NCBI RefSeq assembly: GCF_016793285.1
Contig: NZ_JAEUMO010000063.1
Coordinates: 1 to 48,732 of the forward strand
Source of the DNA: Phenylobacterium sp.
GTDB taxonomy: Bacteria; Pseudomonadota; Alphaproteobacteria; Caulobacterales; Caulobacteraceae
Direction: 5' to 3'
Length of the DNA stretch: 48,732 nt
The stretch's first letter is position 1; each line of letters begins with the position of its first letter. Under the pieces are notes generated by a model. It made no database searches. It was given only the letters and a program-made list of their open reading frames with translations, and was not told the DNA's origin. Both the position numbers and the translations under genes were made by a program. Shown here one piece after another: positions 1 to 48,732 of this stretch.

Positions 1-695
1 CCGGCTCGGCGGCGCTGGCCGCGGGCATGAACCTGCGCAAGGCCATCGCCGAGATGGCGACTGGCGATCCCGGCTCACCGCTGCATGCGGGCGATCCCGA
101 GGCCGTGACGTTCCAGGACGGCGTCGTCGCCCTGGAGAACCGCTCGGAGACGCTCAGCGACCTCATCCGCCGCGCGGCCCCCGGGGGCCTGACCGTAGAG
201 GGCGAGATCCGGCCCGCTCAGGACGCCCAGCGCTGGAGCACCCAGACCTACGGCGCCCACTACTGCGAGGTCGGCGTCGATACGGTGACCGGCGAGGTGC
301 GGGTGCGCCGCATGCTGGGGGTGTTCGCCGCCGGCCGCATCCTCAACGCCAAGACCGCCAAGAGCCAGCTCACCGGCGGGATGATCTGGGGCGTCGGCGC
401 GGCGCTGACCGAGGGCAACTCGGTCGACATGCGCTACGGTTCGCTGATCAACCAGGACCTGGCGCAGTACCTCGTGCCCGTCCAGGCCGACATCGGCGAC
501 CTCGACGCCATCATGCTGGACGAGGTGGACGACAAGGCGAACCCGATGGGCATCAAGGGCGTGGGCGAACTCGGGAACTCGGGCGCCAGCGCCGCGGTGG
601 CCAACGCGATCTACAACGCCGCGGGCGTGCGGGTGCGGGACTATCCGATCACGCCCGACAAGCTGCTGGCGGCGCTGATGGCGAAGGGGCTCTGA
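1..695 (+). CDS. Xanthine dehydrogenase/aldehyde oxidoreductase family, molybdopterin-binding subunit, C-terminal part
   Basis: This is the 3' end of a gene entering from the left; the frame is open from base 3, so the ATG at 27 is internal. About 230 residues remain. The sequence matches the C-terminal molybdenum-cofactor domain of the large subunit of PaoC/YagR-type aldehyde oxidoreductases and xanthine dehydrogenases: an ILNAKTAKSQLTGGMIWG stretch, and near the end GIKGVGELGNSG, where the GVGE glutamate is the conserved catalytic base at the Mo centre. These enzymes hydroxylate aldehydes or N-heterocycles and pass electrons through FAD and 2Fe-2S subunits, which should lie upstream. The substrate cannot be read from this fragment. 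Confidence 0.93.
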   Translation, partial: GSAALAAGMNLRKAIAEMATGDPGSPLHAGDPEAVTFQDGVVALENRSETLSDLIRRAAPGGLTVEGEIRPAQDAQRWSTQTYGAHYCEVGVDTVTGEVRVRRMLGVFAAGRILNAKTAKSQLTGGMIWGVGAALTEGNSVDMRYGSLINQDLAQYLVPVQADIGDLDAIMLDEVDDKANPMGIKGVGELGNSGASAAVANAIYNAAGVRVRDYPITPDKLLAALMAKGL

Positions 696-708
696 GACCC
701 GGCGGTCT

Positions 709-752
709 CGTTTCCGCCGATCGCCGCTCCGCAGAACAGCTATGCGGAAACG
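709..752 (+). terminator. Inverted repeat after the molybdoenzyme gene
   Basis: Perfect 9-base arms CGTTTCCGC (709-717) and GCGGAAACG (744-752) flank a 26-base loop, 13 bases after the stop codon. There is no T-run, so this is a possible factor-independent terminator or RNA-stabilising hairpin rather than a clear one. Confidence 0.4.
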
Positions 753-829
753 GGAATAGTCTCCGGCCGAGCTTAACCCTATCTCCTCCCTTGCCGGCGA
801 TGATGCCGACGGGACGAGGGGACGAAGAC

Positions 830-919
830 GTGAAACTCCTGCTGTGTACGGCAGCGTTGGCAGGCTCGCTGGGCCTGCTCCTGACCGACTGGGTCGGGCA
901 CGCCTTTCCCTACCTTTAA
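830..919 (+). CDS. Possible 29-residue hydrophobic peptide
   Basis: A GTG at 830 opens 29 codons ending TAA at 919. A GAGGGG sequence lies about 10 bases upstream. The predicted peptide is a short basic start (MKLL) followed by one hydrophobic stretch and the tail DWVGHAFPYL. That composition and the ribosome site fit a tiny membrane peptide, which is also seen in related genomes as unannotated small proteins. No family is recognised. It ends 5 bases before the converging response regulator stop. It could be chance; the coding signal is weak at this length. Confidence 0.35.
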   Translation: MKLLLCTAALAGSLGLLLTDWVGHAFPYL

Positions 920-924
920 GGCCG

Positions 925-1299
925 CTAGTCGCGGGTCTTGAGTTCGCCCAGGACCCGGGCGAGGTCGCCCTCGCGGAAGGGCTTCTGCAGCACCGGCGAG
1001 CCGCGATCGACATCGCGGATTCCCGCGTCGCCATAGCCCGTGGCGAAGGCGAACGGTGCGCCCTTCTCACGCAGGAGATCGGCGAGCGGGAAGATCGGCT
1101 GGCCGCCCAGGTTCACGTCGAGCACGGCGCAGTCGAGTTCGGCCTCCTTGGCCAGCTCCATGGCCTCGTCGAGGCGCGAGGCGGGGCCGACCACCGTGCA
1201 GCCGAGGTCGCTCAGCATGTCCTCGATCAGCATCGAGACCATCATTTCGTCCTCGACCACGAGGACCCGCAGGCCCTCCAGGTTCGCCTGGGCGCTCAT
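925..1299 (-). CDS. Single-domain response regulator (CheY-like receiver)
   Basis: This is a 124-residue protein consisting only of a receiver domain. E16 and D17 form the acidic pocket, D61 (AVLDVNLGG) is the phospho-acceptor, T87 is the switch residue and K106 (QKPF) the conserved lysine. The ATG at 1299 is chosen over an upstream ATG in the same frame because a GGAG lies just before it and the receiver fold starts immediately. With no output domain it must act by protein contact or as a phosphorelay sink. This subtype is often paired with HWE/HisKA2 sensor kinases in alphaproteobacteria. No kinase is next to it, so the partner is elsewhere. Confidence 0.88.
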   Translation of the reverse strand: MSAQANLEGLRVLVVEDEMMVSMLIEDMLSDLGCTVVGPASRLDEAMELAKEAELDCAVLDVNLGGQPIFPLADLLREKGAPFAFATGYGDAGIRDVDRGSPVLQKPFREGDLARVLGELKTRD

Positions 1300-1578
1300 C
1301 GTACCAACTCCGACACCGCTGGACCCTCGGGGGATATCCGGGCCCAATCCGGAATCTCTAGAGGATGTGCGACGGGTTGTCGCGGGCGCCCTTGCAACGC
1401 GTTCTGCCTATCGGTGATCGCTCGCGCGGTCGCCGAACCCGGCGCCATCGCTCGTCGGCCGGGCTCTCCGGGGTCGGCTTCCTGTGCGCACGCGCCGCAC
1501 CGGCTGCGACCCGGCGTCTTCGTGATTGCGAAACCAAATCGCGCGAGAACCCGTGCGCGTTGGTTGAGGCTAGAGTTC

Positions 1579-1788
1579 ATGTTCGACTTCACCGTGCGGG
1601 CCCGCAGCGGCCATTGGGTCCTGCAGGACGCCGAAAGTGGCGACCTGGGCGCCTACGACACCCGCGACGAGGCGCTGGCCGCGGCCGGCGACTGGATGCG
1701 CCTGATCGACATGCCCTGGCCGGTGCTGGTCTGCGACGCCGACGGCGAGTGGCACCAGACGCTGGTGGAGCCCACGCGGCCGCACTGA
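1579..1788 (+). CDS. Small conserved-type hypothetical protein, 69 aa
   Basis: ATG at 1579 to TGA at 1788. The peptide begins MFDFTVRARSGHWVLQDAESG and reads like a compact beta-rich protein with a central helix (YDTRDEALAAAGDWMRLI), resembling small DUF2188-type proteins that repeat W-x-V / A-x-x-A-x-x-W patterns. No signal peptide or membrane segment is seen. The 280 bases before it (1300-1578) contain no other supported gene and probably hold this gene's promoter and that of the divergent response regulator. The function is unknown. Confidence 0.65.
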   Translation: MFDFTVRARSGHWVLQDAESGDLGAYDTRDEALAAAGDWMRLIDMPWPVLVCDADGEWHQTLVEPTRPH

Positions 1789-1953
1789 GCAGGTTCCCGC
1801 ATTACGCCGCGTTAAAGTATTAAGTCGCCGTAATATTCTTAAATCGACGTCATTACTCCCTATTCACGGGTTTTCGCCCGGGTCCGGAAGTATTCATTCC
1901 CTCGCCGGCGGACAACACCGTCGGAAGCACAACCGCTGAGAGGGAATACCACA

Positions 1954-2274
1954 ATGACCAGGATGAACCTCGCTTCCCGGATCTCCGGCGTCGCCATGCT
2001 GGCGCTCGCGGCCCTCCCCATCGCCGCGCTGCCCGCCTCGGCCCTCGCCGCCACCACCGTGAAGGTGGCCGACATCAACCTTCTGACCCCCGAAGGCGTC
2101 GCCGCCTACCAGCAGCGCTCCGACGTTGCGGCCCGCAAGTTCTGCTCCCCCGAACGCACGGTCGCCGCCCGCCATAGCTGCAAGACCGGCGTGAAGGTCG
2201 AGCTCGAGGAAAAGATGGGCGCTCTGCGCACCGCCCAGCTCGAGCACGCCTCCCGGACCTTCGCCGCCCGCTAG
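1954..2274 (+). CDS. UrcA family exported protein
   Basis: A 106-residue precursor. Residues 1-33 form a signal peptide ending ALPASALA before ATTVKVADINLLTPEG. The mature part carries the UrcA-family pattern: a VKVADINLLTPEGVAAYQQR segment, then two cysteines around residues 64 and 80 (KFCSP ... HSCK) that could form a disulfide in the periplasm. AGAGGGA at about 1939-1945 is the ribosome site. The AT-rich stretch at 1800-1870 probably contains the promoter. UrcA proteins are common in Caulobacterales and sphingomonads, and their role is not established. Confidence 0.85.
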   Translation: MTRMNLASRISGVAMLALAALPIAALPASALAATTVKVADINLLTPEGVAAYQQRSDVAARKFCSPERTVAARHSCKTGVKVELEEKMGALRTAQLEHASRTFAAR

Positions 2275-2303
2275 CTCTCCCTTCGAAGCGGACGTGCGAA
2301 GGT

Positions 2304-2332
2304 GGGCTCAGGGCCGCCCCAGCCCTGAGCCC
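2304..2332 (+). terminator. Bidirectional terminator-like hairpin between converging genes
   Basis: Perfect 11-base arms GGGCTCAGGGC (2304-2314) and GCCCTGAGCCC (2322-2332) with a 7-base loop. It sits between the stops of the UrcA gene and the converging pirin gene, where a two-way terminator is expected. It lacks a T-run. Confidence 0.6.
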
Positions 2333-2344
2333 GGTTCGCGCCGC

Positions 2345-3043
2345 CTAGGCGGCGTCGACCAGCACGACTTCGGCGTCCTCGATCGCCCGGATCCGCAGGA
2401 CTGCCTCGTCCTTCACCGCCGCGCCGTCCCGGGCGTCCAGACGGACCCCGTTGACCTCCACGGCGCCGACCGCCGGCACCAGGTAGGCGTGGCGGCCATC
2501 TCCCAGCACGTACTCGGTCGTCTCGCCGGCCTTCAGCGTGGCCCCGGCCACCCGCGCATCGGTGCGGATGGGCAGCGCGTCGGCGTCGCCGGCGATGCCG
2601 CTGGCGAGGGTCACGAACCGTCCGGACCGGTCGCCCTTCGGGAAGGGCCTGGCGCCCCAGCCGGGCTTGCCGCCGCGATCCGTGGGCTCGATCCAGATCT
2701 GAAAGAGCGTCGTCGTCTCGGGCTCCAGGTTGTACTCGGCATGGCGGATGCCGCTGCCGGCGCTCATCACCTGCACGTCGCCCGCTTCGGTCCGGCCGTG
2801 GTTGCCCAGGCTGTCCTGATGGGTGATCGCGCCCTTTCGGACGTAGGTCACGATCTCCATGTCGGCGTGCGGGTGCGGCGGGAAGCCAGAGTTGGGCGCG
2901 ATCTCGTCGTCGTTCCACACCCGGATCGGGCCCCAGCCCATGTTGTCCGGGTCGTGATAGCCGGCGAACGAGAAATGGTGGCGGGCCTTGAGCCAGCCGT
3001 GGTCGGCGCCGCCAAGGCGCGCGAAGGGCCTCTTGTCGATCAT
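2345..3043 (-). CDS. Pirin family protein
   Basis: A 232-residue bicupin of the pirin/YhaK family. The metal-binding set is complete: H57 and H59 in FPPHPHADME, H101 and E103 in GIRHAEYN. Pirins of this type bind Fe or Ni; some show quercetin 2,3-dioxygenase activity and others act as redox-sensing cofactors, so the substrate is not predictable. The start is at 3043, where GGAGA precedes the ATG; 34 further upstream codons are open but lack a ribosome site. It is a single gene, unlinked to the second pirin at 14184-15053. Confidence 0.9.
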   Translation of the reverse strand: MIDKRPFARLGGADHGWLKARHHFSFAGYHDPDNMGWGPIRVWNDDEIAPNSGFPPHPHADMEIVTYVRKGAITHQDSLGNHGRTEAGDVQVMSAGSGIRHAEYNLEPETTTLFQIWIEPTDRGGKPGWGARPFPKGDRSGRFVTLASGIAGDADALPIRTDARVAGATLKAGETTEYVLGDGRHAYLVPAVGAVEVNGVRLDARDGAAVKDEAVLRIRAIEDAEVVLVDAA

Positions 3044-3254
3044 CGGTTCGTCTCCCTGCGACGCGCATCGCGCCGCGTTCGGGATGCAAGATAGGTTTCC
3101 ATTTCCGCAGATAAATCGGCCTGGATGCAGAAGATTATATCCCAATCGGAATGATTTCGCTGAGAGCGCGGCGCGTGGCCGGCGTTCCCTTCAGCGGCGG
3201 TTCATTACGGCGGCGCTTCTGTCACGCTGCAACACGCTGTGGAGGCTCACCCTC

Positions 3255-3866
3255 ATGACCAAGACCTTCTTCGCCGCCGCCCTGGCCGTCGCGGCCCTCG
3301 CGGGCGCCGCCGCGGCTCAGCCTTATCGCGGCGGATCGGCGACCCTCTACGAGCTGCCGAACTACCAGGGCCGTTCGGTGACCATCACCCAGTCGACGCC
3401 CGACCTCGGCAAGTGGCGCTTCAACGACCGCGCCCAGAGCGCGCGCTTCGAAGGCCGCTGGCTGGTCTGCGAGCACGACGACTTCAAGGGCCGCTGCCAG
3501 GAGGTCCGCGGCGACGTCCCCAACCTGCACACCTACGGCCTGATGGCCCAGGTCTCGTCGCTGGAGCCCGCCGGCGGCGGCCGTCCCGGCGGGCCCGGAC
3601 CCGGCCCCGGCCCGGGTCCCGGCTTCCCGGGCGGCGGCGCGCGCGGGATCGACGGCGCGACGAGCGTCTTCTTCCCGCGGCCGACGGTGCGCGGGTTCGA
3701 CGTGGCGGCGGGCGACCGCGGCGCCAACGCCTTCTGCCGCAGCCAGGGCCTGGGCCGCGCCGTGTTCTTCGACTCGAGCGCCCGCGCCGAGCGCGCCATC
3801 GGCCCCGACGGCGAGCCGGTCGGCCGCAGCGACGTCCTGCGCGATCTGCTCTGCCGGAAGTATTGA
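3255..3866 (+). CDS. Exported beta/gamma-crystallin-like protein
   Basis: A 203-residue precursor with a clear signal peptide (residues 1-22, ending AAAAQ). Residues 26-105 hold two Greek-key-like repeats of the beta/gamma-crystallin type (ATLYELPNYQGRSVTI and WLVCEHDDFKGRCQEVRG). A proline/glycine linker follows with repeated GP dipeptides. The C-terminal 70 residues form a separate small domain, shared with other alphaproteobacterial proteins of this type, with two cysteines and a run of basic residues at the end. Microbial members often bind Ca2+ and may stabilise envelope structure; that is family knowledge, not shown here. The ribosome site GGAGG is at 3241-3245. Confidence 0.82.
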   Translation: MTKTFFAAALAVAALAGAAAAQPYRGGSATLYELPNYQGRSVTITQSTPDLGKWRFNDRAQSARFEGRWLVCEHDDFKGRCQEVRGDVPNLHTYGLMAQVSSLEPAGGGRPGGPGPGPGPGPGFPGGGARGIDGATSVFFPRPTVRGFDVAAGDRGANAFCRSQGLGRAVFFDSSARAERAIGPDGEPVGRSDVLRDLLCRKY

Positions 3867-3875
3867 CGTGGCGGC

Positions 3876-3907
3876 GGCCCTCCTGCCCCTCTGCGGGCAG
3901 GAGGGCC
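3876..3907 (+). promoter_or_regulatory. Perfect hairpin burying the ribosome site of the cyclophilin gene
   Basis: Arms GGCCCTCCTGCCC (3876-3888) and GGGCAGGAGGGCC (3895-3907) are perfectly complementary over 13 bases with a 6-base loop. The ribosome-binding sequence AGGAGG (3899-3904) for the ATG at 3910 lies inside the right arm. The hairpin begins 10 bases after the stop of the crystallin-like gene, so it could be that gene's terminator, a translational lock on the next gene, or both. Confidence 0.7.
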
Positions 3908-3909
3908 TC

Positions 3910-4722
3910 ATGCTTCGTGGAATCCTGACCGCCGCCGCCGCGCTGATGCTGCTGGGCGCCGCGCCCGAGCCCGACTGGCGTCCGCTCGACCCCGACAACA
4001 CCCTCGTCATCTCGACCACCAGGGGCCAGGCAGTCGTCGAACTGCGGCCCGAGTTCGCGCCGAAGGGTGTCGAGCGGATCAAGCTCCTGGCCCGCGAGCA
4101 CGTCTACGACGGCCTGCAGTTCCACCGCGTGATCGACGGCTTCGTCGCCCAGACGGGCAATCCCAACAACCGCGACGGCGGGACCTCGGCCCACCCCGAC
4201 CTGCCGCCCGAGTTCAGCTTCCGCGTCGATCCCGCCATCGCCACCGTCGTCGTCGACCGCAGCGACGCGCGCGAGGGCTTCGTGGGCGCGACGCCGTTCC
4301 AGGCGGTCTCGGCCGGCGAGCAGAAGAGCCGCGGCGACGCCCGGCTTCGCGGCTGGGGCGCCTATTGTCCGGGCGTGATGGGCATGGGCCGCCAGGCCGA
4401 CCCGGGCACAGCGAACGCCGAGATCTTCTTCATGCGCGCCCCGGCGCGTCGGCTGGACCACGAGTACACGGTCGTCGGCCGCATCGTGTCGGGTCTGCAG
4501 GCGGTGAACGCCGTGACCGTGGGCGAGCCGCCGAAGGTCCCCGACCTGATGCTCAAGGTCCGCGTCATGGCCGACCTGCCCGCGGCCGACCGGCCCCGGC
4601 TGGAGGTCCTCAGCGAACGCGGCTCCGCGTTCCGCAAGGCGGTGTCTGACATCCAGCGGCTCAAGGGGCCGAACTTCTCCATCTGCGACGTTCCGGTGAC
4701 GACGCGCCCGCAACCGGGTTAG
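3910..4722 (+). CDS. Periplasmic cyclophilin-type peptidyl-prolyl isomerase
   Basis: A 270-residue protein with an N-terminal signal peptide (LTAAAALMLLGAAPEP). The cyclophilin core runs from about residue 30 to 225. F71-H72-R73 and Q81 in LQFHRVIDGFVAQTGNP match the catalytic FHR...Q set. An insertion around residues 105-150 makes the core longer than in small bacterial PpiA enzymes, and residues 230-270 add a tail ending with a cysteine-containing segment. It should isomerise Xaa-Pro bonds of envelope proteins. The start at 3910 is supported by AGGAGG six bases upstream, although that site lies in a stable hairpin. Confidence 0.88.
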   Translation: MLRGILTAAAALMLLGAAPEPDWRPLDPDNTLVISTTRGQAVVELRPEFAPKGVERIKLLAREHVYDGLQFHRVIDGFVAQTGNPNNRDGGTSAHPDLPPEFSFRVDPAIATVVVDRSDAREGFVGATPFQAVSAGEQKSRGDARLRGWGAYCPGVMGMGRQADPGTANAEIFFMRAPARRLDHEYTVVGRIVSGLQAVNAVTVGEPPKVPDLMLKVRVMADLPAADRPRLEVLSERGSAFRKAVSDIQRLKGPNFSICDVPVTTRPQPG

Positions 4723-4822
4723 CCCAGGCATCGTCCGGCGGCGCGCGCGCCTCTGACCTCCGCTATTGCCCGCAGCGGCCGACACGGGCCAGATCGCGCT
4801 TCGTCCCTCGCGGAGCGCGGCC

Positions 4823-6091
4823 TTGAAGTTCCTGAAATCCCTGAGCCTCCAGGTGCTGATCGCGCTGACGGCCGGTCTCGTCGTGGGCGCGGTCGCGGCG
4901 GCGTCAGGCGGACCGGGCGCGGCGGGCGTCATCGAGAGCATCGAATCCCTGGGCGGCCTCTGGCTCAATGCGCTGCGCATGACGGTCGTGCCACTGATCT
5001 TCGCGGTGCTCGTGACCGGCATCGCCCAGGTCGCGGACGCCGCCGCCACGGGCCGGCTGGCCGTGCGCGCGGTGATCTGGTTCGGCGTCCTGCTGCTGAT
5101 CTCGGCGCTGTTCTCGGTCGCCTGGTGCAACGGGCTGCTGGCGTTGTGGCCGGTCGACGAGACGGCCGCCGCGGCGCTCCGCGCCGGCGCCGGGGCCGCG
5201 TCCGAGGCGCCGCCCGCGCCCGACTTCGCCGCCTGGGTGAGAGGCCTGGCGCCGTCCAACCCGCTGAAGGCGGCGTCCGAGGACCAGATCCTGCCGCTGG
5301 TGGTGTTCGCGGTCTTCACCGGCTTTGCGATCACCCGGCTGCAGCAGGCGGCGGCGCAGTCGCTGGTCGCCGTCTTCCAGGCGCTCGGCGACGCCATGAT
5401 CGTGATCGTGCGCTGGGTGCTGATGGCCGCGCCCGTCGGCGTCTTCTGCCTGGCGCTCGGCGTCGGCCTGCGCACCGGCGCGGGCGCCGCCGGGATCATC
5501 GGCCAGTACATGGTGGTCGCCGCGTCGGCCGGGGCGATGATCACGCTGCTGGGCTACGTCATGGCGGTGACGGTGGCGCGCGTGCCGTTCGGCCGCTGGG
5601 CGCGGGCCACCGCGCCTGTGCTGGCCACCGCCTTCGCCACGCAGTCGTCGCTGGCGTGCCTCCCGGCGATGATCGAACGCGCGCGCGACGAACTCGACGT
5701 GCCCGAGCCGGTGGCGAACCTGATCCTGCCGCTGGCCGTCGCGATCTTCCGCATGACCAGCCCGGCCGTGAACCTCGCCGTCTGCATCTTCATCGCCCAC
5801 GTCTACGGCATCCAGCCCAGCCCCGCGCAGTACACCAGCGGCATTCTGGTGGCGCTGGCCATGGGGGTAGGCTCCATCGGGCTGCCGGGCCAGGTGTCGT
5901 TCATCATCAGCGTCGCCCCGATCTGCGCGGCGCTGAACCTGCCGATCGAACTCCTGCCGATCCTCCTGGCCGTGGAGGTCGTCCCTGACATCTTCCGCAC
6001 GCTCGGCAACGTCACCAACGACATGGCCGTCACCAGCGTGCTCGCGCGCGGCGAGGAGAAACGCGCCGCCGCGGCGTCTAGCCAAGCCTGA
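4823..6091 (+). CDS. Dicarboxylate/amino acid:cation symporter (DAACS family)
   Basis: A 422-residue inner-membrane transporter of the GltP/DctA (SDF) family. A TTG at 4823 gives a start KFLKSLSLQVLIALTAGLV that matches the family's usual N-terminus, with a GGAG-like site upstream; a TTG at 4766 would add 19 unlikely residues. Two re-entrant-hairpin regions are visible: AFATQSSLACLPAMI (serine-rich HP1-type) and MGVGSIGLPGQVSFI (HP2-type). FRMTSPAVNLAV stands where the NMDGT motif normally lies, so the NMDGT sequence is not conserved and substrate preference may differ from glutamate/C4-dicarboxylate carriers. It presumably imports an organic anion with Na+ or H+. Confidence 0.9.
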   Translation: MKFLKSLSLQVLIALTAGLVVGAVAAASGGPGAAGVIESIESLGGLWLNALRMTVVPLIFAVLVTGIAQVADAAATGRLAVRAVIWFGVLLLISALFSVAWCNGLLALWPVDETAAAALRAGAGAASEAPPAPDFAAWVRGLAPSNPLKAASEDQILPLVVFAVFTGFAITRLQQAAAQSLVAVFQALGDAMIVIVRWVLMAAPVGVFCLALGVGLRTGAGAAGIIGQYMVVAASAGAMITLLGYVMAVTVARVPFGRWARATAPVLATAFATQSSLACLPAMIERARDELDVPEPVANLILPLAVAIFRMTSPAVNLAVCIFIAHVYGIQPSPAQYTSGILVALAMGVGSIGLPGQVSFIISVAPICAALNLPIELLPILLAVEVVPDIFRTLGNVTNDMAVTSVLARGEEKRAAAASSQA

Positions 6092-6115
6092 TCGGTTCCG
6101 GCAGGTTCGCGCGCC

Positions 6116-6892
6116 ATGGCGCATGAACCGTTCTTTCGAAAAGAGGGCGACCTCTTCATCCCCACCCGGGCCGGCATCGGCCCGTGGACCGCAGACTCGC
6201 TGCACGGCCGGCTGATCATCGGCCTGCTGGGCGCCGAGATCGAGCGCCAGTACCGGACGCCCGAGTACATGCCCGCACGCCTGACGGTCGACATGTACCG
6301 GCTGCCCGACCTGTCGCCGGTCGAGGTGGTGACCCGCGTGGTCAAGGACGGCTACCGCATCAAGGTGGTCGACGCCGAGTTCATCTCGGGCGGGCAGAGC
6401 GCCGGACGCGCCACCTGCCAGCTCCTGCGCAGGACCGAGAACCCGCCGGGCAAGGTGTGGGCCCCCGACAACTGGGATGCGCCCAGCCCCGCCGACATGC
6501 CGCCGCCGGAGCAGAGGCCGATGGGCGGCATGTGGGACATGCGGCGGATCTCCGGCGACTTCGGCGCGCCCGGCCACCCGCGCCGTGTCTGGATGGCCGA
6601 GATCCGCGACCTGGTGGAAGGCGAGCCCTTCACGCCCTTCGCCCGTGTGGCCACCGCCGCAGACTTCGTCAGCCCCTTCGCCAACTCCGGCGACCATGGC
6701 CTGGGCTACATCAACTCCGACGTCACCATCTACCTGCACCGCGAGCCGGTGACCGACTGGGTGGGCTTCGACGTGACCGGCCACGGCGCGACCGACGGCG
6801 TCGCCATCGGCGAGTGCCGCCTCTACGACGAGCAGGGCGTGATCGGCGCCGCGAGCTGCACGGCCCTCGCCCAGAAGCGGAAGGTGAGCTAG
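6116..6892 (+). CDS. Thioesterase-like (double hotdog) protein
   Basis: A 258-residue cytoplasmic protein without signal peptide. An N-terminal hotdog half (residues 20-110; SLHGRLIIGLLGAEIER, PARLTVDMYRL) is followed by a second half (about 140-255; DHGLGYINSDVTIYLHREP, GECRLYDEQGVIGAASC), the layout of TesB-like acyl-CoA thioesterases. The final strand D-x-x-G-V-I-G-x-A-S is typical. It is followed 9 bases later by an aminotransferase gene, so the two are probably co-transcribed. Whether it hydrolyses acyl-CoA or is a binding/dehydratase relative cannot be told. Confidence 0.78.
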   Translation: MAHEPFFRKEGDLFIPTRAGIGPWTADSLHGRLIIGLLGAEIERQYRTPEYMPARLTVDMYRLPDLSPVEVVTRVVKDGYRIKVVDAEFISGGQSAGRATCQLLRRTENPPGKVWAPDNWDAPSPADMPPPEQRPMGGMWDMRRISGDFGAPGHPRRVWMAEIRDLVEGEPFTPFARVATAADFVSPFANSGDHGLGYINSDVTIYLHREPVTDWVGFDVTGHGATDGVAIGECRLYDEQGVIGAASCTALAQKRKVS

Positions 6893-6901
6893 CCAGCGGA
6901 C

Positions 6902-8065
6902 ATGTTCGACACGCTGCCCCGTCCGGAGGTCCAGGGCCTCCGCATGTCCAGGATCCGCGAGGTGGCGAACGCCGGCCTCGGGCGGGAGGACATCCTGGCC
7001 TTCTGGTTCGGCGAGTCGGACCAGCCGACGCCCGACTTCATCCGTGAGCCGGCGGCCAGGGCCCTGCTCGAGGGGCGCACCTTCTACACCCACAACCTCG
7101 GGCGCGCCGACGTGCGCGACTCGCTTTCCGGCTACCTGACACGCCTGCACCGGACGCCGGTCGGGACCGGGCGCGTGGCCATCACCAGCGCCGGCGTGAA
7201 CGCGATCCAGCTCGCCGCCCAGCTCGTCGTGTCGCCGGGCGACCGGGTCGTCGAGGTGGGGCCGATCTGGCCGAACGTGCCCGAGATCCCGAAGATCCTG
7301 TCGGCCAGCGTCGACATGGTCCCGCTGGAGCCGGCCCAGGGCCGCTGGCGGCTCGATCTCGACCGGCTGATGGACGCGCTGACGCCGGGCACGAAGGCGC
7401 TGGTGATCAACTCGCCGAACAACCCGACCGGCTGGATGATCCCGGCCGAGGACCGCGCCGCGATCCTGGAACGGTGCCGCCGGCACGGCATCTGGCTGGT
7501 CTGCGACGACGTCTACGAGCGCCTGACCTTCGACCGTCCCACCGCCCCGTCGTTCCTGCCTTTGACCACGCCGGACGACCGGATCATCGGGACCAACAGT
7601 TTCTCCAAGGCCTGGCGCATGACGGGCTGGCGCCTCGGCTGGATGGTCGTGCCGCCGAAGCTGATGGACGGGCTGGGCGTGCTGATCGAGTACAATACCT
7701 CCTGCGCGCCCGATTTCGTGCAGGAAGGCGCCAAGGCCGCGCTGGACTTCGGCGACAGCTACGTGGCCTCTGTCCGCGCCGAACTCGTGGCCGCCCGCGA
7801 CCAGGTGCTGACGGCGCTCCGCGCCATGCCGGGCGTCGAGGCGCCCCAGCCCGACGGCGGCTTCTACGCCTTCTTCCGCGTCGAGGGCTGCGCGGACTCG
7901 CTCGCGCTCTGCAAGGACCTGATCGACAAGGTGGGCCTGGGGCTCGCGCCCGGCTCGGCCTTCGGCGAGGAGGGCGAGGGCTGGATCCGCTGGTGTTTCG
8001 CCGCGCGGCCCGAGAAGAACGCCGCGGGCCTGGAGCGCCTCGCCAGCTACCTCGCGAACCGGTAG
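6902..8065 (+). CDS. PLP-dependent class I/II aminotransferase
   Basis: A 387-residue fold-type I enzyme. K236 ([15 protein letters not shown]) is the Schiff-base lysine; N174 in NSPNNPTG, D202/D203 and Y205 (CDDVYERL) contact the cofactor; a C-terminal arginine in WIRWCFA likely binds the substrate carboxylate. It most resembles aspartate/aromatic-type aminotransferases (AspC/AatA-like group). The exact amino acid is not predictable. The 3' end overlaps the converging DUF1294 gene by 19 bases. Confidence 0.9.
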
Positions 8066-8319
8066 GCGGCGAAGGCCAGCACCGCCGCCTGCGCGGCGAC
8101 GATCGTCCAGAGCAGCGTCCGGAACGGCTCCTTGCGCGTCTTGTGGCGGAGCATCTGCTGCGCGGCGACCGCCGCGGGCGACCCGCCCAGCGCGGCCAGC
8201 AGCAGCAGGGTCCGCTCAGGCGTCCGCCGCTCCCGCCGGCCCGCCGCCCGCTTGTCGAGCGCGAAGGCCGCGAAGGTCCCGGCGTTGATCGCGGTCAGAT
8301 AGGCGGCCAGCGCGAGCAG
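8047..8319 (-). CDS. DUF1294 small membrane protein, no canonical start codon
   Basis: Reading the minus strand, a frame ending TAG at 8047-8049 encodes the DUF1294 signature: two or three hydrophobic segments around [16 protein letters not shown], then [17 protein letters not shown] and [10 protein letters not shown]. About 90 residues is the usual length. No ATG, GTG or TTG occurs in this frame between the upstream in-frame stop and the conserved core. The best candidate is a CTG at 8319, four bases past the start of the TGA of the preceding gene (8321-8323), which suggests reinitiation after termination. A sequencing error or a decayed start is the alternative. Function of the family is unknown. 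Confidence 0.72.
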
Positions 8320-8320
8320 C

Positions 8321-8953
8321 TCAGTTCGCCGCGGTGGGTGGCGTCTCGGTCGCGGGCGCCTTCTCCGGAGGTGCGGCCTGCTCTTCCGTGGCTGACGGCG
8401 GCGGGGACTCGTCCCTGGGCGCGTTCGCCTTCAGCGCCGAACCCATCAGCCTCGACCGCTGTTCCAGTTGCGCCGACACGCGCTCGCAGCGCACGGGCAG
8501 CGCCCAGCTCATCCACTCCTGGGCCTTGCGCGCCCTGGTCACGTCGGGGCCGGTGGTCCAGCTCATCCGGCCGGCGCGGACCGCGGCGGCGCCCTGGACG
8601 TTGATCGGCCGCACCGAGGCGCGCTCGGCGGCGGTCAGGGCGGACTGGAACGACTTCAGCTTGGCCTGCCCGTCCTTCTGCATGTCGGCGTAGACCTTGA
8701 GGTCGTCGGCGAGCGACGTGCCCGGCTTGCGAAACTGCCTCTCTATCCGTGTCACCTCGGGCATCATCTCGTCATGCATGTCGAGGTAGCCGCGGAGCGA
8801 CCCGTAGCACCAGGCCACGAACTGGTAGTCGTCCTTCGGCGCGCCGGTCGGCAGGCGGTCCTCCTCGACGGCCGGGACGGGCTCGGCGGGCGCCGCAGGG
8901 GTGGCGGCGGGGTCTTGCGCGAACAGGAGGAAGGCGAGGGCGAGGGGCGTCAT
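8321..8953 (-). CDS. Hypothetical exported protein, 210 aa
   Basis: A short hydrophobic start ([14 protein letters not shown]) suggests export. A proline/alanine linker follows, then a helical domain at residues 40-170 ([23 protein letters not shown], and later [24 protein letters not shown]) with two cysteines. The last 40 residues are low-complexity Pro/Ala/Glu. The pattern is shared by uncharacterised Caulobacterales proteins; no enzyme motif is seen. AAGGA precedes the ATG, and the gene starts 26 bases after the hydantoinase stop, so it is likely in the same transcript. Confidence 0.75.
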
Positions 8954-8979
8954 GCGGATCCTTCTGGAGGCCGATCTTG

Positions 8980-11900
8980 TCAGCTTTGGGCCGGCCCGAA
9001 ACCGCCGCCGCCCGGCGTCTCGATCTCGATGGCGTCGCCAAGCTCCACCGTAACGGAGAAGCAGCCGGGAAGTTCATTCGCCTGACCCGAGGCCCGGATC
9101 AAGCGCTGCCGGCCGGGTTTTCCCGGCCCGCCGCCGGCCAGGCCCTGGGGCGCGTGTTCGCGCCGCGAGGAGAGGAGGGCGGCCTCCATCGGCGCCAGGA
9201 AGCGGATGCGCCGGACCGCGCCGTCGCCGCCGCGCCTTGCGCCCTCGCCGCCCGAGCCGCGCCGCACGCCGAACGCCTCCACGCGGACCGGGAAGCGTCG
9301 CTCCAGGATCTCAGGATCGGTGAGCCGCGAGTTGGTCATGTGGATGTGGACGGCGCTTGCCCCGTCGGCGGCGGCGGTCGCCCCGGCGCCGCCGCAGATG
9401 GTCTCGTAGTACTGCCGCTGCGCGTCCCCGAACGTGAAGTTGTTCATCGTGCCCTGGCCGTTGGCCATGACGCCGAGCGCGGCGTAGAGCGCGTCGACGA
9501 TGTGCTGGCTGGTCTCGACGTTGCCGGCGACGACGGCGGCCGGCGGGCGCGGCGCCAGCAGCGAGCCCGGCCGCGTCATCACCTTCAGCGGCTCCAGGCA
9601 GCCGGCGTTCAGCGGTATGTCGTCGTCCACCAGTGTCCGGAAGACGTAGAGCGCGGCGGCGTCGACGATCGCCGAGGGGCCGTTGAAGTTCGAGTCCAAC
9701 TGGTCGGAACTGCCGGTGAAGTCGAGCGTGGCCGTGCGGGCCGCCGCGTCGACCGTGGTGACGACCGCGATCTCGCCGCCGCCGTCGATCGGGGTCGCGG
9801 CGCGACCGTCGACCAGCTTGCCCACGGCCCGGCGCACCGCCTCGGCGGCGTTGGCCTGGACGAAGCCCATGTAGCGGGCGACGGCGTCCGCGCCATAGGT
9901 CCGGATCATCTCTGCCACCGCCGCGCCGCCGGCCTGGCACGACGCGACCTGGGCCTTGAGGTCGGCGAGGTTGCGGTCGGGCGCGCGCGCGGGCCAGGGG
10001 CCTTGCGCCAGCGCGGCGCGCACCTCGGCGTCGAGGAAGCGGCCTTCCCGCATGATCGGGAGCGCGTCCAGCATCACGCCCTCCTCGTCGATGGTGTGCG
10101 AGAAGGGCGGCATCGAGCCGGGCTGGATGCCGCCCACGTCGGCGTGGTGGCCGCGGGCGGCGACGTAGAAGCTGGCCTGCGTGTCGCCCTGCGCCATGAA
10201 CACCGGCATGACGACGGTGATGTCGGGCAGGTGCGTGCCGCCGGCATAGGGGTTGTTCAGCGCGAAGGCCTGGCCGGGCTTCAGGTCCGGATGGCGGTCG
10301 CGGACGGCCCGCACGGAAGCGCCCATCGAACCGAGGTGGACTGGCATGTGCGGTGCATTCGCCACCAGTCCGCCGTCGGCGTCGAAGAGCGCGCACGAGA
10401 AGTCGAGCCGCTCCTTGATGTTGACAGAGTGGGCCGTGCGCTCCAGCGCCGCGCCCATCGCCTCGGCCACGCCCATGAAGCGCCGGTTGAAGAGCTCCAG
10501 CGTCACCGGGTCGGCCTTGTCGAGCGCGATGGCTTTCCGCGCGACGGCGGCGGTGCGGGCGAGGCGGACGAGGCCGTCGGCCTCGGCGCTGGCGCGCCAG
10601 CCCGGAAGCACGGCGATCTGGGTGTCGGCCCGCACGACCAGCGCGGGGCCGTCGATCTGCGCGAGCGTTGCGGCGCCGACAACGGGCGCCTGATGCCAGG
10701 CGCCGAGCGCATACATCCTCACCCGCTCATCCCCGCGAAGGCGGGGGCCCAGGCTTTCTTGTCGGGCGTCCGACGCGGCGGCCGCAGATGAAGAAGACAA
10801 GCCTGGGGCCCCGTCTTCGCGGGGATCAGCCGTGTTGGAGATGGCCTCGGCCTCGACCGCTGCGATCAGGATCGGACGCTCAGGCTCCACGAACCCGAAC
10901 AGCCGCTGGTGCGCCGCCTCGAACGCGGCCCTGGCGCTCGCCGCGTCCGACAGCGCCACCGGCAGCTCCGCATCCGCCCCGTCATAGCGCAGGCGCAGCG
11001 TCCGCCGGACCGCGCCGGTGCCCGCGCCCTGCGCCGCCAGGTCGGCTAGCACCCCGGCCTGCAGGTCCGCGAGCGCCGTCTCCGCCGCCGCCAGTCCGTC
11101 CGCCAGCGGAACCTCGACGCCCGCCTGCCGCAGCGCCGTCACCTGCGCCTGCCCGATGCCCCACGCCGACAGCACCGAGCCGTACCTGGGGCACAGCACC
11201 TCATCCACGCCCAGCGCCTCGGCGGTCTGGCACGCGACCTGGCCCGCCGCGCCGCCGAACGCGACCAGCGCGTGCTCGCGCGGATCGAACCCCCGCTCGG
11301 TGGAGATGCGCCGCACCGCCTGCGCCATCTGCTCGACCGCCACGGCGACGAAGCCCTCGGCCGCCGCTTCGACCCCGGCGCCCATCGCCTGCGCCAGCGC
11401 CGCCAGCCGCGCCCGGCTCGCCGCCGGATCCAGTGGCGCGTCGCCCGCAGCGCCGAACACGCTCGGGAAGAACCGCGGGTCCAGTCGCCCCAGCACCAGG
11501 TTCGCATCCGTCACCGCCGCCGGCCCGCCGCGGCCGTAACAGGCCGGGCCCGGATCGGCGCCCGCGCTCGCCGGCCCCGCCCGCGCCCGCATCCCGTCGA
11601 ACGCCAGGACCGAGCCGCCGCCGGCCGCCACGGTCTCCACGTCCAGCATGGGGCTGCGCAGCTTCACGCCCGCCACGCGGGCCGCATCGCGCCGCTCGAG
11701 GCGTCCCGCAAAGCGGCACACGTCGGTCGACGTCCCGCCCATGTCGAAGCCCAGCACCGCCGCGGACCGCGCCGCAGCCGCGGTCCGCGCCACGCCGACC
11801 ACGCCGCCCGCCGGTCCCGACACCACCGCGTCGCGGCCCCGGAACGCCTCGGCCCGCACCAGCCCGCCGGCCGAGGTCATGAAGTAGAGCGGCGCGTCTG

Positions 11901-12645
11901 CGACAGCGTCGGCGACTCGCCGGACATAGGCCTGCAGCACGGGCGTCAGGTAGGCGTCCGCGACCGTCGTCTCCGCCCGCGGCACGAACCGGGGCAGGGG
12001 CGACACCTCGCTCGACAGCGCCACGAACGCGAAGCCCGCCGCCCGCGCGATCTCGCCCGCGGCCTGCTCGTGCGCCGGGTTCAGGTCGGCGTGCAGGAAG
12101 GCGATGGCGGCGGCCTCGAAGCCGTCGGCCACGGCGGCCGCCAGCTTCGCCCGCAGCGCCTCGCCGTCGAAGGGCGTCGCCACCGATCCGTCGGCCGCCA
12201 GCCGCTCGCGCGCCTCGACGACGCCGGCGTACAGCGGCGGCGGCTTCTCGATGTTGAGCGCGAACAGGTCGGGCCGCGCCTGGTCGCCGATCGCCAGCGC
12301 GTCGGCGAACCCCTCGGTGGTCACGAACAGCGTCCTCGCGCCCCGCCGCTCCAGCAGTGCGTTGGTGGCCACCGTCGTGCCCATCTTGATCGCCTCGACC
12401 CGGTCGGCGGGGAAGGGGGCGCCCGCTGCGGCGCCGAGGATCCGTCGCATGGCCTCGACCGCCGCATCCTCGTAGGCCGGCGACGCCGACAGCAGCTTCA
12501 GGGAGGTCTCGGCCCCGTCGTCGGCGCGGCCGATCACGTCGGTGAAGGTGCCCCCGCGGTCAATCCAGAAGGAATAGCGCCTGTCCAAACCCAGCCCTTG
12601 CGGATCATCGCTCGCGCGTCCGGCGCGGCCTCCAGCCATGCGCAT
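8980..12645 (-). CDS. Fused hydantoinase/5-oxoprolinase (HyuA-HyuB)
   Basis: A 1221-residue ATP-dependent amidohydrolase. Residues 22-200 are the Hydant_A_N domain (DRGGTFTDVIG phosphate loop), 210-500 the hydantoinase A core (MGGTSTDV loop near residue 310), 500-690 its C-terminal domain, and about 705-1215 hydantoinase B (DPVTLELFNRRFMG to the PGGGGFGP end). Whole-length fusion is the 5-oxoprolinase/OPLAH arrangement, which opens cyclic amides such as 5-oxoproline or hydantoins with ATP. Residues of about 606-639 are encoded by a palindromic repeat, adding roughly 35 residues absent from ordinary family members. ATGs at 12645 and 12639 are both possible starts. It heads a three-gene minus-strand set. 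Confidence 0.9.
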   Translation of the reverse strand: MRMAGGRAGRASDDPQGLGLDRRYSFWIDRGGTFTDVIGRADDGAETSLKLLSASPAYEDAAVEAMRRILGAAAGAPFPADRVEAIKMGTTVATNALLERRGARTLFVTTEGFADALAIGDQARPDLFALNIEKPPPLYAGVVEARERLAADGSVATPFDGEALRAKLAAAVADGFEAAAIAFLHADLNPAHEQAAGEIARAAGFAFVALSSEVSPLPRFVPRAETTVADAYLTPVLQAYVRRVADAVADAPLYFMTSAGGLVRAEAFRGRDAVVSGPAGGVVGVARTAAAARSAAVLGFDMGGTSTDVCRFAGRLERRDAARVAGVKLRSPMLDVETVAAGGGSVLAFDGMRARAGPASAGADPGPACYGRGGPAAVTDANLVLGRLDPRFFPSVFGAAGDAPLDPAASRARLAALAQAMGAGVEAAAEGFVAVAVEQMAQAVRRISTERGFDPREHALVAFGGAAGQVACQTAEALGVDEVLCPRYGSVLSAWGIGQAQVTALRQAGVEVPLADGLAAAETALADLQAGVLADLAAQGAGTGAVRRTLRLRYDGADAELPVALSDAASARAAFEAAHQRLFGFVEPERPILIAAVEAEAISNTADPREDGAPGLSSSSAAAASDARQESLGPRLRGDERVRMYALGAWHQAPVVGAATLAQIDGPALVVRADTQIAVLPGWRASAEADGLVRLARTAAVARKAIALDKADPVTLELFNRRFMGVAEAMGAALERTAHSVNIKERLDFSCALFDADGGLVANAPHMPVHLGSMGASVRAVRDRHPDLKPGQAFALNNPYAGGTHLPDITVVMPVFMAQGDTQASFYVAARGHHADVGGIQPGSMPPFSHTIDEEGVMLDALPIMREGRFLDAEVRAALAQGPWPARAPDRNLADLKAQVASCQAGGAAVAEMIRTYGADAVARYMGFVQANAAEAVRRAVGKLVDGRAATPIDGGGEIAVVTTVDAAARTATLDFTGSSDQLDSNFNGPSAIVDAAALYVFRTLVDDDIPLNAGCLEPLKVMTRPGSLLAPRPPAAVVAGNVETSQHIVDALYAALGVMANGQGTMNNFTFGDAQRQYYETICGGAGATAAADGASAVHIHMTNSRLTDPEILERRFPVRVEAFGVRRGSGGEGARRGGDGAVRRIRFLAPMEAALLSSRREHAPQGLAGGGPGKPGRQRLIRASGQANELPGCFSVTVELGDAIEIETPGGGGFGPAQS
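10729..10826. repeat. Palindromic repeat element inside the hydantoinase coding sequence
   Basis: Two long imperfectly complementary arms, ATCCCCGCGAAGGCGGGGGC onward (10729-10760) and its counterpart ending GTCTTCGCGGGGAT (10791-10826), flank about 30 bases. This is the CCCCGCGAAGGCGGGGGCCCAGGC-type intergenic palindrome common in alphaproteobacterial chromosomes. Here it lies inside a gene and keeps the frame open; on the coding strand it yields the tell-tale peptide LGPRLRGDE. Confidence 0.85.
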
Positions 12646-12714
12646 AGCGAAATGAGCCCCGGCCGCAAGATCGGGGACGACCCGCCGGCCGGGCTGCGGG
12701 CGATCCCTGCGGTT

Positions 12715-12742
12715 GCGGGCCGCCCGTGGTCGGGCGGCCCGC
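12715..12742 (-). terminator. Terminator of the pirin/hydrolase operon
   Basis: Perfect 12-base arms GCGGGCCGCCCG (12715-12726) and CGGGCGGCCCGC (12731-12742) with a 4-base loop, 22 bases beyond the stop of the last operon gene on the minus strand. No T-run follows. Confidence 0.65.
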
Positions 12743-12764
12743 GTCGCTGGACCCTTCTGCGCCT

Positions 12765-13445
12765 CTAGGCCCGGGCCGAGTCGAGCTGTTCGTGGTGGGT
12801 CACCACGTCCTGGGCCTTGCCGTAGCTCTCGATCAGCAACTGATAGGGCGGGAAGATCTTCGTGTAGACCTGCGCCCACTCCGCTGCGTCCTCGCGATGC
12901 CAGGTCTTCTGGAGCTCGGAGGCGACGGCGGCGGTGTCGATCGGGACGACGCCGGCCTGCACGACCCGGGCGAGGGTGATCTCCTGCGCCATCTTCGAAT
13001 AGGTGCCCGAGGCATCCACCACGGCGAACACCTTGTAGCCGGCGTCGACGGCGCTGATCGAGGGGAACGCCATGCACACCGACGTGATCGTGCCGGCGAT
13101 GATCAGCGTCCTGCGCCCTGTCGCCTCGACGGCCGCGACGAAGTCGGGATTGTCCCAGGCGTTGATCTCGCCCTTGCGCGCGACGTACTGCGCGTGCGGG
13201 GCGTTCGCGTGGATTTCGGGGATCATCGGGCCGTTCGGTCCCTGGGGCACCGAGGCGGTGGTGATCACCGGCAGCTTGCAGAGCGTGGCCATCGTGGCGA
13301 GCGCCGCGGCGTGATTGCGCAGCACCGGCATCGGCATGTCGGCGACGGTCTGGAACAGGCCGCTCTGGTGGTCGATCAGCAGCATGGCCGCGTCGTCGGG
13401 GTCGATGACGGGGCGGGCGCCGCCGAAGTTGGCGGGTGGGGACAT
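12765..13445 (-). CDS. YcaC-like cysteine hydrolase (isochorismatase superfamily)
   Basis: A 226-residue protein of the isochorismatase-like fold. D25 ([10 protein letters not shown]) and the cysteine of [12 protein letters not shown] are the superfamily catalytic acid and nucleophile; the [14 protein letters not shown] loop holds the lysine position. The overall layout, including the C-terminal [13 protein letters not shown] segment, matches E. coli YcaC, a hydrolase of unknown substrate. AAGGAG lies before the ATG at 13445. It is the third gene of a minus-strand operon behind another member of the same family, 31 bases away. Confidence 0.87.
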
Positions 13446-13476
13446 GGGGTTCTCCTTGTGGGTCGGGTTGAGGGCC

Positions 13477-14109
13477 TCAGCCCTTGAAGTCCTTCTCGGG
13501 GTTCGAGCCGTCCCAGTTCTGGAAGACGTGCATGAACCCGGGGACGGTCTCCTCGCGGTTCCAGTCGCGCTGGAGTTCGCAGTAGAGCTGGGTCTTGCTG
13601 ATGAGCTTGCCGCCGGCCTGCTCGATGCGGCGCAGCGCCGCCTCGTGCGCCTGGAGCGAGGTGCCGCCCACCGCGTCGACGACGACATAGACCTCGTAGC
13701 CTTCGGCCAGCGCGTCGAGCGCAGGGAAGGCGAGGCAGGCCTCGGTCCACAGGGCGGTCATGATCAGCTTCCTGCGGCCGGTGGCCTCGACCGCCGCCTT
13801 GAACTCGACGTCCTCCCAACTGTTGATCGTGGTGCGGTCGTAGGTCGGCAGATGGCCGAGGACCTCCTGGATCTCGGGGATCGGCGGCTTGTTGCGGCCC
13901 GACTGCACGTTCACGGTCGAGTGAACGATCGGCAGCTTGTAGTTCACCGCCGCCTTGGCGGTGCTGACGATGTTGAACACCAGCTCGCGCTTGTCGACCG
14001 AACGGATCGAGGAGACCTGGATCGGCTGGTAGTCGATGATGATGAAGGCTGAATTCTCCGGCGTCAGCAGGCGGTCGGATGCCGGGTCGCGGCGCGTTTC
14101 GCTGGTCAT
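13477..14109 (-). CDS. Second YcaC-like isochorismatase-family hydrolase
   Basis: A 210-residue paralog of the next gene. D ([10 protein letters not shown], about residue 26) and C ([12 protein letters not shown]) are kept. At the loop aligned with ARKGEINAW the sequence is YDRTTINSW, so the lysine position is arginine here. The C-terminus ([12 protein letters not shown]) again matches YcaC. An A/G-rich ribosome site (AAGGAAAGAAGA) precedes the ATG. It lies between the pirin gene and the other hydrolase; the pairing suggests two related substrates or a hetero-oligomer, which is inference. Confidence 0.85.
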
Positions 14110-14145
14110 ATCGGGTCTTCTTTCCTTTTTCTCGGTTGAAGGGGT

Positions 14146-14177
14146 CGGGCCCCGGCGGTGGAACGCGCCGGAGCCCG
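14146..14177 (-). promoter_or_regulatory. Intercistronic hairpin between pirin and hydrolase genes
   Basis: Arms CGGGCCCCGGCG (14146-14157) and CGCCGGAGCCCG (14166-14177) pair over 12 bases with one mismatch that would be G-U in one RNA strand. It lies 7 bases after the pirin stop and before the next gene's ribosome site, so it could act as a partial terminator or RNA-processing site. Confidence 0.45.
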
Positions 14178-14183
14178 ATAGGG

Positions 14184-15053
14184 TCAAGCCGGCTCCATCT
14201 CGCCGAACTTGCCGCTGTTGAAGTCGGCGATGGCCTCGCGGATCTCGGCCTCGCTGTTCATCACGAACGGGCCGTAGCCGGCGATCGGCTCGTCGATCGG
14301 CTCGCCGGAAAGGACCAGGACCGTCGCGTCGCCGTCCGCCTCGATGGCGACGCCGGCGCCGTCGCGCGAGAGCAGCACCATCTCGGCCTCGCCCGCGGCC
14401 TGGCTGCCGCCGACCGTGACGTGGCCAGACAGCACGACCAGGGCGGCGGTGTGCCCTTCCGGCAGGTCGAGCGTGAGCGAGGCTCCCGCGGCGAGCCGCA
14501 GGTCCCACATGTTGATCGGCGTGAAGGTCCGGGCCGGCCCTTTGATCCCGTCGAACTCGCCGGCGATGATCCGCGCCTTGCCCGCTTCGCCGGCAAGGCA
14601 CACCACGGGGATGTCGGCGGAGGTGATCGCCTGATAGCCCGGCGGGCTCATCTTGTCCTTCGCGGGCAGGTTGACCCAGAGCTGGACCATCCGGAACGGG
14701 CCGCCCGACTTGGTGAAGCCCTCCGAGTGGAACTCCTCGTGCAGGATGCCGCTCGCGGCCGTCATCCACTGGACGTCGCCGGGGCGGATGACGCCGCCCT
14801 TGCCGGTGGAGTCACGGTGCGCGACTTCGCCTTCGTAGACCACCGTCACGGTCTCGAAGCCGCGGTGCGGATGTTCTCCCACGCCGCGCGGCGTGACGCC
14901 CGGCTCGAAGTAGTGCGGCCCGGCGAAGTCGAGCAGCAGGAACGGGCTGATGTGCGCGCCGAGCGTGTTGTACGAGAACAGCGAGCGCACCGGGAAGCCG
15001 TCGCCCACCCAATGCCGGTTGGGGTTCGAGTAACGGCCCAGGATCGTCTTCAT
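14184..15053 (-). CDS. Pirin family protein, LysR-linked
   Basis: A 289-residue bicupin. Metal ligands H61 and H63 (GEHPHRGFETVT), H105 and E107 (GILHEEF) are all present. It is first in an operon with two isochorismatase-like hydrolases and is divergent from a LysR gene, much as E. coli yhaK is next to the LysR gene yhaJ. That context favours an enzymatic or redox-sensing role in degradation or detoxification of an aromatic or quinone-like compound; this is inference. The ATG at 15053 begins the typical MKTILGRY start. Confidence 0.9.
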   Translation of the reverse strand: MKTILGRYSNPNRHWVGDGFPVRSLFSYNTLGAHISPFLLLDFAGPHYFEPGVTPRGVGEHPHRGFETVTVVYEGEVAHRDSTGKGGVIRPGDVQWMTAASGILHEEFHSEGFTKSGGPFRMVQLWVNLPAKDKMSPPGYQAITSADIPVVCLAGEAGKARIIAGEFDGIKGPARTFTPINMWDLRLAAGASLTLDLPEGHTAALVVLSGHVTVGGSQAAGEAEMVLLSRDGAGVAIEADGDATVLVLSGEPIDEPIAGYGPFVMNSEAEIREAIADFNSGKFGEMEPA

Positions 15054-15168
15054 GGCTTGTCTCCATTGCCGCGTCCGATCGGGGGCGCAGCGTCGCGAGA
15101 GACAATGGGGGCGGAACGATGGGGCCGGTAGATTGTCGTCCCGGACTCTGTGTCCTATTCATGCAACG
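15054..15168. promoter_or_regulatory. Divergent LysR/pirin promoter region
   Basis: The 115 bases between the divergent starts contain CCATTG (15063-15068), matched by CAATGG (15103-15108), and GACAAT (15101-15106), matched by ATTGTC (15132-15137). Repeated ATTG/CAAT half-sites in dyads fit LysR binding on both sides of a divergent promoter. No exact -35/-10 pair is convincing. Confidence 0.4.
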
Positions 15169-16095
15169 ATGAACGACCTGAACGACCTCGCCTACCTGGT
15201 CAAAGTGGTCGAGCATCAGGGCTTCGCCCCGGCCGCCCGCGCGCTCGGCATGCAGAAGTCGAAGCTGAGCCGCCGCATCGCCGCGCTGGAGGAGCGGCTG
15301 GGCGTGCGGCTGATCCAGCGCTCGACCCGCAAGTTCTCGGTCACCGACATCGGCCAGTCGTACTACCAGCATTGCCTCGCGATGCTGGTGGAGGCCGAGG
15401 CGGCGCAGGAAGCGATCGACGCCATCCGCGCCGAGCCGGCCGGGCTCATCCGCATCGCCTGTCCGCCGGGCCTGATCGCCTATCGCATGGGCGCGGCCGT
15501 CGCCGGGTTCATGGCGGCGAGTCCCAAGGTCCGTATTCAGCTCAAGGCCTACAACCGCCCGGTCGATATCATCCGCGAAGGCTTCGACGTGGTGATCCGG
15601 ACCGGCGAACCCGGCCCCCAGTCCGGCAGTCTCGTCATGCGCAAGCTGGGCGAGGTCAGCCAGTGCCTGGTCGCGTCTCCCGCGCTGCTGGCGGATCGGC
15701 CGCCGCCGGCGACCCCGTCCGACCTCACGGGCATGCCGGCCATCGGCCTCGGAACGGCCCTCGTGAACGGCGCGGCCGACCATGTCGAGTGGGTGCTGAC
15801 CCACGAGAGCGGCGCGACGGCGCTGATCCCGGCAAAGCCTCGCCTGGTTTCCGACGACCTGGCCGCCCTGCGCGCCGGCGCGCTGGCCGGACTCGGCATC
15901 GTGCAGATGCCCAACCTTATGATCGAGGCCGACCGCCTCGCCGGCCGCCTGGTCACGCTGCTGCCGCAATGGGCCTCGCCCAACCTCCCGGTCCATGCCG
16001 TGTTCCCCTCCCGCCGGGGGCTGCTGCCGTCGATCCGGGCGCTGATCGACCACCTCGCGGGCGACTGCCAGCCCTTCCGGCAGGGGACGCCCTGA
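15169..16095 (+). CDS. LysR family transcriptional regulator
   Basis: A 308-residue regulator. Residues 1-60 form the winged helix-turn-helix (GFAPAARALGMQKSKLSRRIAALEERLG), followed by the periplasmic-binding-protein-like effector domain from about residue 90 (GLIRIACPPGL) to 300. It reads away from the pirin operon and most likely controls it, sensing an unknown small molecule. The ATG at 15169 is chosen because the conserved N-terminus begins there; no strong ribosome site precedes it. Confidence 0.9.
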   Translation: MNDLNDLAYLVKVVEHQGFAPAARALGMQKSKLSRRIAALEERLGVRLIQRSTRKFSVTDIGQSYYQHCLAMLVEAEAAQEAIDAIRAEPAGLIRIACPPGLIAYRMGAAVAGFMAASPKVRIQLKAYNRPVDIIREGFDVVIRTGEPGPQSGSLVMRKLGEVSQCLVASPALLADRPPPATPSDLTGMPAIGLGTALVNGAADHVEWVLTHESGATALIPAKPRLVSDDLAALRAGALAGLGIVQMPNLMIEADRLAGRLVTLLPQWASPNLPVHAVFPSRRGLLPSIRALIDHLAGDCQPFRQGTP

Positions 16096-16240
16096 GCGGA
16101 CCCCTGCGGGCCGCGCCGGACGGTCTCCCGGGCGCGAACCGCGCGCGCGGCGAAGCGACACACGGATTTTCGACGCGACAGGCTGCGCGCGGCGTGGCCA
16201 TGTCGCTAAGGTGCGGCGCTACCTTCCAGAGGAGTGGGAC

Positions 16241-16552
16241 ATGAGCCTTATCAACGGACTGCTCGGACAGCTCGCCGAGAACGTCGACATCGAGAACCTG
16301 GCCCAGAAGATCGGCCTTTCGCCGGAACACGTCGAGCAGGCGGTCAAGGCCCTGGGCGTCGCCCATCATGAGCCGGGCGACACGGCCGAAGCCGCGGCCG
16401 CCACGACCGGCCTGCCGCTGGAGAAGATGCAGGAGATCATCGGTCATATCGGCGGCGAAGGCTCGCTCGGCCGGTTCGCGGAGATGCTGAAGGAACAGGG
16501 CGGGTCCGACCTGCTCGGAAGCCTGGCGTCCGGGCTGCTCGGCCGGAAGTAG
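16241..16552 (+). CDS. DUF937/YidB-like small protein, 103 aa
   Basis: A small, soluble, helical protein: MSLINGLLGQLAENVDIENLAQKIGLSPEHVEQAVKAL, then a second repeat-like helical unit from about residue 55 and the tail LLGSLASGLLGRK. The glycine/leucine pattern and the 'phase-like' helix pairs resemble DUF937 and YidB-type proteins. AGAGGAG at 16228-16234 sets the start at 16241. No function is established; it appears to be a single-gene unit followed by a terminator-like hairpin. Confidence 0.72.
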   Translation: MSLINGLLGQLAENVDIENLAQKIGLSPEHVEQAVKALGVAHHEPGDTAEAAAATTGLPLEKMQEIIGHIGGEGSLGRFAEMLKEQGGSDLLGSLASGLLGRK

Positions 16553-16568
16553 GCGCCGGCGAACCAGC

Positions 16569-16599
16569 GGATGGCTGCGCGGGCGTCCCGCAGCCATCC
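16569..16599 (+). terminator. Terminator-like hairpin
   Basis: Perfect 11-base arms GGATGGCTGCG (16569-16579) and CGCAGCCATCC (16589-16599) with a 9-base loop, 17 bases after the stop of the DUF937-like gene. No T-run follows. Confidence 0.6.
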
Positions 16600-16722
16600 C
16601 CCGGTCGAACGGTCGCCGATCCGCGGGGGTCGCACCTCGGCCTCGACCCGTGCGGCGCGCTGAGGCACGATGGCGCGCTGCGGCAGGCCGGCGCGGGCCG
16701 GGCAGCGGGGGGCCGTTCGACG

Positions 16723-17658
16723 ATGGGGAGGCCTGTTCGACCGGAGGATCCGGCGTTCGGCTGCACGGCCGCCTGGGACCTGATGTTCGAGATGGTCGTG
16801 CTCGGGCGGCGCGAACTCGACTCGCTGGACGCCCTGATCCGGCTCGCCGTCGCCCAGTCCAATCTGGGACCGATCGTCACCGACCACGAGCGTCAGCTCC
16901 GCTACGCGGGGTGGCCGACGAACCCGGGCGACGACGTGCGGCGTCCGATCCGCGTCGCGGCCCTGAGCCGGACGCTCGGCCTTCCGTTCGAGACCGTTCG
17001 CCGCCGGGTGGCGAGGCTCTGCGAGGCGCAGAAGCTGGTCGCGACATCGCGGGGCCTGGTCGTGCCGGCCAAGACCTACGAAACCCAGGGCCACAGGGCG
17101 GTGCTGACCGCCCTCGACCGTGCGCTTCACCGGACCTACCTGCGCCTCCGCGCCAGCGACTTCTTTGTGACGAGCGATCTTCCGGATTCCGAACCGGCGT
17201 CCAGGGCCGTTCCCCTGCGGGCCATGGGGCGGCTTGCCGGGGATTACTACCTGCGGATGCTTCCGTATCTGCAAGCCTGGGCCGGCGACTCGCGCGACGC
17301 GCTGATCCTCCTGTGTGTCCTGCGCATGGATTTCGACGATCCCGGCGACGAGGACGCGACGGCCGCCGAAGGCGAGGGGGCGCAGCCCTTGCGGCCGGGC
17401 CGGGTCGCGCGGCTCCTCGGCCTCTCGCCCGAAACGGTCAGGCGGCGTTTCCACGGGCTGAGCCGCTGCGGCATCTGCAGCCTGCAGGACGGCGGCCTGA
17501 TGCTGCGCCGGGACGTCATGGCCGAGACCGTGATGCCGCAACTTGCCGCGCCGAGCGAAATGAACCTGCGTCGCGTCTTCCGCGCGCTCGCGCGGGTCGG
17601 GGCGACCCGGCGGTGGGAACGCATCGACGACGCGGCCGCGCGGCCGGGCCGGGCCTGA
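16723..17658 (+). CDS. Putative DNA-binding protein with two winged-helix modules
   Basis: A 311-residue soluble protein of no recognised family. Two segments align: residues 78-118 (VAALSRTLGLPFETVRRRVA, then a GLVVP wing) and 226-266 (GRVARLLGLSPETVRRRFHG, then a GLMLR wing). Both look like helix-turn-helix plus wing units of the IclR/Crp general kind. Each is preceded by a helical stretch with a D-x-L-I-L-x-V pattern (residues 33-47 and 190-203), so the protein looks like two copies of a ~150-residue module. It lies 418 bases upstream of the sulfatase gene on the same strand and is the best local regulator candidate. A GGGGGG ribosome-like site precedes ATG 16723. Confidence 0.7.
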   Translation: MGRPVRPEDPAFGCTAAWDLMFEMVVLGRRELDSLDALIRLAVAQSNLGPIVTDHERQLRYAGWPTNPGDDVRRPIRVAALSRTLGLPFETVRRRVARLCEAQKLVATSRGLVVPAKTYETQGHRAVLTALDRALHRTYLRLRASDFFVTSDLPDSEPASRAVPLRAMGRLAGDYYLRMLPYLQAWAGDSRDALILLCVLRMDFDDPGDEDATAAEGEGAQPLRPGRVARLLGLSPETVRRRFHGLSRCGICSLQDGGLMLRRDVMAETVMPQLAAPSEMNLRRVFRALARVGATRRWERIDDAAARPGRA

Positions 17659-18076
17659 TCCGGACGGCCCCCGCGGGCCCGTCGGCAGGCGCGCCGACCC
17701 CTAGTTTACCCATTTTGTGGCCCCGCGACGGCGGCCCTGGAACGCGCCCTCTCGGGGCGGGCGGGAAGCGGACGATGCCGTCGCGCGAAGGACGGCGCGC
17801 GCCTGATCCGGGATATAACTGATTATTTTGCTTCCGGAATTTCCCTCCGGCGTCCAGGTCCGGGTGCGCAGGACGCTGAGATGGCGATCCGAGCAGACGT
17901 TCCGCGCACACCGTCTCCAGCCCCGGATTTCGGGCGCTCGCCGCCGCAGCCTCGCTCCGGCGGGCTTATTGTCGGGTCTGCGGAAGGTTGGCATGTAATG
18001 GATTACATCATTCGGCCGGCGACGCGGTTCTGAAGAAGCCCGCCCGGTTCCGAGCTACCTGTCGGGGGAGGAAGGG
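17659..18076 (+). other. 418-base intergenic region ahead of the sulfatase cluster
   Basis: No supported gene is seen on either strand. The middle (about 17815-17835) is AT-rich compared with its surroundings, and the right end holds a perfect-armed palindrome (separate entry) and a GGGGGAGGAAGGG ribosome site for the sulfatase ATG at 18077. The size and composition fit a regulated promoter region. Confidence 0.6.
17993..18008 (+). promoter_or_regulatory. Palindromic operator-like site upstream of the sulfatase gene
   Basis: ATGTAAT-GG-ATTACAT: 7-base perfect arms with a 2-base spacer, starting 84 bases before the sulfatase ATG. TGTAAT (17994-17999) also resembles a -10 box, and TTGTCG (17969-17974) a -35 box with a long 19-base spacer. 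A dimeric regulator bound here would cover the -10 element. The match is to no specific known box. Confidence 0.5.
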
Positions 18077-20347
18077 ATGCGGGGGGCGCAGGCTTTTCGC
18101 GCAGGATCGCTGTTGCTTGCCGCCTGCCTGGCCGGCGCGCCTTCGATCGGCGCCCACGGCCAGGTCATGGCGTCGCCGTCGCCGGCCGTGGCGGGACGTC
18201 CGATCCGGGCGGCTGACGCGCCGAACGTCGTCCTCATCCTGCTGGACGACGCCGGCTACGCAGCCTCGACGACCTTCGGCGGCTTCGCCGATACGCCGAC
18301 CCTGTCCCGGCTCGCGCAGGAGGGATTGCGCTACACCTCGTTCAACGTCAGCGCGATCTGCTCGCCCACGCGCGCCGCCCTGCTGTCGGGTCGCAACCAG
18401 CATCGCGTCGGGTTCGGAAGCACCCCGGAAGCCTACCGGCCCTATGCCGGCTACAACGGCGTGTGGCCTCGGGAGTCGGCGTCCATCGCCGAGGTGCTGC
18501 GGCGCGCCGGCTACAGCACGGCGGCGTTCGGCAAGTGGCACAACACGCCCTACTGGGAACTCACCCCGACCGGGCCCTTCGACCGATGGCCGACGGGCCT
18601 GGGCTTCGAGCACTTCTACGGCTTCATGATCGGCGAGGTCAGCCAGTGGGAGCCGCCGCTCTACCGCGACACCGCGCCGGTCACGCCCCCCCGCACCGCG
18701 GAGCAGGGCTATCACCTCACGACCGACATCACCGACGAGGCGGTCCAGTGGCTGAGGACGCAGCGCGCCTTCGCCCCCGAGCGGCCCTACTTCCTCTATT
18801 TCGCCCCCGGCGCGCCGCACAAGCCGCACCATGTGCCGGCCGACTGGATCGCGCGCTACAAGGGGCGGTTCGACCGCGGCTGGGACGTGCTCCGGCAGGA
18901 GACGTTCGAGCGTCAGAAGCAGCTCGGCGTCATCCCCTCCGAGGCCCGCCTGACGCCCCGGCCGCCGGAGATCCCGGCGTGGTCGGCGCTGTCGCCCGAC
19001 GAGCAACGGCTCGCCGCGCGGCAGATGGAGGTCTACGCCGCGTTCCTCGCCCACACCGACGCCGAGATCGGTCGCCTGATCCAGGCGGTCCGCAGCCGGC
19101 CGGACGGCGAGAACACGCTCATCCTGTATGTGGCCAGCGACAACGGCGCCAGCGCGATGGACGGCGTCCTGGGCTCCAACGACACCCACGCCCCGCCGAC
19201 CCCGGTCGCCGAGCAGCTCGCGCAGATCGACGAGCTGGGCGGGCCCGACCACCTGAACGCCTACGCGGCCGGCTGGGCCTGGATGAACAGCACGCCGTTC
19301 CAGTGGACCAAGGGCATCGCGTCGCATTGGGGCGGCACGCGCGCGCCGCTGGTGGCGTCGTGGCCCCGCCGCATCGCCGGGCGGGGCGAGGTCCGAACCC
19401 AGTTCGCCTACGCCACGGACATCGCCGCCACGGTGTACGACGCGGCCGGGATCGATCCGCGCAGACCGATCGACGGGATCGCGCAGACCGCCCTCGACGG
19501 CGTGAGCCTGCTGCGCACCTTCGCCGACGCGCGGGCCGCCTCGCCGCGGCGCACGCAGTACTTCGAGAACTGGGGCAGCCGCGCGATCTACCGCGACGGC
19601 TGGGTGGCCGGCGTTCGGATGGTCGGCCAGAACCTCGGCGAGAACATCCGCCGCGGCCCGGCGCCGGGCGCCCAGACGTGGGAACTCTACGACGTCGCGC
19701 ATGACTTCAGCCAGGCGCAGGACCTCGCCGCGGCCCGTCCGGGCAAGCTGAAGGAGCTCCAGGCCGCGTTCGACGCGGAAGCCCGCCGCAACGGCGTGTA
19801 CCCGATCGAGACGCCCAACGTGCGCTACGCCCCGCCCTCGCCGATCGCCGGGCGCACGTCCTTCGTCTACTTCCCGGGCGCCCCGTGGACCAGCTATCGG
19901 GCGCTTCCGAGCCTGAGCCGGCCGCACGCCATCGAGGTCACGGCCGAGGTTCACGGCGCGCCCAGCGGCGTGCTGGTCAGCCACGGCAGCCGCCTGGGCG
20001 GGTTCGTCCTCTATGTGCGGGACGGACGCGTCGTCTATGAGAACAACGCCGCCGGCCGCCGCCGCGTGCGCCTCGAGGCGCCCGGTCCGCTGCCGGACGG
20101 CGAGGTCCGGATCCGCTTCGAGATGCACGGCGCCGCCGCGCCGGGGGCCCCGTTCTCCGGGCAGGGCGCACTCTTCGTCAACGGCCGGCAGGTCGCCAAC
20201 GGTCCTCTCGGCCCGATCACCGACCCGGCCTACGACGCGGCCAGCTTCAGCGTCGGCGAAGCCCGGATCTCGCCCGTGAGCCGCGCCATGCCGCTGCCGT
20301 CGCGGTTCGAGGGACGGATCGCGCAGGTGGAGGTCGAGCTCCGCTGA
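18077..20347 (+). CDS. Arylsulfatase, formylglycine-dependent, probable lipoprotein
   Basis: A 756-residue type I sulfatase. C95 in C-S-P-T-R (95-99) is the cysteine converted to formylglycine, within the full signature CSPTRAALLSG; D57/D58 (LLDDAGY) and the later SDNGAS segment supply metal ligands, and GKWH is the conserved lysine motif. It most resembles the Pseudomonas AtsA-like arylsulfatase group, with a beta-rich C-terminal domain (about 620-756). LLAAC at residues 13-17 is a good lipobox, so it is probably anchored in the periplasm; cleavage near residue 30 by signal peptidase I is an alternative. It hydrolyses a sulfate ester. No formylglycine-generating enzyme gene is in the window. 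Confidence 0.92.
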   Translation: MRGAQAFRAGSLLLAACLAGAPSIGAHGQVMASPSPAVAGRPIRAADAPNVVLILLDDAGYAASTTFGGFADTPTLSRLAQEGLRYTSFNVSAICSPTRAALLSGRNQHRVGFGSTPEAYRPYAGYNGVWPRESASIAEVLRRAGYSTAAFGKWHNTPYWELTPTGPFDRWPTGLGFEHFYGFMIGEVSQWEPPLYRDTAPVTPPRTAEQGYHLTTDITDEAVQWLRTQRAFAPERPYFLYFAPGAPHKPHHVPADWIARYKGRFDRGWDVLRQETFERQKQLGVIPSEARLTPRPPEIPAWSALSPDEQRLAARQMEVYAAFLAHTDAEIGRLIQAVRSRPDGENTLILYVASDNGASAMDGVLGSNDTHAPPTPVAEQLAQIDELGGPDHLNAYAAGWAWMNSTPFQWTKGIASHWGGTRAPLVASWPRRIAGRGEVRTQFAYATDIAATVYDAAGIDPRRPIDGIAQTALDGVSLLRTFADARAASPRRTQYFENWGSRAIYRDGWVAGVRMVGQNLGENIRRGPAPGAQTWELYDVAHDFSQAQDLAAARPGKLKELQAAFDAEARRNGVYPIETPNVRYAPPSPIAGRTSFVYFPGAPWTSYRALPSLSRPHAIEVTAEVHGAPSGVLVSHGSRLGGFVLYVRDGRVVYENNAAGRRRVRLEAPGPLPDGEVRIRFEMHGAAAPGAPFSGQGALFVNGRQVANGPLGPITDPAYDAASFSVGEARISPVSRAMPLPSRFEGRIAQVEVELR

Positions 20348-20441
20348 GACGGCGTCGGCCCGGCGCGCGCAGGCCGGATCCACAAGCCCAATTTTCACAA
20401 CCGGCCCGCTCCCGGGCGGCCGGACAGGAGAGGAAACCATC

Positions 20442-22721
20442 ATGACGATTCGGCATCTGCTCGCCACGCCGGCATCCCTGTTGCTGCTTTCGTCGGCGCT
20501 GCCGGCGCTCGCCGCCGAGACGGCCGACGCGGGCGACGAGACCGCGGCCGGCGCCATCGAGGAGGTCGTTGTGACCGCCCGGCGGCGGGAGGAGGCGCTG
20601 CAGAAGGTCCCCGTCGCGGTATCGGTGGTCTCGGCGGCGGCCCTGGCGCGGCAGAACATCCAGTCCGTGGTCGAACTCGAGCGCGCCGTGCCGGGCCTCT
20701 CCAGTCAGGGTCAGACGCGGGACAACGTCTCCGTCAGCATCCGCGGCCAGGGCACGGGCCAGCAGGCCAGCCTGCCGGGCGTGCTGATCTACCTCAACGA
20801 GGTGCCCATCCCCTACGACCAGCTCGGCCAGTCCGTCGCCGGGCCGGGCCTCTACATGGACCTCCAGAACGTCCAGGTGCTCAAGGGGCCGCAGGGCACG
20901 CTGTTCGGCCGCAACTCCGTCGGCGGCGCCATCCTGCTTCAGACGCAACGGCCGGGGCCGGAGTTCGGCGGCAGGATCCAGGTCGGCGTCGGAAACTACG
21001 CGAACCGCGAACTCGACGCCGCGCTCAACGTGCCGCTGGCCGGCGAGAAGCTCGTGCTGCGGCTCGCCGCCAGGGCCCAGGACCGCAAGGGCTTCACCAG
21101 GCTGCTCGCCGAACCCAGCCATCCGGGGGGCTTGCGGATGGACGACGTGAACTACTGGTCGCTCCGGGGCACGCTGTCCTGGCGCGCCTCCGACAGCGTT
21201 ACCAACACGCTGACCCTGGAGCACCTGGATTCCGAGAACAACGGCACGTCCTATGTTCTGCACCGCCTCAATCCCGCTGGAAACGCCGCCGTCCGCTATC
21301 CCGGTCTGGCCGCGCAGTTCGCGCAGCAGCAGGCGCTGGGTATCCGTACCCGCATCGCCAGCAGCCTGGACAATTCGTCTACTCGAAAATACACGTTCCT
21401 GACGAACGTCACCGAATTCGAAGTCTCCGAAAACATCTCGGTGAAGAACATATTCGGGTACATGTCGGCCCACAGGCAGTATTCGCTCGAAGCCGACGGC
21501 TCGCCGTTCCCCGTCAGCGAGTTCGCTCAGCCGCCGGGCGAAACCTTCCGGTTCAACCAGTACAGCGAGGAACTCCAGATCCATGGGGTCGCCTTCGACG
21601 GGCGTCTCGACTGGATCGTAGGCGGGCTCTACCTCAAGAATCCGACCCCGGGCTTCTACAACCGGCCGGCGATCACGTTCGGCGCGACCGTCATCAACGC
21701 GTCTCGCTTCGGCTCCGAGAGCAAGGGCCTCTACACCCAGGGCACCTATGACCTGGGCGACCTCGTGGAGGGCCTGAAGTTCACCGGCGGGTTCCGTTAC
21801 ACCTGGGACCGTCGCTTCGCCCAGTCGCGGGGGCTGAACGCCGCCGGGGTCTGCGTCAATCCGCCGGCCTCCGCGGACGCCCGCTGCACGCTGACGGGCG
21901 ACACGAGGACCGAGGCGCCGACCTGGACCGTGGGGCTGGACTGGCAGGCGACGCCGCAGGTGATGGTGTACGGGGTCAGCCGCCGCGGCTACCGCGCCGG
22001 CGGATACAACGCCCTCAATCCGAACATCGTCACGGACAACCGTTTCTTCGATCCGGAGTACGTCACCGACTACGAAGTCGGACTCAAGGCCGACTGGCGC
22101 GTGGGGTCCGTTCCGATCCGGACCAACATCGCCCTCTACCACCAGGACTACAGCGACATCCAGGTGACCGAGGTCCGGTTCGTGAACGGCCAGCAGTTCA
22201 ACTCGACCAGCAACGCCGGGGCGGCGCGCATCAACGGCGGGGAACTGGAGGCGACCGCGAACCTGACGCCGGATCTGCAGGTCGGTGGCTTCCTCAGCTA
22301 CATCGACTTCGCCTACACGAAGTTCGCGCCGGGTGCGAACGCCGCCAGCCTCCGCGCCCAGGAGACCGCGAACCGCCCGGTGCATCAGTACGGCCTGAAC
22401 GCCCGCCACCGCCTCCCGCTGCCGCCGTCCGCGGGCGAGGGCTCAGTGTTCGCCAACTGGTCCTGGCGCGACGACGCGGGCAACACCTCGCTTCGCGACG
22501 GCGTCATCCCGTCGTACGGTCTTCTCTCCGCGGGCGCCGAGTGGAACGACGTCGCGGGCAGCGGCTGGGACGCGGCCATCTTCGCGACCAACATCCTGAA
22601 CAAGGACTATGTGGTGGCCCTGAGCGCGGCGTTCGAGACGAACGGCTACACCAGCTACAGCTATGGCGAGCCGCGCATGTTCGGCGTGCGGTTGCGCTAC
22701 CGCTTCGGCGGCGAGCGCTGA
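20442..22721 (+). CDS. TonB-dependent outer-membrane receptor, sulfatase-linked
   Basis: A 759-residue receptor. The signal peptide ends near residue 25 (PALA-AE), followed by a TonB box-like EEVVVTARRREE. The plug runs to about residue 170 (VQVLKGPQGTLFGRNSVGGAI), then the 22-strand barrel. The last residues are RLRYRFGGER, so the usual terminal aromatic residue is four positions from the end. GGAGAGGAAA precedes ATG 20442. Position between a sulfatase and a PQQ dehydrogenase suggests that it imports the sulfate ester or a related substrate; this is inference. The family (CirA/Fiu-like carbohydrate, steroid and siderophore receptors of sphingomonads and caulobacters) does not fix the ligand. 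Confidence 0.9.
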   Translation: MTIRHLLATPASLLLLSSALPALAAETADAGDETAAGAIEEVVVTARRREEALQKVPVAVSVVSAAALARQNIQSVVELERAVPGLSSQGQTRDNVSVSIRGQGTGQQASLPGVLIYLNEVPIPYDQLGQSVAGPGLYMDLQNVQVLKGPQGTLFGRNSVGGAILLQTQRPGPEFGGRIQVGVGNYANRELDAALNVPLAGEKLVLRLAARAQDRKGFTRLLAEPSHPGGLRMDDVNYWSLRGTLSWRASDSVTNTLTLEHLDSENNGTSYVLHRLNPAGNAAVRYPGLAAQFAQQQALGIRTRIASSLDNSSTRKYTFLTNVTEFEVSENISVKNIFGYMSAHRQYSLEADGSPFPVSEFAQPPGETFRFNQYSEELQIHGVAFDGRLDWIVGGLYLKNPTPGFYNRPAITFGATVINASRFGSESKGLYTQGTYDLGDLVEGLKFTGGFRYTWDRRFAQSRGLNAAGVCVNPPASADARCTLTGDTRTEAPTWTVGLDWQATPQVMVYGVSRRGYRAGGYNALNPNIVTDNRFFDPEYVTDYEVGLKADWRVGSVPIRTNIALYHQDYSDIQVTEVRFVNGQQFNSTSNAGAARINGGELEATANLTPDLQVGGFLSYIDFAYTKFAPGANAASLRAQETANRPVHQYGLNARHRLPLPPSAGEGSVFANWSWRDDAGNTSLRDGVIPSYGLLSAGAEWNDVAGSGWDAAIFATNILNKDYVVALSAAFETNGYTSYSYGEPRMFGVRLRYRFGGER

Positions 22722-22722
22722 C

Positions 22723-24882
22723 GTGCGCGGGAAGGTCCGAGCGCCTTGGCGGAGCCGCCGCGCGGCGGCGGTTCGGGCTGGCGCCGCCCTGGCGGCGACG
22801 CTGCTCGGAGGTTGCGCCCTGGCGGCCTCGGGCGCGGCCGACTGGCCGGCATACGGCGGCAACCCGCAGGGCGACCGCTACTCGTCCCTCCGTCAGATCG
22901 CCCCCGGCAACGTGGCCGGGCTGCGGGAGGTCTGGCGGTACGCGACCGGGCCGGGCGACCTGCAGACCTCGCCGCTGATCGTGGACGGCGTGCTCTACGG
23001 CGTGACGCCGGATCAGGTCGTCTTCGCCCTCGACGCCGGCTCGGGCCGCGAACTCTGGACCCATGCGCCCCGGATCCGGAACCGCCAGCCGGTCCGCGGC
23101 CTGAGCTACTGGCGGGACGGCGCCCGGCGGCGGCTGTTCACGAGCCACGGGTCCTTCCTGACCGCGCTCGACCCGCAGACCGGCCGGCCCGCGGCCGAGT
23201 TCGGGGTCGGGGGAACGATAGACCTCCGGGAAGGGCTCGGCCGCGATCCTGCGACGCTCCCGGTGTTCATGACGACGCCCGGCGTGATCTACCGCGACCT
23301 GCTGATCGTGGGGTTCCGGACCTCCGAGACCGCGCCGGCGGCGCCCGGCGCGGTGCGCGCCTACGACGTCCGGAGCGGCCGTCTCGTATGGACCTTCAAC
23401 CTCCTGCCGCGGCCCGGCGAGGCGGGATCGGAGACATGGCCCAGGGACGCCGGCTCGACGGCCGGCGGCGCCAACGCCTGGGCCGGCATGGCGCTGGATG
23501 CGCGACGCGGCATCGTCTACGCGCCGACCGGCTCGGCGGTCGACGACTTCTACGGGGGCGATCGCCGCGGCGACAACCTGTTCGCCAATTCGCTGGTCGC
23601 GCTGGACGCGGCGACCGGGCGGAGGCTCTGGCACTTCCAGGCGGTCAGGCATGACATCTGGGATCGCGACTTCCCCTCTCCGCCGCTGTTGCTGACGGTG
23701 CGGCGGAACGGCCGCGCCGTCGACGCGGTCGCGCAGCCCACCAAGCAGGGGGTCCTCTACCTCTTCGACCGGGTGTCCGGCCGGCCCCTGTTCCCCGTCG
23801 AAGAGCGATCCGCGTCGCCCAGCGACGTCCCGGGCGAACACGCCGCGCCCAGCCAGCCGCACCCCACGCTCCCGCTGCCGTTTGCGCGGCAGGCGCTGAC
23901 CGCGGAGATGCTGACGCGGCGCACGCCGCAGGCGGCGGCCGCCGCCAGGGCCGAGTTTGCGCGCCTTCGGAACGGCGGGCCGTTCACCCCGCTGGCCGTG
24001 GGCGCCCAGACCGTCGTGTTCCCGGGCTTCGACGGCGGCGCGGAATGGGGCGGTCCGGCCGCCGATCGGCGCCGGGGCGTCATCTATATCAACAGCAACG
24101 ACATCGCCTGGACCGGCGGCCTGGCCGGCGCCGGACCCGCGGAGGATCCCGCCGCGGCGCTCTACCGGAGCCAGTGCGCGAACTGCCACGGCGCCGAGCG
24201 CGAGGGCGCGCCCGGCTTCCCGAGCCTGGCGGGTCTGCGCCAGCGCCTCTCCCGCCAGGAGATCGAGAGCATCGTCGTGCAGGGGCGAGGGCGGATGCCC
24301 GGCTTTCCGCAGATCGGCCGACAGGCGCTGGACCGGCTCCTCGACCACCTCCTCGACCAGGCCGGCGAGCCGGGCCGCGAACTCTCCGGGCCGGTTCCGG
24401 CGGCGCCGCGCCGCTTCACGTTCACGGGCTATCGCAAGTTCCTCGACCCGGACGGCTACCCCGCCGTGGAGCCGCCCTGGGGCACGCTCAACGCCATCGA
24501 CCTGAACACGGGCGCGTACCTCTGGCGCATCCCGCTCGGAGAATACCCAGAGCTGGCGTCCCAGGGCGTGCGCGACACCGGATCGGAGAACTACGGCGGT
24601 CCCATCGTCACGGCCAGCGGGCTCCTGTTCATCGGCGCCACGATCCGCGACCGCAAGCTGCGGGCGTTCGACGCCAGGACCGGCAAGCTGCTGTGGCAGG
24701 CGCTCCTGCCCTACGCAGGCGCCGCGACTCCGGCGACCTACCAGGCGAACGGCCGCCAGTTCGTCGTCATCGCGACCAGCGGGCAGCGCGATCCCAAGGG
24801 GCTGAAGGGGTCCGCCTACGTCGCCTTCGCCTTACCCGGTCCCGGCGCCGGCCCGGAGCGGAACACGCCCGGAGCGAAGTGA
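22723..24882 (+). CDS. PQQ-dependent dehydrogenase with inserted cytochrome c domain
   Basis: A 719-residue quinohemoprotein starting at GTG 22723, one base after the receptor stop. Residues 25-31 (TLLGGC) form a lipobox with C31. The eight-bladed PQQ propeller begins at DWPAYGGN; W-motifs (VWRYATGPG, LWTHAP, VWTFNL, LWHFQAV, YLWRIPL, LLWQALL) recur throughout. Between blades, residues 475-550 hold a cytochrome c domain with C485-x-x-C488-H489 and a probable axial M525 (GRMPG). The chain then returns to the propeller, so the cytochrome is inserted, not fused at an end. It should oxidise an alcohol, sugar or aldehyde in the periplasm and hand electrons to the chain. The substrate is unknown. 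Confidence 0.9.
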   Translation: MRGKVRAPWRSRRAAAVRAGAALAATLLGGCALAASGAADWPAYGGNPQGDRYSSLRQIAPGNVAGLREVWRYATGPGDLQTSPLIVDGVLYGVTPDQVVFALDAGSGRELWTHAPRIRNRQPVRGLSYWRDGARRRLFTSHGSFLTALDPQTGRPAAEFGVGGTIDLREGLGRDPATLPVFMTTPGVIYRDLLIVGFRTSETAPAAPGAVRAYDVRSGRLVWTFNLLPRPGEAGSETWPRDAGSTAGGANAWAGMALDARRGIVYAPTGSAVDDFYGGDRRGDNLFANSLVALDAATGRRLWHFQAVRHDIWDRDFPSPPLLLTVRRNGRAVDAVAQPTKQGVLYLFDRVSGRPLFPVEERSASPSDVPGEHAAPSQPHPTLPLPFARQALTAEMLTRRTPQAAAAARAEFARLRNGGPFTPLAVGAQTVVFPGFDGGAEWGGPAADRRRGVIYINSNDIAWTGGLAGAGPAEDPAAALYRSQCANCHGAEREGAPGFPSLAGLRQRLSRQEIESIVVQGRGRMPGFPQIGRQALDRLLDHLLDQAGEPGRELSGPVPAAPRRFTFTGYRKFLDPDGYPAVEPPWGTLNAIDLNTGAYLWRIPLGEYPELASQGVRDTGSENYGGPIVTASGLLFIGATIRDRKLRAFDARTGKLLWQALLPYAGAATPATYQANGRQFVVIATSGQRDPKGLKGSAYVAFALPGPGAGPERNTPGAK

Positions 24883-25025
24883 CGCGCCCGCCGCGCGACC
24901 GCCGCTTCGCCGCCTCCGTGCCAATACCTATGGAGCGCACCCGAATGGCGACGGGGGCGCCATCGGCGCTACTCCCCCTCCCGCAGAGCCGCGGCGTTCG
25001 CGGCCTGCGGTAACCGGAGTATCCC

Positions 25026-25718
25026 ATGCTGAAGCCTGCCGTCGACCTTGCTGTCGCCCATCGTCCGCGCGGTGTTTCCGACCGCCTGGCCTACGGATTC
25101 GTCAAGGCGCTGCGCTTCTGCGCCGACACGTTCTTCGCGAAGCGCTACGGCCACCGGGCGGTAGTCCTCGAGACCGTCGCGGCGGTTCCAGGCATGGTGG
25201 GCGCCACCCTCAACCACCTGAAGTGCCTTCGCCGCATGTGCGACGATCGCGGGTGGATCAAGACGCTCATGGACGAGGCCGAAAACGAGCGCATGCACCT
25301 CATGACCTTCATCGAGGTCGCCAAGCCCACCGCCTTCGAGCGCTTCGTGGTCCTGGCCGCGCAGTGGATCTTCTACCTGTTCTTCTTCGGCCTCTATCTG
25401 ATCTCGCCCAGGACGGCGCATCGGGTCGTCGGCTACTTCGAGGAAGAGGCGGTGATCAGCTACACCCACTACCTCGCGGAGATCGACGAGGGTCGCTCGG
25501 AGAACGTCCCCGCTCCCGCCGTCGCGGTGCGCTACTGGAACCTGCCGGCCGACGCGACGCTTCGCGACGTGGTGGAGGTCGTCCGCGCCGACGAAGCCCA
25601 TCACCGCGACGTGAACCACGGCTTCGCCAACGAGCTGGCGGGCCTGGCCGAACCTCGCCTCATCCCCGCCGTGTGGCCCCACAAGCAGCTCCAGCCGCAT
25701 TGGCGCGAGGCGGCCTGA
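25026..25718 (+). CDS. aox: Alternative oxidase (diiron ubiquinol oxidase)
   Basis: A 230-residue member of the AOX family known from mitochondria and a limited set of bacteria. All diiron ligands are visible: E49 ([10 protein letters not shown]), E88 and H91 (ENERMHL), a glutamate of E139-E141 ([13 protein letters not shown]), and E190 with H193 ([11 protein letters not shown]). Two hydrophobic helices (residues 50-65 and 108-128) insert in one membrane leaflet. The enzyme oxidises ubiquinol with O2 to water without pumping protons and resists cyanide. GGAG precedes ATG 25026. It follows the PQQ dehydrogenase by 143 bases and precedes a hairpin, so it probably belongs to the same cluster. 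Confidence 0.95.
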
Positions 25719-25726
25719 CGACGTCC

Positions 25727-25779
25727 GGTCCCGCCTTGCCCGCGTGGCCGGGAAGCCGGCGCGACGGGCGAGGCGGACC
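25727..25779 (+). terminator. Branched terminator-like structure after the alternative oxidase
   Basis: Arms GGTCCCGCCTTGCCCG (25727-25742) and CGGGCGAGGCGGACC (25765-25779) pair with one bulge and one mismatch; inside lies a second hairpin (GCCGG/CCGGC). It begins 9 bases after the stop codon. The remaining bases up to 25982 hold no supported gene. Confidence 0.5.
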
Positions 25780-25982
25780 GCATCCCGCGGCCGTCCGCCC
25801 GTCGCCGGCCGGCCCGTCCCGCCGCTGACGGTGGCTTTCGTCGTCGCCGCGTCCTACAACTCGTCCTACGAGATCGCTCCGGACGCGTAGGCGTCGGACG
25901 CGACGCGCTGGATGCCGCGACTTCGATACTGTCCTGAAGTCGCTGGCGAAATGGAACGGGAAGAGACCTCCTGAAACAGCCC

Positions 25983-26678
25983 TTGTCCTTCTGGCGCAAG
26001 ATTGCCGGCCTTGCGGCGCGCAAGGTCGACGAGGCGGAATGCGACGTCTGCCCGCCCGGTCTGCCGGGCGAGGATCCGGCCTTCTCGACGGCGGTCACGG
26101 CGCTCGGGGCCAAGCTCGCCAAGGCCGACGGCGAGGCGCAGGCCGCCGAGTACGACGCCTTCCACTCGATCTTCCAGGCCGAGGCGGGCAGCGAGGGCGC
26201 GATCCGCCGCCTCTACCAGTTGGCCCGCCAGACCACCCGCGGCTTCGAAGGCTACGCGCGGCGCCTGCGCAAGCGCTACGGCGCCTGCCCGCAACTGCTG
26301 GAGGACGTGCTGGACGGCCTCTTCCACATCGCCGCCTCGGACGGCGTGGTGACCGCCGACGAACTGGCGTACCTGGAGCGGGTCGGCGAGCTCTTCGGGC
26401 TCTCGCCGCTCACCTTCCGGCGCCTGAAGGCCGTTCACCTCGGCGCGGCCAACGACGACCCCTATGTGATCCTGGGCGTCGCGCCCGACGCCGGCGACGA
26501 GGCCGTGCGAGCCGCGTGGCGCAGCCAGCTCTCCGAAGCCCATCCGGACCGGGTCCGCGCCCGCGGCCTCCCGGACGAGTTCGTCGAGGTGGCCGAGGCC
26601 AAGGCGTCGGCCATCAACGCGGCTTTCACCACCATCCAGCGGGAGCGCGCGGCGATGGCGCGCGCCGGCGCGGCATGA
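25983..26678 (+). CDS. TerB-DnaJ domain protein (DjlA-like)
   Basis: A 231-residue soluble protein starting at TTG 25983 (no in-frame ATG upstream). Residues 33-150 form a helical TerB-like domain (LAKADGEAQAAEYDAF and FHIAASDGVVTADELAYLERV repeats). Residues 158-228 form a J domain with the HPD tripeptide at 187-189, which would stimulate the ATPase of DnaK. E. coli DjlA has the same domains plus a membrane anchor; no anchor is present here. The ribosome site is weak. Confidence 0.88.
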   Translation: MSFWRKIAGLAARKVDEAECDVCPPGLPGEDPAFSTAVTALGAKLAKADGEAQAAEYDAFHSIFQAEAGSEGAIRRLYQLARQTTRGFEGYARRLRKRYGACPQLLEDVLDGLFHIAASDGVVTADELAYLERVGELFGLSPLTFRRLKAVHLGAANDDPYVILGVAPDAGDEAVRAAWRSQLSEAHPDRVRARGLPDEFVEVAEAKASAINAAFTTIQRERAAMARAGAA

Positions 26679-26781
26679 CCGCCCAAATTCGGCCGCGCGC
26701 CGCATCCACGGTTGACGGCTGGAACCGCTGTGCTGACATAGGTCTTTCTCGGACGCCCAGGCGCCGCTGAGGAGCTCGAAA

Positions 26782-27072
26782 TTGGTCAAGGACTTCGCCG
26801 CGAATCCGGGTTCCGCCCTTCGCAGCCTTGCCGCCGTCCTCGCCACGCTCGCCACCGCCGCCGCGGTGGTCGTGGGGGCCGTCCTCGCCGTCTTCGCCGC
26901 CGCCACGGTGGCGGTGATCGCGATCGTGGGCTCGCTCCTGCTGGCGCTTTCGGGCCTCGCGCTCCGCGCCCGCCGCACGGTGCGCGCCCGCGCCCGCGGC
27001 AGCGACATCATCGAAGCCCGTCACCAGGGCGGCCACCACTGGGTGGCCTACGGCTGGAACGAGCGCCGCTAA
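26782..27072 (+). CDS. Small membrane protein, 96 aa
   Basis: TTG start at 26782 behind a good GAGGAG at 26770-26775. Residues 15-65 are strongly hydrophobic and alanine/valine-rich (two closely spaced helices), followed by an arginine-rich segment and a C-terminal tail with HHWVAYGWNERR. The layout fits a small inner-membrane protein with a cytoplasmic tail. No family is recognised with certainty. Confidence 0.7.
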   Translation: MVKDFAANPGSALRSLAAVLATLATAAAVVVGAVLAVFAAATVAVIAIVGSLLLALSGLALRARRTVRARARGSDIIEARHQGGHHWVAYGWNERR

Positions 27073-27150
27073 AGGACCTGCGCCCCCATAGCAGCGGCGG
27101 TTGGCGCGACGTCAGCCTTGCCCGTCCGCGCCCGCCTCTCTACCGTCCGT

Positions 27151-27166
27151 TCAAACAGTCGTTGGA
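27151..27166 (+). promoter_or_regulatory. Operator-like inverted repeat, copy A
   Basis: TCAAAC-AGTC-GTTGGA, an inverted repeat with one mismatch from TCAAAC-N4-GTTTGA, just upstream of the ABM monooxygenase start. The same core AAACAGTCGTT occurs upstream of the NADH:flavin oxidoreductase gene at 31900-31910. TetR-family regulators of lipid and xenobiotic catabolism commonly use such sites. Confidence 0.45.
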
Positions 27167-27176
27167 GGGATGGAAG

Positions 27177-27470
27177 ATGTCGGTCGGTATCGTGGCCACG
27201 ATGAAGATCCAGGAAGGCAAGAACGCCGAGTTCGAGGCCTTCTTCACCGAGCTGGCCAAGCAGGTCCGCGCCAATGAGCCGGGCAACCTGATGTACCAGC
27301 TCACCAAGAGCCGGAAGGACCCGCAGGAGTACAAGGTCCTGGAGCTCTACAAGGACCAGGACGCGGTTTCCGTCCACGGCCAGACCGAGTACTTCAAGGC
27401 CGCCGGGCCGAAGTTCGCCGGCGTGCTGGCCGGGCGGCCGGACGTCGAGCTGCTGGACGGCGTGGGCTGA
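27177..27470 (+). CDS. ABM-domain quinol monooxygenase-like protein
   Basis: A 97-residue antibiotic-biosynthesis-monooxygenase fold protein: VGIVATMKIQEGKNAEFEAF is the typical first strand and helix, EPGNLMYQL and KVLELYKDQDAVSVHGQTEYFK the later conserved parts with the H-x-x-T/S-x-x-F pattern. Relatives such as YgiN act on quinols, and others serve in catabolic operons. ATG 27177 is preceded by GGAGGG. It is followed 28 bases later by an acyl-CoA dehydrogenase gene, likely co-transcribed. Confidence 0.87.
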   Translation: MSVGIVATMKIQEGKNAEFEAFFTELAKQVRANEPGNLMYQLTKSRKDPQEYKVLELYKDQDAVSVHGQTEYFKAAGPKFAGVLAGRPDVELLDGVG

Positions 27471-27498
27471 AGGCGTAGACAGACTGGGAGACGACACG

Positions 27499-28722
27499 AT
27501 GGACCTGGACTTCGCCCCTGAGGATCTCGCGTTCCGCGACGAGGTCCGGGCCTTCATCGCCGAAGCGTTCGACGACGACATGCGGGCCAAGCTCGCCCAG
27601 TCGAAGAACAACCACCTCGACAAGGAGGCCCAGGTCCGCTGGCTGAAGCGGCTCGGCGACAAGGGCTGGATCGCGCCCGACTGGCCGGAGGAGTACGGCG
27701 GCACCGGGTGGGGCCTCGGCAAGAAGTACGTCTTCGACATGGAGATGGCGCTGGCCGGCGCGCCGTCGACGTCGAACATGGGCCTGAAGATGTGCGCGCC
27801 CGTCGTGATGGCCTTCGGCACCGACGAGCAGAAGAAGCAGCACCTCCCGAAGATCCTCTCCACCGACGTCTGGTGGTGCCAGGGCTACTCCGAGCCGGGC
27901 TCGGGCTCCGACCTCGCCTCGCTGGCGCTGAAGGCCGAGCGCGACGGCGACCACTATGTCCTGAACGGGTCGAAGACGTGGACGACCCTGGCCCAGTGGG
28001 CCGACTGGATGTTCTGCCTGGTGCGCACCTCGAACGAGGACATCCGCCAGAAGGGCATCTCGTTCCTCCTGATCGACATGCGCACGCCGGGCATCACCAT
28101 CCGGCCGATCCCGACGCTCGACGGGCCGCCCGAAGGCGAGCAGGAGATCAACGAGACCTTCTTCGACAACGTCCGCGTGCCGGTCTCCAACCGCATCGGC
28201 AAGGAAGGCGAGGGCTGGACCTACGCCAAGTACCTGCTGCAGTTCGAGCGCGGCAACGCCTACGCGCCGGGCCTTTCGGCGCAGATGAAGAAGGTCCGCA
28301 CGATCGCCAACCTGGAGCGCGCCGACGGCGGCGGCTCGATGATGAGCGACCCCGACTTCCGCAAGAAGCTCAGCGAGGTCGAGATCAAGGTCGAGGCGCT
28401 GAACGCCACCGAGCTGCGCATCTTCGCCGGCCGCGCCAACGGCGACGCCATGGGCGCCGTGTCGTCCATGCTGAAGCTGGAAGGCTCCCAGATGCAGCAG
28501 GCGATCACCGAGCTCGCGCTCGAGGCCGCCGGCGTCTACGCCCAGCCCTTCGTGCAGGACACCTGGGAGATGCTCCGCCCCGGCGGCAACACCTTCCGCG
28601 CCGGCCCCGACTACGCGGCCACCGTCGCCCCGCACTACTTCAACTACCGCAAGACCTCGATCTACGCCGGCTCCAACGAAATCCAGCACAACATCATGGC
28701 CAAGATGGTGCTTGGGCTCTGA
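27499..28722 (+). CDS. Acyl-CoA dehydrogenase family protein
   Basis: A 407-residue flavoprotein with the three ACAD domains: N-terminal helices (1-125; PEEYGGTGWG), middle beta domain (126-235; YSEPGSGSDLASL contacts FAD) and C-terminal helices with the YAGSNEIQHNIMAKMVLGL ending. The length and the KSRL-free helical core resemble the FadE17/FadE26-type enzymes of steroid and branched acyl-CoA breakdown, but the acyl substrate cannot be fixed. GGGAG precedes ATG 27499. Neighbouring P450 and ene-reductase genes support a role in degrading a lipid- or terpene-like compound. Confidence 0.93.
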   Translation: MDLDFAPEDLAFRDEVRAFIAEAFDDDMRAKLAQSKNNHLDKEAQVRWLKRLGDKGWIAPDWPEEYGGTGWGLGKKYVFDMEMALAGAPSTSNMGLKMCAPVVMAFGTDEQKKQHLPKILSTDVWWCQGYSEPGSGSDLASLALKAERDGDHYVLNGSKTWTTLAQWADWMFCLVRTSNEDIRQKGISFLLIDMRTPGITIRPIPTLDGPPEGEQEINETFFDNVRVPVSNRIGKEGEGWTYAKYLLQFERGNAYAPGLSAQMKKVRTIANLERADGGGSMMSDPDFRKKLSEVEIKVEALNATELRIFAGRANGDAMGAVSSMLKLEGSQMQQAITELALEAAGVYAQPFVQDTWEMLRPGGNTFRAGPDYAATVAPHYFNYRKTSIYAGSNEIQHNIMAKMVLGL

Positions 28723-28833
28723 CGGTCCGGGCCTGGGACCGCCTCGCGAGGCCTCGTGCGGGGGGCGAGCCTGAAGGGGACGTGAATCAAACGCGGTAGG
28801 CGCCGTTAACGGGTGCGGGCTAAGCTTGCGTCC

Positions 28834-29478
28834 GTGAACAGCCGCCGCGCCCTCGCCAGCCTTGCCTTCGCCGCCGTGGCGCTTGCCGCGGCGCCGGCCT
28901 GCGCGCGCATCTTCTACGTCATCCAGTCGAGCCCGGACGCCTGGTCGGTGATGGACCCGGAGGGCGTCGAGCGCGTGGCCGGCAGCCCGGTCCGCAAGGC
29001 CTGGGACGTGCGTGTCCAGCGCAACATCCTGTCGGGAGACCCGCCGCAGCCGGGCTACGTCCGCACGCTGACCGAGTACGACTGCCAGGCCCAGCGCACG
29101 CGCTGGCGCGAGTTCACGGCCTTCTCCCGGTCGGGCGCGCTTCTCGTCAGCAAGGTGAACCCGAACCCGGAGTGGGGTCCGGCCGACGAGTCCTCTGACA
29201 CCTACGCCGCCTATCGCGTGATCTGCGAGGGCGCGGGGCAGGGCGCGGTGCTCTCGGCCGACAGCGTCGCCAAGGTGGTGATCCGCCTGATGGGCTCGTG
29301 GGACCCGCCGGCCCAGCCGCTCGCGCCGGTCCTGCCGCCGCCGGCGCCCGGCGCGAAGCCCGGGACACAGGCCGCGAAGCCCGGGACACAAGGCGCGAAG
29401 CCCCCGACACCTCCCGCGAAAGCGGCGACGCCGGCCGCGAAGCCCGCGGCCAGCGCCACGCCGACGAAGCCGCGCTAG
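28834..29478 (+). CDS. Exported protein with Adhesin_E-like domain and Pro/Ala tail
   Basis: A 214-residue precursor from GTG 28834 (another GTG at 28813 would add 7 residues). Residues 1-25 are a signal peptide (ALAAAPACA). Residues 28-145 resemble the surface-adhesin E-like domain (YVIQSSPDAWSVMD, YDCQAQRTRWREFTAFSRSG, YAAYRVICEG with paired cysteines). The C-terminal 45 residues are a low-complexity AKPGTQ/AKPATP repeat that probably spans the periplasm or wall. The function is unknown; the domain assignment is tentative. Confidence 0.7.
   Translation: MNSRRALASLAFAAVALAAAPACARIFYVIQSSPDAWSVMDPEGVERVAGSPVRKAWDVRVQRNILSGDPPQPGYVRTLTEYDCQAQRTRWREFTAFSRSGALLVSKVNPNPEWGPADESSDTYAAYRVICEGAGQGAVLSADSVAKVVIRLMGSWDPPAQPLAPVLPPPAPGAKPGTQAAKPGTQGAKPPTPPAKAATPAAKPAASATPTKPR
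29353..29457 (+). repeat. Five 21-base coding repeats
   Basis: Tandem units of 21 bases each starting GCGAAG/GCGAAA (29353, 29374, 29395, 29416, 29437). The first two are nearly identical and the rest are diverged. They encode the AKPGTQA-type tail of the exported protein. Confidence 0.75.
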
Positions 29479-29479
29479 C

Positions 29480-29893
29480 CTACTTCGACAACTGGCCGCG
29501 GATCGCGCCGCCCGGGAACTCGGCGTTGTGGACGTTGACGTAGTAGCCCGCCGGGTTGGCCAGGATCGCCTTCACCACGTCGGGCGAGACCGTCGCGCAG
29601 CCCGAACTCTTGCCGGCGGCGTCCGGCTTGGCGAGCGGCACGGCCACCCCGCCCGATACGCCCGCCGCGCCGACGTGGATGTGCGCCATGGTCGCCGGCT
29701 GGATGTTCTCGACGCTGAGCTGGTAGCAGACCTCGTTCTTGGCGCTGTCGATCGTGAAACTGGCGTGGCCCGCGCCGTCGCTGTCGGCCGAGCCGGCGCC
29801 GCCCAGGTGCGCGGACAGCTTGTCGGCGGCGTAAGCCGGCGCGCTCAGCGCCGCGGCGGCCGCGACGATGGCGATGATCGAAACCTTGGACAT
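29480..29893 (-). CDS. CHRD domain exported protein
   Basis: A 137-residue precursor. Residues 1-22 are a signal peptide (ALSAPAYA-AD). The mature protein is one CHRD domain (GHASFTIDSAKNEVCYQL, HIHVGAAGVSGGVAVPL, YYVNVHNAEFPGGAIRGQL), a beta-rich fold found in chordin and in many bacterial secreted proteins of unknown role. GGAGGATGAA precedes the ATG at 29893. It lies 65 bases downstream of the P450 gene on the same strand, and its stop is 1 base from the stop of the converging adhesin-like gene. Confidence 0.9.
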   Translation of the reverse strand: MSKVSIIAIVAAAAALSAPAYAADKLSAHLGGAGSADSDGAGHASFTIDSAKNEVCYQLSVENIQPATMAHIHVGAAGVSGGVAVPLAKPDAAGKSSGCATVSPDVVKAILANPAGYYVNVHNAEFPGGAIRGQLSK

Positions 29894-29958
29894 TTCATCC
29901 TCCCTGGCGCCCACCCCGACCTGAATGGCCGGGATGGAAGCCCAGGGCGGGGGCCGCG

Positions 29959-31239
29959 TCAATTCCGGGTCGGAATGATCACCGGCAGGTATTCGTAGCC
30001 CTTCACGAACGACGAGTTCACCCGGCGCGGCGGGCCCATCACCTCGATCCGCGGGAAGCGGGCGAGGATCTCCTCCCAGATGATCTTGAGCTGCAGCTCG
30101 GCCAGGCGGTTGCCGACGCAGCGGTGGATGCCGAAGCCGAACGACAGGTGCTGGCGCACCCGCGGCCGCTCGATCCAGTAGTCGTTGGGCCGCTCGATCA
30201 CGTCTTCGTCGCGGTTGCCGCTGACGTACCACATGGCGACCTTCTGGCCCTTCTTGATGGTCTTGCCGCCGATCTCGTAGTCCTCCAGCGCCGTCCGGCG
30301 CATGTAGGCCAGCGGCGTCTGCCAGCGGATGGTCTCCGACACCATGGCCGGGATCATCTTCTCCGGGTCGGCGCGCAGGATGCGCTCCTGGTCCGGGTTC
30401 TGGCTCAGCGCCAGGATCGAGCCCGAGATGGTGTTCCGCGTCGTGTCGTTGCCGCCCACGATCAGCAGGATCAGGTTCCCGAGGTATTCCATGCGGTCCA
30501 TGTTCCGCGTGGACTCGCCATGGGCCAGCATCGAGATCAGGTCGGGCTGCGGCGGGGCGTTCACGCGCTCGTTCCAGAGGCGCATGAAGTAGTCGACGCA
30601 CTCGAACAGCTCCTGGCGGCGCTCCTGCTCGGCGACCTCGGGGTCGCTGGAGGAGAAGAGCCCGCTGTCCGGGCCCGCCGTCGCCACGTCGGACCAGCGG
30701 GTCAGCTTGCGGCGGTCTTCCCAGGGGAAGTCGAACAGGGTGGCGAGCGTCATCGTCGTCAGTTCGATGGAGACCTTGTCCACCCAGTCGAACGGCTCGC
30801 CGATCGGCAGGCTGTCGAGGATCGCCGCCGACCGCTCGCGGATGATCGGCTCGAGGTAGGCCAGGTGCTGCGGGGCCACGATCGGGCTCACGGTCTTGCG
30901 CTGCACGTCGTGCTTCGGCGGGTCCATGGCGATGAACATGGGCAGGTTGAAGTCTTCCGCCGGATCGGGAAGCACGATCGTCGGGTCGGACGAGAACACC
31001 TGATGGTTGGTGTCGATCGCCATGATGTCGTTGTACTTCGTCACCGACCAGTAGCCGCCGACGTCCTCGAACTCGGACTCGGCCCAGTGTACCGGGTCTT
31101 CCTTCCGCAGCCGCTCGAAGTACGGCCACATGGTGTCCGTCCGAAAGAGCTCCGGATCGGCGGGATCGATCTTGTCGATCGGCATCGAATAGGCCGCGTC
31201 GCGGGCGGCGCGGTGCAGGTCGATCGAGGCGTCGTCCAT
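29959..31239 (-). CDS. Cytochrome P450
   Basis: A 426-residue soluble bacterial P450. C374 in FGFGIHRCVGNRL is the haem thiolate ligand, E302-T-I-R305 the ExxR motif, and GGNDTTRN (262-269) the oxygen-activating I-helix with T266/T267. The sequence is close to the group containing CYP108/CYP125/CYP142-like enzymes (terpene, steroid or alkane side-chain hydroxylation), but a substrate cannot be named. It needs a ferredoxin and reductase, which are not adjacent. GAGGATGAG lies before the ATG at 31239. Confidence 0.94.
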   Translation of the reverse strand: MDDASIDLHRAARDAAYSMPIDKIDPADPELFRTDTMWPYFERLRKEDPVHWAESEFEDVGGYWSVTKYNDIMAIDTNHQVFSSDPTIVLPDPAEDFNLPMFIAMDPPKHDVQRKTVSPIVAPQHLAYLEPIIRERSAAILDSLPIGEPFDWVDKVSIELTTMTLATLFDFPWEDRRKLTRWSDVATAGPDSGLFSSSDPEVAEQERRQELFECVDYFMRLWNERVNAPPQPDLISMLAHGESTRNMDRMEYLGNLILLIVGGNDTTRNTISGSILALSQNPDQERILRADPEKMIPAMVSETIRWQTPLAYMRRTALEDYEIGGKTIKKGQKVAMWYVSGNRDEDVIERPNDYWIERPRVRQHLSFGFGIHRCVGNRLAELQLKIIWEEILARFPRIEVMGPPRRVNSSFVKGYEYLPVIIPTRN

Positions 31240-31325
31240 CTGCTCATCCTCCTGGCTGCGGGTTCGAACGCCCGCACTACGTCAGCCCGGACGATGATCT
31301 TCGCGGCAGAGGGAGTCAAGAAAGG

Positions 31326-31339
31326 TGACGCTGGCGTCA
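31326..31339. promoter_or_regulatory. Palindrome in the P450/GFA divergent promoter region
   Basis: TGACGC-TG-GCGTCA, perfect 6-base arms with a 2-base centre, inside the 147-base gap between the divergent P450 and GFA genes. Its position suits an operator for either or both. Confidence 0.45.
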
Positions 31340-31386
31340 ACTTCCCCGGGCTGAAACAAGGGGATCGCATGGGGCGGGAGGAAAGC

Positions 31387-31854
31387 ATGAGCAGGCTCGA
31401 AGGAGGGTGCGCGTGCGGGGCGGTGCGCTACCGGCTGGCGTCGCGACCCATGTTCACGAACTGCTGCCACTGCACCGACTGCCAGCGGCAGGTGGGCTCG
31501 GCGTTCGTCATCAACGCGATCATCGAGACCGACCGGATCCAGGTGCTGTCGGGCGAGATCGGGCCGACCGCCATGCCCACGGATTCGGGCCGGCCGCACC
31601 TCGTCTACCGCTGCACGGCCTGCGGCACGACGCTCTGGTCCGACTACGGCGACCGCAAGGTCATGAGCTTCCTGCGCGCCACCACGCTCGACGACCGCGC
31701 CGCCATCCCGCCCGACGCCCACATCTTCACGCGCTCGAAGCTGCCGTGGGTGGCCCTGCCGGCCGACACGCCGGCCTTCGAGATCTACTACGACATGCAG
31801 ACCCAGTGGCCGCCCGAGGCGCTCGCCCGCCGCGCCGCGCTCAACACCCGCTGA
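31387..31854 (+). CDS. GFA family (glutathione-dependent formaldehyde-activating-like) protein
   Basis: A 155-residue zinc protein. C8 and C10 (GGCACG), C27/C29/C32 (CCHCTDC) and the later C-T-A-C-G pair are the family's zinc-binding cysteines. True glutathione-formaldehyde activity is shown for few members, so the role is open. GGGAGGAAAG sets the start at 31387; an ATG at 31369 is possible. The gene is divergent from the P450 and upstream of the ene-reductase. Confidence 0.88.
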   Translation: MSRLEGGCACGAVRYRLASRPMFTNCCHCTDCQRQVGSAFVINAIIETDRIQVLSGEIGPTAMPTDSGRPHLVYRCTACGTTLWSDYGDRKVMSFLRATTLDDRAAIPPDAHIFTRSKLPWVALPADTPAFEIYYDMQTQWPPEALARRAALNTR

Positions 31855-31897
31855 GGCCGGCGCCAGCTTTTCTCGCTGGCCGCCGCGCGCCGCTCCG

Positions 31898-31913
31898 CTA
31901 AACAGTCGTTTGA
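31898..31913 (+). promoter_or_regulatory. Operator-like inverted repeat, copy B
   Basis: CTAAAC-AGTC-GTTTGA, 23 bases before the ATG of the flavin oxidoreductase. It shares the central AAACAGTCGTT with copy A at 27151-27166. The left arm deviates at two bases from a perfect TCAAAC-N4-GTTTGA. Confidence 0.45.
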
Positions 31914-31935
31914 AAACCACGCTCCAGGGGATCGC

Positions 31936-33036
31936 ATGGCGTCCGACGTTCTCTTCCAGCCCTTCGACCTGAAGGGCCTCAAGCTGCCGAACCGTATCGT
32001 CATGGCGCCCATGACCCGCTCGTTCTCGCCGGGCGGCGTGGCGACGCAGGACGTGGCCGCCTATTACGCGCGCCGCGCGAAGAACCAGGTGGGCCTGATC
32101 GTCACCGAGGGGACCGGCGTCGACCGGCCGGCCTCGCTCAACGACCCCGACATCCCGCGCTTCCACGGCGAGGCCGAACTGGCCGCCTGGAAGCGCGTGG
32201 TCGACGCCGTCCACGCCGAGGGCGGCCTGATCGCGCCCCAGCTCTGGCATGTGGGCGCCGTGCGCGCCCGCAGCGAGACGTGGCAGCCGCCGGGCCCCTA
32301 CGACAGCCCCTCGGGCTACTCCAGCCCCGGCAAGCAGTTCGGCCAGCCGATGAGCGCGGAGGAGGTCGCCGACGCCATCCGCGCCTTCGCCGACGCCGCC
32401 AGGGCCGCCAAGGACCTGGGCTTCGACGCCATCGAGCTGCACGGAGCGCATGGCTACCTGATCGACCAGTTCTTCTGGGACGGCGTGAACCTCCGTGAGG
32501 ACGCCTACGGCGGCAAGGACATCGCCGGCCGCGCCCGCTTCGCCGCCGACATCATCCGCGCCGTGCGCAAGGCCGTGGGGCCCGGCTATCCGATCATCAT
32601 CCGCGTCAGCCAGTGGAAGCAGCAGGACTTCGCCGCCCGCCTGGCCGAGACGCCGGAAAAGCTGGAGAGCTGGCTGGGCGCGCTGGTCGACGCCGGCGCC
32701 GACGTGCTGCACTGCTCGCAGCGGCGGTTCTGGGAGCCGGAGTTCGAGGGCAGCGACCTGAACTTCGCCGGCTGGGCCAAGAAGATCACCGGCGTGCCGA
32801 CAATCACCGTGGGCTCGGTCGGCCTGACCGGCGAGTTCGTCGCCAGTTGGGGCGGCGAGCAGAGCCAGCCTGCGTCGCTGGACCGGCTGGAGGAGATGCT
32901 GGAGCGCGGCGACTTCGACCTCGTCGCCGTGGGCCGCGCCCTGCTGCAGGATCCCGAGTGGGCCGTGAAGGTCCGCGAAGGCCGCCAGAGCGAGCTGATG
33001 GCCTACGACCGCGCCGCGCTCGCGACGCTGTCGTAG
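31936..33036 (+). CDS. NADH:flavin oxidoreductase (Old Yellow Enzyme family)
   Basis: A 366-residue TIM-barrel FMN enzyme. H169-x-x-H172-x-Y174 in ELHGAHGYLIDQFF is the substrate-anion binding pair and proton-donor tyrosine; PNRIVMAPMTRS near the start and the C-terminal VAVGRALLQDPEW bind FMN. Such enzymes reduce activated C=C bonds (enones, nitrate esters). In this setting it probably acts on an unsaturated catabolic intermediate. AGGGGAT lies before the ATG. Confidence 0.93.
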   Translation: MASDVLFQPFDLKGLKLPNRIVMAPMTRSFSPGGVATQDVAAYYARRAKNQVGLIVTEGTGVDRPASLNDPDIPRFHGEAELAAWKRVVDAVHAEGGLIAPQLWHVGAVRARSETWQPPGPYDSPSGYSSPGKQFGQPMSAEEVADAIRAFADAARAAKDLGFDAIELHGAHGYLIDQFFWDGVNLREDAYGGKDIAGRARFAADIIRAVRKAVGPGYPIIIRVSQWKQQDFAARLAETPEKLESWLGALVDAGADVLHCSQRRFWEPEFEGSDLNFAGWAKKITGVPTITVGSVGLTGEFVASWGGEQSQPASLDRLEEMLERGDFDLVAVGRALLQDPEWAVKVREGRQSELMAYDRAALATLS

Positions 33037-33041
33037 TCGCC

Positions 33042-33173
33042 CTAGTCGCCGCGCGGCGGCTCGGTGCTCTTCCGGTAGTCGCCGCCGAGGGCGGGGAAGA
33101 TCAGAACGACGGCCGTCGCGACGGCGACCACGGCAAGCCCGGTCGCAATCGCGATCAGCTCGATCTTGTCCAT
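33042..33173 (-). CDS. 43-residue single-helix membrane protein
   Basis: ATG at 33173 to TAG at 33042-33044. The peptide starts MDKIELIAIATGLAVVAVAT, one transmembrane helix, and ends GGDYRKSTEPPRGD. A TGAGG ribosome-like site lies 6 bases upstream. It starts 8 bases after the stop of the Gly/Cys-rich small gene, so the two form a mini-operon. No family is recognised. Confidence 0.6.
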   Translation of the reverse strand: MDKIELIAIATGLAVVAVATAVVLIFPALGGDYRKSTEPPRGD

Positions 33174-33180
33174 TTTGACC

Positions 33181-33393
33181 TCAGCAGCTCCCGCCGCCGT
33201 CGGCGCCGCAGCTCGCGCCGCCGCCGCCGTCGAACGCGCCGGCCGCGATGATGATCGAGCCGGCGGCAGCCGCGCCGTCGTCGTCGCCGCCGCGACGACG
33301 CGCGCCGGATGTGCGCCCGCGCAGGACGATCAGGCTGACGATGACGATGAGGGCGGTAGCGCTCAGGAGGGCGATGAGCACGACGCTGTCCAC
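33181..33393 (-). CDS. Small membrane protein with Gly/Cys-rich tail, 70 aa
   Basis: GTG start at 33393 behind AGAGGAG. Residues 3-24 form a transmembrane helix (VVLIALLSATALIVIVSLIV), followed by an arginine patch, acidic residues, and a tail GGGGASCGADGGGSC. Similar glycine/cysteine tails occur in short alphaproteobacterial membrane proteins of unknown role. It precedes the 43-residue helix protein on the same strand. Confidence 0.62.
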   Translation of the reverse strand: MDSVVLIALLSATALIVIVSLIVLRGRTSGARRRGGDDDGAAAAGSIIIAAGAFDGGGGASCGADGGGSC

Positions 33394-33468
33394 GGACGGA
33401 TCTCCTCTAGGGAGCCCATGTCATCACGGTCTTGCGACAGTTCCGTGACGATCACCGAGCGTTGAACT

Positions 33469-33498
33469 CACCTCCGCCCGCTGCGCGCGGGGGAGGTG
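33469..33498 (-). terminator. Terminator-like hairpin downstream of the SMP-30 gene
   Basis: CACCTCC (33469-33475) pairs with GGAGGTG (33492-33498), enclosing a GC-rich inner stem. It sits immediately beyond the minus-strand stop at 33501. Confidence 0.5.
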
Positions 33499-33500
33499 CG

Positions 33501-34412
33501 CTAAGCGTTGAAGTTCAGCTTCAGCCCCGGCCGCGGCCACCGGGCCTTGTAGAGCTTGCCGGTCGAGGACGCCGTCACCCAGGCCGTGCGCATGTCGTCG
33601 CCGCCGAAGCAGATGTTGGTGCAGATCAGGTCCGGGAACGGATAGTGCTCGGTCGTGCCGTTCGGGTCGAACGCGGTGATGCCCCCGTTGATGATCGTGG
33701 CCACGCAGACCTTGCCCGAAGCCTCGACCGCGAGGCTGTCCAGCAACTGGTAGCCCGGCAGGTTGCAGATCACGTTGCCGGGCGCGAACCCGGCGCCGGG
33801 GGCGAGCTGGCCCGTCTCGGCCACGTCGAAGCCCCAGAGGCGGCCGAGCTGGGTGTCGGCCACGTAGACGGTCTTCCCGTCGGGCGAGAGCCCGATGCCG
33901 TTCGGCGAGATCAGGTGTCCGCGCTGCTGGCTGATGTGGCTGCCGTCGGCCCTGGCGTAGTAGACCGCGCCGTTCTTGCGCCCGTCCGGCGTCGAGCAGC
34001 CGTGGTCGGTGAACCAGAGCCCGCCCGACGTGTCGAAGACCAGGTCGTTGGGGCCCACCAGCCGCTTGCCGTCGCAACTGTCGTAGACGGTCTCCAGCTT
34101 GCCGCTCGTCATGTCGAAACGCTGGATCATGCCGCCGGTGTGCGTCGGCGGCGTCGGCCCCGGGATGGTCAGGCCGCCGTTGTCCAGCCAGACGAACGAG
34201 CCGCCGTTGTTGGTGATCCAGATCGCGCCGTCCGGGCCGATGGCCGCGCCGTTCGGACCGCCGCCGGTGTCGACCACCGTCTCCTTCGTCCCGTCAGGCC
34301 TCACCCGTGTCAGCCGCTGGGCCTTGATCTCGGTCAGGATCACCGAGCCGTCCGCCATCGCGATCGGCCCCTCGGGAAACTCCAGCCCTTCGCAGACCAG
34401 TTCGATGTCCAT
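33501..34412 (-). CDS. SMP-30/gluconolactonase family protein
   Basis: A 303-residue six-bladed propeller. E14 in GLEFPEGPIAMADG, N124-type asparagine in VGPNDLVFDTSGGLWFTD and the D in DSLAVEASG match the divalent-metal site of SMP-30 lactonases. These enzymes hydrolyse sugar or other lactones (or organophosphates). No signal peptide is seen. The exact lactone is unknown; the nearby P450, OYE and ACAD genes make a catabolic lactone plausible. Confidence 0.88.
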   Translation of the reverse strand: MDIELVCEGLEFPEGPIAMADGSVILTEIKAQRLTRVRPDGTKETVVDTGGGPNGAAIGPDGAIWITNNGGSFVWLDNGGLTIPGPTPPTHTGGMIQRFDMTSGKLETVYDSCDGKRLVGPNDLVFDTSGGLWFTDHGCSTPDGRKNGAVYYARADGSHISQQRGHLISPNGIGLSPDGKTVYVADTQLGRLWGFDVAETGQLAPGAGFAPGNVICNLPGYQLLDSLAVEASGKVCVATIINGGITAFDPNGTTEHYPFPDLICTNICFGGDDMRTAWVTASSTGKLYKARWPRPGLKLNFNA

Positions 34413-34474
34413 GCGCTTTTCCTCCCGGCTCGCTTTTCTGGCACTATCGCCCGGACGCGGCGGAAGGCCACCCC

Positions 34475-34918
34475 ATGACCAAGCTCTACGAGCGCGACTT
34501 CTACGGCTGGACGCAGGACCAGGCCGACGCGCTGCGCCGCCGCAGCGTCAACGAACTCGACTGGGAAAACCTGCTGGAAGAGGTCGAGAGCATGGGGCGG
34601 CAGGAACGCGACACGCTGAAGAGCCGCCTCATCGTTCTGCTGCTTCACCTGTTGAAATGGGAGCATCAGCCCGACCGCAGGGGGCGTAGCTGGGCGTTGA
34701 CGATCCTTGAGCAAAGGGCCCGGGCCCAGGAGCTCCTCGATGAGAATCCCAGTCTCAGGCCGGTCATCGGCGATGTGGTTGCGAGCGCTTACCGCCTCGC
34801 GCGAATCCGTGCCGCCAAGGAGACACGCCTGCCGATCCGGAGCTTTCCGAAGGACAGTCCCTTCGACTGGGCCTCGGCCATGAGCGAGCCGGCGCTCAGC
34901 GAAGACGACGTGGATTGA
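34475..34918 (+). CDS. DUF29 domain protein
   Basis: A 147-residue all-helical protein with the DUF29 pattern: LYERDFYGWTQDQADALRRR, LDWENLLEEVESMGRQER, and LLLHLLKWEHQP. DUF29 proteins are common in cyanobacteria and proteobacteria and have no settled function. The TGA at 34916-34918 touches the complement of the folA stop, so the two genes converge with no gap and no terminator between them. Confidence 0.9.
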   Translation: MTKLYERDFYGWTQDQADALRRRSVNELDWENLLEEVESMGRQERDTLKSRLIVLLLHLLKWEHQPDRRGRSWALTILEQRARAQELLDENPSLRPVIGDVVASAYRLARIRAAKETRLPIRSFPKDSPFDWASAMSEPALSEDDVD

Positions 34919-35437
34919 CTAGCGCCGCTCCAGCACCCGGATCGTGAAGGGATACTCGTCGTGCTCGCCGGCCTCGTGGCGCTCGGCGCGCACTTCGGTC
35001 CAGCGGCTCTCGTCGATGGGCGAGAGCGTCACGTCGCCCTCGATGTCGGCGTCGATGTCGGTCAGGTAGAGCCGCCGCGCCCGCGACAGCGCCAGCTCGA
35101 ACAGCGAGGCGCCGCCGATCACGCACACCTCGCGCGCCCCGTCCTCCTCGGCCTGCTCGCGGCCGATCGAGACCGCCTCGCCGAAGTCCTCGCACACCAC
35201 CGCGCCCTTGGGTTCGAACGAGCCGTCCTTCGAGAGCACGATGTTGGTGCGCCCGACGAGCGGCTTCTTCGGCAGGCTCTCCCAGGTCTTGCGTCCCATG
35301 ATCACCGGCTTGCCCATGGTCACGGCCCGGAAGTTCGCCAGGTCCGTCCGCAGCCGCCACGGCAACGTCCCGTCCCGCCCGATCACCCCGTTGCGGGCGC
35401 GCGCGATCGGACCGGCGGCGAGGATGATCTGAGACAT
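34919..35437 (-). CDS. folA: Dihydrofolate reductase
   Basis: A 172-residue enzyme reducing dihydrofolate with NADPH. D32 (LRTDLANFR) is the active-site acid, W27 lies in GTLPWR, MGRKTWESLP is the NADPH-binding motif, and VIGGASLFELAL the conserved GG turn. It is the last gene of a likely thyA-mazG-folA minus-strand unit, so dihydrofolate made by ThyA is recycled by the neighbouring product. Confidence 0.96.
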   Translation of the reverse strand: MSQIILAAGPIARARNGVIGRDGTLPWRLRTDLANFRAVTMGKPVIMGRKTWESLPKKPLVGRTNIVLSKDGSFEPKGAVVCEDFGEAVSIGREQAEEDGAREVCVIGGASLFELALSRARRLYLTDIDADIEGDVTLSPIDESRWTEVRAERHEAGEHDEYPFTIRVLERR

Positions 35438-35454
35438 GGGGCTGAGTTAGCGCC

Positions 35455-35775
35455 CTATGCGGCCGAGTCCAGCCAGCTCAGCCATTTGCGCCGCACGGCC
35501 TGGTCCACGTCGATGTCGAAGCGGCGGCAGTAGAGCAGGAGCTGGCACAGCACGTCGGCGGCTTCGTCGGCGCGGTCGTGCTCGGTCGCCTCGCCCCGCC
35601 CGCGGCTGGAGAGCCGCAGGTGCGCCTGGGCCAGTTCGCCCAGTTCCTCCTGCAGCTTCAGCATGTACCAGTCGTCGTCGCGGGCGATGGCGTGGTTGCG
35701 GGCGTAGATGTCGGAGATCCGCTCCGCCGAATCCGCGACGTCCGAGAGCGTGAGCGGGCGTTCCACGGCGCTCAC
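35455..35775 (-). CDS. MazG-like NTP pyrophosphohydrolase domain protein
   Basis: A 106-residue all-alpha protein. [13 protein letters not shown] gives the E-x-x-E and [17 protein letters not shown] the D-E-x-x-D metal-binding motifs of MazG/dUTPase-like pyrophosphatases. The GTG at 35775 overlaps the thyA stop (GTGA), suggesting translational coupling; a GTG at 35766 is also possible. Between thyA and folA, a house-cleaning role on dUTP or another non-canonical nucleotide is plausible but not shown. Confidence 0.82.
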
Positions 35776-36632
35776 ACCGCGATCGGGGCGGCGATGGACG
35801 GGTGCGCCTGGTAGCCCGTGAGCCTGAAGTCCTCGTAGTCGAAGCCGAACAGGTCGTCCTTGTCGGCGATGTGCATCACCGGCAGCGGCATGGGCTCGCG
35901 CTCCAACTGCGTGCGGGCCTGTTCCAGGTGGTTGAGGTAGAGGTGCGCGTCCCCCAGGGTATGCACGAACTCGCCGGGCTCCAGGCCGCAGACCTTGGCC
36001 ACCATGAGCGTCAGCAGCGCGTAGCTCGCGATATTGAACGGCACGCCCAGGAACACGTCCGCCGAGCGCTGGTAGAGCTGGCAGGAGAGTTTCCCGCCCC
36101 CCTTGTCGCCTGGGGCGACGAAGAACTGGAACAGGCAGTGGCAGGGCGGCAGCGCCATGTCCTCGACCTCGGCCGGGTTCCAGGCCGAGACGATGTGGCG
36201 GCGGCTGTCGGGATTGGCCTTCAGGCCCGCCACGACGGCGGCGATCTGGTCGATCACCCGGCCGTCGGGCGCCGTCCAGGAGCGCCACTGCTTGCCGTAG
36301 ACCGGGCCGAGTTCGCCGCTGGGATCGGCCCATTCGTCCCAGATGCTCACGCCGCGCTCCTGCAGCCAGCGCACGTTGGTGTCGCCGCGCAGGAACCACA
36401 GCAGCTCCAGGATGATCGACTTCCTGTGCAGCTTCTTGGTGGTCAGCAGCGGGAAGCCCAGGGCCAGGTCGAACCGCATCTGCCGCCCGAACACGCCCAG
36501 CGTGCCGGTGCCGGTGCGGTCGCTGCGCCGCGCGCCGTTCTCGAGGATGTCCTCGAGCAGGGCCAGGTACTGCCGCTCCGGATGGGCGGCGTCCGCGCGG
36601 AGGCTCGGTACGATCGCAGCGTGGGCGTTCAT
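35772..36632 (-). CDS. thyA: Thymidylate synthase
   Basis: A 286-residue ThyA. C164 in [11 protein letters not shown] is the catalytic nucleophile; the R-S-D-R-T-G-T-G-T phosphate loop and the [13 protein letters not shown] motif are intact. It converts dUMP to dTMP using methylene-tetrahydrofolate. ATG 36632 (MNAHAAIV) is preferred over an ATG at 36719 that would add 29 residues of untypical sequence. Confidence 0.95.
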
Positions 36633-36806
36633 CGGCTCGAAGGTCGCGCGAGCGGGGTGATTCGGGAATCGGCGATTCGCCGCGATCCCCGCCTCATCCA
36701 CAGGCGTTGTCTGCGACACAGCCGACCGTTGGTCGATTCGCGGCTTGGCGCGCGGCGTGACGGCCGGTAAACGGCTCGATCCAGTTTTGATGCAGGTGTG
36801 ACCCTG

Positions 36807-37040
36807 ATGCTGATTTCCGCACTCGCGGCCATCGTGATGTTCGCCGCGCCCGAGGCTTCTCAGTCGGGCGAAGCGGCGAAGATGGCGGCCGAAGCCAAGC
36901 CTGAAATGAAGAAGGTCTGCGAGACCATCCAGGTGAGCGGCTCGAACCTCCCGAAGAAGAAGTGCCGCAACGTGCCGGTGAGGGCCGCGGCCAAGCCGGG
37001 CGAGGAAGCGACCGGCAAGGCCCCGACCAGGCCGGAGTAG
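36807..37040 (+). CDS. Small exported protein with [16 protein letters not shown] motif
   Basis: A 77-residue protein starting at ATG 36807 (AGGTG upstream); GTG 36798 is an alternative. A hydrophobic start ([18 protein letters not shown]) is followed by [22 protein letters not shown], where two cysteines bracket a VSGS segment. A similar C-x-VTGS-x-K-x-C motif recurs in small exported alphaproteobacterial proteins of unknown function. The tail is rich in Ala, Lys and Pro. Confidence 0.65.
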
Positions 37041-37058
37041 GTCCTCCGTCCGGGGGGC

Positions 37059-37601
37059 TCAGCCGGAGAAGCCGCCGTCGTCCAGGAACGCCTGTTCCTC
37101 GGCGGTGGTCGTGCGCCCGAGAGCCGGATTGCGGTGCGGGAACCGGCCGAACCGCGCGATGATGTCGCGGTGGATCTCGTGCCACTTCAGCATGTCCGGG
37201 TCGCCCAGATCGCGGGCGAGTTCCAGGCCGTACTCCTGGTCGGCCAGGTCCTCGGAGTGCTCGAACGGCAGCAGCATGAACTGTCGCAACTCGGCGTCGA
37301 CCTCGCGGTGCCAGCCCTTCTCGGCGGCGACGCGGGCGATGGCGCGCGCCTTGGGGTCCGTCGCCCAGGCGTGCGCGCTCTCGCGGTAGAGGTTGCGCGG
37401 GAACTGGTCGAGCAGGATCAGCAGCGCCAGCGCGCCCTCTGGCGTCAGCGCCCAGTCGTCGTACTGGCCCCGGGCGGCGCGGTGGTGGACCGGCTCGAAC
37501 CGCAGCCGGATGGCGTCGTCGAACTTCGCGCTCTTGGCGTACCACTTGGCCGGGCCGGCGCCGCGCCAGAAGCCCAGGATGTCGTTCGGCGTCGCAGCCA
37601 T
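37059..37601 (-). CDS. DUF924 family protein
   Basis: A 180-residue helical protein. DILGFWRGAGPAKWYAKSAKFD at the start, DQFPRNLYRESAHAWATDPKAR in the middle and FEHSEDLADQEYGLELA later are the hallmark segments of DUF924 (TPR-like fold). Its function is unknown. GGAGG lies just before ATG 37601; a GTG two codons upstream is less likely. Confidence 0.9.
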   Translation of the reverse strand: MAATPNDILGFWRGAGPAKWYAKSAKFDDAIRLRFEPVHHRAARGQYDDWALTPEGALALLILLDQFPRNLYRESAHAWATDPKARAIARVAAEKGWHREVDAELRQFMLLPFEHSEDLADQEYGLELARDLGDPDMLKWHEIHRDIIARFGRFPHRNPALGRTTTAEEQAFLDDGGFSG

Positions 37602-37726
37602 TGTCACCTCCGGCGCCTGACTAAGCCGCCGGCGCGGCGCCGTTCAAGCACGGTTCACGCAAAGACTGCGCATCTGTCCCGCGAAGGGACTGAGAGGCGG
37701 CGAGCCTCCTGGGTGAGTAGACGAAG

Positions 37727-38641
37727 ATGAGAACGGCGATGACGGCCCTGGCCGTCGTGTTTCTGGCGGCCGCAGCCGTCCCGGCGTTTGCGGCGCCGGG
37801 CGAAGGCGACCGCGCCGCGCGCATGGAGCAGCGCGATCGCCCGCAACGCGACGGCTCCGGCCCCCGCGGCGGCGGCGACGCCTTCCGCGCCGGGGGCGAG
37901 CGCGGCGACGGCGCTCGTGGCGATGGCGCTCGCGCCGGTCGTGGCGACGGCCCCCGTAGCGATCGGGGCGGCAGCGATCGGGGCGGCGGCGACCGCGGCC
38001 AGCGCGTCCGCGAGGCGCCGCCGGCTCCGCAGGCGCCCCAGGCCCCGCAGGCGGCCGAGCCGCGGCGCAACGGCGGCGGCGACCGCTTCCAGGGTGGGGG
38101 CGAGCGGCGTGACTGGACCGGCGGCCGCGCCGGCGGCCAGCCCCGCGTCCAGGATCGCAACAACGACGGCCGCCGCGACTGGGATCGCAACAACGACGGG
38201 CGTCCCGACGTCCGCCGCGACGGCGACCGCAACAACGACGGCCGGCGCGACTGGAACGGCCGCGGCGACAACGACCGGCGTGACTGGGACCGCCGCGACA
38301 ACGACCGTCGCGATTGGGACCGTCGCGATTGGGACCGCCGCGGCGACGACCGGCGGCGCTGGGAGTACGGGCGCTATCCGCGCTCCTACTTCAGCACGCA
38401 CCGCTACCGCTACAGCCATGGCTGGCGCCCGCCCGCGGGCTTCTACGTCCGCATCTGGAACTACGGCGACTTCCTGCCGCGCGGCTGGTTCGGCCCGGGC
38501 TACTGGCTGATCGACCCGTGGGACTACGACCTGCCGCTGCCGCCGCCCGGCTTCGACTGGGTGCGGGTCGGCGACGACGCGCTGCTGGTGGATCAGTACA
38601 CCGGCCGCATCGTGCAGGTGGTCCGCAACGTCTTCTGGTAG
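37727..38641 (+). CDS. RcnB family exported protein with Ca-loop-like repeats
   Basis: A 304-residue precursor. The signal peptide ends at AFA-APGEGD (about residue 22). A glycine/arginine-rich region leads to a repeat tract (about 140-205) with three copies of D-R-N-N-D-G-R/x-x-D, the D-x-N-x-D-G-x-x-D pattern of calcium loops, and further DRRDWD repeats. The C-terminal 85 residues (GWRPPAGFYVRIWNYGDFLP to QVVRNVFW) are the RcnB-family domain, related to a periplasmic protein of nickel/cobalt homeostasis. Metal or stress handling in the periplasm is a family-based inference. Confidence 0.85.
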   Translation: MRTAMTALAVVFLAAAAVPAFAAPGEGDRAARMEQRDRPQRDGSGPRGGGDAFRAGGERGDGARGDGARAGRGDGPRSDRGGSDRGGGDRGQRVREAPPAPQAPQAPQAAEPRRNGGGDRFQGGGERRDWTGGRAGGQPRVQDRNNDGRRDWDRNNDGRPDVRRDGDRNNDGRRDWNGRGDNDRRDWDRRDNDRRDWDRRDWDRRGDDRRRWEYGRYPRSYFSTHRYRYSHGWRPPAGFYVRIWNYGDFLPRGWFGPGYWLIDPWDYDLPLPPPGFDWVRVGDDALLVDQYTGRIVQVVRNVFW

Positions 38642-38645
38642 GGCG

Positions 38646-39131
38646 TCAGCGCCCGCGACAGCCGGCGCAGAGGCCGCGCGCTTCCAGCGTGACCGCGCGG
38701 ACCTCGTAGCCGGCGACGGCTGACGCGACGGCGAGCTGCGGCGAGAGGTCGGGCTGGAACTCGGCCGCCTCGCCGCAGCAGTCGCAGATCAGGAACGCCG
38801 CCACATGCGCGCCCTCGATGCGGCAGGGGACGTAGGCGTTCAGGCTCTCGATCCGGTGCGCGAAGCCCAGGCGCTCCAGGAACTCCAGCGCGCGATAGAC
38901 CGTGGGGGGCTTGGCCGGCTCGCCGTGCTCGCCGAAGGCGGCGATCAGGTCGTAGGCCTTCTGCGGCGCGTCCGACGCCAGGAGCAGCCGCAGCACCCGC
39001 CGCCTGGGCGCGGTCAGCCGCTCCTGCGTGACCTCGCACCGCGCCTCCGCCGCCGCCAGCGCGCCTTCCAGCGCCGCGCCCGACAGGCCGTGGTGCTGAT
39101 GCTCGTCGTGATGCTCGCAGGCGTGCGCCAT
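38646..39131 (-). CDS. zur: Fur-family zinc uptake regulator
   Basis: A 161-residue Fur-type repressor. The N-terminus HACEHHDEHQHHG is histidine-rich; the winged helix holds the APRRRVLRLLLAS and KPPTVYRALEFLERLG segments typical of Fur/Zur recognition helices; two C-x-x-C pairs (ICDCCGE and LCAGCRG) form the structural zinc site. It lies next to and divergent from a ZnuD-like receptor, with a Zur-box-like palindrome in between. ATG 39131 is chosen over an earlier in-frame ATG at 39179 that would place the promoter inside the gene. Confidence 0.9.
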   Translation of the reverse strand: MAHACEHHDEHQHHGLSGAALEGALAAAEARCEVTQERLTAPRRRVLRLLLASDAPQKAYDLIAAFGEHGEPAKPPTVYRALEFLERLGFAHRIESLNAYVPCRIEGAHVAAFLICDCCGEAAEFQPDLSPQLAVASAVAGYEVRAVTLEARGLCAGCRGR

Positions 39132-39194
39132 GCCCCAGAAATACCCCGCTTCCGCCCCGCCCGCCAACGGCGGACGCAAGGCGCTTGACGACTC

Positions 39195-39212
39195 GTTATG
39201 TTATTTCATAAC
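39195..39212 (+). promoter_or_regulatory. Zur-box-like palindrome in the zur/receptor promoter
   Basis: GTTATG-TTATTT-CATAAC, perfect 6-base arms. It overlaps a plausible promoter: TTGACG (-35, 39185-39190), 17 bases, ATAACA (-10-like, 39208-39213) for the receptor gene. The sequence resembles the alphaproteobacterial Zur consensus rich in ATGTTAT-x-ATAAC. A Zur dimer with zinc would block the promoter. Confidence 0.7.
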
Positions 39213-39252
39213 ACTCTAGCCGTTCCGCAAGGTCTTCCGACGGGCAGGGCTC

Positions 39253-41256
39253 ATGTTCCGCGTCTCCCCCTTCGCCGCCGCCAGCGTCTTCGCGCTGCTC
39301 GCCTGCACGGCCCACGCCGCGGACGGCGTGGACGCCGACAGCGAGACCAAGGACCTCTCTGAGGTCGTCGTCACGGCCGCGCCCTACGTCGTCTCCCTCG
39401 ACTCCACCACCACCAGCGTGAACGTGGTGAAGCGCGAGGCGCTGGACCTCGCCCCGTCGGCCGGTCTCGGCGACGTGCTGGCCAACCTGCCGGGCGTCCG
39501 CTCCTCCTTCTTCGGCCCCGGCGCGAGCCGTCCCGTCATCCGGGGCCTCTCGGGCCCGCGGGTGCAGGTGCTGACCAACGGCATCGGGATGATCGACGCT
39601 TCGGGCCTGTCGCCCGACCACCAGGTCGCCAGCGACCCGCAGGAGGCCGAGCGGATCGAGGTGCTGCGCGGACCGTCGGCCCTGGCCTACGGCGGCTCGG
39701 CCATCGGCGGCATCGTCAACATCATCGACGAGCGCATCCCGTCGACCTACCAGGACGGCGTCCACGGCCGGGCCCAGGCCGCCTATTCCACGGTGGACGA
39801 GGGCCGGCAGGGCTCGGCGGCGCTGAGCGCGGGGCTCGGGAACGGCTGGTCGCTGACGGCGGACGCCCTGCGCCGCGAGACCGACGACTACCATGTGCCG
39901 GTCGCGCCCCTGTCGCGCCGCCTGGCCGACTCGCTGGGCCTGCCCGCGCCGTCCCGCGACGGCCGGGACGTCCCCAACACCTACTCCAGCCTGAAGGCCT
40001 TCGGGCTCGGCGGCTCCTACGTCGGCGACGGCGGCTGGGGCGGCCTGGCGATCAAGCGCACCGAGAGCGACTACGGCAGCGCCGCCGAGGAAGACGTCCA
40101 CATCGCGCTGAAGCAGACGCGGGTCGACGCCCGCGGATCGCTCGACGTCGACTGGGGCCCGTTCGGCAAGATCCGTTTCGCCGGCGGCTATTCCGACTAC
40201 CGGCACACCGAGTTCGAGGGGCCTGAGCCGGGCACGACCTTCCTCTCCAGGGGCGAGGAGGGCCGCGTCGAGCTGGTCCAGCGCGACATCGGCGGCTGGC
40301 AGGGGGCTGTCGGCGTCCAGGGTCTGCACCGCACCTTCGACGCCATCGGCGACGAGGCGCTCATCCCGGCCAGCAAGATCGACGAGTTCGGCGTCTTCAC
40401 GCTCCAGCGCCTCGACAAGGAGACCTGGGGCCTGGAAGGCGGGCTGCGCCTGGACTCGAAGTCGGTGAAGAACGTCCGCGCCGACCGCGACTTCACCAAC
40501 CTCTCGGCCTCGATCGGCGCCTTCGTGCGCCCGGCCGACGGTTGGTTCCTGGGGCTGTCGCTCTCGCGCACCAGCCGCGGCCTGACCGAAGAGGAGCTGT
40601 CCTCGCTGGGCGCGCATCCCGCGACCGGCGCCTTCGAGATCGGCGACGCGACGCTGGCCAAGGAGGTCTCGTACTCGGCCGACGCCAGCGTCCACTACGG
40701 CCGGGCCCCCTGGACTGTCGACCTGCACGGCTTCTACGTCGACTACCGCAACTTCATCGACCTCGTCCCCACCGGCGCCGTCGATGCCGGGTCCGGCTTC
40801 CCGGTGTTCGCCTTCGTCGGGAGCGGGGCCCGGTTCTACGGCTTCGAGGGCGAGGTGGCGTTCAGGGTCTGGCAGGACGGTGCGCGCTCGTTCCGCCTGG
40901 AGGGCGCCGCCGACTACGTCCGCGGCACGACCGATTTCGGCCCCGCCGCCCGCATCCCGCCGTGGTCGCTGACGGGCCGCGCCGAGTATGCCGCCGCCCG
41001 CTGGACCGCGACGGTCGAGGTCCACAAGGTGGGCGAACAGGACCGCACGGCCAGCTTCGAGCTGCCCACCGACGGCTACACGATGCTGAACGCCTCGCTG
41101 GTGGTGCGGCCGGTGGCCGACACGCCCGACCTCAAGGTCTTCCTCGACGCCCACAACCTGACCAACGTCGAAGCGCGCGAGCACGCCTCGTTCCTGAAGG
41201 ACATCGCGCCGCTCCCGGGCCGCAGCCTCCGCCTGGGCGTGGGCTACCGGTTCTAG
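39253..41256 (+). CDS. znuD: ZnuD-like TonB-dependent zinc receptor
   Basis: A 667-residue outer-membrane receptor. Signal peptide to about residue 23 (ACTAHA-AD), TonB-box-like LSEVVVTAAP, plug to about 160 with RIEVLRGPSALAYGGSAIGG, then a barrel ending LRLGVGYRF with the terminal phenylalanine. The DVHIALKQTRVD segment matches ZnuD-type receptors. Its zinc role is inferred from the adjacent zur gene and the Zur-like box. It would import zinc, or zinc-loaded haem-like ligands, with TonB energy. Confidence 0.82.
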   Translation: MFRVSPFAAASVFALLACTAHAADGVDADSETKDLSEVVVTAAPYVVSLDSTTTSVNVVKREALDLAPSAGLGDVLANLPGVRSSFFGPGASRPVIRGLSGPRVQVLTNGIGMIDASGLSPDHQVASDPQEAERIEVLRGPSALAYGGSAIGGIVNIIDERIPSTYQDGVHGRAQAAYSTVDEGRQGSAALSAGLGNGWSLTADALRRETDDYHVPVAPLSRRLADSLGLPAPSRDGRDVPNTYSSLKAFGLGGSYVGDGGWGGLAIKRTESDYGSAAEEDVHIALKQTRVDARGSLDVDWGPFGKIRFAGGYSDYRHTEFEGPEPGTTFLSRGEEGRVELVQRDIGGWQGAVGVQGLHRTFDAIGDEALIPASKIDEFGVFTLQRLDKETWGLEGGLRLDSKSVKNVRADRDFTNLSASIGAFVRPADGWFLGLSLSRTSRGLTEEELSSLGAHPATGAFEIGDATLAKEVSYSADASVHYGRAPWTVDLHGFYVDYRNFIDLVPTGAVDAGSGFPVFAFVGSGARFYGFEGEVAFRVWQDGARSFRLEGAADYVRGTTDFGPAARIPPWSLTGRAEYAAARWTATVEVHKVGEQDRTASFELPTDGYTMLNASLVVRPVADTPDLKVFLDAHNLTNVEAREHASFLKDIAPLPGRSLRLGVGYRF

Positions 41257-41309
41257 CTTCCCTCGCCTAATGGGGAGGGACAGGCCGCGAAGCGGTCAGG
41301 GTGGGGAAG
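41257..41309. repeat. Intergenic palindromic element
   Basis: TCCCTC (41259-41264) pairs with GAGGGA (41275-41280), then CCGCGAAGCGG and a GGTGGGGAAGGG end. This is a common caulobacterial intergenic repeat type. It directly abuts the receptor stop and supplies the purine-rich ribosome site of the next gene. Confidence 0.6.
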
Positions 41310-41319
41310 GGTGCTCCCG

Positions 41320-42390
41320 ATGCTGCGTGCGTTGCTGTTCGGCTTGGCCGTTGCGATCCTGTCGCTGGGAACCGCCCAGGCGGCGCCCGAGCCGACGCCG
41401 CACGACTTCACGGTGAAGGACTTCAGGTTCCGCTCGGGCGAGACGCTGCCGGAGCTGAAGATCCGTTACTACACCCTGGGCACGCCGAAGACGGACGCCG
41501 CCGGCAAGGTGACCAACGCGGTCCTGCTGCTGCACGGCACGGGCGGAAGCGGCCGCCAGTTCCTGGCGCCCCAGTTCGCCGACGTGCTGTTCGCGCCAGG
41601 CGGCCTGCTCGATCCCGCGAAGTACTTCGTCGTCATGCCCGACGGCATCGGCCACGGGGCGTCGTCCAGGCCGTCCGACGGTCTGAGGATGAAGTTCCCG
41701 AAGTACGACTACGGCGACATGGTCGCGGCCCAGCATGCGCTGGTGGCCGAGGGGCTCGGGGTGGAGCGGCTGCGGCTGATCCTCGGAACCTCCATGGGCT
41801 GCATGCACGGCTTCATGTGGGCCGAGCAGTGGCCGCGGGCGTCGAAGGCGCTGATGCCGCTGGCCTGCCTGCCGGCCGGGATCGCGGGGCGGAACCGGCT
41901 GTGGCGCAAGCTGGCGGTCGACGCGATCACCACCGATCCGGCGTGGATGGGCGGCGACTACGCGGCCCAGCCCGTGCAGGGCATCCGCGGCGCGCAGTCG
42001 CTGCTGATCGTGGCGGGCGCGTCGCCGCTGCCGATGCAGGTCCAGTTGCCGACGGGGGCGGCCGTGGATGCCTGGGCCGAGGCGGAGGTTCCGAAGCGGG
42101 TGGCGCCGATCGACGCCAACGACCTGATCTACGCGCTGCAGGCCTCGCGGACCTACGATCCGTCGCCGGATCTCGAGAAGATCGCCGCGCCGATGACCTG
42201 GGTGAACTCGGCCGACGACTTCATCAACCCGCCGGAACTCGGCGTGGCCGAGGCGGCGGCGAAGCGGCTGAAGACGACGCGCTACGTCCTGATCCCGGCC
42301 AGCGAGAAGACCCGTGGGCACGGCAGCCACACCTGGGCGGCGCTCTGGCAGGACGAGCTGGCGGCCCTCCTGAAGCGATCCGGGCCTTAG
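41320..42390 (+). CDS. Exported alpha/beta hydrolase (homoserine acetyltransferase-like fold)
   Basis: A 356-residue protein with signal peptide (LLFGLAVAILSLGTAQA-AP). The nucleophile serine is in LILGTSMGCMHG; the acid D lies in VNSADDFINPP and the histidine in TRGHGSHTW, completing an alpha/beta-hydrolase triad. The overall layout resembles MetX-like hydrolases, but export to the periplasm argues for a hydrolase rather than an amino-acid transferase. GGGAAGG precedes ATG 41320. Confidence 0.83.
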   Translation: MLRALLFGLAVAILSLGTAQAAPEPTPHDFTVKDFRFRSGETLPELKIRYYTLGTPKTDAAGKVTNAVLLLHGTGGSGRQFLAPQFADVLFAPGGLLDPAKYFVVMPDGIGHGASSRPSDGLRMKFPKYDYGDMVAAQHALVAEGLGVERLRLILGTSMGCMHGFMWAEQWPRASKALMPLACLPAGIAGRNRLWRKLAVDAITTDPAWMGGDYAAQPVQGIRGAQSLLIVAGASPLPMQVQLPTGAAVDAWAEAEVPKRVAPIDANDLIYALQASRTYDPSPDLEKIAAPMTWVNSADDFINPPELGVAEAAAKRLKTTRYVLIPASEKTRGHGSHTWAALWQDELAALLKRSGP

Positions 42391-42440
42391 AGCATCGTGC
42401 CGAAAAGCGGCGGCCGGCTTTCGGCGCTAACGATGCGAAA
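42391..42440. repeat. Alphaproteobacterial GCATCGTGCCGAAAA-type palindrome
   Basis: GCATCGT (42392-42398) pairs with ACGATGC (42430-42436); an inner GCCGAAAAGC pairs with GCTTTCGGC. It starts at the stop of the hydrolase gene. This sequence type recurs in intergenic positions of many alphaproteobacteria and may serve as a terminator here. Confidence 0.7.
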
Positions 42441-42488
42441 TCAAGAATCCAGAGCGCGCTGCTTGAGTCCCGAATCGCGCAGCGCGCC

Positions 42489-43535
42489 CTAGGCGCCTTC
42501 GCTCTCGCTGGGGGGCGCGCCTTCGCCGGCCTCGAAGCTGCGCGGGGCGCGGCGGCGGCGGGCCTTGGGCTTCTCCTCGCCGTCGTCGGCCGCTGCCGTG
42601 GCCTTGGGCGCCGGCGCGGGGCGGGCGGCCTGGAGAAACGCCGGCGCGTGGCTGGCGCCGCCGTCGGCGTCGCGCAGCATCGGGCCTTCCGGGCGGCCCT
42701 CGCCCTGCGGCTCGACGACGGGCAGCGGGTCGCGCTCGGGCCGGTCGCGGTCGCGTTCGGCGCGGGCGGGCCGGTCGTCGTCGCGCGGGCGCTCGTCACG
42801 CCGGTCGCGGCCGCGGTTGCGGTCCCGGTCGCGCGGACGGTCGTCGTCGTTCCGCGGACGATCGTCCCTCGGGCGGTCGTCGCGTGCGCGGTCGTCGCTG
42901 GGGCGGTCGTCCCGGGGCCGCTCATCGCGGGCGCGGTCGTCGCGCGGCCGGTCGCGATCGCGGTCGCGCGGCTGCCAGTCGCCCCGGTCGCGGTCGCGGT
43001 TGCGGTCACGATCCCGGTCACGGTCCCGGGATTGCCACTCGCCGCGGTCGCGGTTGTCGCGGTTGTCGCGGCCGTCGCGGTCGCGGTTTCGATCCCTGTT
43101 CTGGTCGCCGCGGTCGCGGGTCTCGCCGTTGTCCTCGCGGACCTCGGGGGCTTCGGCGGCGGCCTCGTCGGCGGCGGCCGCGGCGGCCTGGCCGCTCTCG
43201 TCCTCGAAGTCGATGTCGTAGCCGGAGGCGAACTGGTCGCGGCCGATGATCTCGCTGGCCGGCCGGTTCGGCTGGATGGCGCGGATCAGGCGGAAATAGT
43301 GTTCGGCGTGCTGGAGGTAGTTCTCGGCGAGCACCCGGTCGCCGGACGACGTCGCGTCGCGGGCCAGTTGCTGGTACTTCTCGAAGACGTGCTGGGCGTT
43401 GCCCCGCACCTTCACGCCGTCGGGGCCGTTCGAATCGAAGGCCCGGTTGGCGTTCTGCTGGGGCTTGCCGCCGCCACCGCCGCCACCGCCCCGATTGCGC
43501 CCACGCTGGCGCTTCATACCCTTGAAATCTCTCAT
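42489..43535 (-). CDS. DUF4167 protein with long Arg/Asp low-complexity region
   Basis: A 348-residue protein. The conserved DUF4167 domain occupies residues 25-115 (VKVRGNAQHVFEKYQQLARD, AENYLQHAEHYFRLI). Then about 150 residues are nearly all D/R/P/N repeats (RDRDRD, RPRDDR), encoded by GGTCGCG-type tandem triplet repeats on the plus strand. The tail is acidic/basic. The family is often seen next to prmC and prfA, as here, and is suggested to associate with RNA or ribosomes, but no function is proven. ATGs at 43535 and 43517 are both possible starts. Confidence 0.9.
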   Translation of the reverse strand: MRDFKGMKRQRGRNRGGGGGGGGKPQQNANRAFDSNGPDGVKVRGNAQHVFEKYQQLARDATSSGDRVLAENYLQHAEHYFRLIRAIQPNRPASEIIGRDQFASGYDIDFEDESGQAAAAAADEAAAEAPEVREDNGETRDRGDQNRDRNRDRDGRDNRDNRDRGEWQSRDRDRDRDRNRDRDRGDWQPRDRDRDRPRDDRARDERPRDDRPSDDRARDDRPRDDRPRNDDDRPRDRDRNRGRDRRDERPRDDDRPARAERDRDRPERDPLPVVEPQGEGRPEGPMLRDADGGASHAPAFLQAARPAPAPKATAAADDGEEKPKARRRRAPRSFEAGEGAPPSESEGA

Positions 43536-43785
43536 AATCTTAAGAAACCGTTCGTTCCTTGAGCGCCCCTGCGGCGTCTTGGCCTTCAGCTTGGTCCGAC
43601 CTCGGCCTGGTCAGCGATGTCGAAGGCGTGTGTGTTCCCCGTCTTCCGCCCGGAAGCTCGTCAGCGAGAGGCCTTTCTTGGAGGAGAAGCGTCGCGCCTG
43701 TCGGGTCGGGCGGGCGTCCTGCTTAGGGACGCATCTACCTGCAACACCGACGAATTTGGGTGGAGACGTGATCTGATGTAGCGAG

Positions 43786-44655
43786 TCAGCCCGCCGTTTC
43801 CAAGGTCTTTTTCTCACCTGCGACCACCCGGTCGCGGTCGGCCAGGTCCTTGATCGTCGTCACGAAGACGGCGCCCGCCTCGCGGAACAGGGCCTCGACC
43901 GCGTCCTTCTGGTCGTAGCCGATCTCGACGGCGAAGCGGCCGCCGGGCTTCAGCACGCGCAGGATCTCGGGCGCCAGGACCCGGTAGCCGTCGAGGCCGT
44001 CGGCGCCGCCGTCGAGCGCCAGGCGGGGCTCGTGGTCGCGCACCTCCGGCTCCAGGGTCTCGATGACCTCGGTGGCGATGTAGGGCGGATTGGCGACGAC
44101 GAGGTCGAACTCGCCGCCCTCCAGGCCCGCCGTCCAGTCGCCGCGCAGCAGGGCCAGCCGGCCGGTCAGGCCCAGGGAGGCGGCGTTGTCGCGCGCCACG
44201 GCCAGGGCCTCCTCGGAGATGTCGACGCCCAGGCCCCTGGCCGCCGGCCGCTCGGCCAGGATCGCCAGCAGGATCGCGCCGGAGCCGACGCCCAGGTCGA
44301 GGATCCGCCACGGCGCGTCCTCGGGGAAGTCGCGGAGCGAATACTCGACGACGGTCTCCGTGTCGGGCCGCGGGGTCAGCACATCGGGCGTGACCTGCAG
44401 CATGATCTTCCAGAAGCCCTTGCGGCCCAGGATGTGGCTGACCGGCTCGCGCGCGACGCGGCGGGTCAGGAAGTCGTCGAGCTTCGCCTCCTGCGCGGGC
44501 GTGAGCTCGCGATAGGGGTCGGTGACGATGTCGGCGCGGGTGGCGTCGGCCGCCGCCTCGACCAGGAGGCGCGCGTCGATCACGGGACCCGTCAGGCCGG
44601 CGGCCTCCAGGCGGGCCTTCGCCTGCGTCCAGGCCTTCACGAGCGTCAGTGTCAT
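43786..44655 (-). CDS. prmC: Peptide chain release factor N5-glutamine methyltransferase
   Basis: A 289-residue SAM-dependent methyltransferase. NPPY (189-192) is the catalytic glutamine-binding motif; ILDLGVGSGAI (118-128) binds SAM. It methylates the GGQ glutamine of release factors, including PrfA encoded nearby. The start ATG overlaps the MOSC gene's stop (ATGA at 44652-44655), so translation is probably coupled. The 250 bases between this gene and the DUF4167 gene hold no supported gene. Confidence 0.95.
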   Translation of the reverse strand: MTLTLVKAWTQAKARLEAAGLTGPVIDARLLVEAAADATRADIVTDPYRELTPAQEAKLDDFLTRRVAREPVSHILGRKGFWKIMLQVTPDVLTPRPDTETVVEYSLRDFPEDAPWRILDLGVGSGAILLAILAERPAARGLGVDISEEALAVARDNAASLGLTGRLALLRGDWTAGLEGGEFDLVVANPPYIATEVIETLEPEVRDHEPRLALDGGADGLDGYRVLAPEILRVLKPGGRFAVEIGYDQKDAVEALFREAGAVFVTTIKDLADRDRVVAGEKKTLETAG

Positions 44656-45431
44656 GCCGTCACCGTCCGAGGCGCGGTGATCGCATCGCCCAGGCCGACG
44701 CGACCTGGCGTCGTCATCCGGATGTAGATCCCGCAGTCCATGTGTCCGTAGTGGTCGAAGAGAGCCTTCGGGACCTCGAGGTCCCGGATGGCGGTGGTCG
44801 GATCCACCTCGGTCGCCGCGCAGCGGCGGATGCGGGAGAAGACCGAGGCCTTCGCCCAGCCCGCCATCAGCTCGCGTTCCAGCCAGTCGTTCTCGGCCCA
44901 GGGCTCCCAGCCCTCGACGTAGAGGTTGCCGCGGAAGCGCAGGGGATCGAGCTCGGCGCCCATCTTCTGCGAGAGGTCGCGCACGCTGGCGAGGTTGATC
45001 ACCGAGACCTGGCCCAGCGGGTGGTCGGTGAAGCGGAATCCGCCCCGGGCGTCCACCACCTTCAGCGGCCCGCGCAGGTCGTCCGGATCGAGGAAGGCGG
45101 TCAGCCAGGCGGCGAAGCCCTCGCGGCCCTCGGGCTCGCTGAGCCGGCCGGCGAAGGCCGGCGCGCCTTCGGCTTCGGCGACGAACAGGCCCGAGGCCTC
45201 GTCGTAGCGGGTCCTGGCGGCGGCGACCTTCGGGATCTGCGCCAGCACCGTGAACATCTTCTTCGGCGTCCACTTCGGCTCCGCCGGATCGAACCCCGAC
45301 GGCCCGTTCTCCACCGCCCAGAGCCGGTCTCCGGGGAACCCCTCGCCGGGCGCGAGATCGACATGGCTCAGCGGCTCGGGGGTGAACCCCTTCACCGGAT
45401 GCCGGAAGATCGCTGCGACGTGGCCGCTCAT
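44652..45431 (-). CDS. MOSC domain protein (MOCS3-N/YiiM type)
   Basis: A 259-residue protein. An N-terminal beta-barrel (HPVKGFTPEPLSHVDLAPGEGFPGD) is followed by the MOSC domain (RFRGNLYVEGWEPWAENDW, RIRRCAATEVDP) in which the cysteine of RRCAAT is the conserved residue thought to bind a sulfur or Mo-pterin ligand. Such proteins deliver sulfur or carry out molybdenum-cofactor-dependent reactions (mARC/YcbX relatives). ATG 45431 is preferred to an ATG 6 codons earlier. Confidence 0.9.
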   Translation of the reverse strand: MSGHVAAIFRHPVKGFTPEPLSHVDLAPGEGFPGDRLWAVENGPSGFDPAEPKWTPKKMFTVLAQIPKVAAARTRYDEASGLFVAEAEGAPAFAGRLSEPEGREGFAAWLTAFLDPDDLRGPLKVVDARGGFRFTDHPLGQVSVINLASVRDLSQKMGAELDPLRFRGNLYVEGWEPWAENDWLERELMAGWAKASVFSRIRRCAATEVDPTTAIRDLEVPKALFDHYGHMDCGIYIRMTTPGRVGLGDAITAPRTVTA

Positions 45432-45523
45432 GGTCCGGTTCTGGCGCAACCGCGGCGCGGGCTCAACCCGGAACGCCGCGGCGTCCGCCGAGTTTGATCA
45501 TCCGGCGAAGAGGGAGGGTTCAG

Positions 45524-46618
45524 GTGGCCGACGTCGCCAGCAGTCCGATCGGCGGGGACCCCGACGAGCCCGGCATGAGCCGGCGCACCGTGGCCGACCC
45601 GGCGACCTTCGAGGCGCAGGAGCCGGACCGCGGCCGCACGGCCGCCTCGCCCTGGCGGATCCCGCCCCGCGGCTGGGTCGACATCCTCTGGCGCACCTTG
45701 AGGGAGACCGGCGAGGACCGGCTGACCGTGGTGGCCGGAAGCGTCACCTACTACACGCTGCTGGCGATCTTCCCGGGCGTCGGCGTCTTCGTCTCGCTCT
45801 ACGGCCTGTTCGCCGACGTCGCCGAGGTGGAGAAGCAGCTCCTCCAGCTCTCGGCGGTCTTCCCGCCCGACGTGACCCGGCTGACCGGCGAGCAGATGAT
45901 CCGCCTCGCCGGCGCCGACAGCGAAGGCCTGTCGTTCGCCTTCGTGGCCAGCCTGCTGCTGTCGGTGTGGAGCGCGAGCGCCGGGATGCGGGCGCTCTTC
46001 GACGGCCTCAACATCGCCTACGACGAGACCGAGCGGCGCAGCTACGCGGTGCGCGCGGCGCTGACCTACGGGTTCACCCTGGCGCTGGTCGTCTTCCTGG
46101 CCGTCGTCAGCGCGCTGCTGGTCGCCGCGCCCATCGCGCTCGCGCGGGCCGGCCTGGCCGACACCTGGCTGGCGGCCGTCCGCTGGCCGCTGGTGTTCCT
46201 CGTCGCGACGCTGGCCTTCAGCGTGGCCTACCGCTACGGGCCCAGCCGGCAGCGCGCACGCTGGCGCTGGCTGACGCCCGGTTCGGCCTTCGCCTCGGCT
46301 TTGTGGATCGGCGGCTCGGCGGGTTTCTCGTGGTATCTCAACAACGTCGCCGGGCTCGACCGCGTCTACGGCTCGCTGGGCGCGGTGATCGGCTTCATGC
46401 TGTGGATCTGGTTCTCGGTGATGATCGTGCTGATCGGCGCCGAACTGAACGCCGAGATCGAGCACCAGACGGCGCTCGACTCCACCACCGGCCCGCCCGA
46501 GCCGATGGGCGAACGCGGGGCGGCGATGGCCGACACGGTGGGCCTGCGCTTCGACGGCCTGGGCAGGCTGCTGGGCGGCGGCTGGGACAGGGTCCGCAAG
46601 GCGTTGAAGCGCCGCTGA
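45524..46618 (+). CDS. YihY/BrkB family membrane protein
   Basis: A 364-residue inner-membrane protein from GTG 45524, with GGGAGGG just upstream. After a 50-residue hydrophilic start, six hydrophobic segments are visible (for example VVAGSVTYYTLLAIFPGVGVFVSLYG, LALVVFLAVVSALLVAAPIAL, GFMLWIWFSVMIVLIGAELNAE). YLNNVAGLDRVYGSLGAVIGF is a family hallmark. The family was called BrkB or ribonuclease BN historically; that enzyme assignment is no longer held, and the transport or envelope role is unclear. Confidence 0.93.
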   Translation: MADVASSPIGGDPDEPGMSRRTVADPATFEAQEPDRGRTAASPWRIPPRGWVDILWRTLRETGEDRLTVVAGSVTYYTLLAIFPGVGVFVSLYGLFADVAEVEKQLLQLSAVFPPDVTRLTGEQMIRLAGADSEGLSFAFVASLLLSVWSASAGMRALFDGLNIAYDETERRSYAVRAALTYGFTLALVVFLAVVSALLVAAPIALARAGLADTWLAAVRWPLVFLVATLAFSVAYRYGPSRQRARWRWLTPGSAFASALWIGGSAGFSWYLNNVAGLDRVYGSLGAVIGFMLWIWFSVMIVLIGAELNAEIEHQTALDSTTGPPEPMGERGAAMADTVGLRFDGLGRLLGGGWDRVRKALKRR

Positions 46619-46660
46619 GGCCCCGCCGCGGCGCGAGGAGGTCCCCGCCGGCGCGGAGGA

Positions 46661-47737
46661 TCACCCGAACTCGTCTTCCAGGGCCGCGAGGCGGGCGGCC
46701 TGGTCCTCTGCGATCAGGGGGTCGATGACGTCGTCGAGGGCTTCGCCTTCGATGACCTTGGGCAGGTTGTAGAGGGTCAGGTTGATGCGGTGGTCGGTCA
46801 CCCGGCCCTGCGGGAAGTTGTAGGTGCGGATGCGTTCCGAGCGGTCGCCCGAGCCCACCTGGCTCTTGCGCGCCTCGGACCGCGCCGAGTCCAGCGCCTC
46901 GCGCTGCATGTCGTACAGCTTCACCTTCAGCGACTTCATCGCCCGGGCGCGGTTCTGGTGCTGCGACTTCTCCGAGCTCGTCACCACGATGCCGGTGGGC
47001 AGGTGGGTGATGCGCACGGCGGAGTCGGTCTTGTTCACGTGCTGGCCGCCGGCGCCCGACGAGCGGTAGGTGTCGATGCGCAGGTCCTGGTCGCGGATCT
47101 CGATCTCCACGTCCTCGACCTCGGGCAGCACCGCCACCGTCGCGGCCGAGGTGTGGATGCGGCCCTGCGCCTCGGTGGCCGGCACGCGCTGCACCCGGTG
47201 GACGCCGCTCTCGAACTTCAGCCGGCCGAACACGCCGTCGCCGGTGACCGAGGCGACGATTTCCTTGAAGCCGCCGGCGTCGCCCTCGGAGATGGAGTCG
47301 ATCTCGACCCGCCAGCCGCGGCCCTGGGCATAGCGCTGGTACATGCGGAAGAGGTCGCCGGCGAACAGCGCCGCCTCGTCGCCGCCGGTGCCGGCGCGGA
47401 CTTCCAGCATCGCCGAGGCGTTCTCGTCCTTGTCCTTGGGGGCGAGCAGCAGGGCGACCTCGCGCTCCAGCTCGGGCAGGCGCTCCTTGAGCGCGTCCAG
47501 CTCGCCGCGGGCCAGTTCGGCCATCTCGGCGTCGCCGCTGTCGGCCATCTCGCGCAACTCGGGCTCTTCGGCGCGCGCCTTCTCCAGCGTGGTGACCGCA
47601 TCGGCCACCGGCTTCAGCTCGGCGTGCTCCTTCGACAGCCGCACGATCTCGGCCCCGTCGGTGGCCGCGCCCATGCGCGCCTCGATCTCGCGGAAGCGGT
47701 CGAGGACCTGATCGAGCCTGGCCTGGGGAAGTCTCAT
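46661..47737 (-). CDS. prfA: Peptide chain release factor 1
   Basis: A 358-residue RF1. GGQ at 230-232 ([12 protein letters not shown]) is the peptidyl-tRNA hydrolysis motif methylated by PrmC; P186-A-T188 is the PxT motif that reads UAA/UAG stops. The full-length class I domain set is present. Unlike the usual prfA-prmC operon, the partner gene here is separated by the MOSC gene and a plus-strand BrkB gene. Confidence 0.97.
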
Positions 47738-47810
47738 GAGGGCGGTGTCTGTAGCGGAGAGCGTCGCGGGCGACAATTCCGCGCTATGATCGTGCGGGGA
47801 GGCGCGAGCC

Positions 47811-48395
47811 ATGGCGATGTTCCACGAGGGCAATCGGGCGCTGCAGGACGCCTTCGGCAGCCGCGCGCTGGCCGACCGGCTGGAGGAGCGGCTGGCGCAC
47901 GACCGCTTCACCGAGGGCGACGCGGCGTTCATCGGCGCGCAGAGCTTCTTCTTCCTGGCGACGGCGGACGCCGAAGGCCGCCCCGACTGTTCGTTCAAGG
48001 GCGGGCCGCCGGGGTTCGCGCACGTGGCCGCGCCGGACCTGCTGGTGTTCCCCGACTACGACGGCAACGGCATGTTCAAGAGCCTGGGGAACATCCGCGC
48101 CAACCCGTACGTGGGCCTGCTGTTCATCGCCATGGGCGAGCGGGCCGGGCGCCTGCGGGTGAACGGCCGCGCCGAGGTCGTCGCCGACGACCCGCTGATG
48201 GCGGAGATCCCGGGCGCGCAGCTCCTGGTGAAGGTCACGCCGACCGACATCTTCCCGAACTGCCCGCGCTACATCCCGCGGATGAGCATCGAGGCGCACT
48301 CGGAATACGCGCCCGTGGCCGGCGCGCCGGCGGTCGAGCCCAAGTGGAAGACCTTCCCCGACTTCGCCGACGTCGTGCCGCCGCGGCGGGCCTGA
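47811..48395 (+). CDS. PPOX-class pyridoxamine 5'-phosphate oxidase-like flavoprotein
   Basis: A 194-residue split-barrel FMN-binding protein: [26 protein letters not shown] and [22 protein letters not shown] contact FMN, and the C-terminal NCPRYIPRM is typical of this PPOX subgroup of general stress or redox proteins. True PNPO activity is not expected. TATGAT (47785-47790) could be its -10 element in the gap shared with the divergent prfA. GGGGAGG precedes ATG 47811. Confidence 0.85.
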
Positions 48396-48413
48396 GCCAT
48401 CCTTCCCTAAGCT

Positions 48414-48444
48414 CGTCATCCCGCGGACAAGCCGCGGGATGACG
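48414..48444. repeat. Intergenic palindrome of the CGTCATCCCGCGG type
   Basis: Perfect 13-base arms CGTCATCCCGCGG (48414-48426) and CCGCGGGATGACG (48432-48444) with a 5-base loop, between two plus-strand genes. It is a widespread alphaproteobacterial intergenic repeat and may terminate the PPOX transcript. Confidence 0.8.
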
Positions 48445-48511
48445 TTCAGAGGCGGAACGCTCGCGCTCCGAAGGTGTTTTCCGCCCGGGTGACACCACGG
48501 AGAACGACGAC

Positions 48512-48732
48512 ATGGCGACCGAACGCGTGACCGAACGCAGCGACGGCCTGACCACCGAACGGGTGATCGAGCGCGACGCCGGCGGGACCACCTACGTCGA
48601 GAAGGGCGGCTCCGGCTTCGGCGGCGTCATGGTCGGCATCGCGGTCCTGGCGATGGTCGCGATCGTGGCCTTCTTCCTGCTGCAGTCGAACCGCAACGAC
48701 GCGATCCGCACCGAGGCGGTGTCGAGCGCCGC
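48512..48732 (+). CDS. One-helix membrane protein, truncated by window end
   Basis: The first 73 codons of a gene running past the right edge. The sequence starts MATERVTERSDGLTTERVIE, then YVEKGGSGFGG and one transmembrane helix (VMVGIAVLAMVAIVAFFLL) and a hydrophilic continuation. A GGAG ribosome site precedes ATG 48512. The repeated TERV/TTERV motif at the cytoplasmic start is unusual. No family is recognised. Confidence 0.75.
   Translation, partial: MATERVTERSDGLTTERVIERDAGGTTYVEKGGSGFGGVMVGIAVLAMVAIVAFFLLQSNRNDAIRTEAVSSA

Follow-up and report, generated by a model that had tools for sequence, protein, structure and literature searches.

Five adjacent, co-directional genes for a regulator, a sulfatase, a TonB-dependent receptor, a quinohemoprotein dehydrogenase and an alternative oxidase (AOX) raise the question of whether they form one oxidation module, and of what such a module would act on. 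A sequence-only reading of the window (the whole stretch of 48,732 nucleotides that was analysed) had joined all five. Here, we report that the sulfatase, receptor and dehydrogenase genes resemble a small operon, to which the regulator and AOX appear to be mere neighbours. The features are as follows.

16723-17658, plus strand: regulator P0001 (HTH stretches); judged to lie outside the unit
17993-18008, no strand: operator ATGTAATGGATTACAT, 16 bp, 68 bases from its end to the sulfatase start codon
18077-20347, plus strand: formylglycine-type sulfatase with a C-terminal extension (PF00884, 1e-58)
20442-22721, plus strand: TonB-dependent outer-membrane receptor P0003 (Plug, 8.2e-17; barrel, 2.1e-31)
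22723-24882, plus strand: quinohemoprotein dehydrogenase P0004, an mGDH-related PQQ propeller with an inserted cytochrome c
24145-24351, plus strand: the inserted cytochrome c domain, with CANCHG, between propeller parts (PF13442, 7.5e-11; P0004 residues 495-563)
25026-25718, plus strand: AOX (PF01786, 8.5e-84); judged to lie outside the unit
25719-25850, plus strand: GC-rich hairpin region 3' of AOX, without a T tail; not in the unit

Gene layout and conservation

All five open reading frames were recovered on the plus strand in the order first described, and their Pfam content in that order is HTH stretches, Sulfatase, Plug plus TonB barrel, PQQ propeller plus cytochrome c, and AOX. The 1-base gap between receptor and dehydrogenase stands (receptor stop ending at 22721, GTG at 22723), with the true dehydrogenase start unsure because the longest frame begins at 22663, overlapping the receptor. 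The palindrome noticed in the promoter region is a perfect 7+7 inverted repeat with a 2-bp spacer, within the 418-bp gap 5' of the sulfatase gene. As for the hairpin placed after the last gene, a GC-rich fold is present at 25719-25850 (-83.1 kcal/mol; shuffle mean, -72.9; z, -2.55), but a pattern scan of 15500-27500 found no T-tailed, terminator-like plus-strand site after AOX, and none between the dehydrogenase and AOX. The single plus-strand site of that scan lies at 17951-17964, between regulator and sulfatase; the scan found three sites overall where shuffled sequence would give 4.5, and so is weak evidence either way.

The trio keeps its order in the same-genus genome G113 (identities: sulfatase, 74%; TonB receptor, 81% over residues 38-759; quinohemoprotein, 68%), and in genome G057 the sulfatase adjoins the dehydrogenase too, which bears out the view that the three belong together. 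The sulfatases of the window, G113 and G057 form one clade (support 100/100, tree of 30), and the dehydrogenase is in the sulfatase's cluster in all three. A GPH sugar symporter is also present in the G057 cluster. Two findings count against the carbohydrate operon that we favour below: the full trio is known from two genomes only, and the G057 receptor is unrelated (21%). Of 80 dehydrogenase loci taken from named genomes, many of which end at contig ends, 79 lack the window-type sulfatase. A BVMO-like and an SDR-like gene were seen by eye near the G113 trio, and these likewise count against a carbohydrate operon.

The idea of one five-gene unit failed, since AOX and the regulator are not retained with the other three in G113. 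The oxidase itself has the PF01786 domain and its diiron motifs, with ADEAHH and another stretch aligned to 9m2a that we take to supply the diiron ligands. AOX was matched in 58 of 199 family genomes, but not in trio-bearing G113; 57 other family genomes have AOX, and the trio was at none of the 20 AOX loci inspected, four of which had a truncated haemoglobin as the gene next to AOX. Co-occurrence, which had been suggested as a check, holds for the trio in G113 but not for AOX, which we reject as a member of the unit and whose proposed role as electron sink is unsupported. The adjacent regulator, suggested as controller, is rejected on a best match of 36% elsewhere (199 family genomes) and on its relatives' surroundings: no sulfatase gene was recognised by eye, going by the first residues of the proteins, within about 1.5 kb on each side of 19 of them. 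Adjacency alone can mislead, as two of the five genes of a striking cluster probably do not belong.

Operator and proposed LacI regulon

Within the window, ATGTAATGGATTACAT is the sole site at up to 3 mismatches (expected, 0.02). Two identical copies lie at the G113 trio promoter; MAFFT alignment of the two upstream regions left the operators unaligned, and pattern search recovered them. The window's own genome (G000) has only three other sites within 2 mismatches, two of them flanking a LacI-family gene (G000:C145:42832-43830) and one at a TonB receptor gene start amid sulfatase genes. The motif occurs in the repressor's own promoter, consistent with autoregulation, for 27 of the 30 best LacI matches (at most 3 mismatches, 10-160 bp upstream), which are related rather than independent; reversed and shuffled motif controls at the same loci gave 0 of 30 each.

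LacI operators are described as even palindromes of 16-22 bp, usually with a central CG and mostly 30-140 bp upstream (PMC4052901), a form shared by the 16-bp site, which ends 68 bases short of the sulfatase start. Its centre is GG/CC at the trio, GC at the C145 sites and CG in most LacI promoters inspected; a minority of LacI operators has centres other than CG (PMC4052901). The GG/CC of the trio against the CG of most LacI promoters is a further observation that counts against a carbohydrate operon. A search of the whole G057 genome at up to 1 mismatch, and of its contig at up to 2, found no operator, which also counts against our reading.

The families marked by the motif are MFS, AP_endonuc_2, GMC, Gluconate_2-dh3 and 3keto-disac_hyd, with sites at GMC-dehydrogenase, gluconate-2-dehydrogenase-like and xylose-isomerase-like genes. 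By this motif, the trio of G000 shares its operator with an MFS gene, the LacI gene and the isomerase/GMC genes. In G113, a xylose-isomerase-like gene with its own site adjoins the trio promoter, and a broken LacI fragment lies between the trio and that gene. Two sites (C78 receptor and G113 hydrolase) lie across start codons, with similar codons spelled in both, and chance resemblance of coding sequence may account for them. At 1e-40, 120 of 199 genomes have a LacI-family match, a far wider spread than that of a trio found in two, so that the trio is at most an add-on to the LacI regulon. The trio is probably switched by the distant, sugar-type (LacI-family) C145 repressor, which is predicted to bind the operator.

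Sulfatase, dehydrogenase and PQQ supply

The sulfatase is of the FGly (type I) kind, with the PF00884 fold, a C-x-P-x-R maturation motif (CSPTR, 18359-18373, residues 95-99) and D57, D58, K153, H155, H248, D355, N356 and K412 invariant in five sequences, the window's included; we take these positions to have metal and active-site roles as in AtsA. FGE-family genes are present in G000. The best PDB chains were 7all, 4cxs and 1hdh, and BT4683 (7all) and AtsA (1hdh, Pseudomonas aeruginosa PAO1) are the best solved relatives, beyond whose aligned part the window sulfatase has about 180 residues. The AtsA group is known on aryl sulfates, and the equal closeness of the sulfatase to AtsA counts against a carbohydrate operon. 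In the tables of PMC10154620 and PMC5066984, both relatives are assigned to S1_4, and 3S-Gal (3-O-sulfated galactose) is listed as the substrate of 7all, the nearest solved sulfatase.

The dehydrogenase has an N-terminus with a lipobox-like LLGGC (seen by eye), and its PQQ-type sequence runs on past the cytochrome to about residue 708; both Cys and the His of CANCHG are invariant in 27 alignment rows. It is 35% identical to Escherichia coli Gcd, the membrane PQQ glucose dehydrogenase, and keeps Gcd D466, K493, N607 and W404, presumably catalytic, but differs in its inserted cytochrome c, in missing the stretch around H262 and in lacking the membrane domain, as no counterpart of the Gcd N-terminal membrane domain was found in the P0004 alignment. 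Its score of 434 bits for TIGR03074 (PQQ membrane glucose/quinate/shikimate dehydrogenase) falls below the cut-off of 832.65. Type II quinohemoprotein alcohol dehydrogenases (1kb0, 1yiq and 1kv9, all among the top six Foldseek matches) likewise hold a PQQ propeller and haem c in one chain, at 20-21% identity, but their haem domain is C-terminal to the propeller (per the 1yiq alignment), whereas that of P0004 lies inside it. The AlphaFold2 model (pLDDT, 80.4; pTM, 0.84) is matched by Foldseek to PQQ dehydrogenases as a fold, with no substrate indicated. Relatives of the dehydrogenase cluster with phosphogalactonate aldolase, DgoK, aldose epimerase or SGL lactonase genes, and these relatives fall in the same 16-row clade as P0004 (100/97). 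Dehydrogenase neighbours across phyla (80 loci by BLAST, 9 inspected by eye) were too varied to assign a substrate. The enzyme's own haem c points to cytochrome c, rather than ubiquinol, as electron acceptor.

No pqqC was found in G000, and no pqqE above cut-off in G000 or G113, so the dehydrogenase may need external PQQ; this, too, counts against our reading. Across the genus, pqqC was present in 1 of 60 genomes (1 of 45 among good ones), and a PQQ-propeller protein was matched (E of 0.001 or better, distant matches counted) in 38 of 39 genomes of the genus, counting the window's own. This raises the question of the PQQ source for a bacterium with such enzymes but apparently no synthesis genes.

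Substrate, alternatives and known systems

On balance, we judge it fairly probable that 18077-24882 is a three-gene sulfated-carbohydrate operon under the C145 LacI repressor, acting via 17993-18008. Capture, desulfation and oxidation, as first proposed, remain the natural reading of the trio, in the same order in G113. As substrate, a carbohydrate is likelier than the sterol, lipid or aromatic alcohol originally named, given the LacI-type operator, the 3-keto-glycoside-type regulon genes, the GPH symporter of G057 and 3S-Gal at the nearest sulfatase; a galactoside would be a weak favourite. When inducer is absent, the repressor would sit on the operator, and a sugar ligand would release it. 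The receptor would carry a small sulfated glycoside or sugar over the outer membrane, the sulfatase, once formylglycine-matured, would remove the sulfate, and the quinohemoprotein would then oxidise a hydroxyl or aldose carbon, passing electrons through its own haem c to a periplasmic cytochrome c and not directly to ubiquinol. From there, the oxidised sugar could follow a 3-keto-glycoside route, through the regulon's GMC/gluconate-2-dehydrogenase-like and xylose-isomerase-like steps, or else an aldonate one.

A glycosylated phenol is a less likely alternative, which we hold to be doubtful: a sulfated aryl or flavonoid glycoside would be readied by sulfatase and quinohemoprotein for the regulon's 3-keto-glycoside cleavage. 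Routes of the 3-keto type act on salicin and phlorizin (PMC9007349, PMC10628242), and the closeness to AtsA and the motif-bearing xylose-isomerase-like gene beside the G113 trio promoter fit this idea; against it, the C145 genes inspected included none recognisable as serving aromatic degradation, and the nearest solved sulfatase is listed with 3S-Gal.

It is very unlikely that the receptor imports PQQ for the adjacent dehydrogenase, a role that would be compatible with the preferred reading of the other two genes and would suit a genome seemingly unable to make PQQ. A TonB receptor for PQQ is described in E. coli (PqqU), with Tyr, Phe or Trp required at position 99 (PMC12124388). However, the alignment of P0003 with PqqU is largely confined to the plug (32% over 160 columns), with an Ala, counted by hand in the alignment, facing Tyr99; both points disfavour the receptor as PQQ importer. 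The P0003 barrel was not alignable to PqqU at Arg304/Arg365.

We give equally little credence to the original module, in which the cell captures a sulfated sterol, lipid or aromatic alcohol, removes the sulfate and oxidises what remains, while AOX discharges the electrons and the adjacent regulator controls. Five adjacent, co-directional genes, the lack of a terminator-like site before AOX, the alcohol dehydrogenases as nearest solved dehydrogenases, the arylsulfatase name of AtsA, and a PQQ gene (about 35% identity, mGDH-like size) some 2 kb from AOX in G164 and G173 speak for it; the trio without AOX in G113, the AOX loci without the trio, the haemoglobin neighbours, the haem c that suggests cytochrome c, and the sugar-type regulon speak against it. 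Sulfur scavenging, by analogy with the Pseudomonas sft/ats systems that pair a sulfatase with a TonB receptor, would have the sulfatase serve sulfate starvation and the receptor import sulfate esters, but is hardly probable with a sugar-type LacI operator and a dehydrogenase that sulfur supply leaves unexplained.

Returning to the carbohydrate operon, we tentatively propose, as a possibility with less than even chances, a PQQ-scavenging lineage in which sulfated galactosides would lose their sulfate in the periplasm and, still ahead of uptake, be oxidised there by an mGDH-related quinohemoprotein, with LacI wiring the operon to 3-keto-glycoside catabolism as one induced sugar pathway. No description of such a pathway was found in searches of open-access full texts. 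If right, the proposal would tie sulfatases to quinoprotein sugar oxidation under one sugar-type repressor, with a testable operator and regulator.

TonB-receptor carbohydrate utilisation loci, some of them sulfatase-bearing (polysaccharide), group their receptor and degradative enzymes with an inner-membrane transporter and a regulator in a single regulon. The locus resembles them in its TonB receptor, sulfatase and sugar-type control, but the trio operon is without SusD or glycoside hydrolase and has a PQQ dehydrogenase. In the Caulobacter lacABC/DUF1080 3-keto-lactose pathway, periplasmic sugar oxidation by a dehydrogenase is followed by cleavage (PMC9007349). The regulon described here is similar in having GMC and gluconate-2-dehydrogenase-like subunits (the C145 GMC pair being likened to LacA/LacB by gene kind only), and in G113 the motif marks a 3-keto-disaccharide hydrolase (DUF1080, PF06439); unlike in that pathway, the motif here is also at a sulfatase, a receptor and a PQQ quinohemoprotein.

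Gene layout and conserved core

As the sequence-only reading had it, five plus-strand genes were present, with the following Pfam assignments:

16723-17658, plus: regulator P0001, helix-turn-helix stretches
18077-20347, plus: sulfatase P0002, Sulfatase
20442-22721, plus: TonB receptor P0003, TonB plug and barrel
22723-24882, plus: quinohemoprotein dehydrogenase P0004, PQQ propeller with cytochrome c
25026-25718, plus: alternative oxidase (AOX) P0005, AOX

The 1-base gap reported between receptor and dehydrogenase holds for a GTG start, but the true dehydrogenase start is unsure. The palindrome described in the promoter region is a perfect 7+7 palindrome (17993-18008), 68 bases from the sulfatase ATG; pattern search found no second site of its type within 3 mismatches in the window. 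The hairpin described after the last gene exists as a GC-rich hairpin past AOX, but lacks a T tail. A pattern scan of 15500-27500, with a site number not above shuffles, gave a single plus-strand terminator-like site (17951-17964), between regulator and sulfatase. Elsewhere in the window, 8980-13077 (minus) holds one 1,365-residue open reading frame with hydantoinase A and B (oxoprolinase) domains.

Conservation was searched across 199 genomes from the window's family. The same-genus genome G113 carries sulfatase, receptor, and dehydrogenase side by side and ordered as in the window (74%, 81%, and 68% identity, respectively); this search found no AOX match in G113, and the top match to P0001 outside the window was 36%. 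The five-gene module originally proposed, with AOX discharging electrons, thus contracts to a conserved three-gene operon (the trio), to which AOX and P0001 are probably bystanders. In G057, from a different genus, the sulfatase (55% identical to the window's) adjoins the dehydrogenase (56%), next to an unrelated receptor (21% identity) and a GPH sugar symporter. Among the best 80 of 508 dehydrogenase loci, scanned in named genomes, one (L159) had a sulfatase and receptor of the window type, so the trio is rare; two further loci had weak, partial sulfatase matches (21 to 26%). By eye, a transposase-like gene (L119:5862-6581) adjoins the G113 trio on its dehydrogenase side.

Alternative oxidase neighborhoods

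AOX was matched in 58 of the 199 family genomes, including the window's own. The trio occurred at none of the 20 AOX loci read with wide flanks (from 57 other AOX-bearing genomes). Against a clean separation of AOX from trio-type genes stand four neighborhoods: L156, with partial sulfatase (33%) and receptor (27%) matches ~7.5 to 9 kb from AOX; G164 (locus L148), with a PQQ protein (32 to 44% identity) of mGDH-like size ~2 kb away; G173, with a 35% PQQ match, also of mGDH-like size and ~2 kb away (C23:249974-253698, search coordinates); and G108, with a 39% sulfatase 10 kb away (search coordinates). The G164 and G173 cases may represent a real PQQ-AOX neighborhood, unlike that of the window. 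One gene family, group III truncated-haemoglobin-like, directly follows AOX in 4 of the 20 loci read (L139:9861-10274; L140:1576-1983; L141:9825-10238; L143:9377-8964); these four all rank in the top five AOX matches from genomes other than the window's. The L139 member matched a group III truncated haemoglobin structure (1.2e-17); the family had no match in the window.

Operator sites and the LacI family

The exact 16-mer pattern occurs only at the trio in both the window's genome (G000) and G113, where two copies lie 23 bp apart; G152 and G057 had no sites within 1 mismatch. At ≤3 mismatches, counts (reversed control in parentheses) were 6 (2) in G000, 19 (1) in G113, 7 (6) in G136, 4 (2) in G166, and 57 (21) in G085; since these are near background in some genomes, we relied on sites with 0 to 2 mismatches. 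G000 has four of these: one at the trio, a pair flanking a LacI gene (C145:42832-43830), and one on contig C78, where a TonB receptor gene located among sulfatase genes has it across the start codon. Of the five in G113, two are at the trio, one precedes a divergent xylose-isomerase-like gene beside it, one overlaps the start codon of a gene for a 3-keto-disaccharide hydrolase, which diverges from a GMC gene, and the fifth is ~900 bp upstream of the LacI match in that genome. Both start-codon sites could be coincidence, since similar codons are spelled. The C78 locus (positions 1-12000) is a second sulfatase-rich locus, with three sulfatase genes, the motif-bearing receptor, and another LacI gene.

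The motif (within 3 mismatches) was found 10 to 160 bp upstream of the gene for 27 of the 30 best LacI matches, which are mutually related and hence not independent; reversed and shuffled patterns gave 0/30 at the same loci. At ≤2 mismatches, it occurred anywhere in 13 of the 30 LacI loci (15 sites in 118 kb). The corresponding site totals were 2 for AOX loci (384 kb), 1 for dehydrogenase loci (1,187 kb), and 0 for both regulator (73 kb) and sulfatase (141 kb) loci. LacI-family operators are predominantly even palindromes, with more than three-quarters of them 30 to 140 bp upstream (parts of PMC4052901). In G113, the interval from the trio to the isomerase gene contains a broken LacI fragment that aligns with the C145 protein at 46% identity over 59 residues; another short piece is in a different frame. 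In L123 to L125, a LacI relative (52 to 54%) is near a related dehydrogenase, with 2-mismatch sites ~5 kb beyond, near an MFS gene; in L126, such a site is immediately upstream of the dehydrogenase. Because the LacI family (120/199 genomes at 1e-40) is far wider than the trio, and the only sites within 2 mismatches in G136 are two flanking its 95% identical LacI gene, the trio looks, on comparative grounds, like an add-on to an older LacI regulon.

Predicted substrate and related systems

The nearest solved structures to the sulfatase were 7all and AtsA chains such as 1hdh, both S1_4, with 7all (BT4683) listed as 3S-Gal (parts of PMC10154620 and PMC5066984). FGE-family genes are present in G000. 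The dehydrogenase model (mean pLDDT, 80.4) had PQQ dehydrogenases as top structural matches (~20% identity). Against Escherichia coli Gcd (35% identity), the dehydrogenase keeps D466, K493, N607, and W404 and lacks the stretch around H262; its haem c sits within the propeller. Relatives in G013, G103, and G023 fall within the same 16-row clade (support, 100/97), and their clusters hint at galactose oxidation, encoding 2-dehydro-3-deoxy-6-phosphogalactonate aldolase (G013, G103; NF006600 above cutoff), DgoK (G013), aldose epimerase (all three), and SGL lactonase (G103, G023). This hint is weakened by the presence of several PQQ genes in those clusters, and the tree did not place the window dehydrogenase next to these relatives. 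At loci L127 to L129, several PQQ dehydrogenase genes are clustered with galactose-oxidation-type genes of these kinds (phosphogalactonate aldolase, DgoK, aldose epimerase, SGL lactonase).

For PQQ supply, pqqC (TIGR02111) had no match in G000 (96.9% complete, 271 contigs; a missed gene is possible) and, among 60 genomes of the genus, matched only G152, which, with no match in 14 control genomes, is the sole positive control (G113 was outside those 60). Among seven genomes, pqqE (TIGR02109) was above cutoff only in G152; weak matches in G000 and G113 recurred in all control genomes. Matches to the PQQ-propeller query (E of 0.001 or better, distant ones included) in 38 of 39 same-genus genomes, against pqqC in 1/60, raise the question of the PQQ source.

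Most likely, the trio would capture a sulfated sugar or glycoside, desulfate it, and then oxidize it in the periplasm, with a LacI repressor in control; we infer its repression, substrate, and electron route. Most characterized LacI-family regulators are sugar sensors (PMC4052901, in part). By Pfam, the C145 locus encodes LacI, MFS, AP_endonuc_2, GMC, and Gluconate_2-dh3, and contig C24 of G113 encodes 3keto-disac_hyd, GMC, and Gluconate_2-dh3. In Caulobacter, periplasmic oxidation of lactose by LacABC yields 3-keto-lactose, for which a DUF1080 protein is the proposed hydrolase (PMC9007349, in part). In Agrobacterium, a protein annotated as a sugar phosphate isomerase splits a 3-keto-glycoside, and a second protein probably hydrates the product (PMC10628242, in part).
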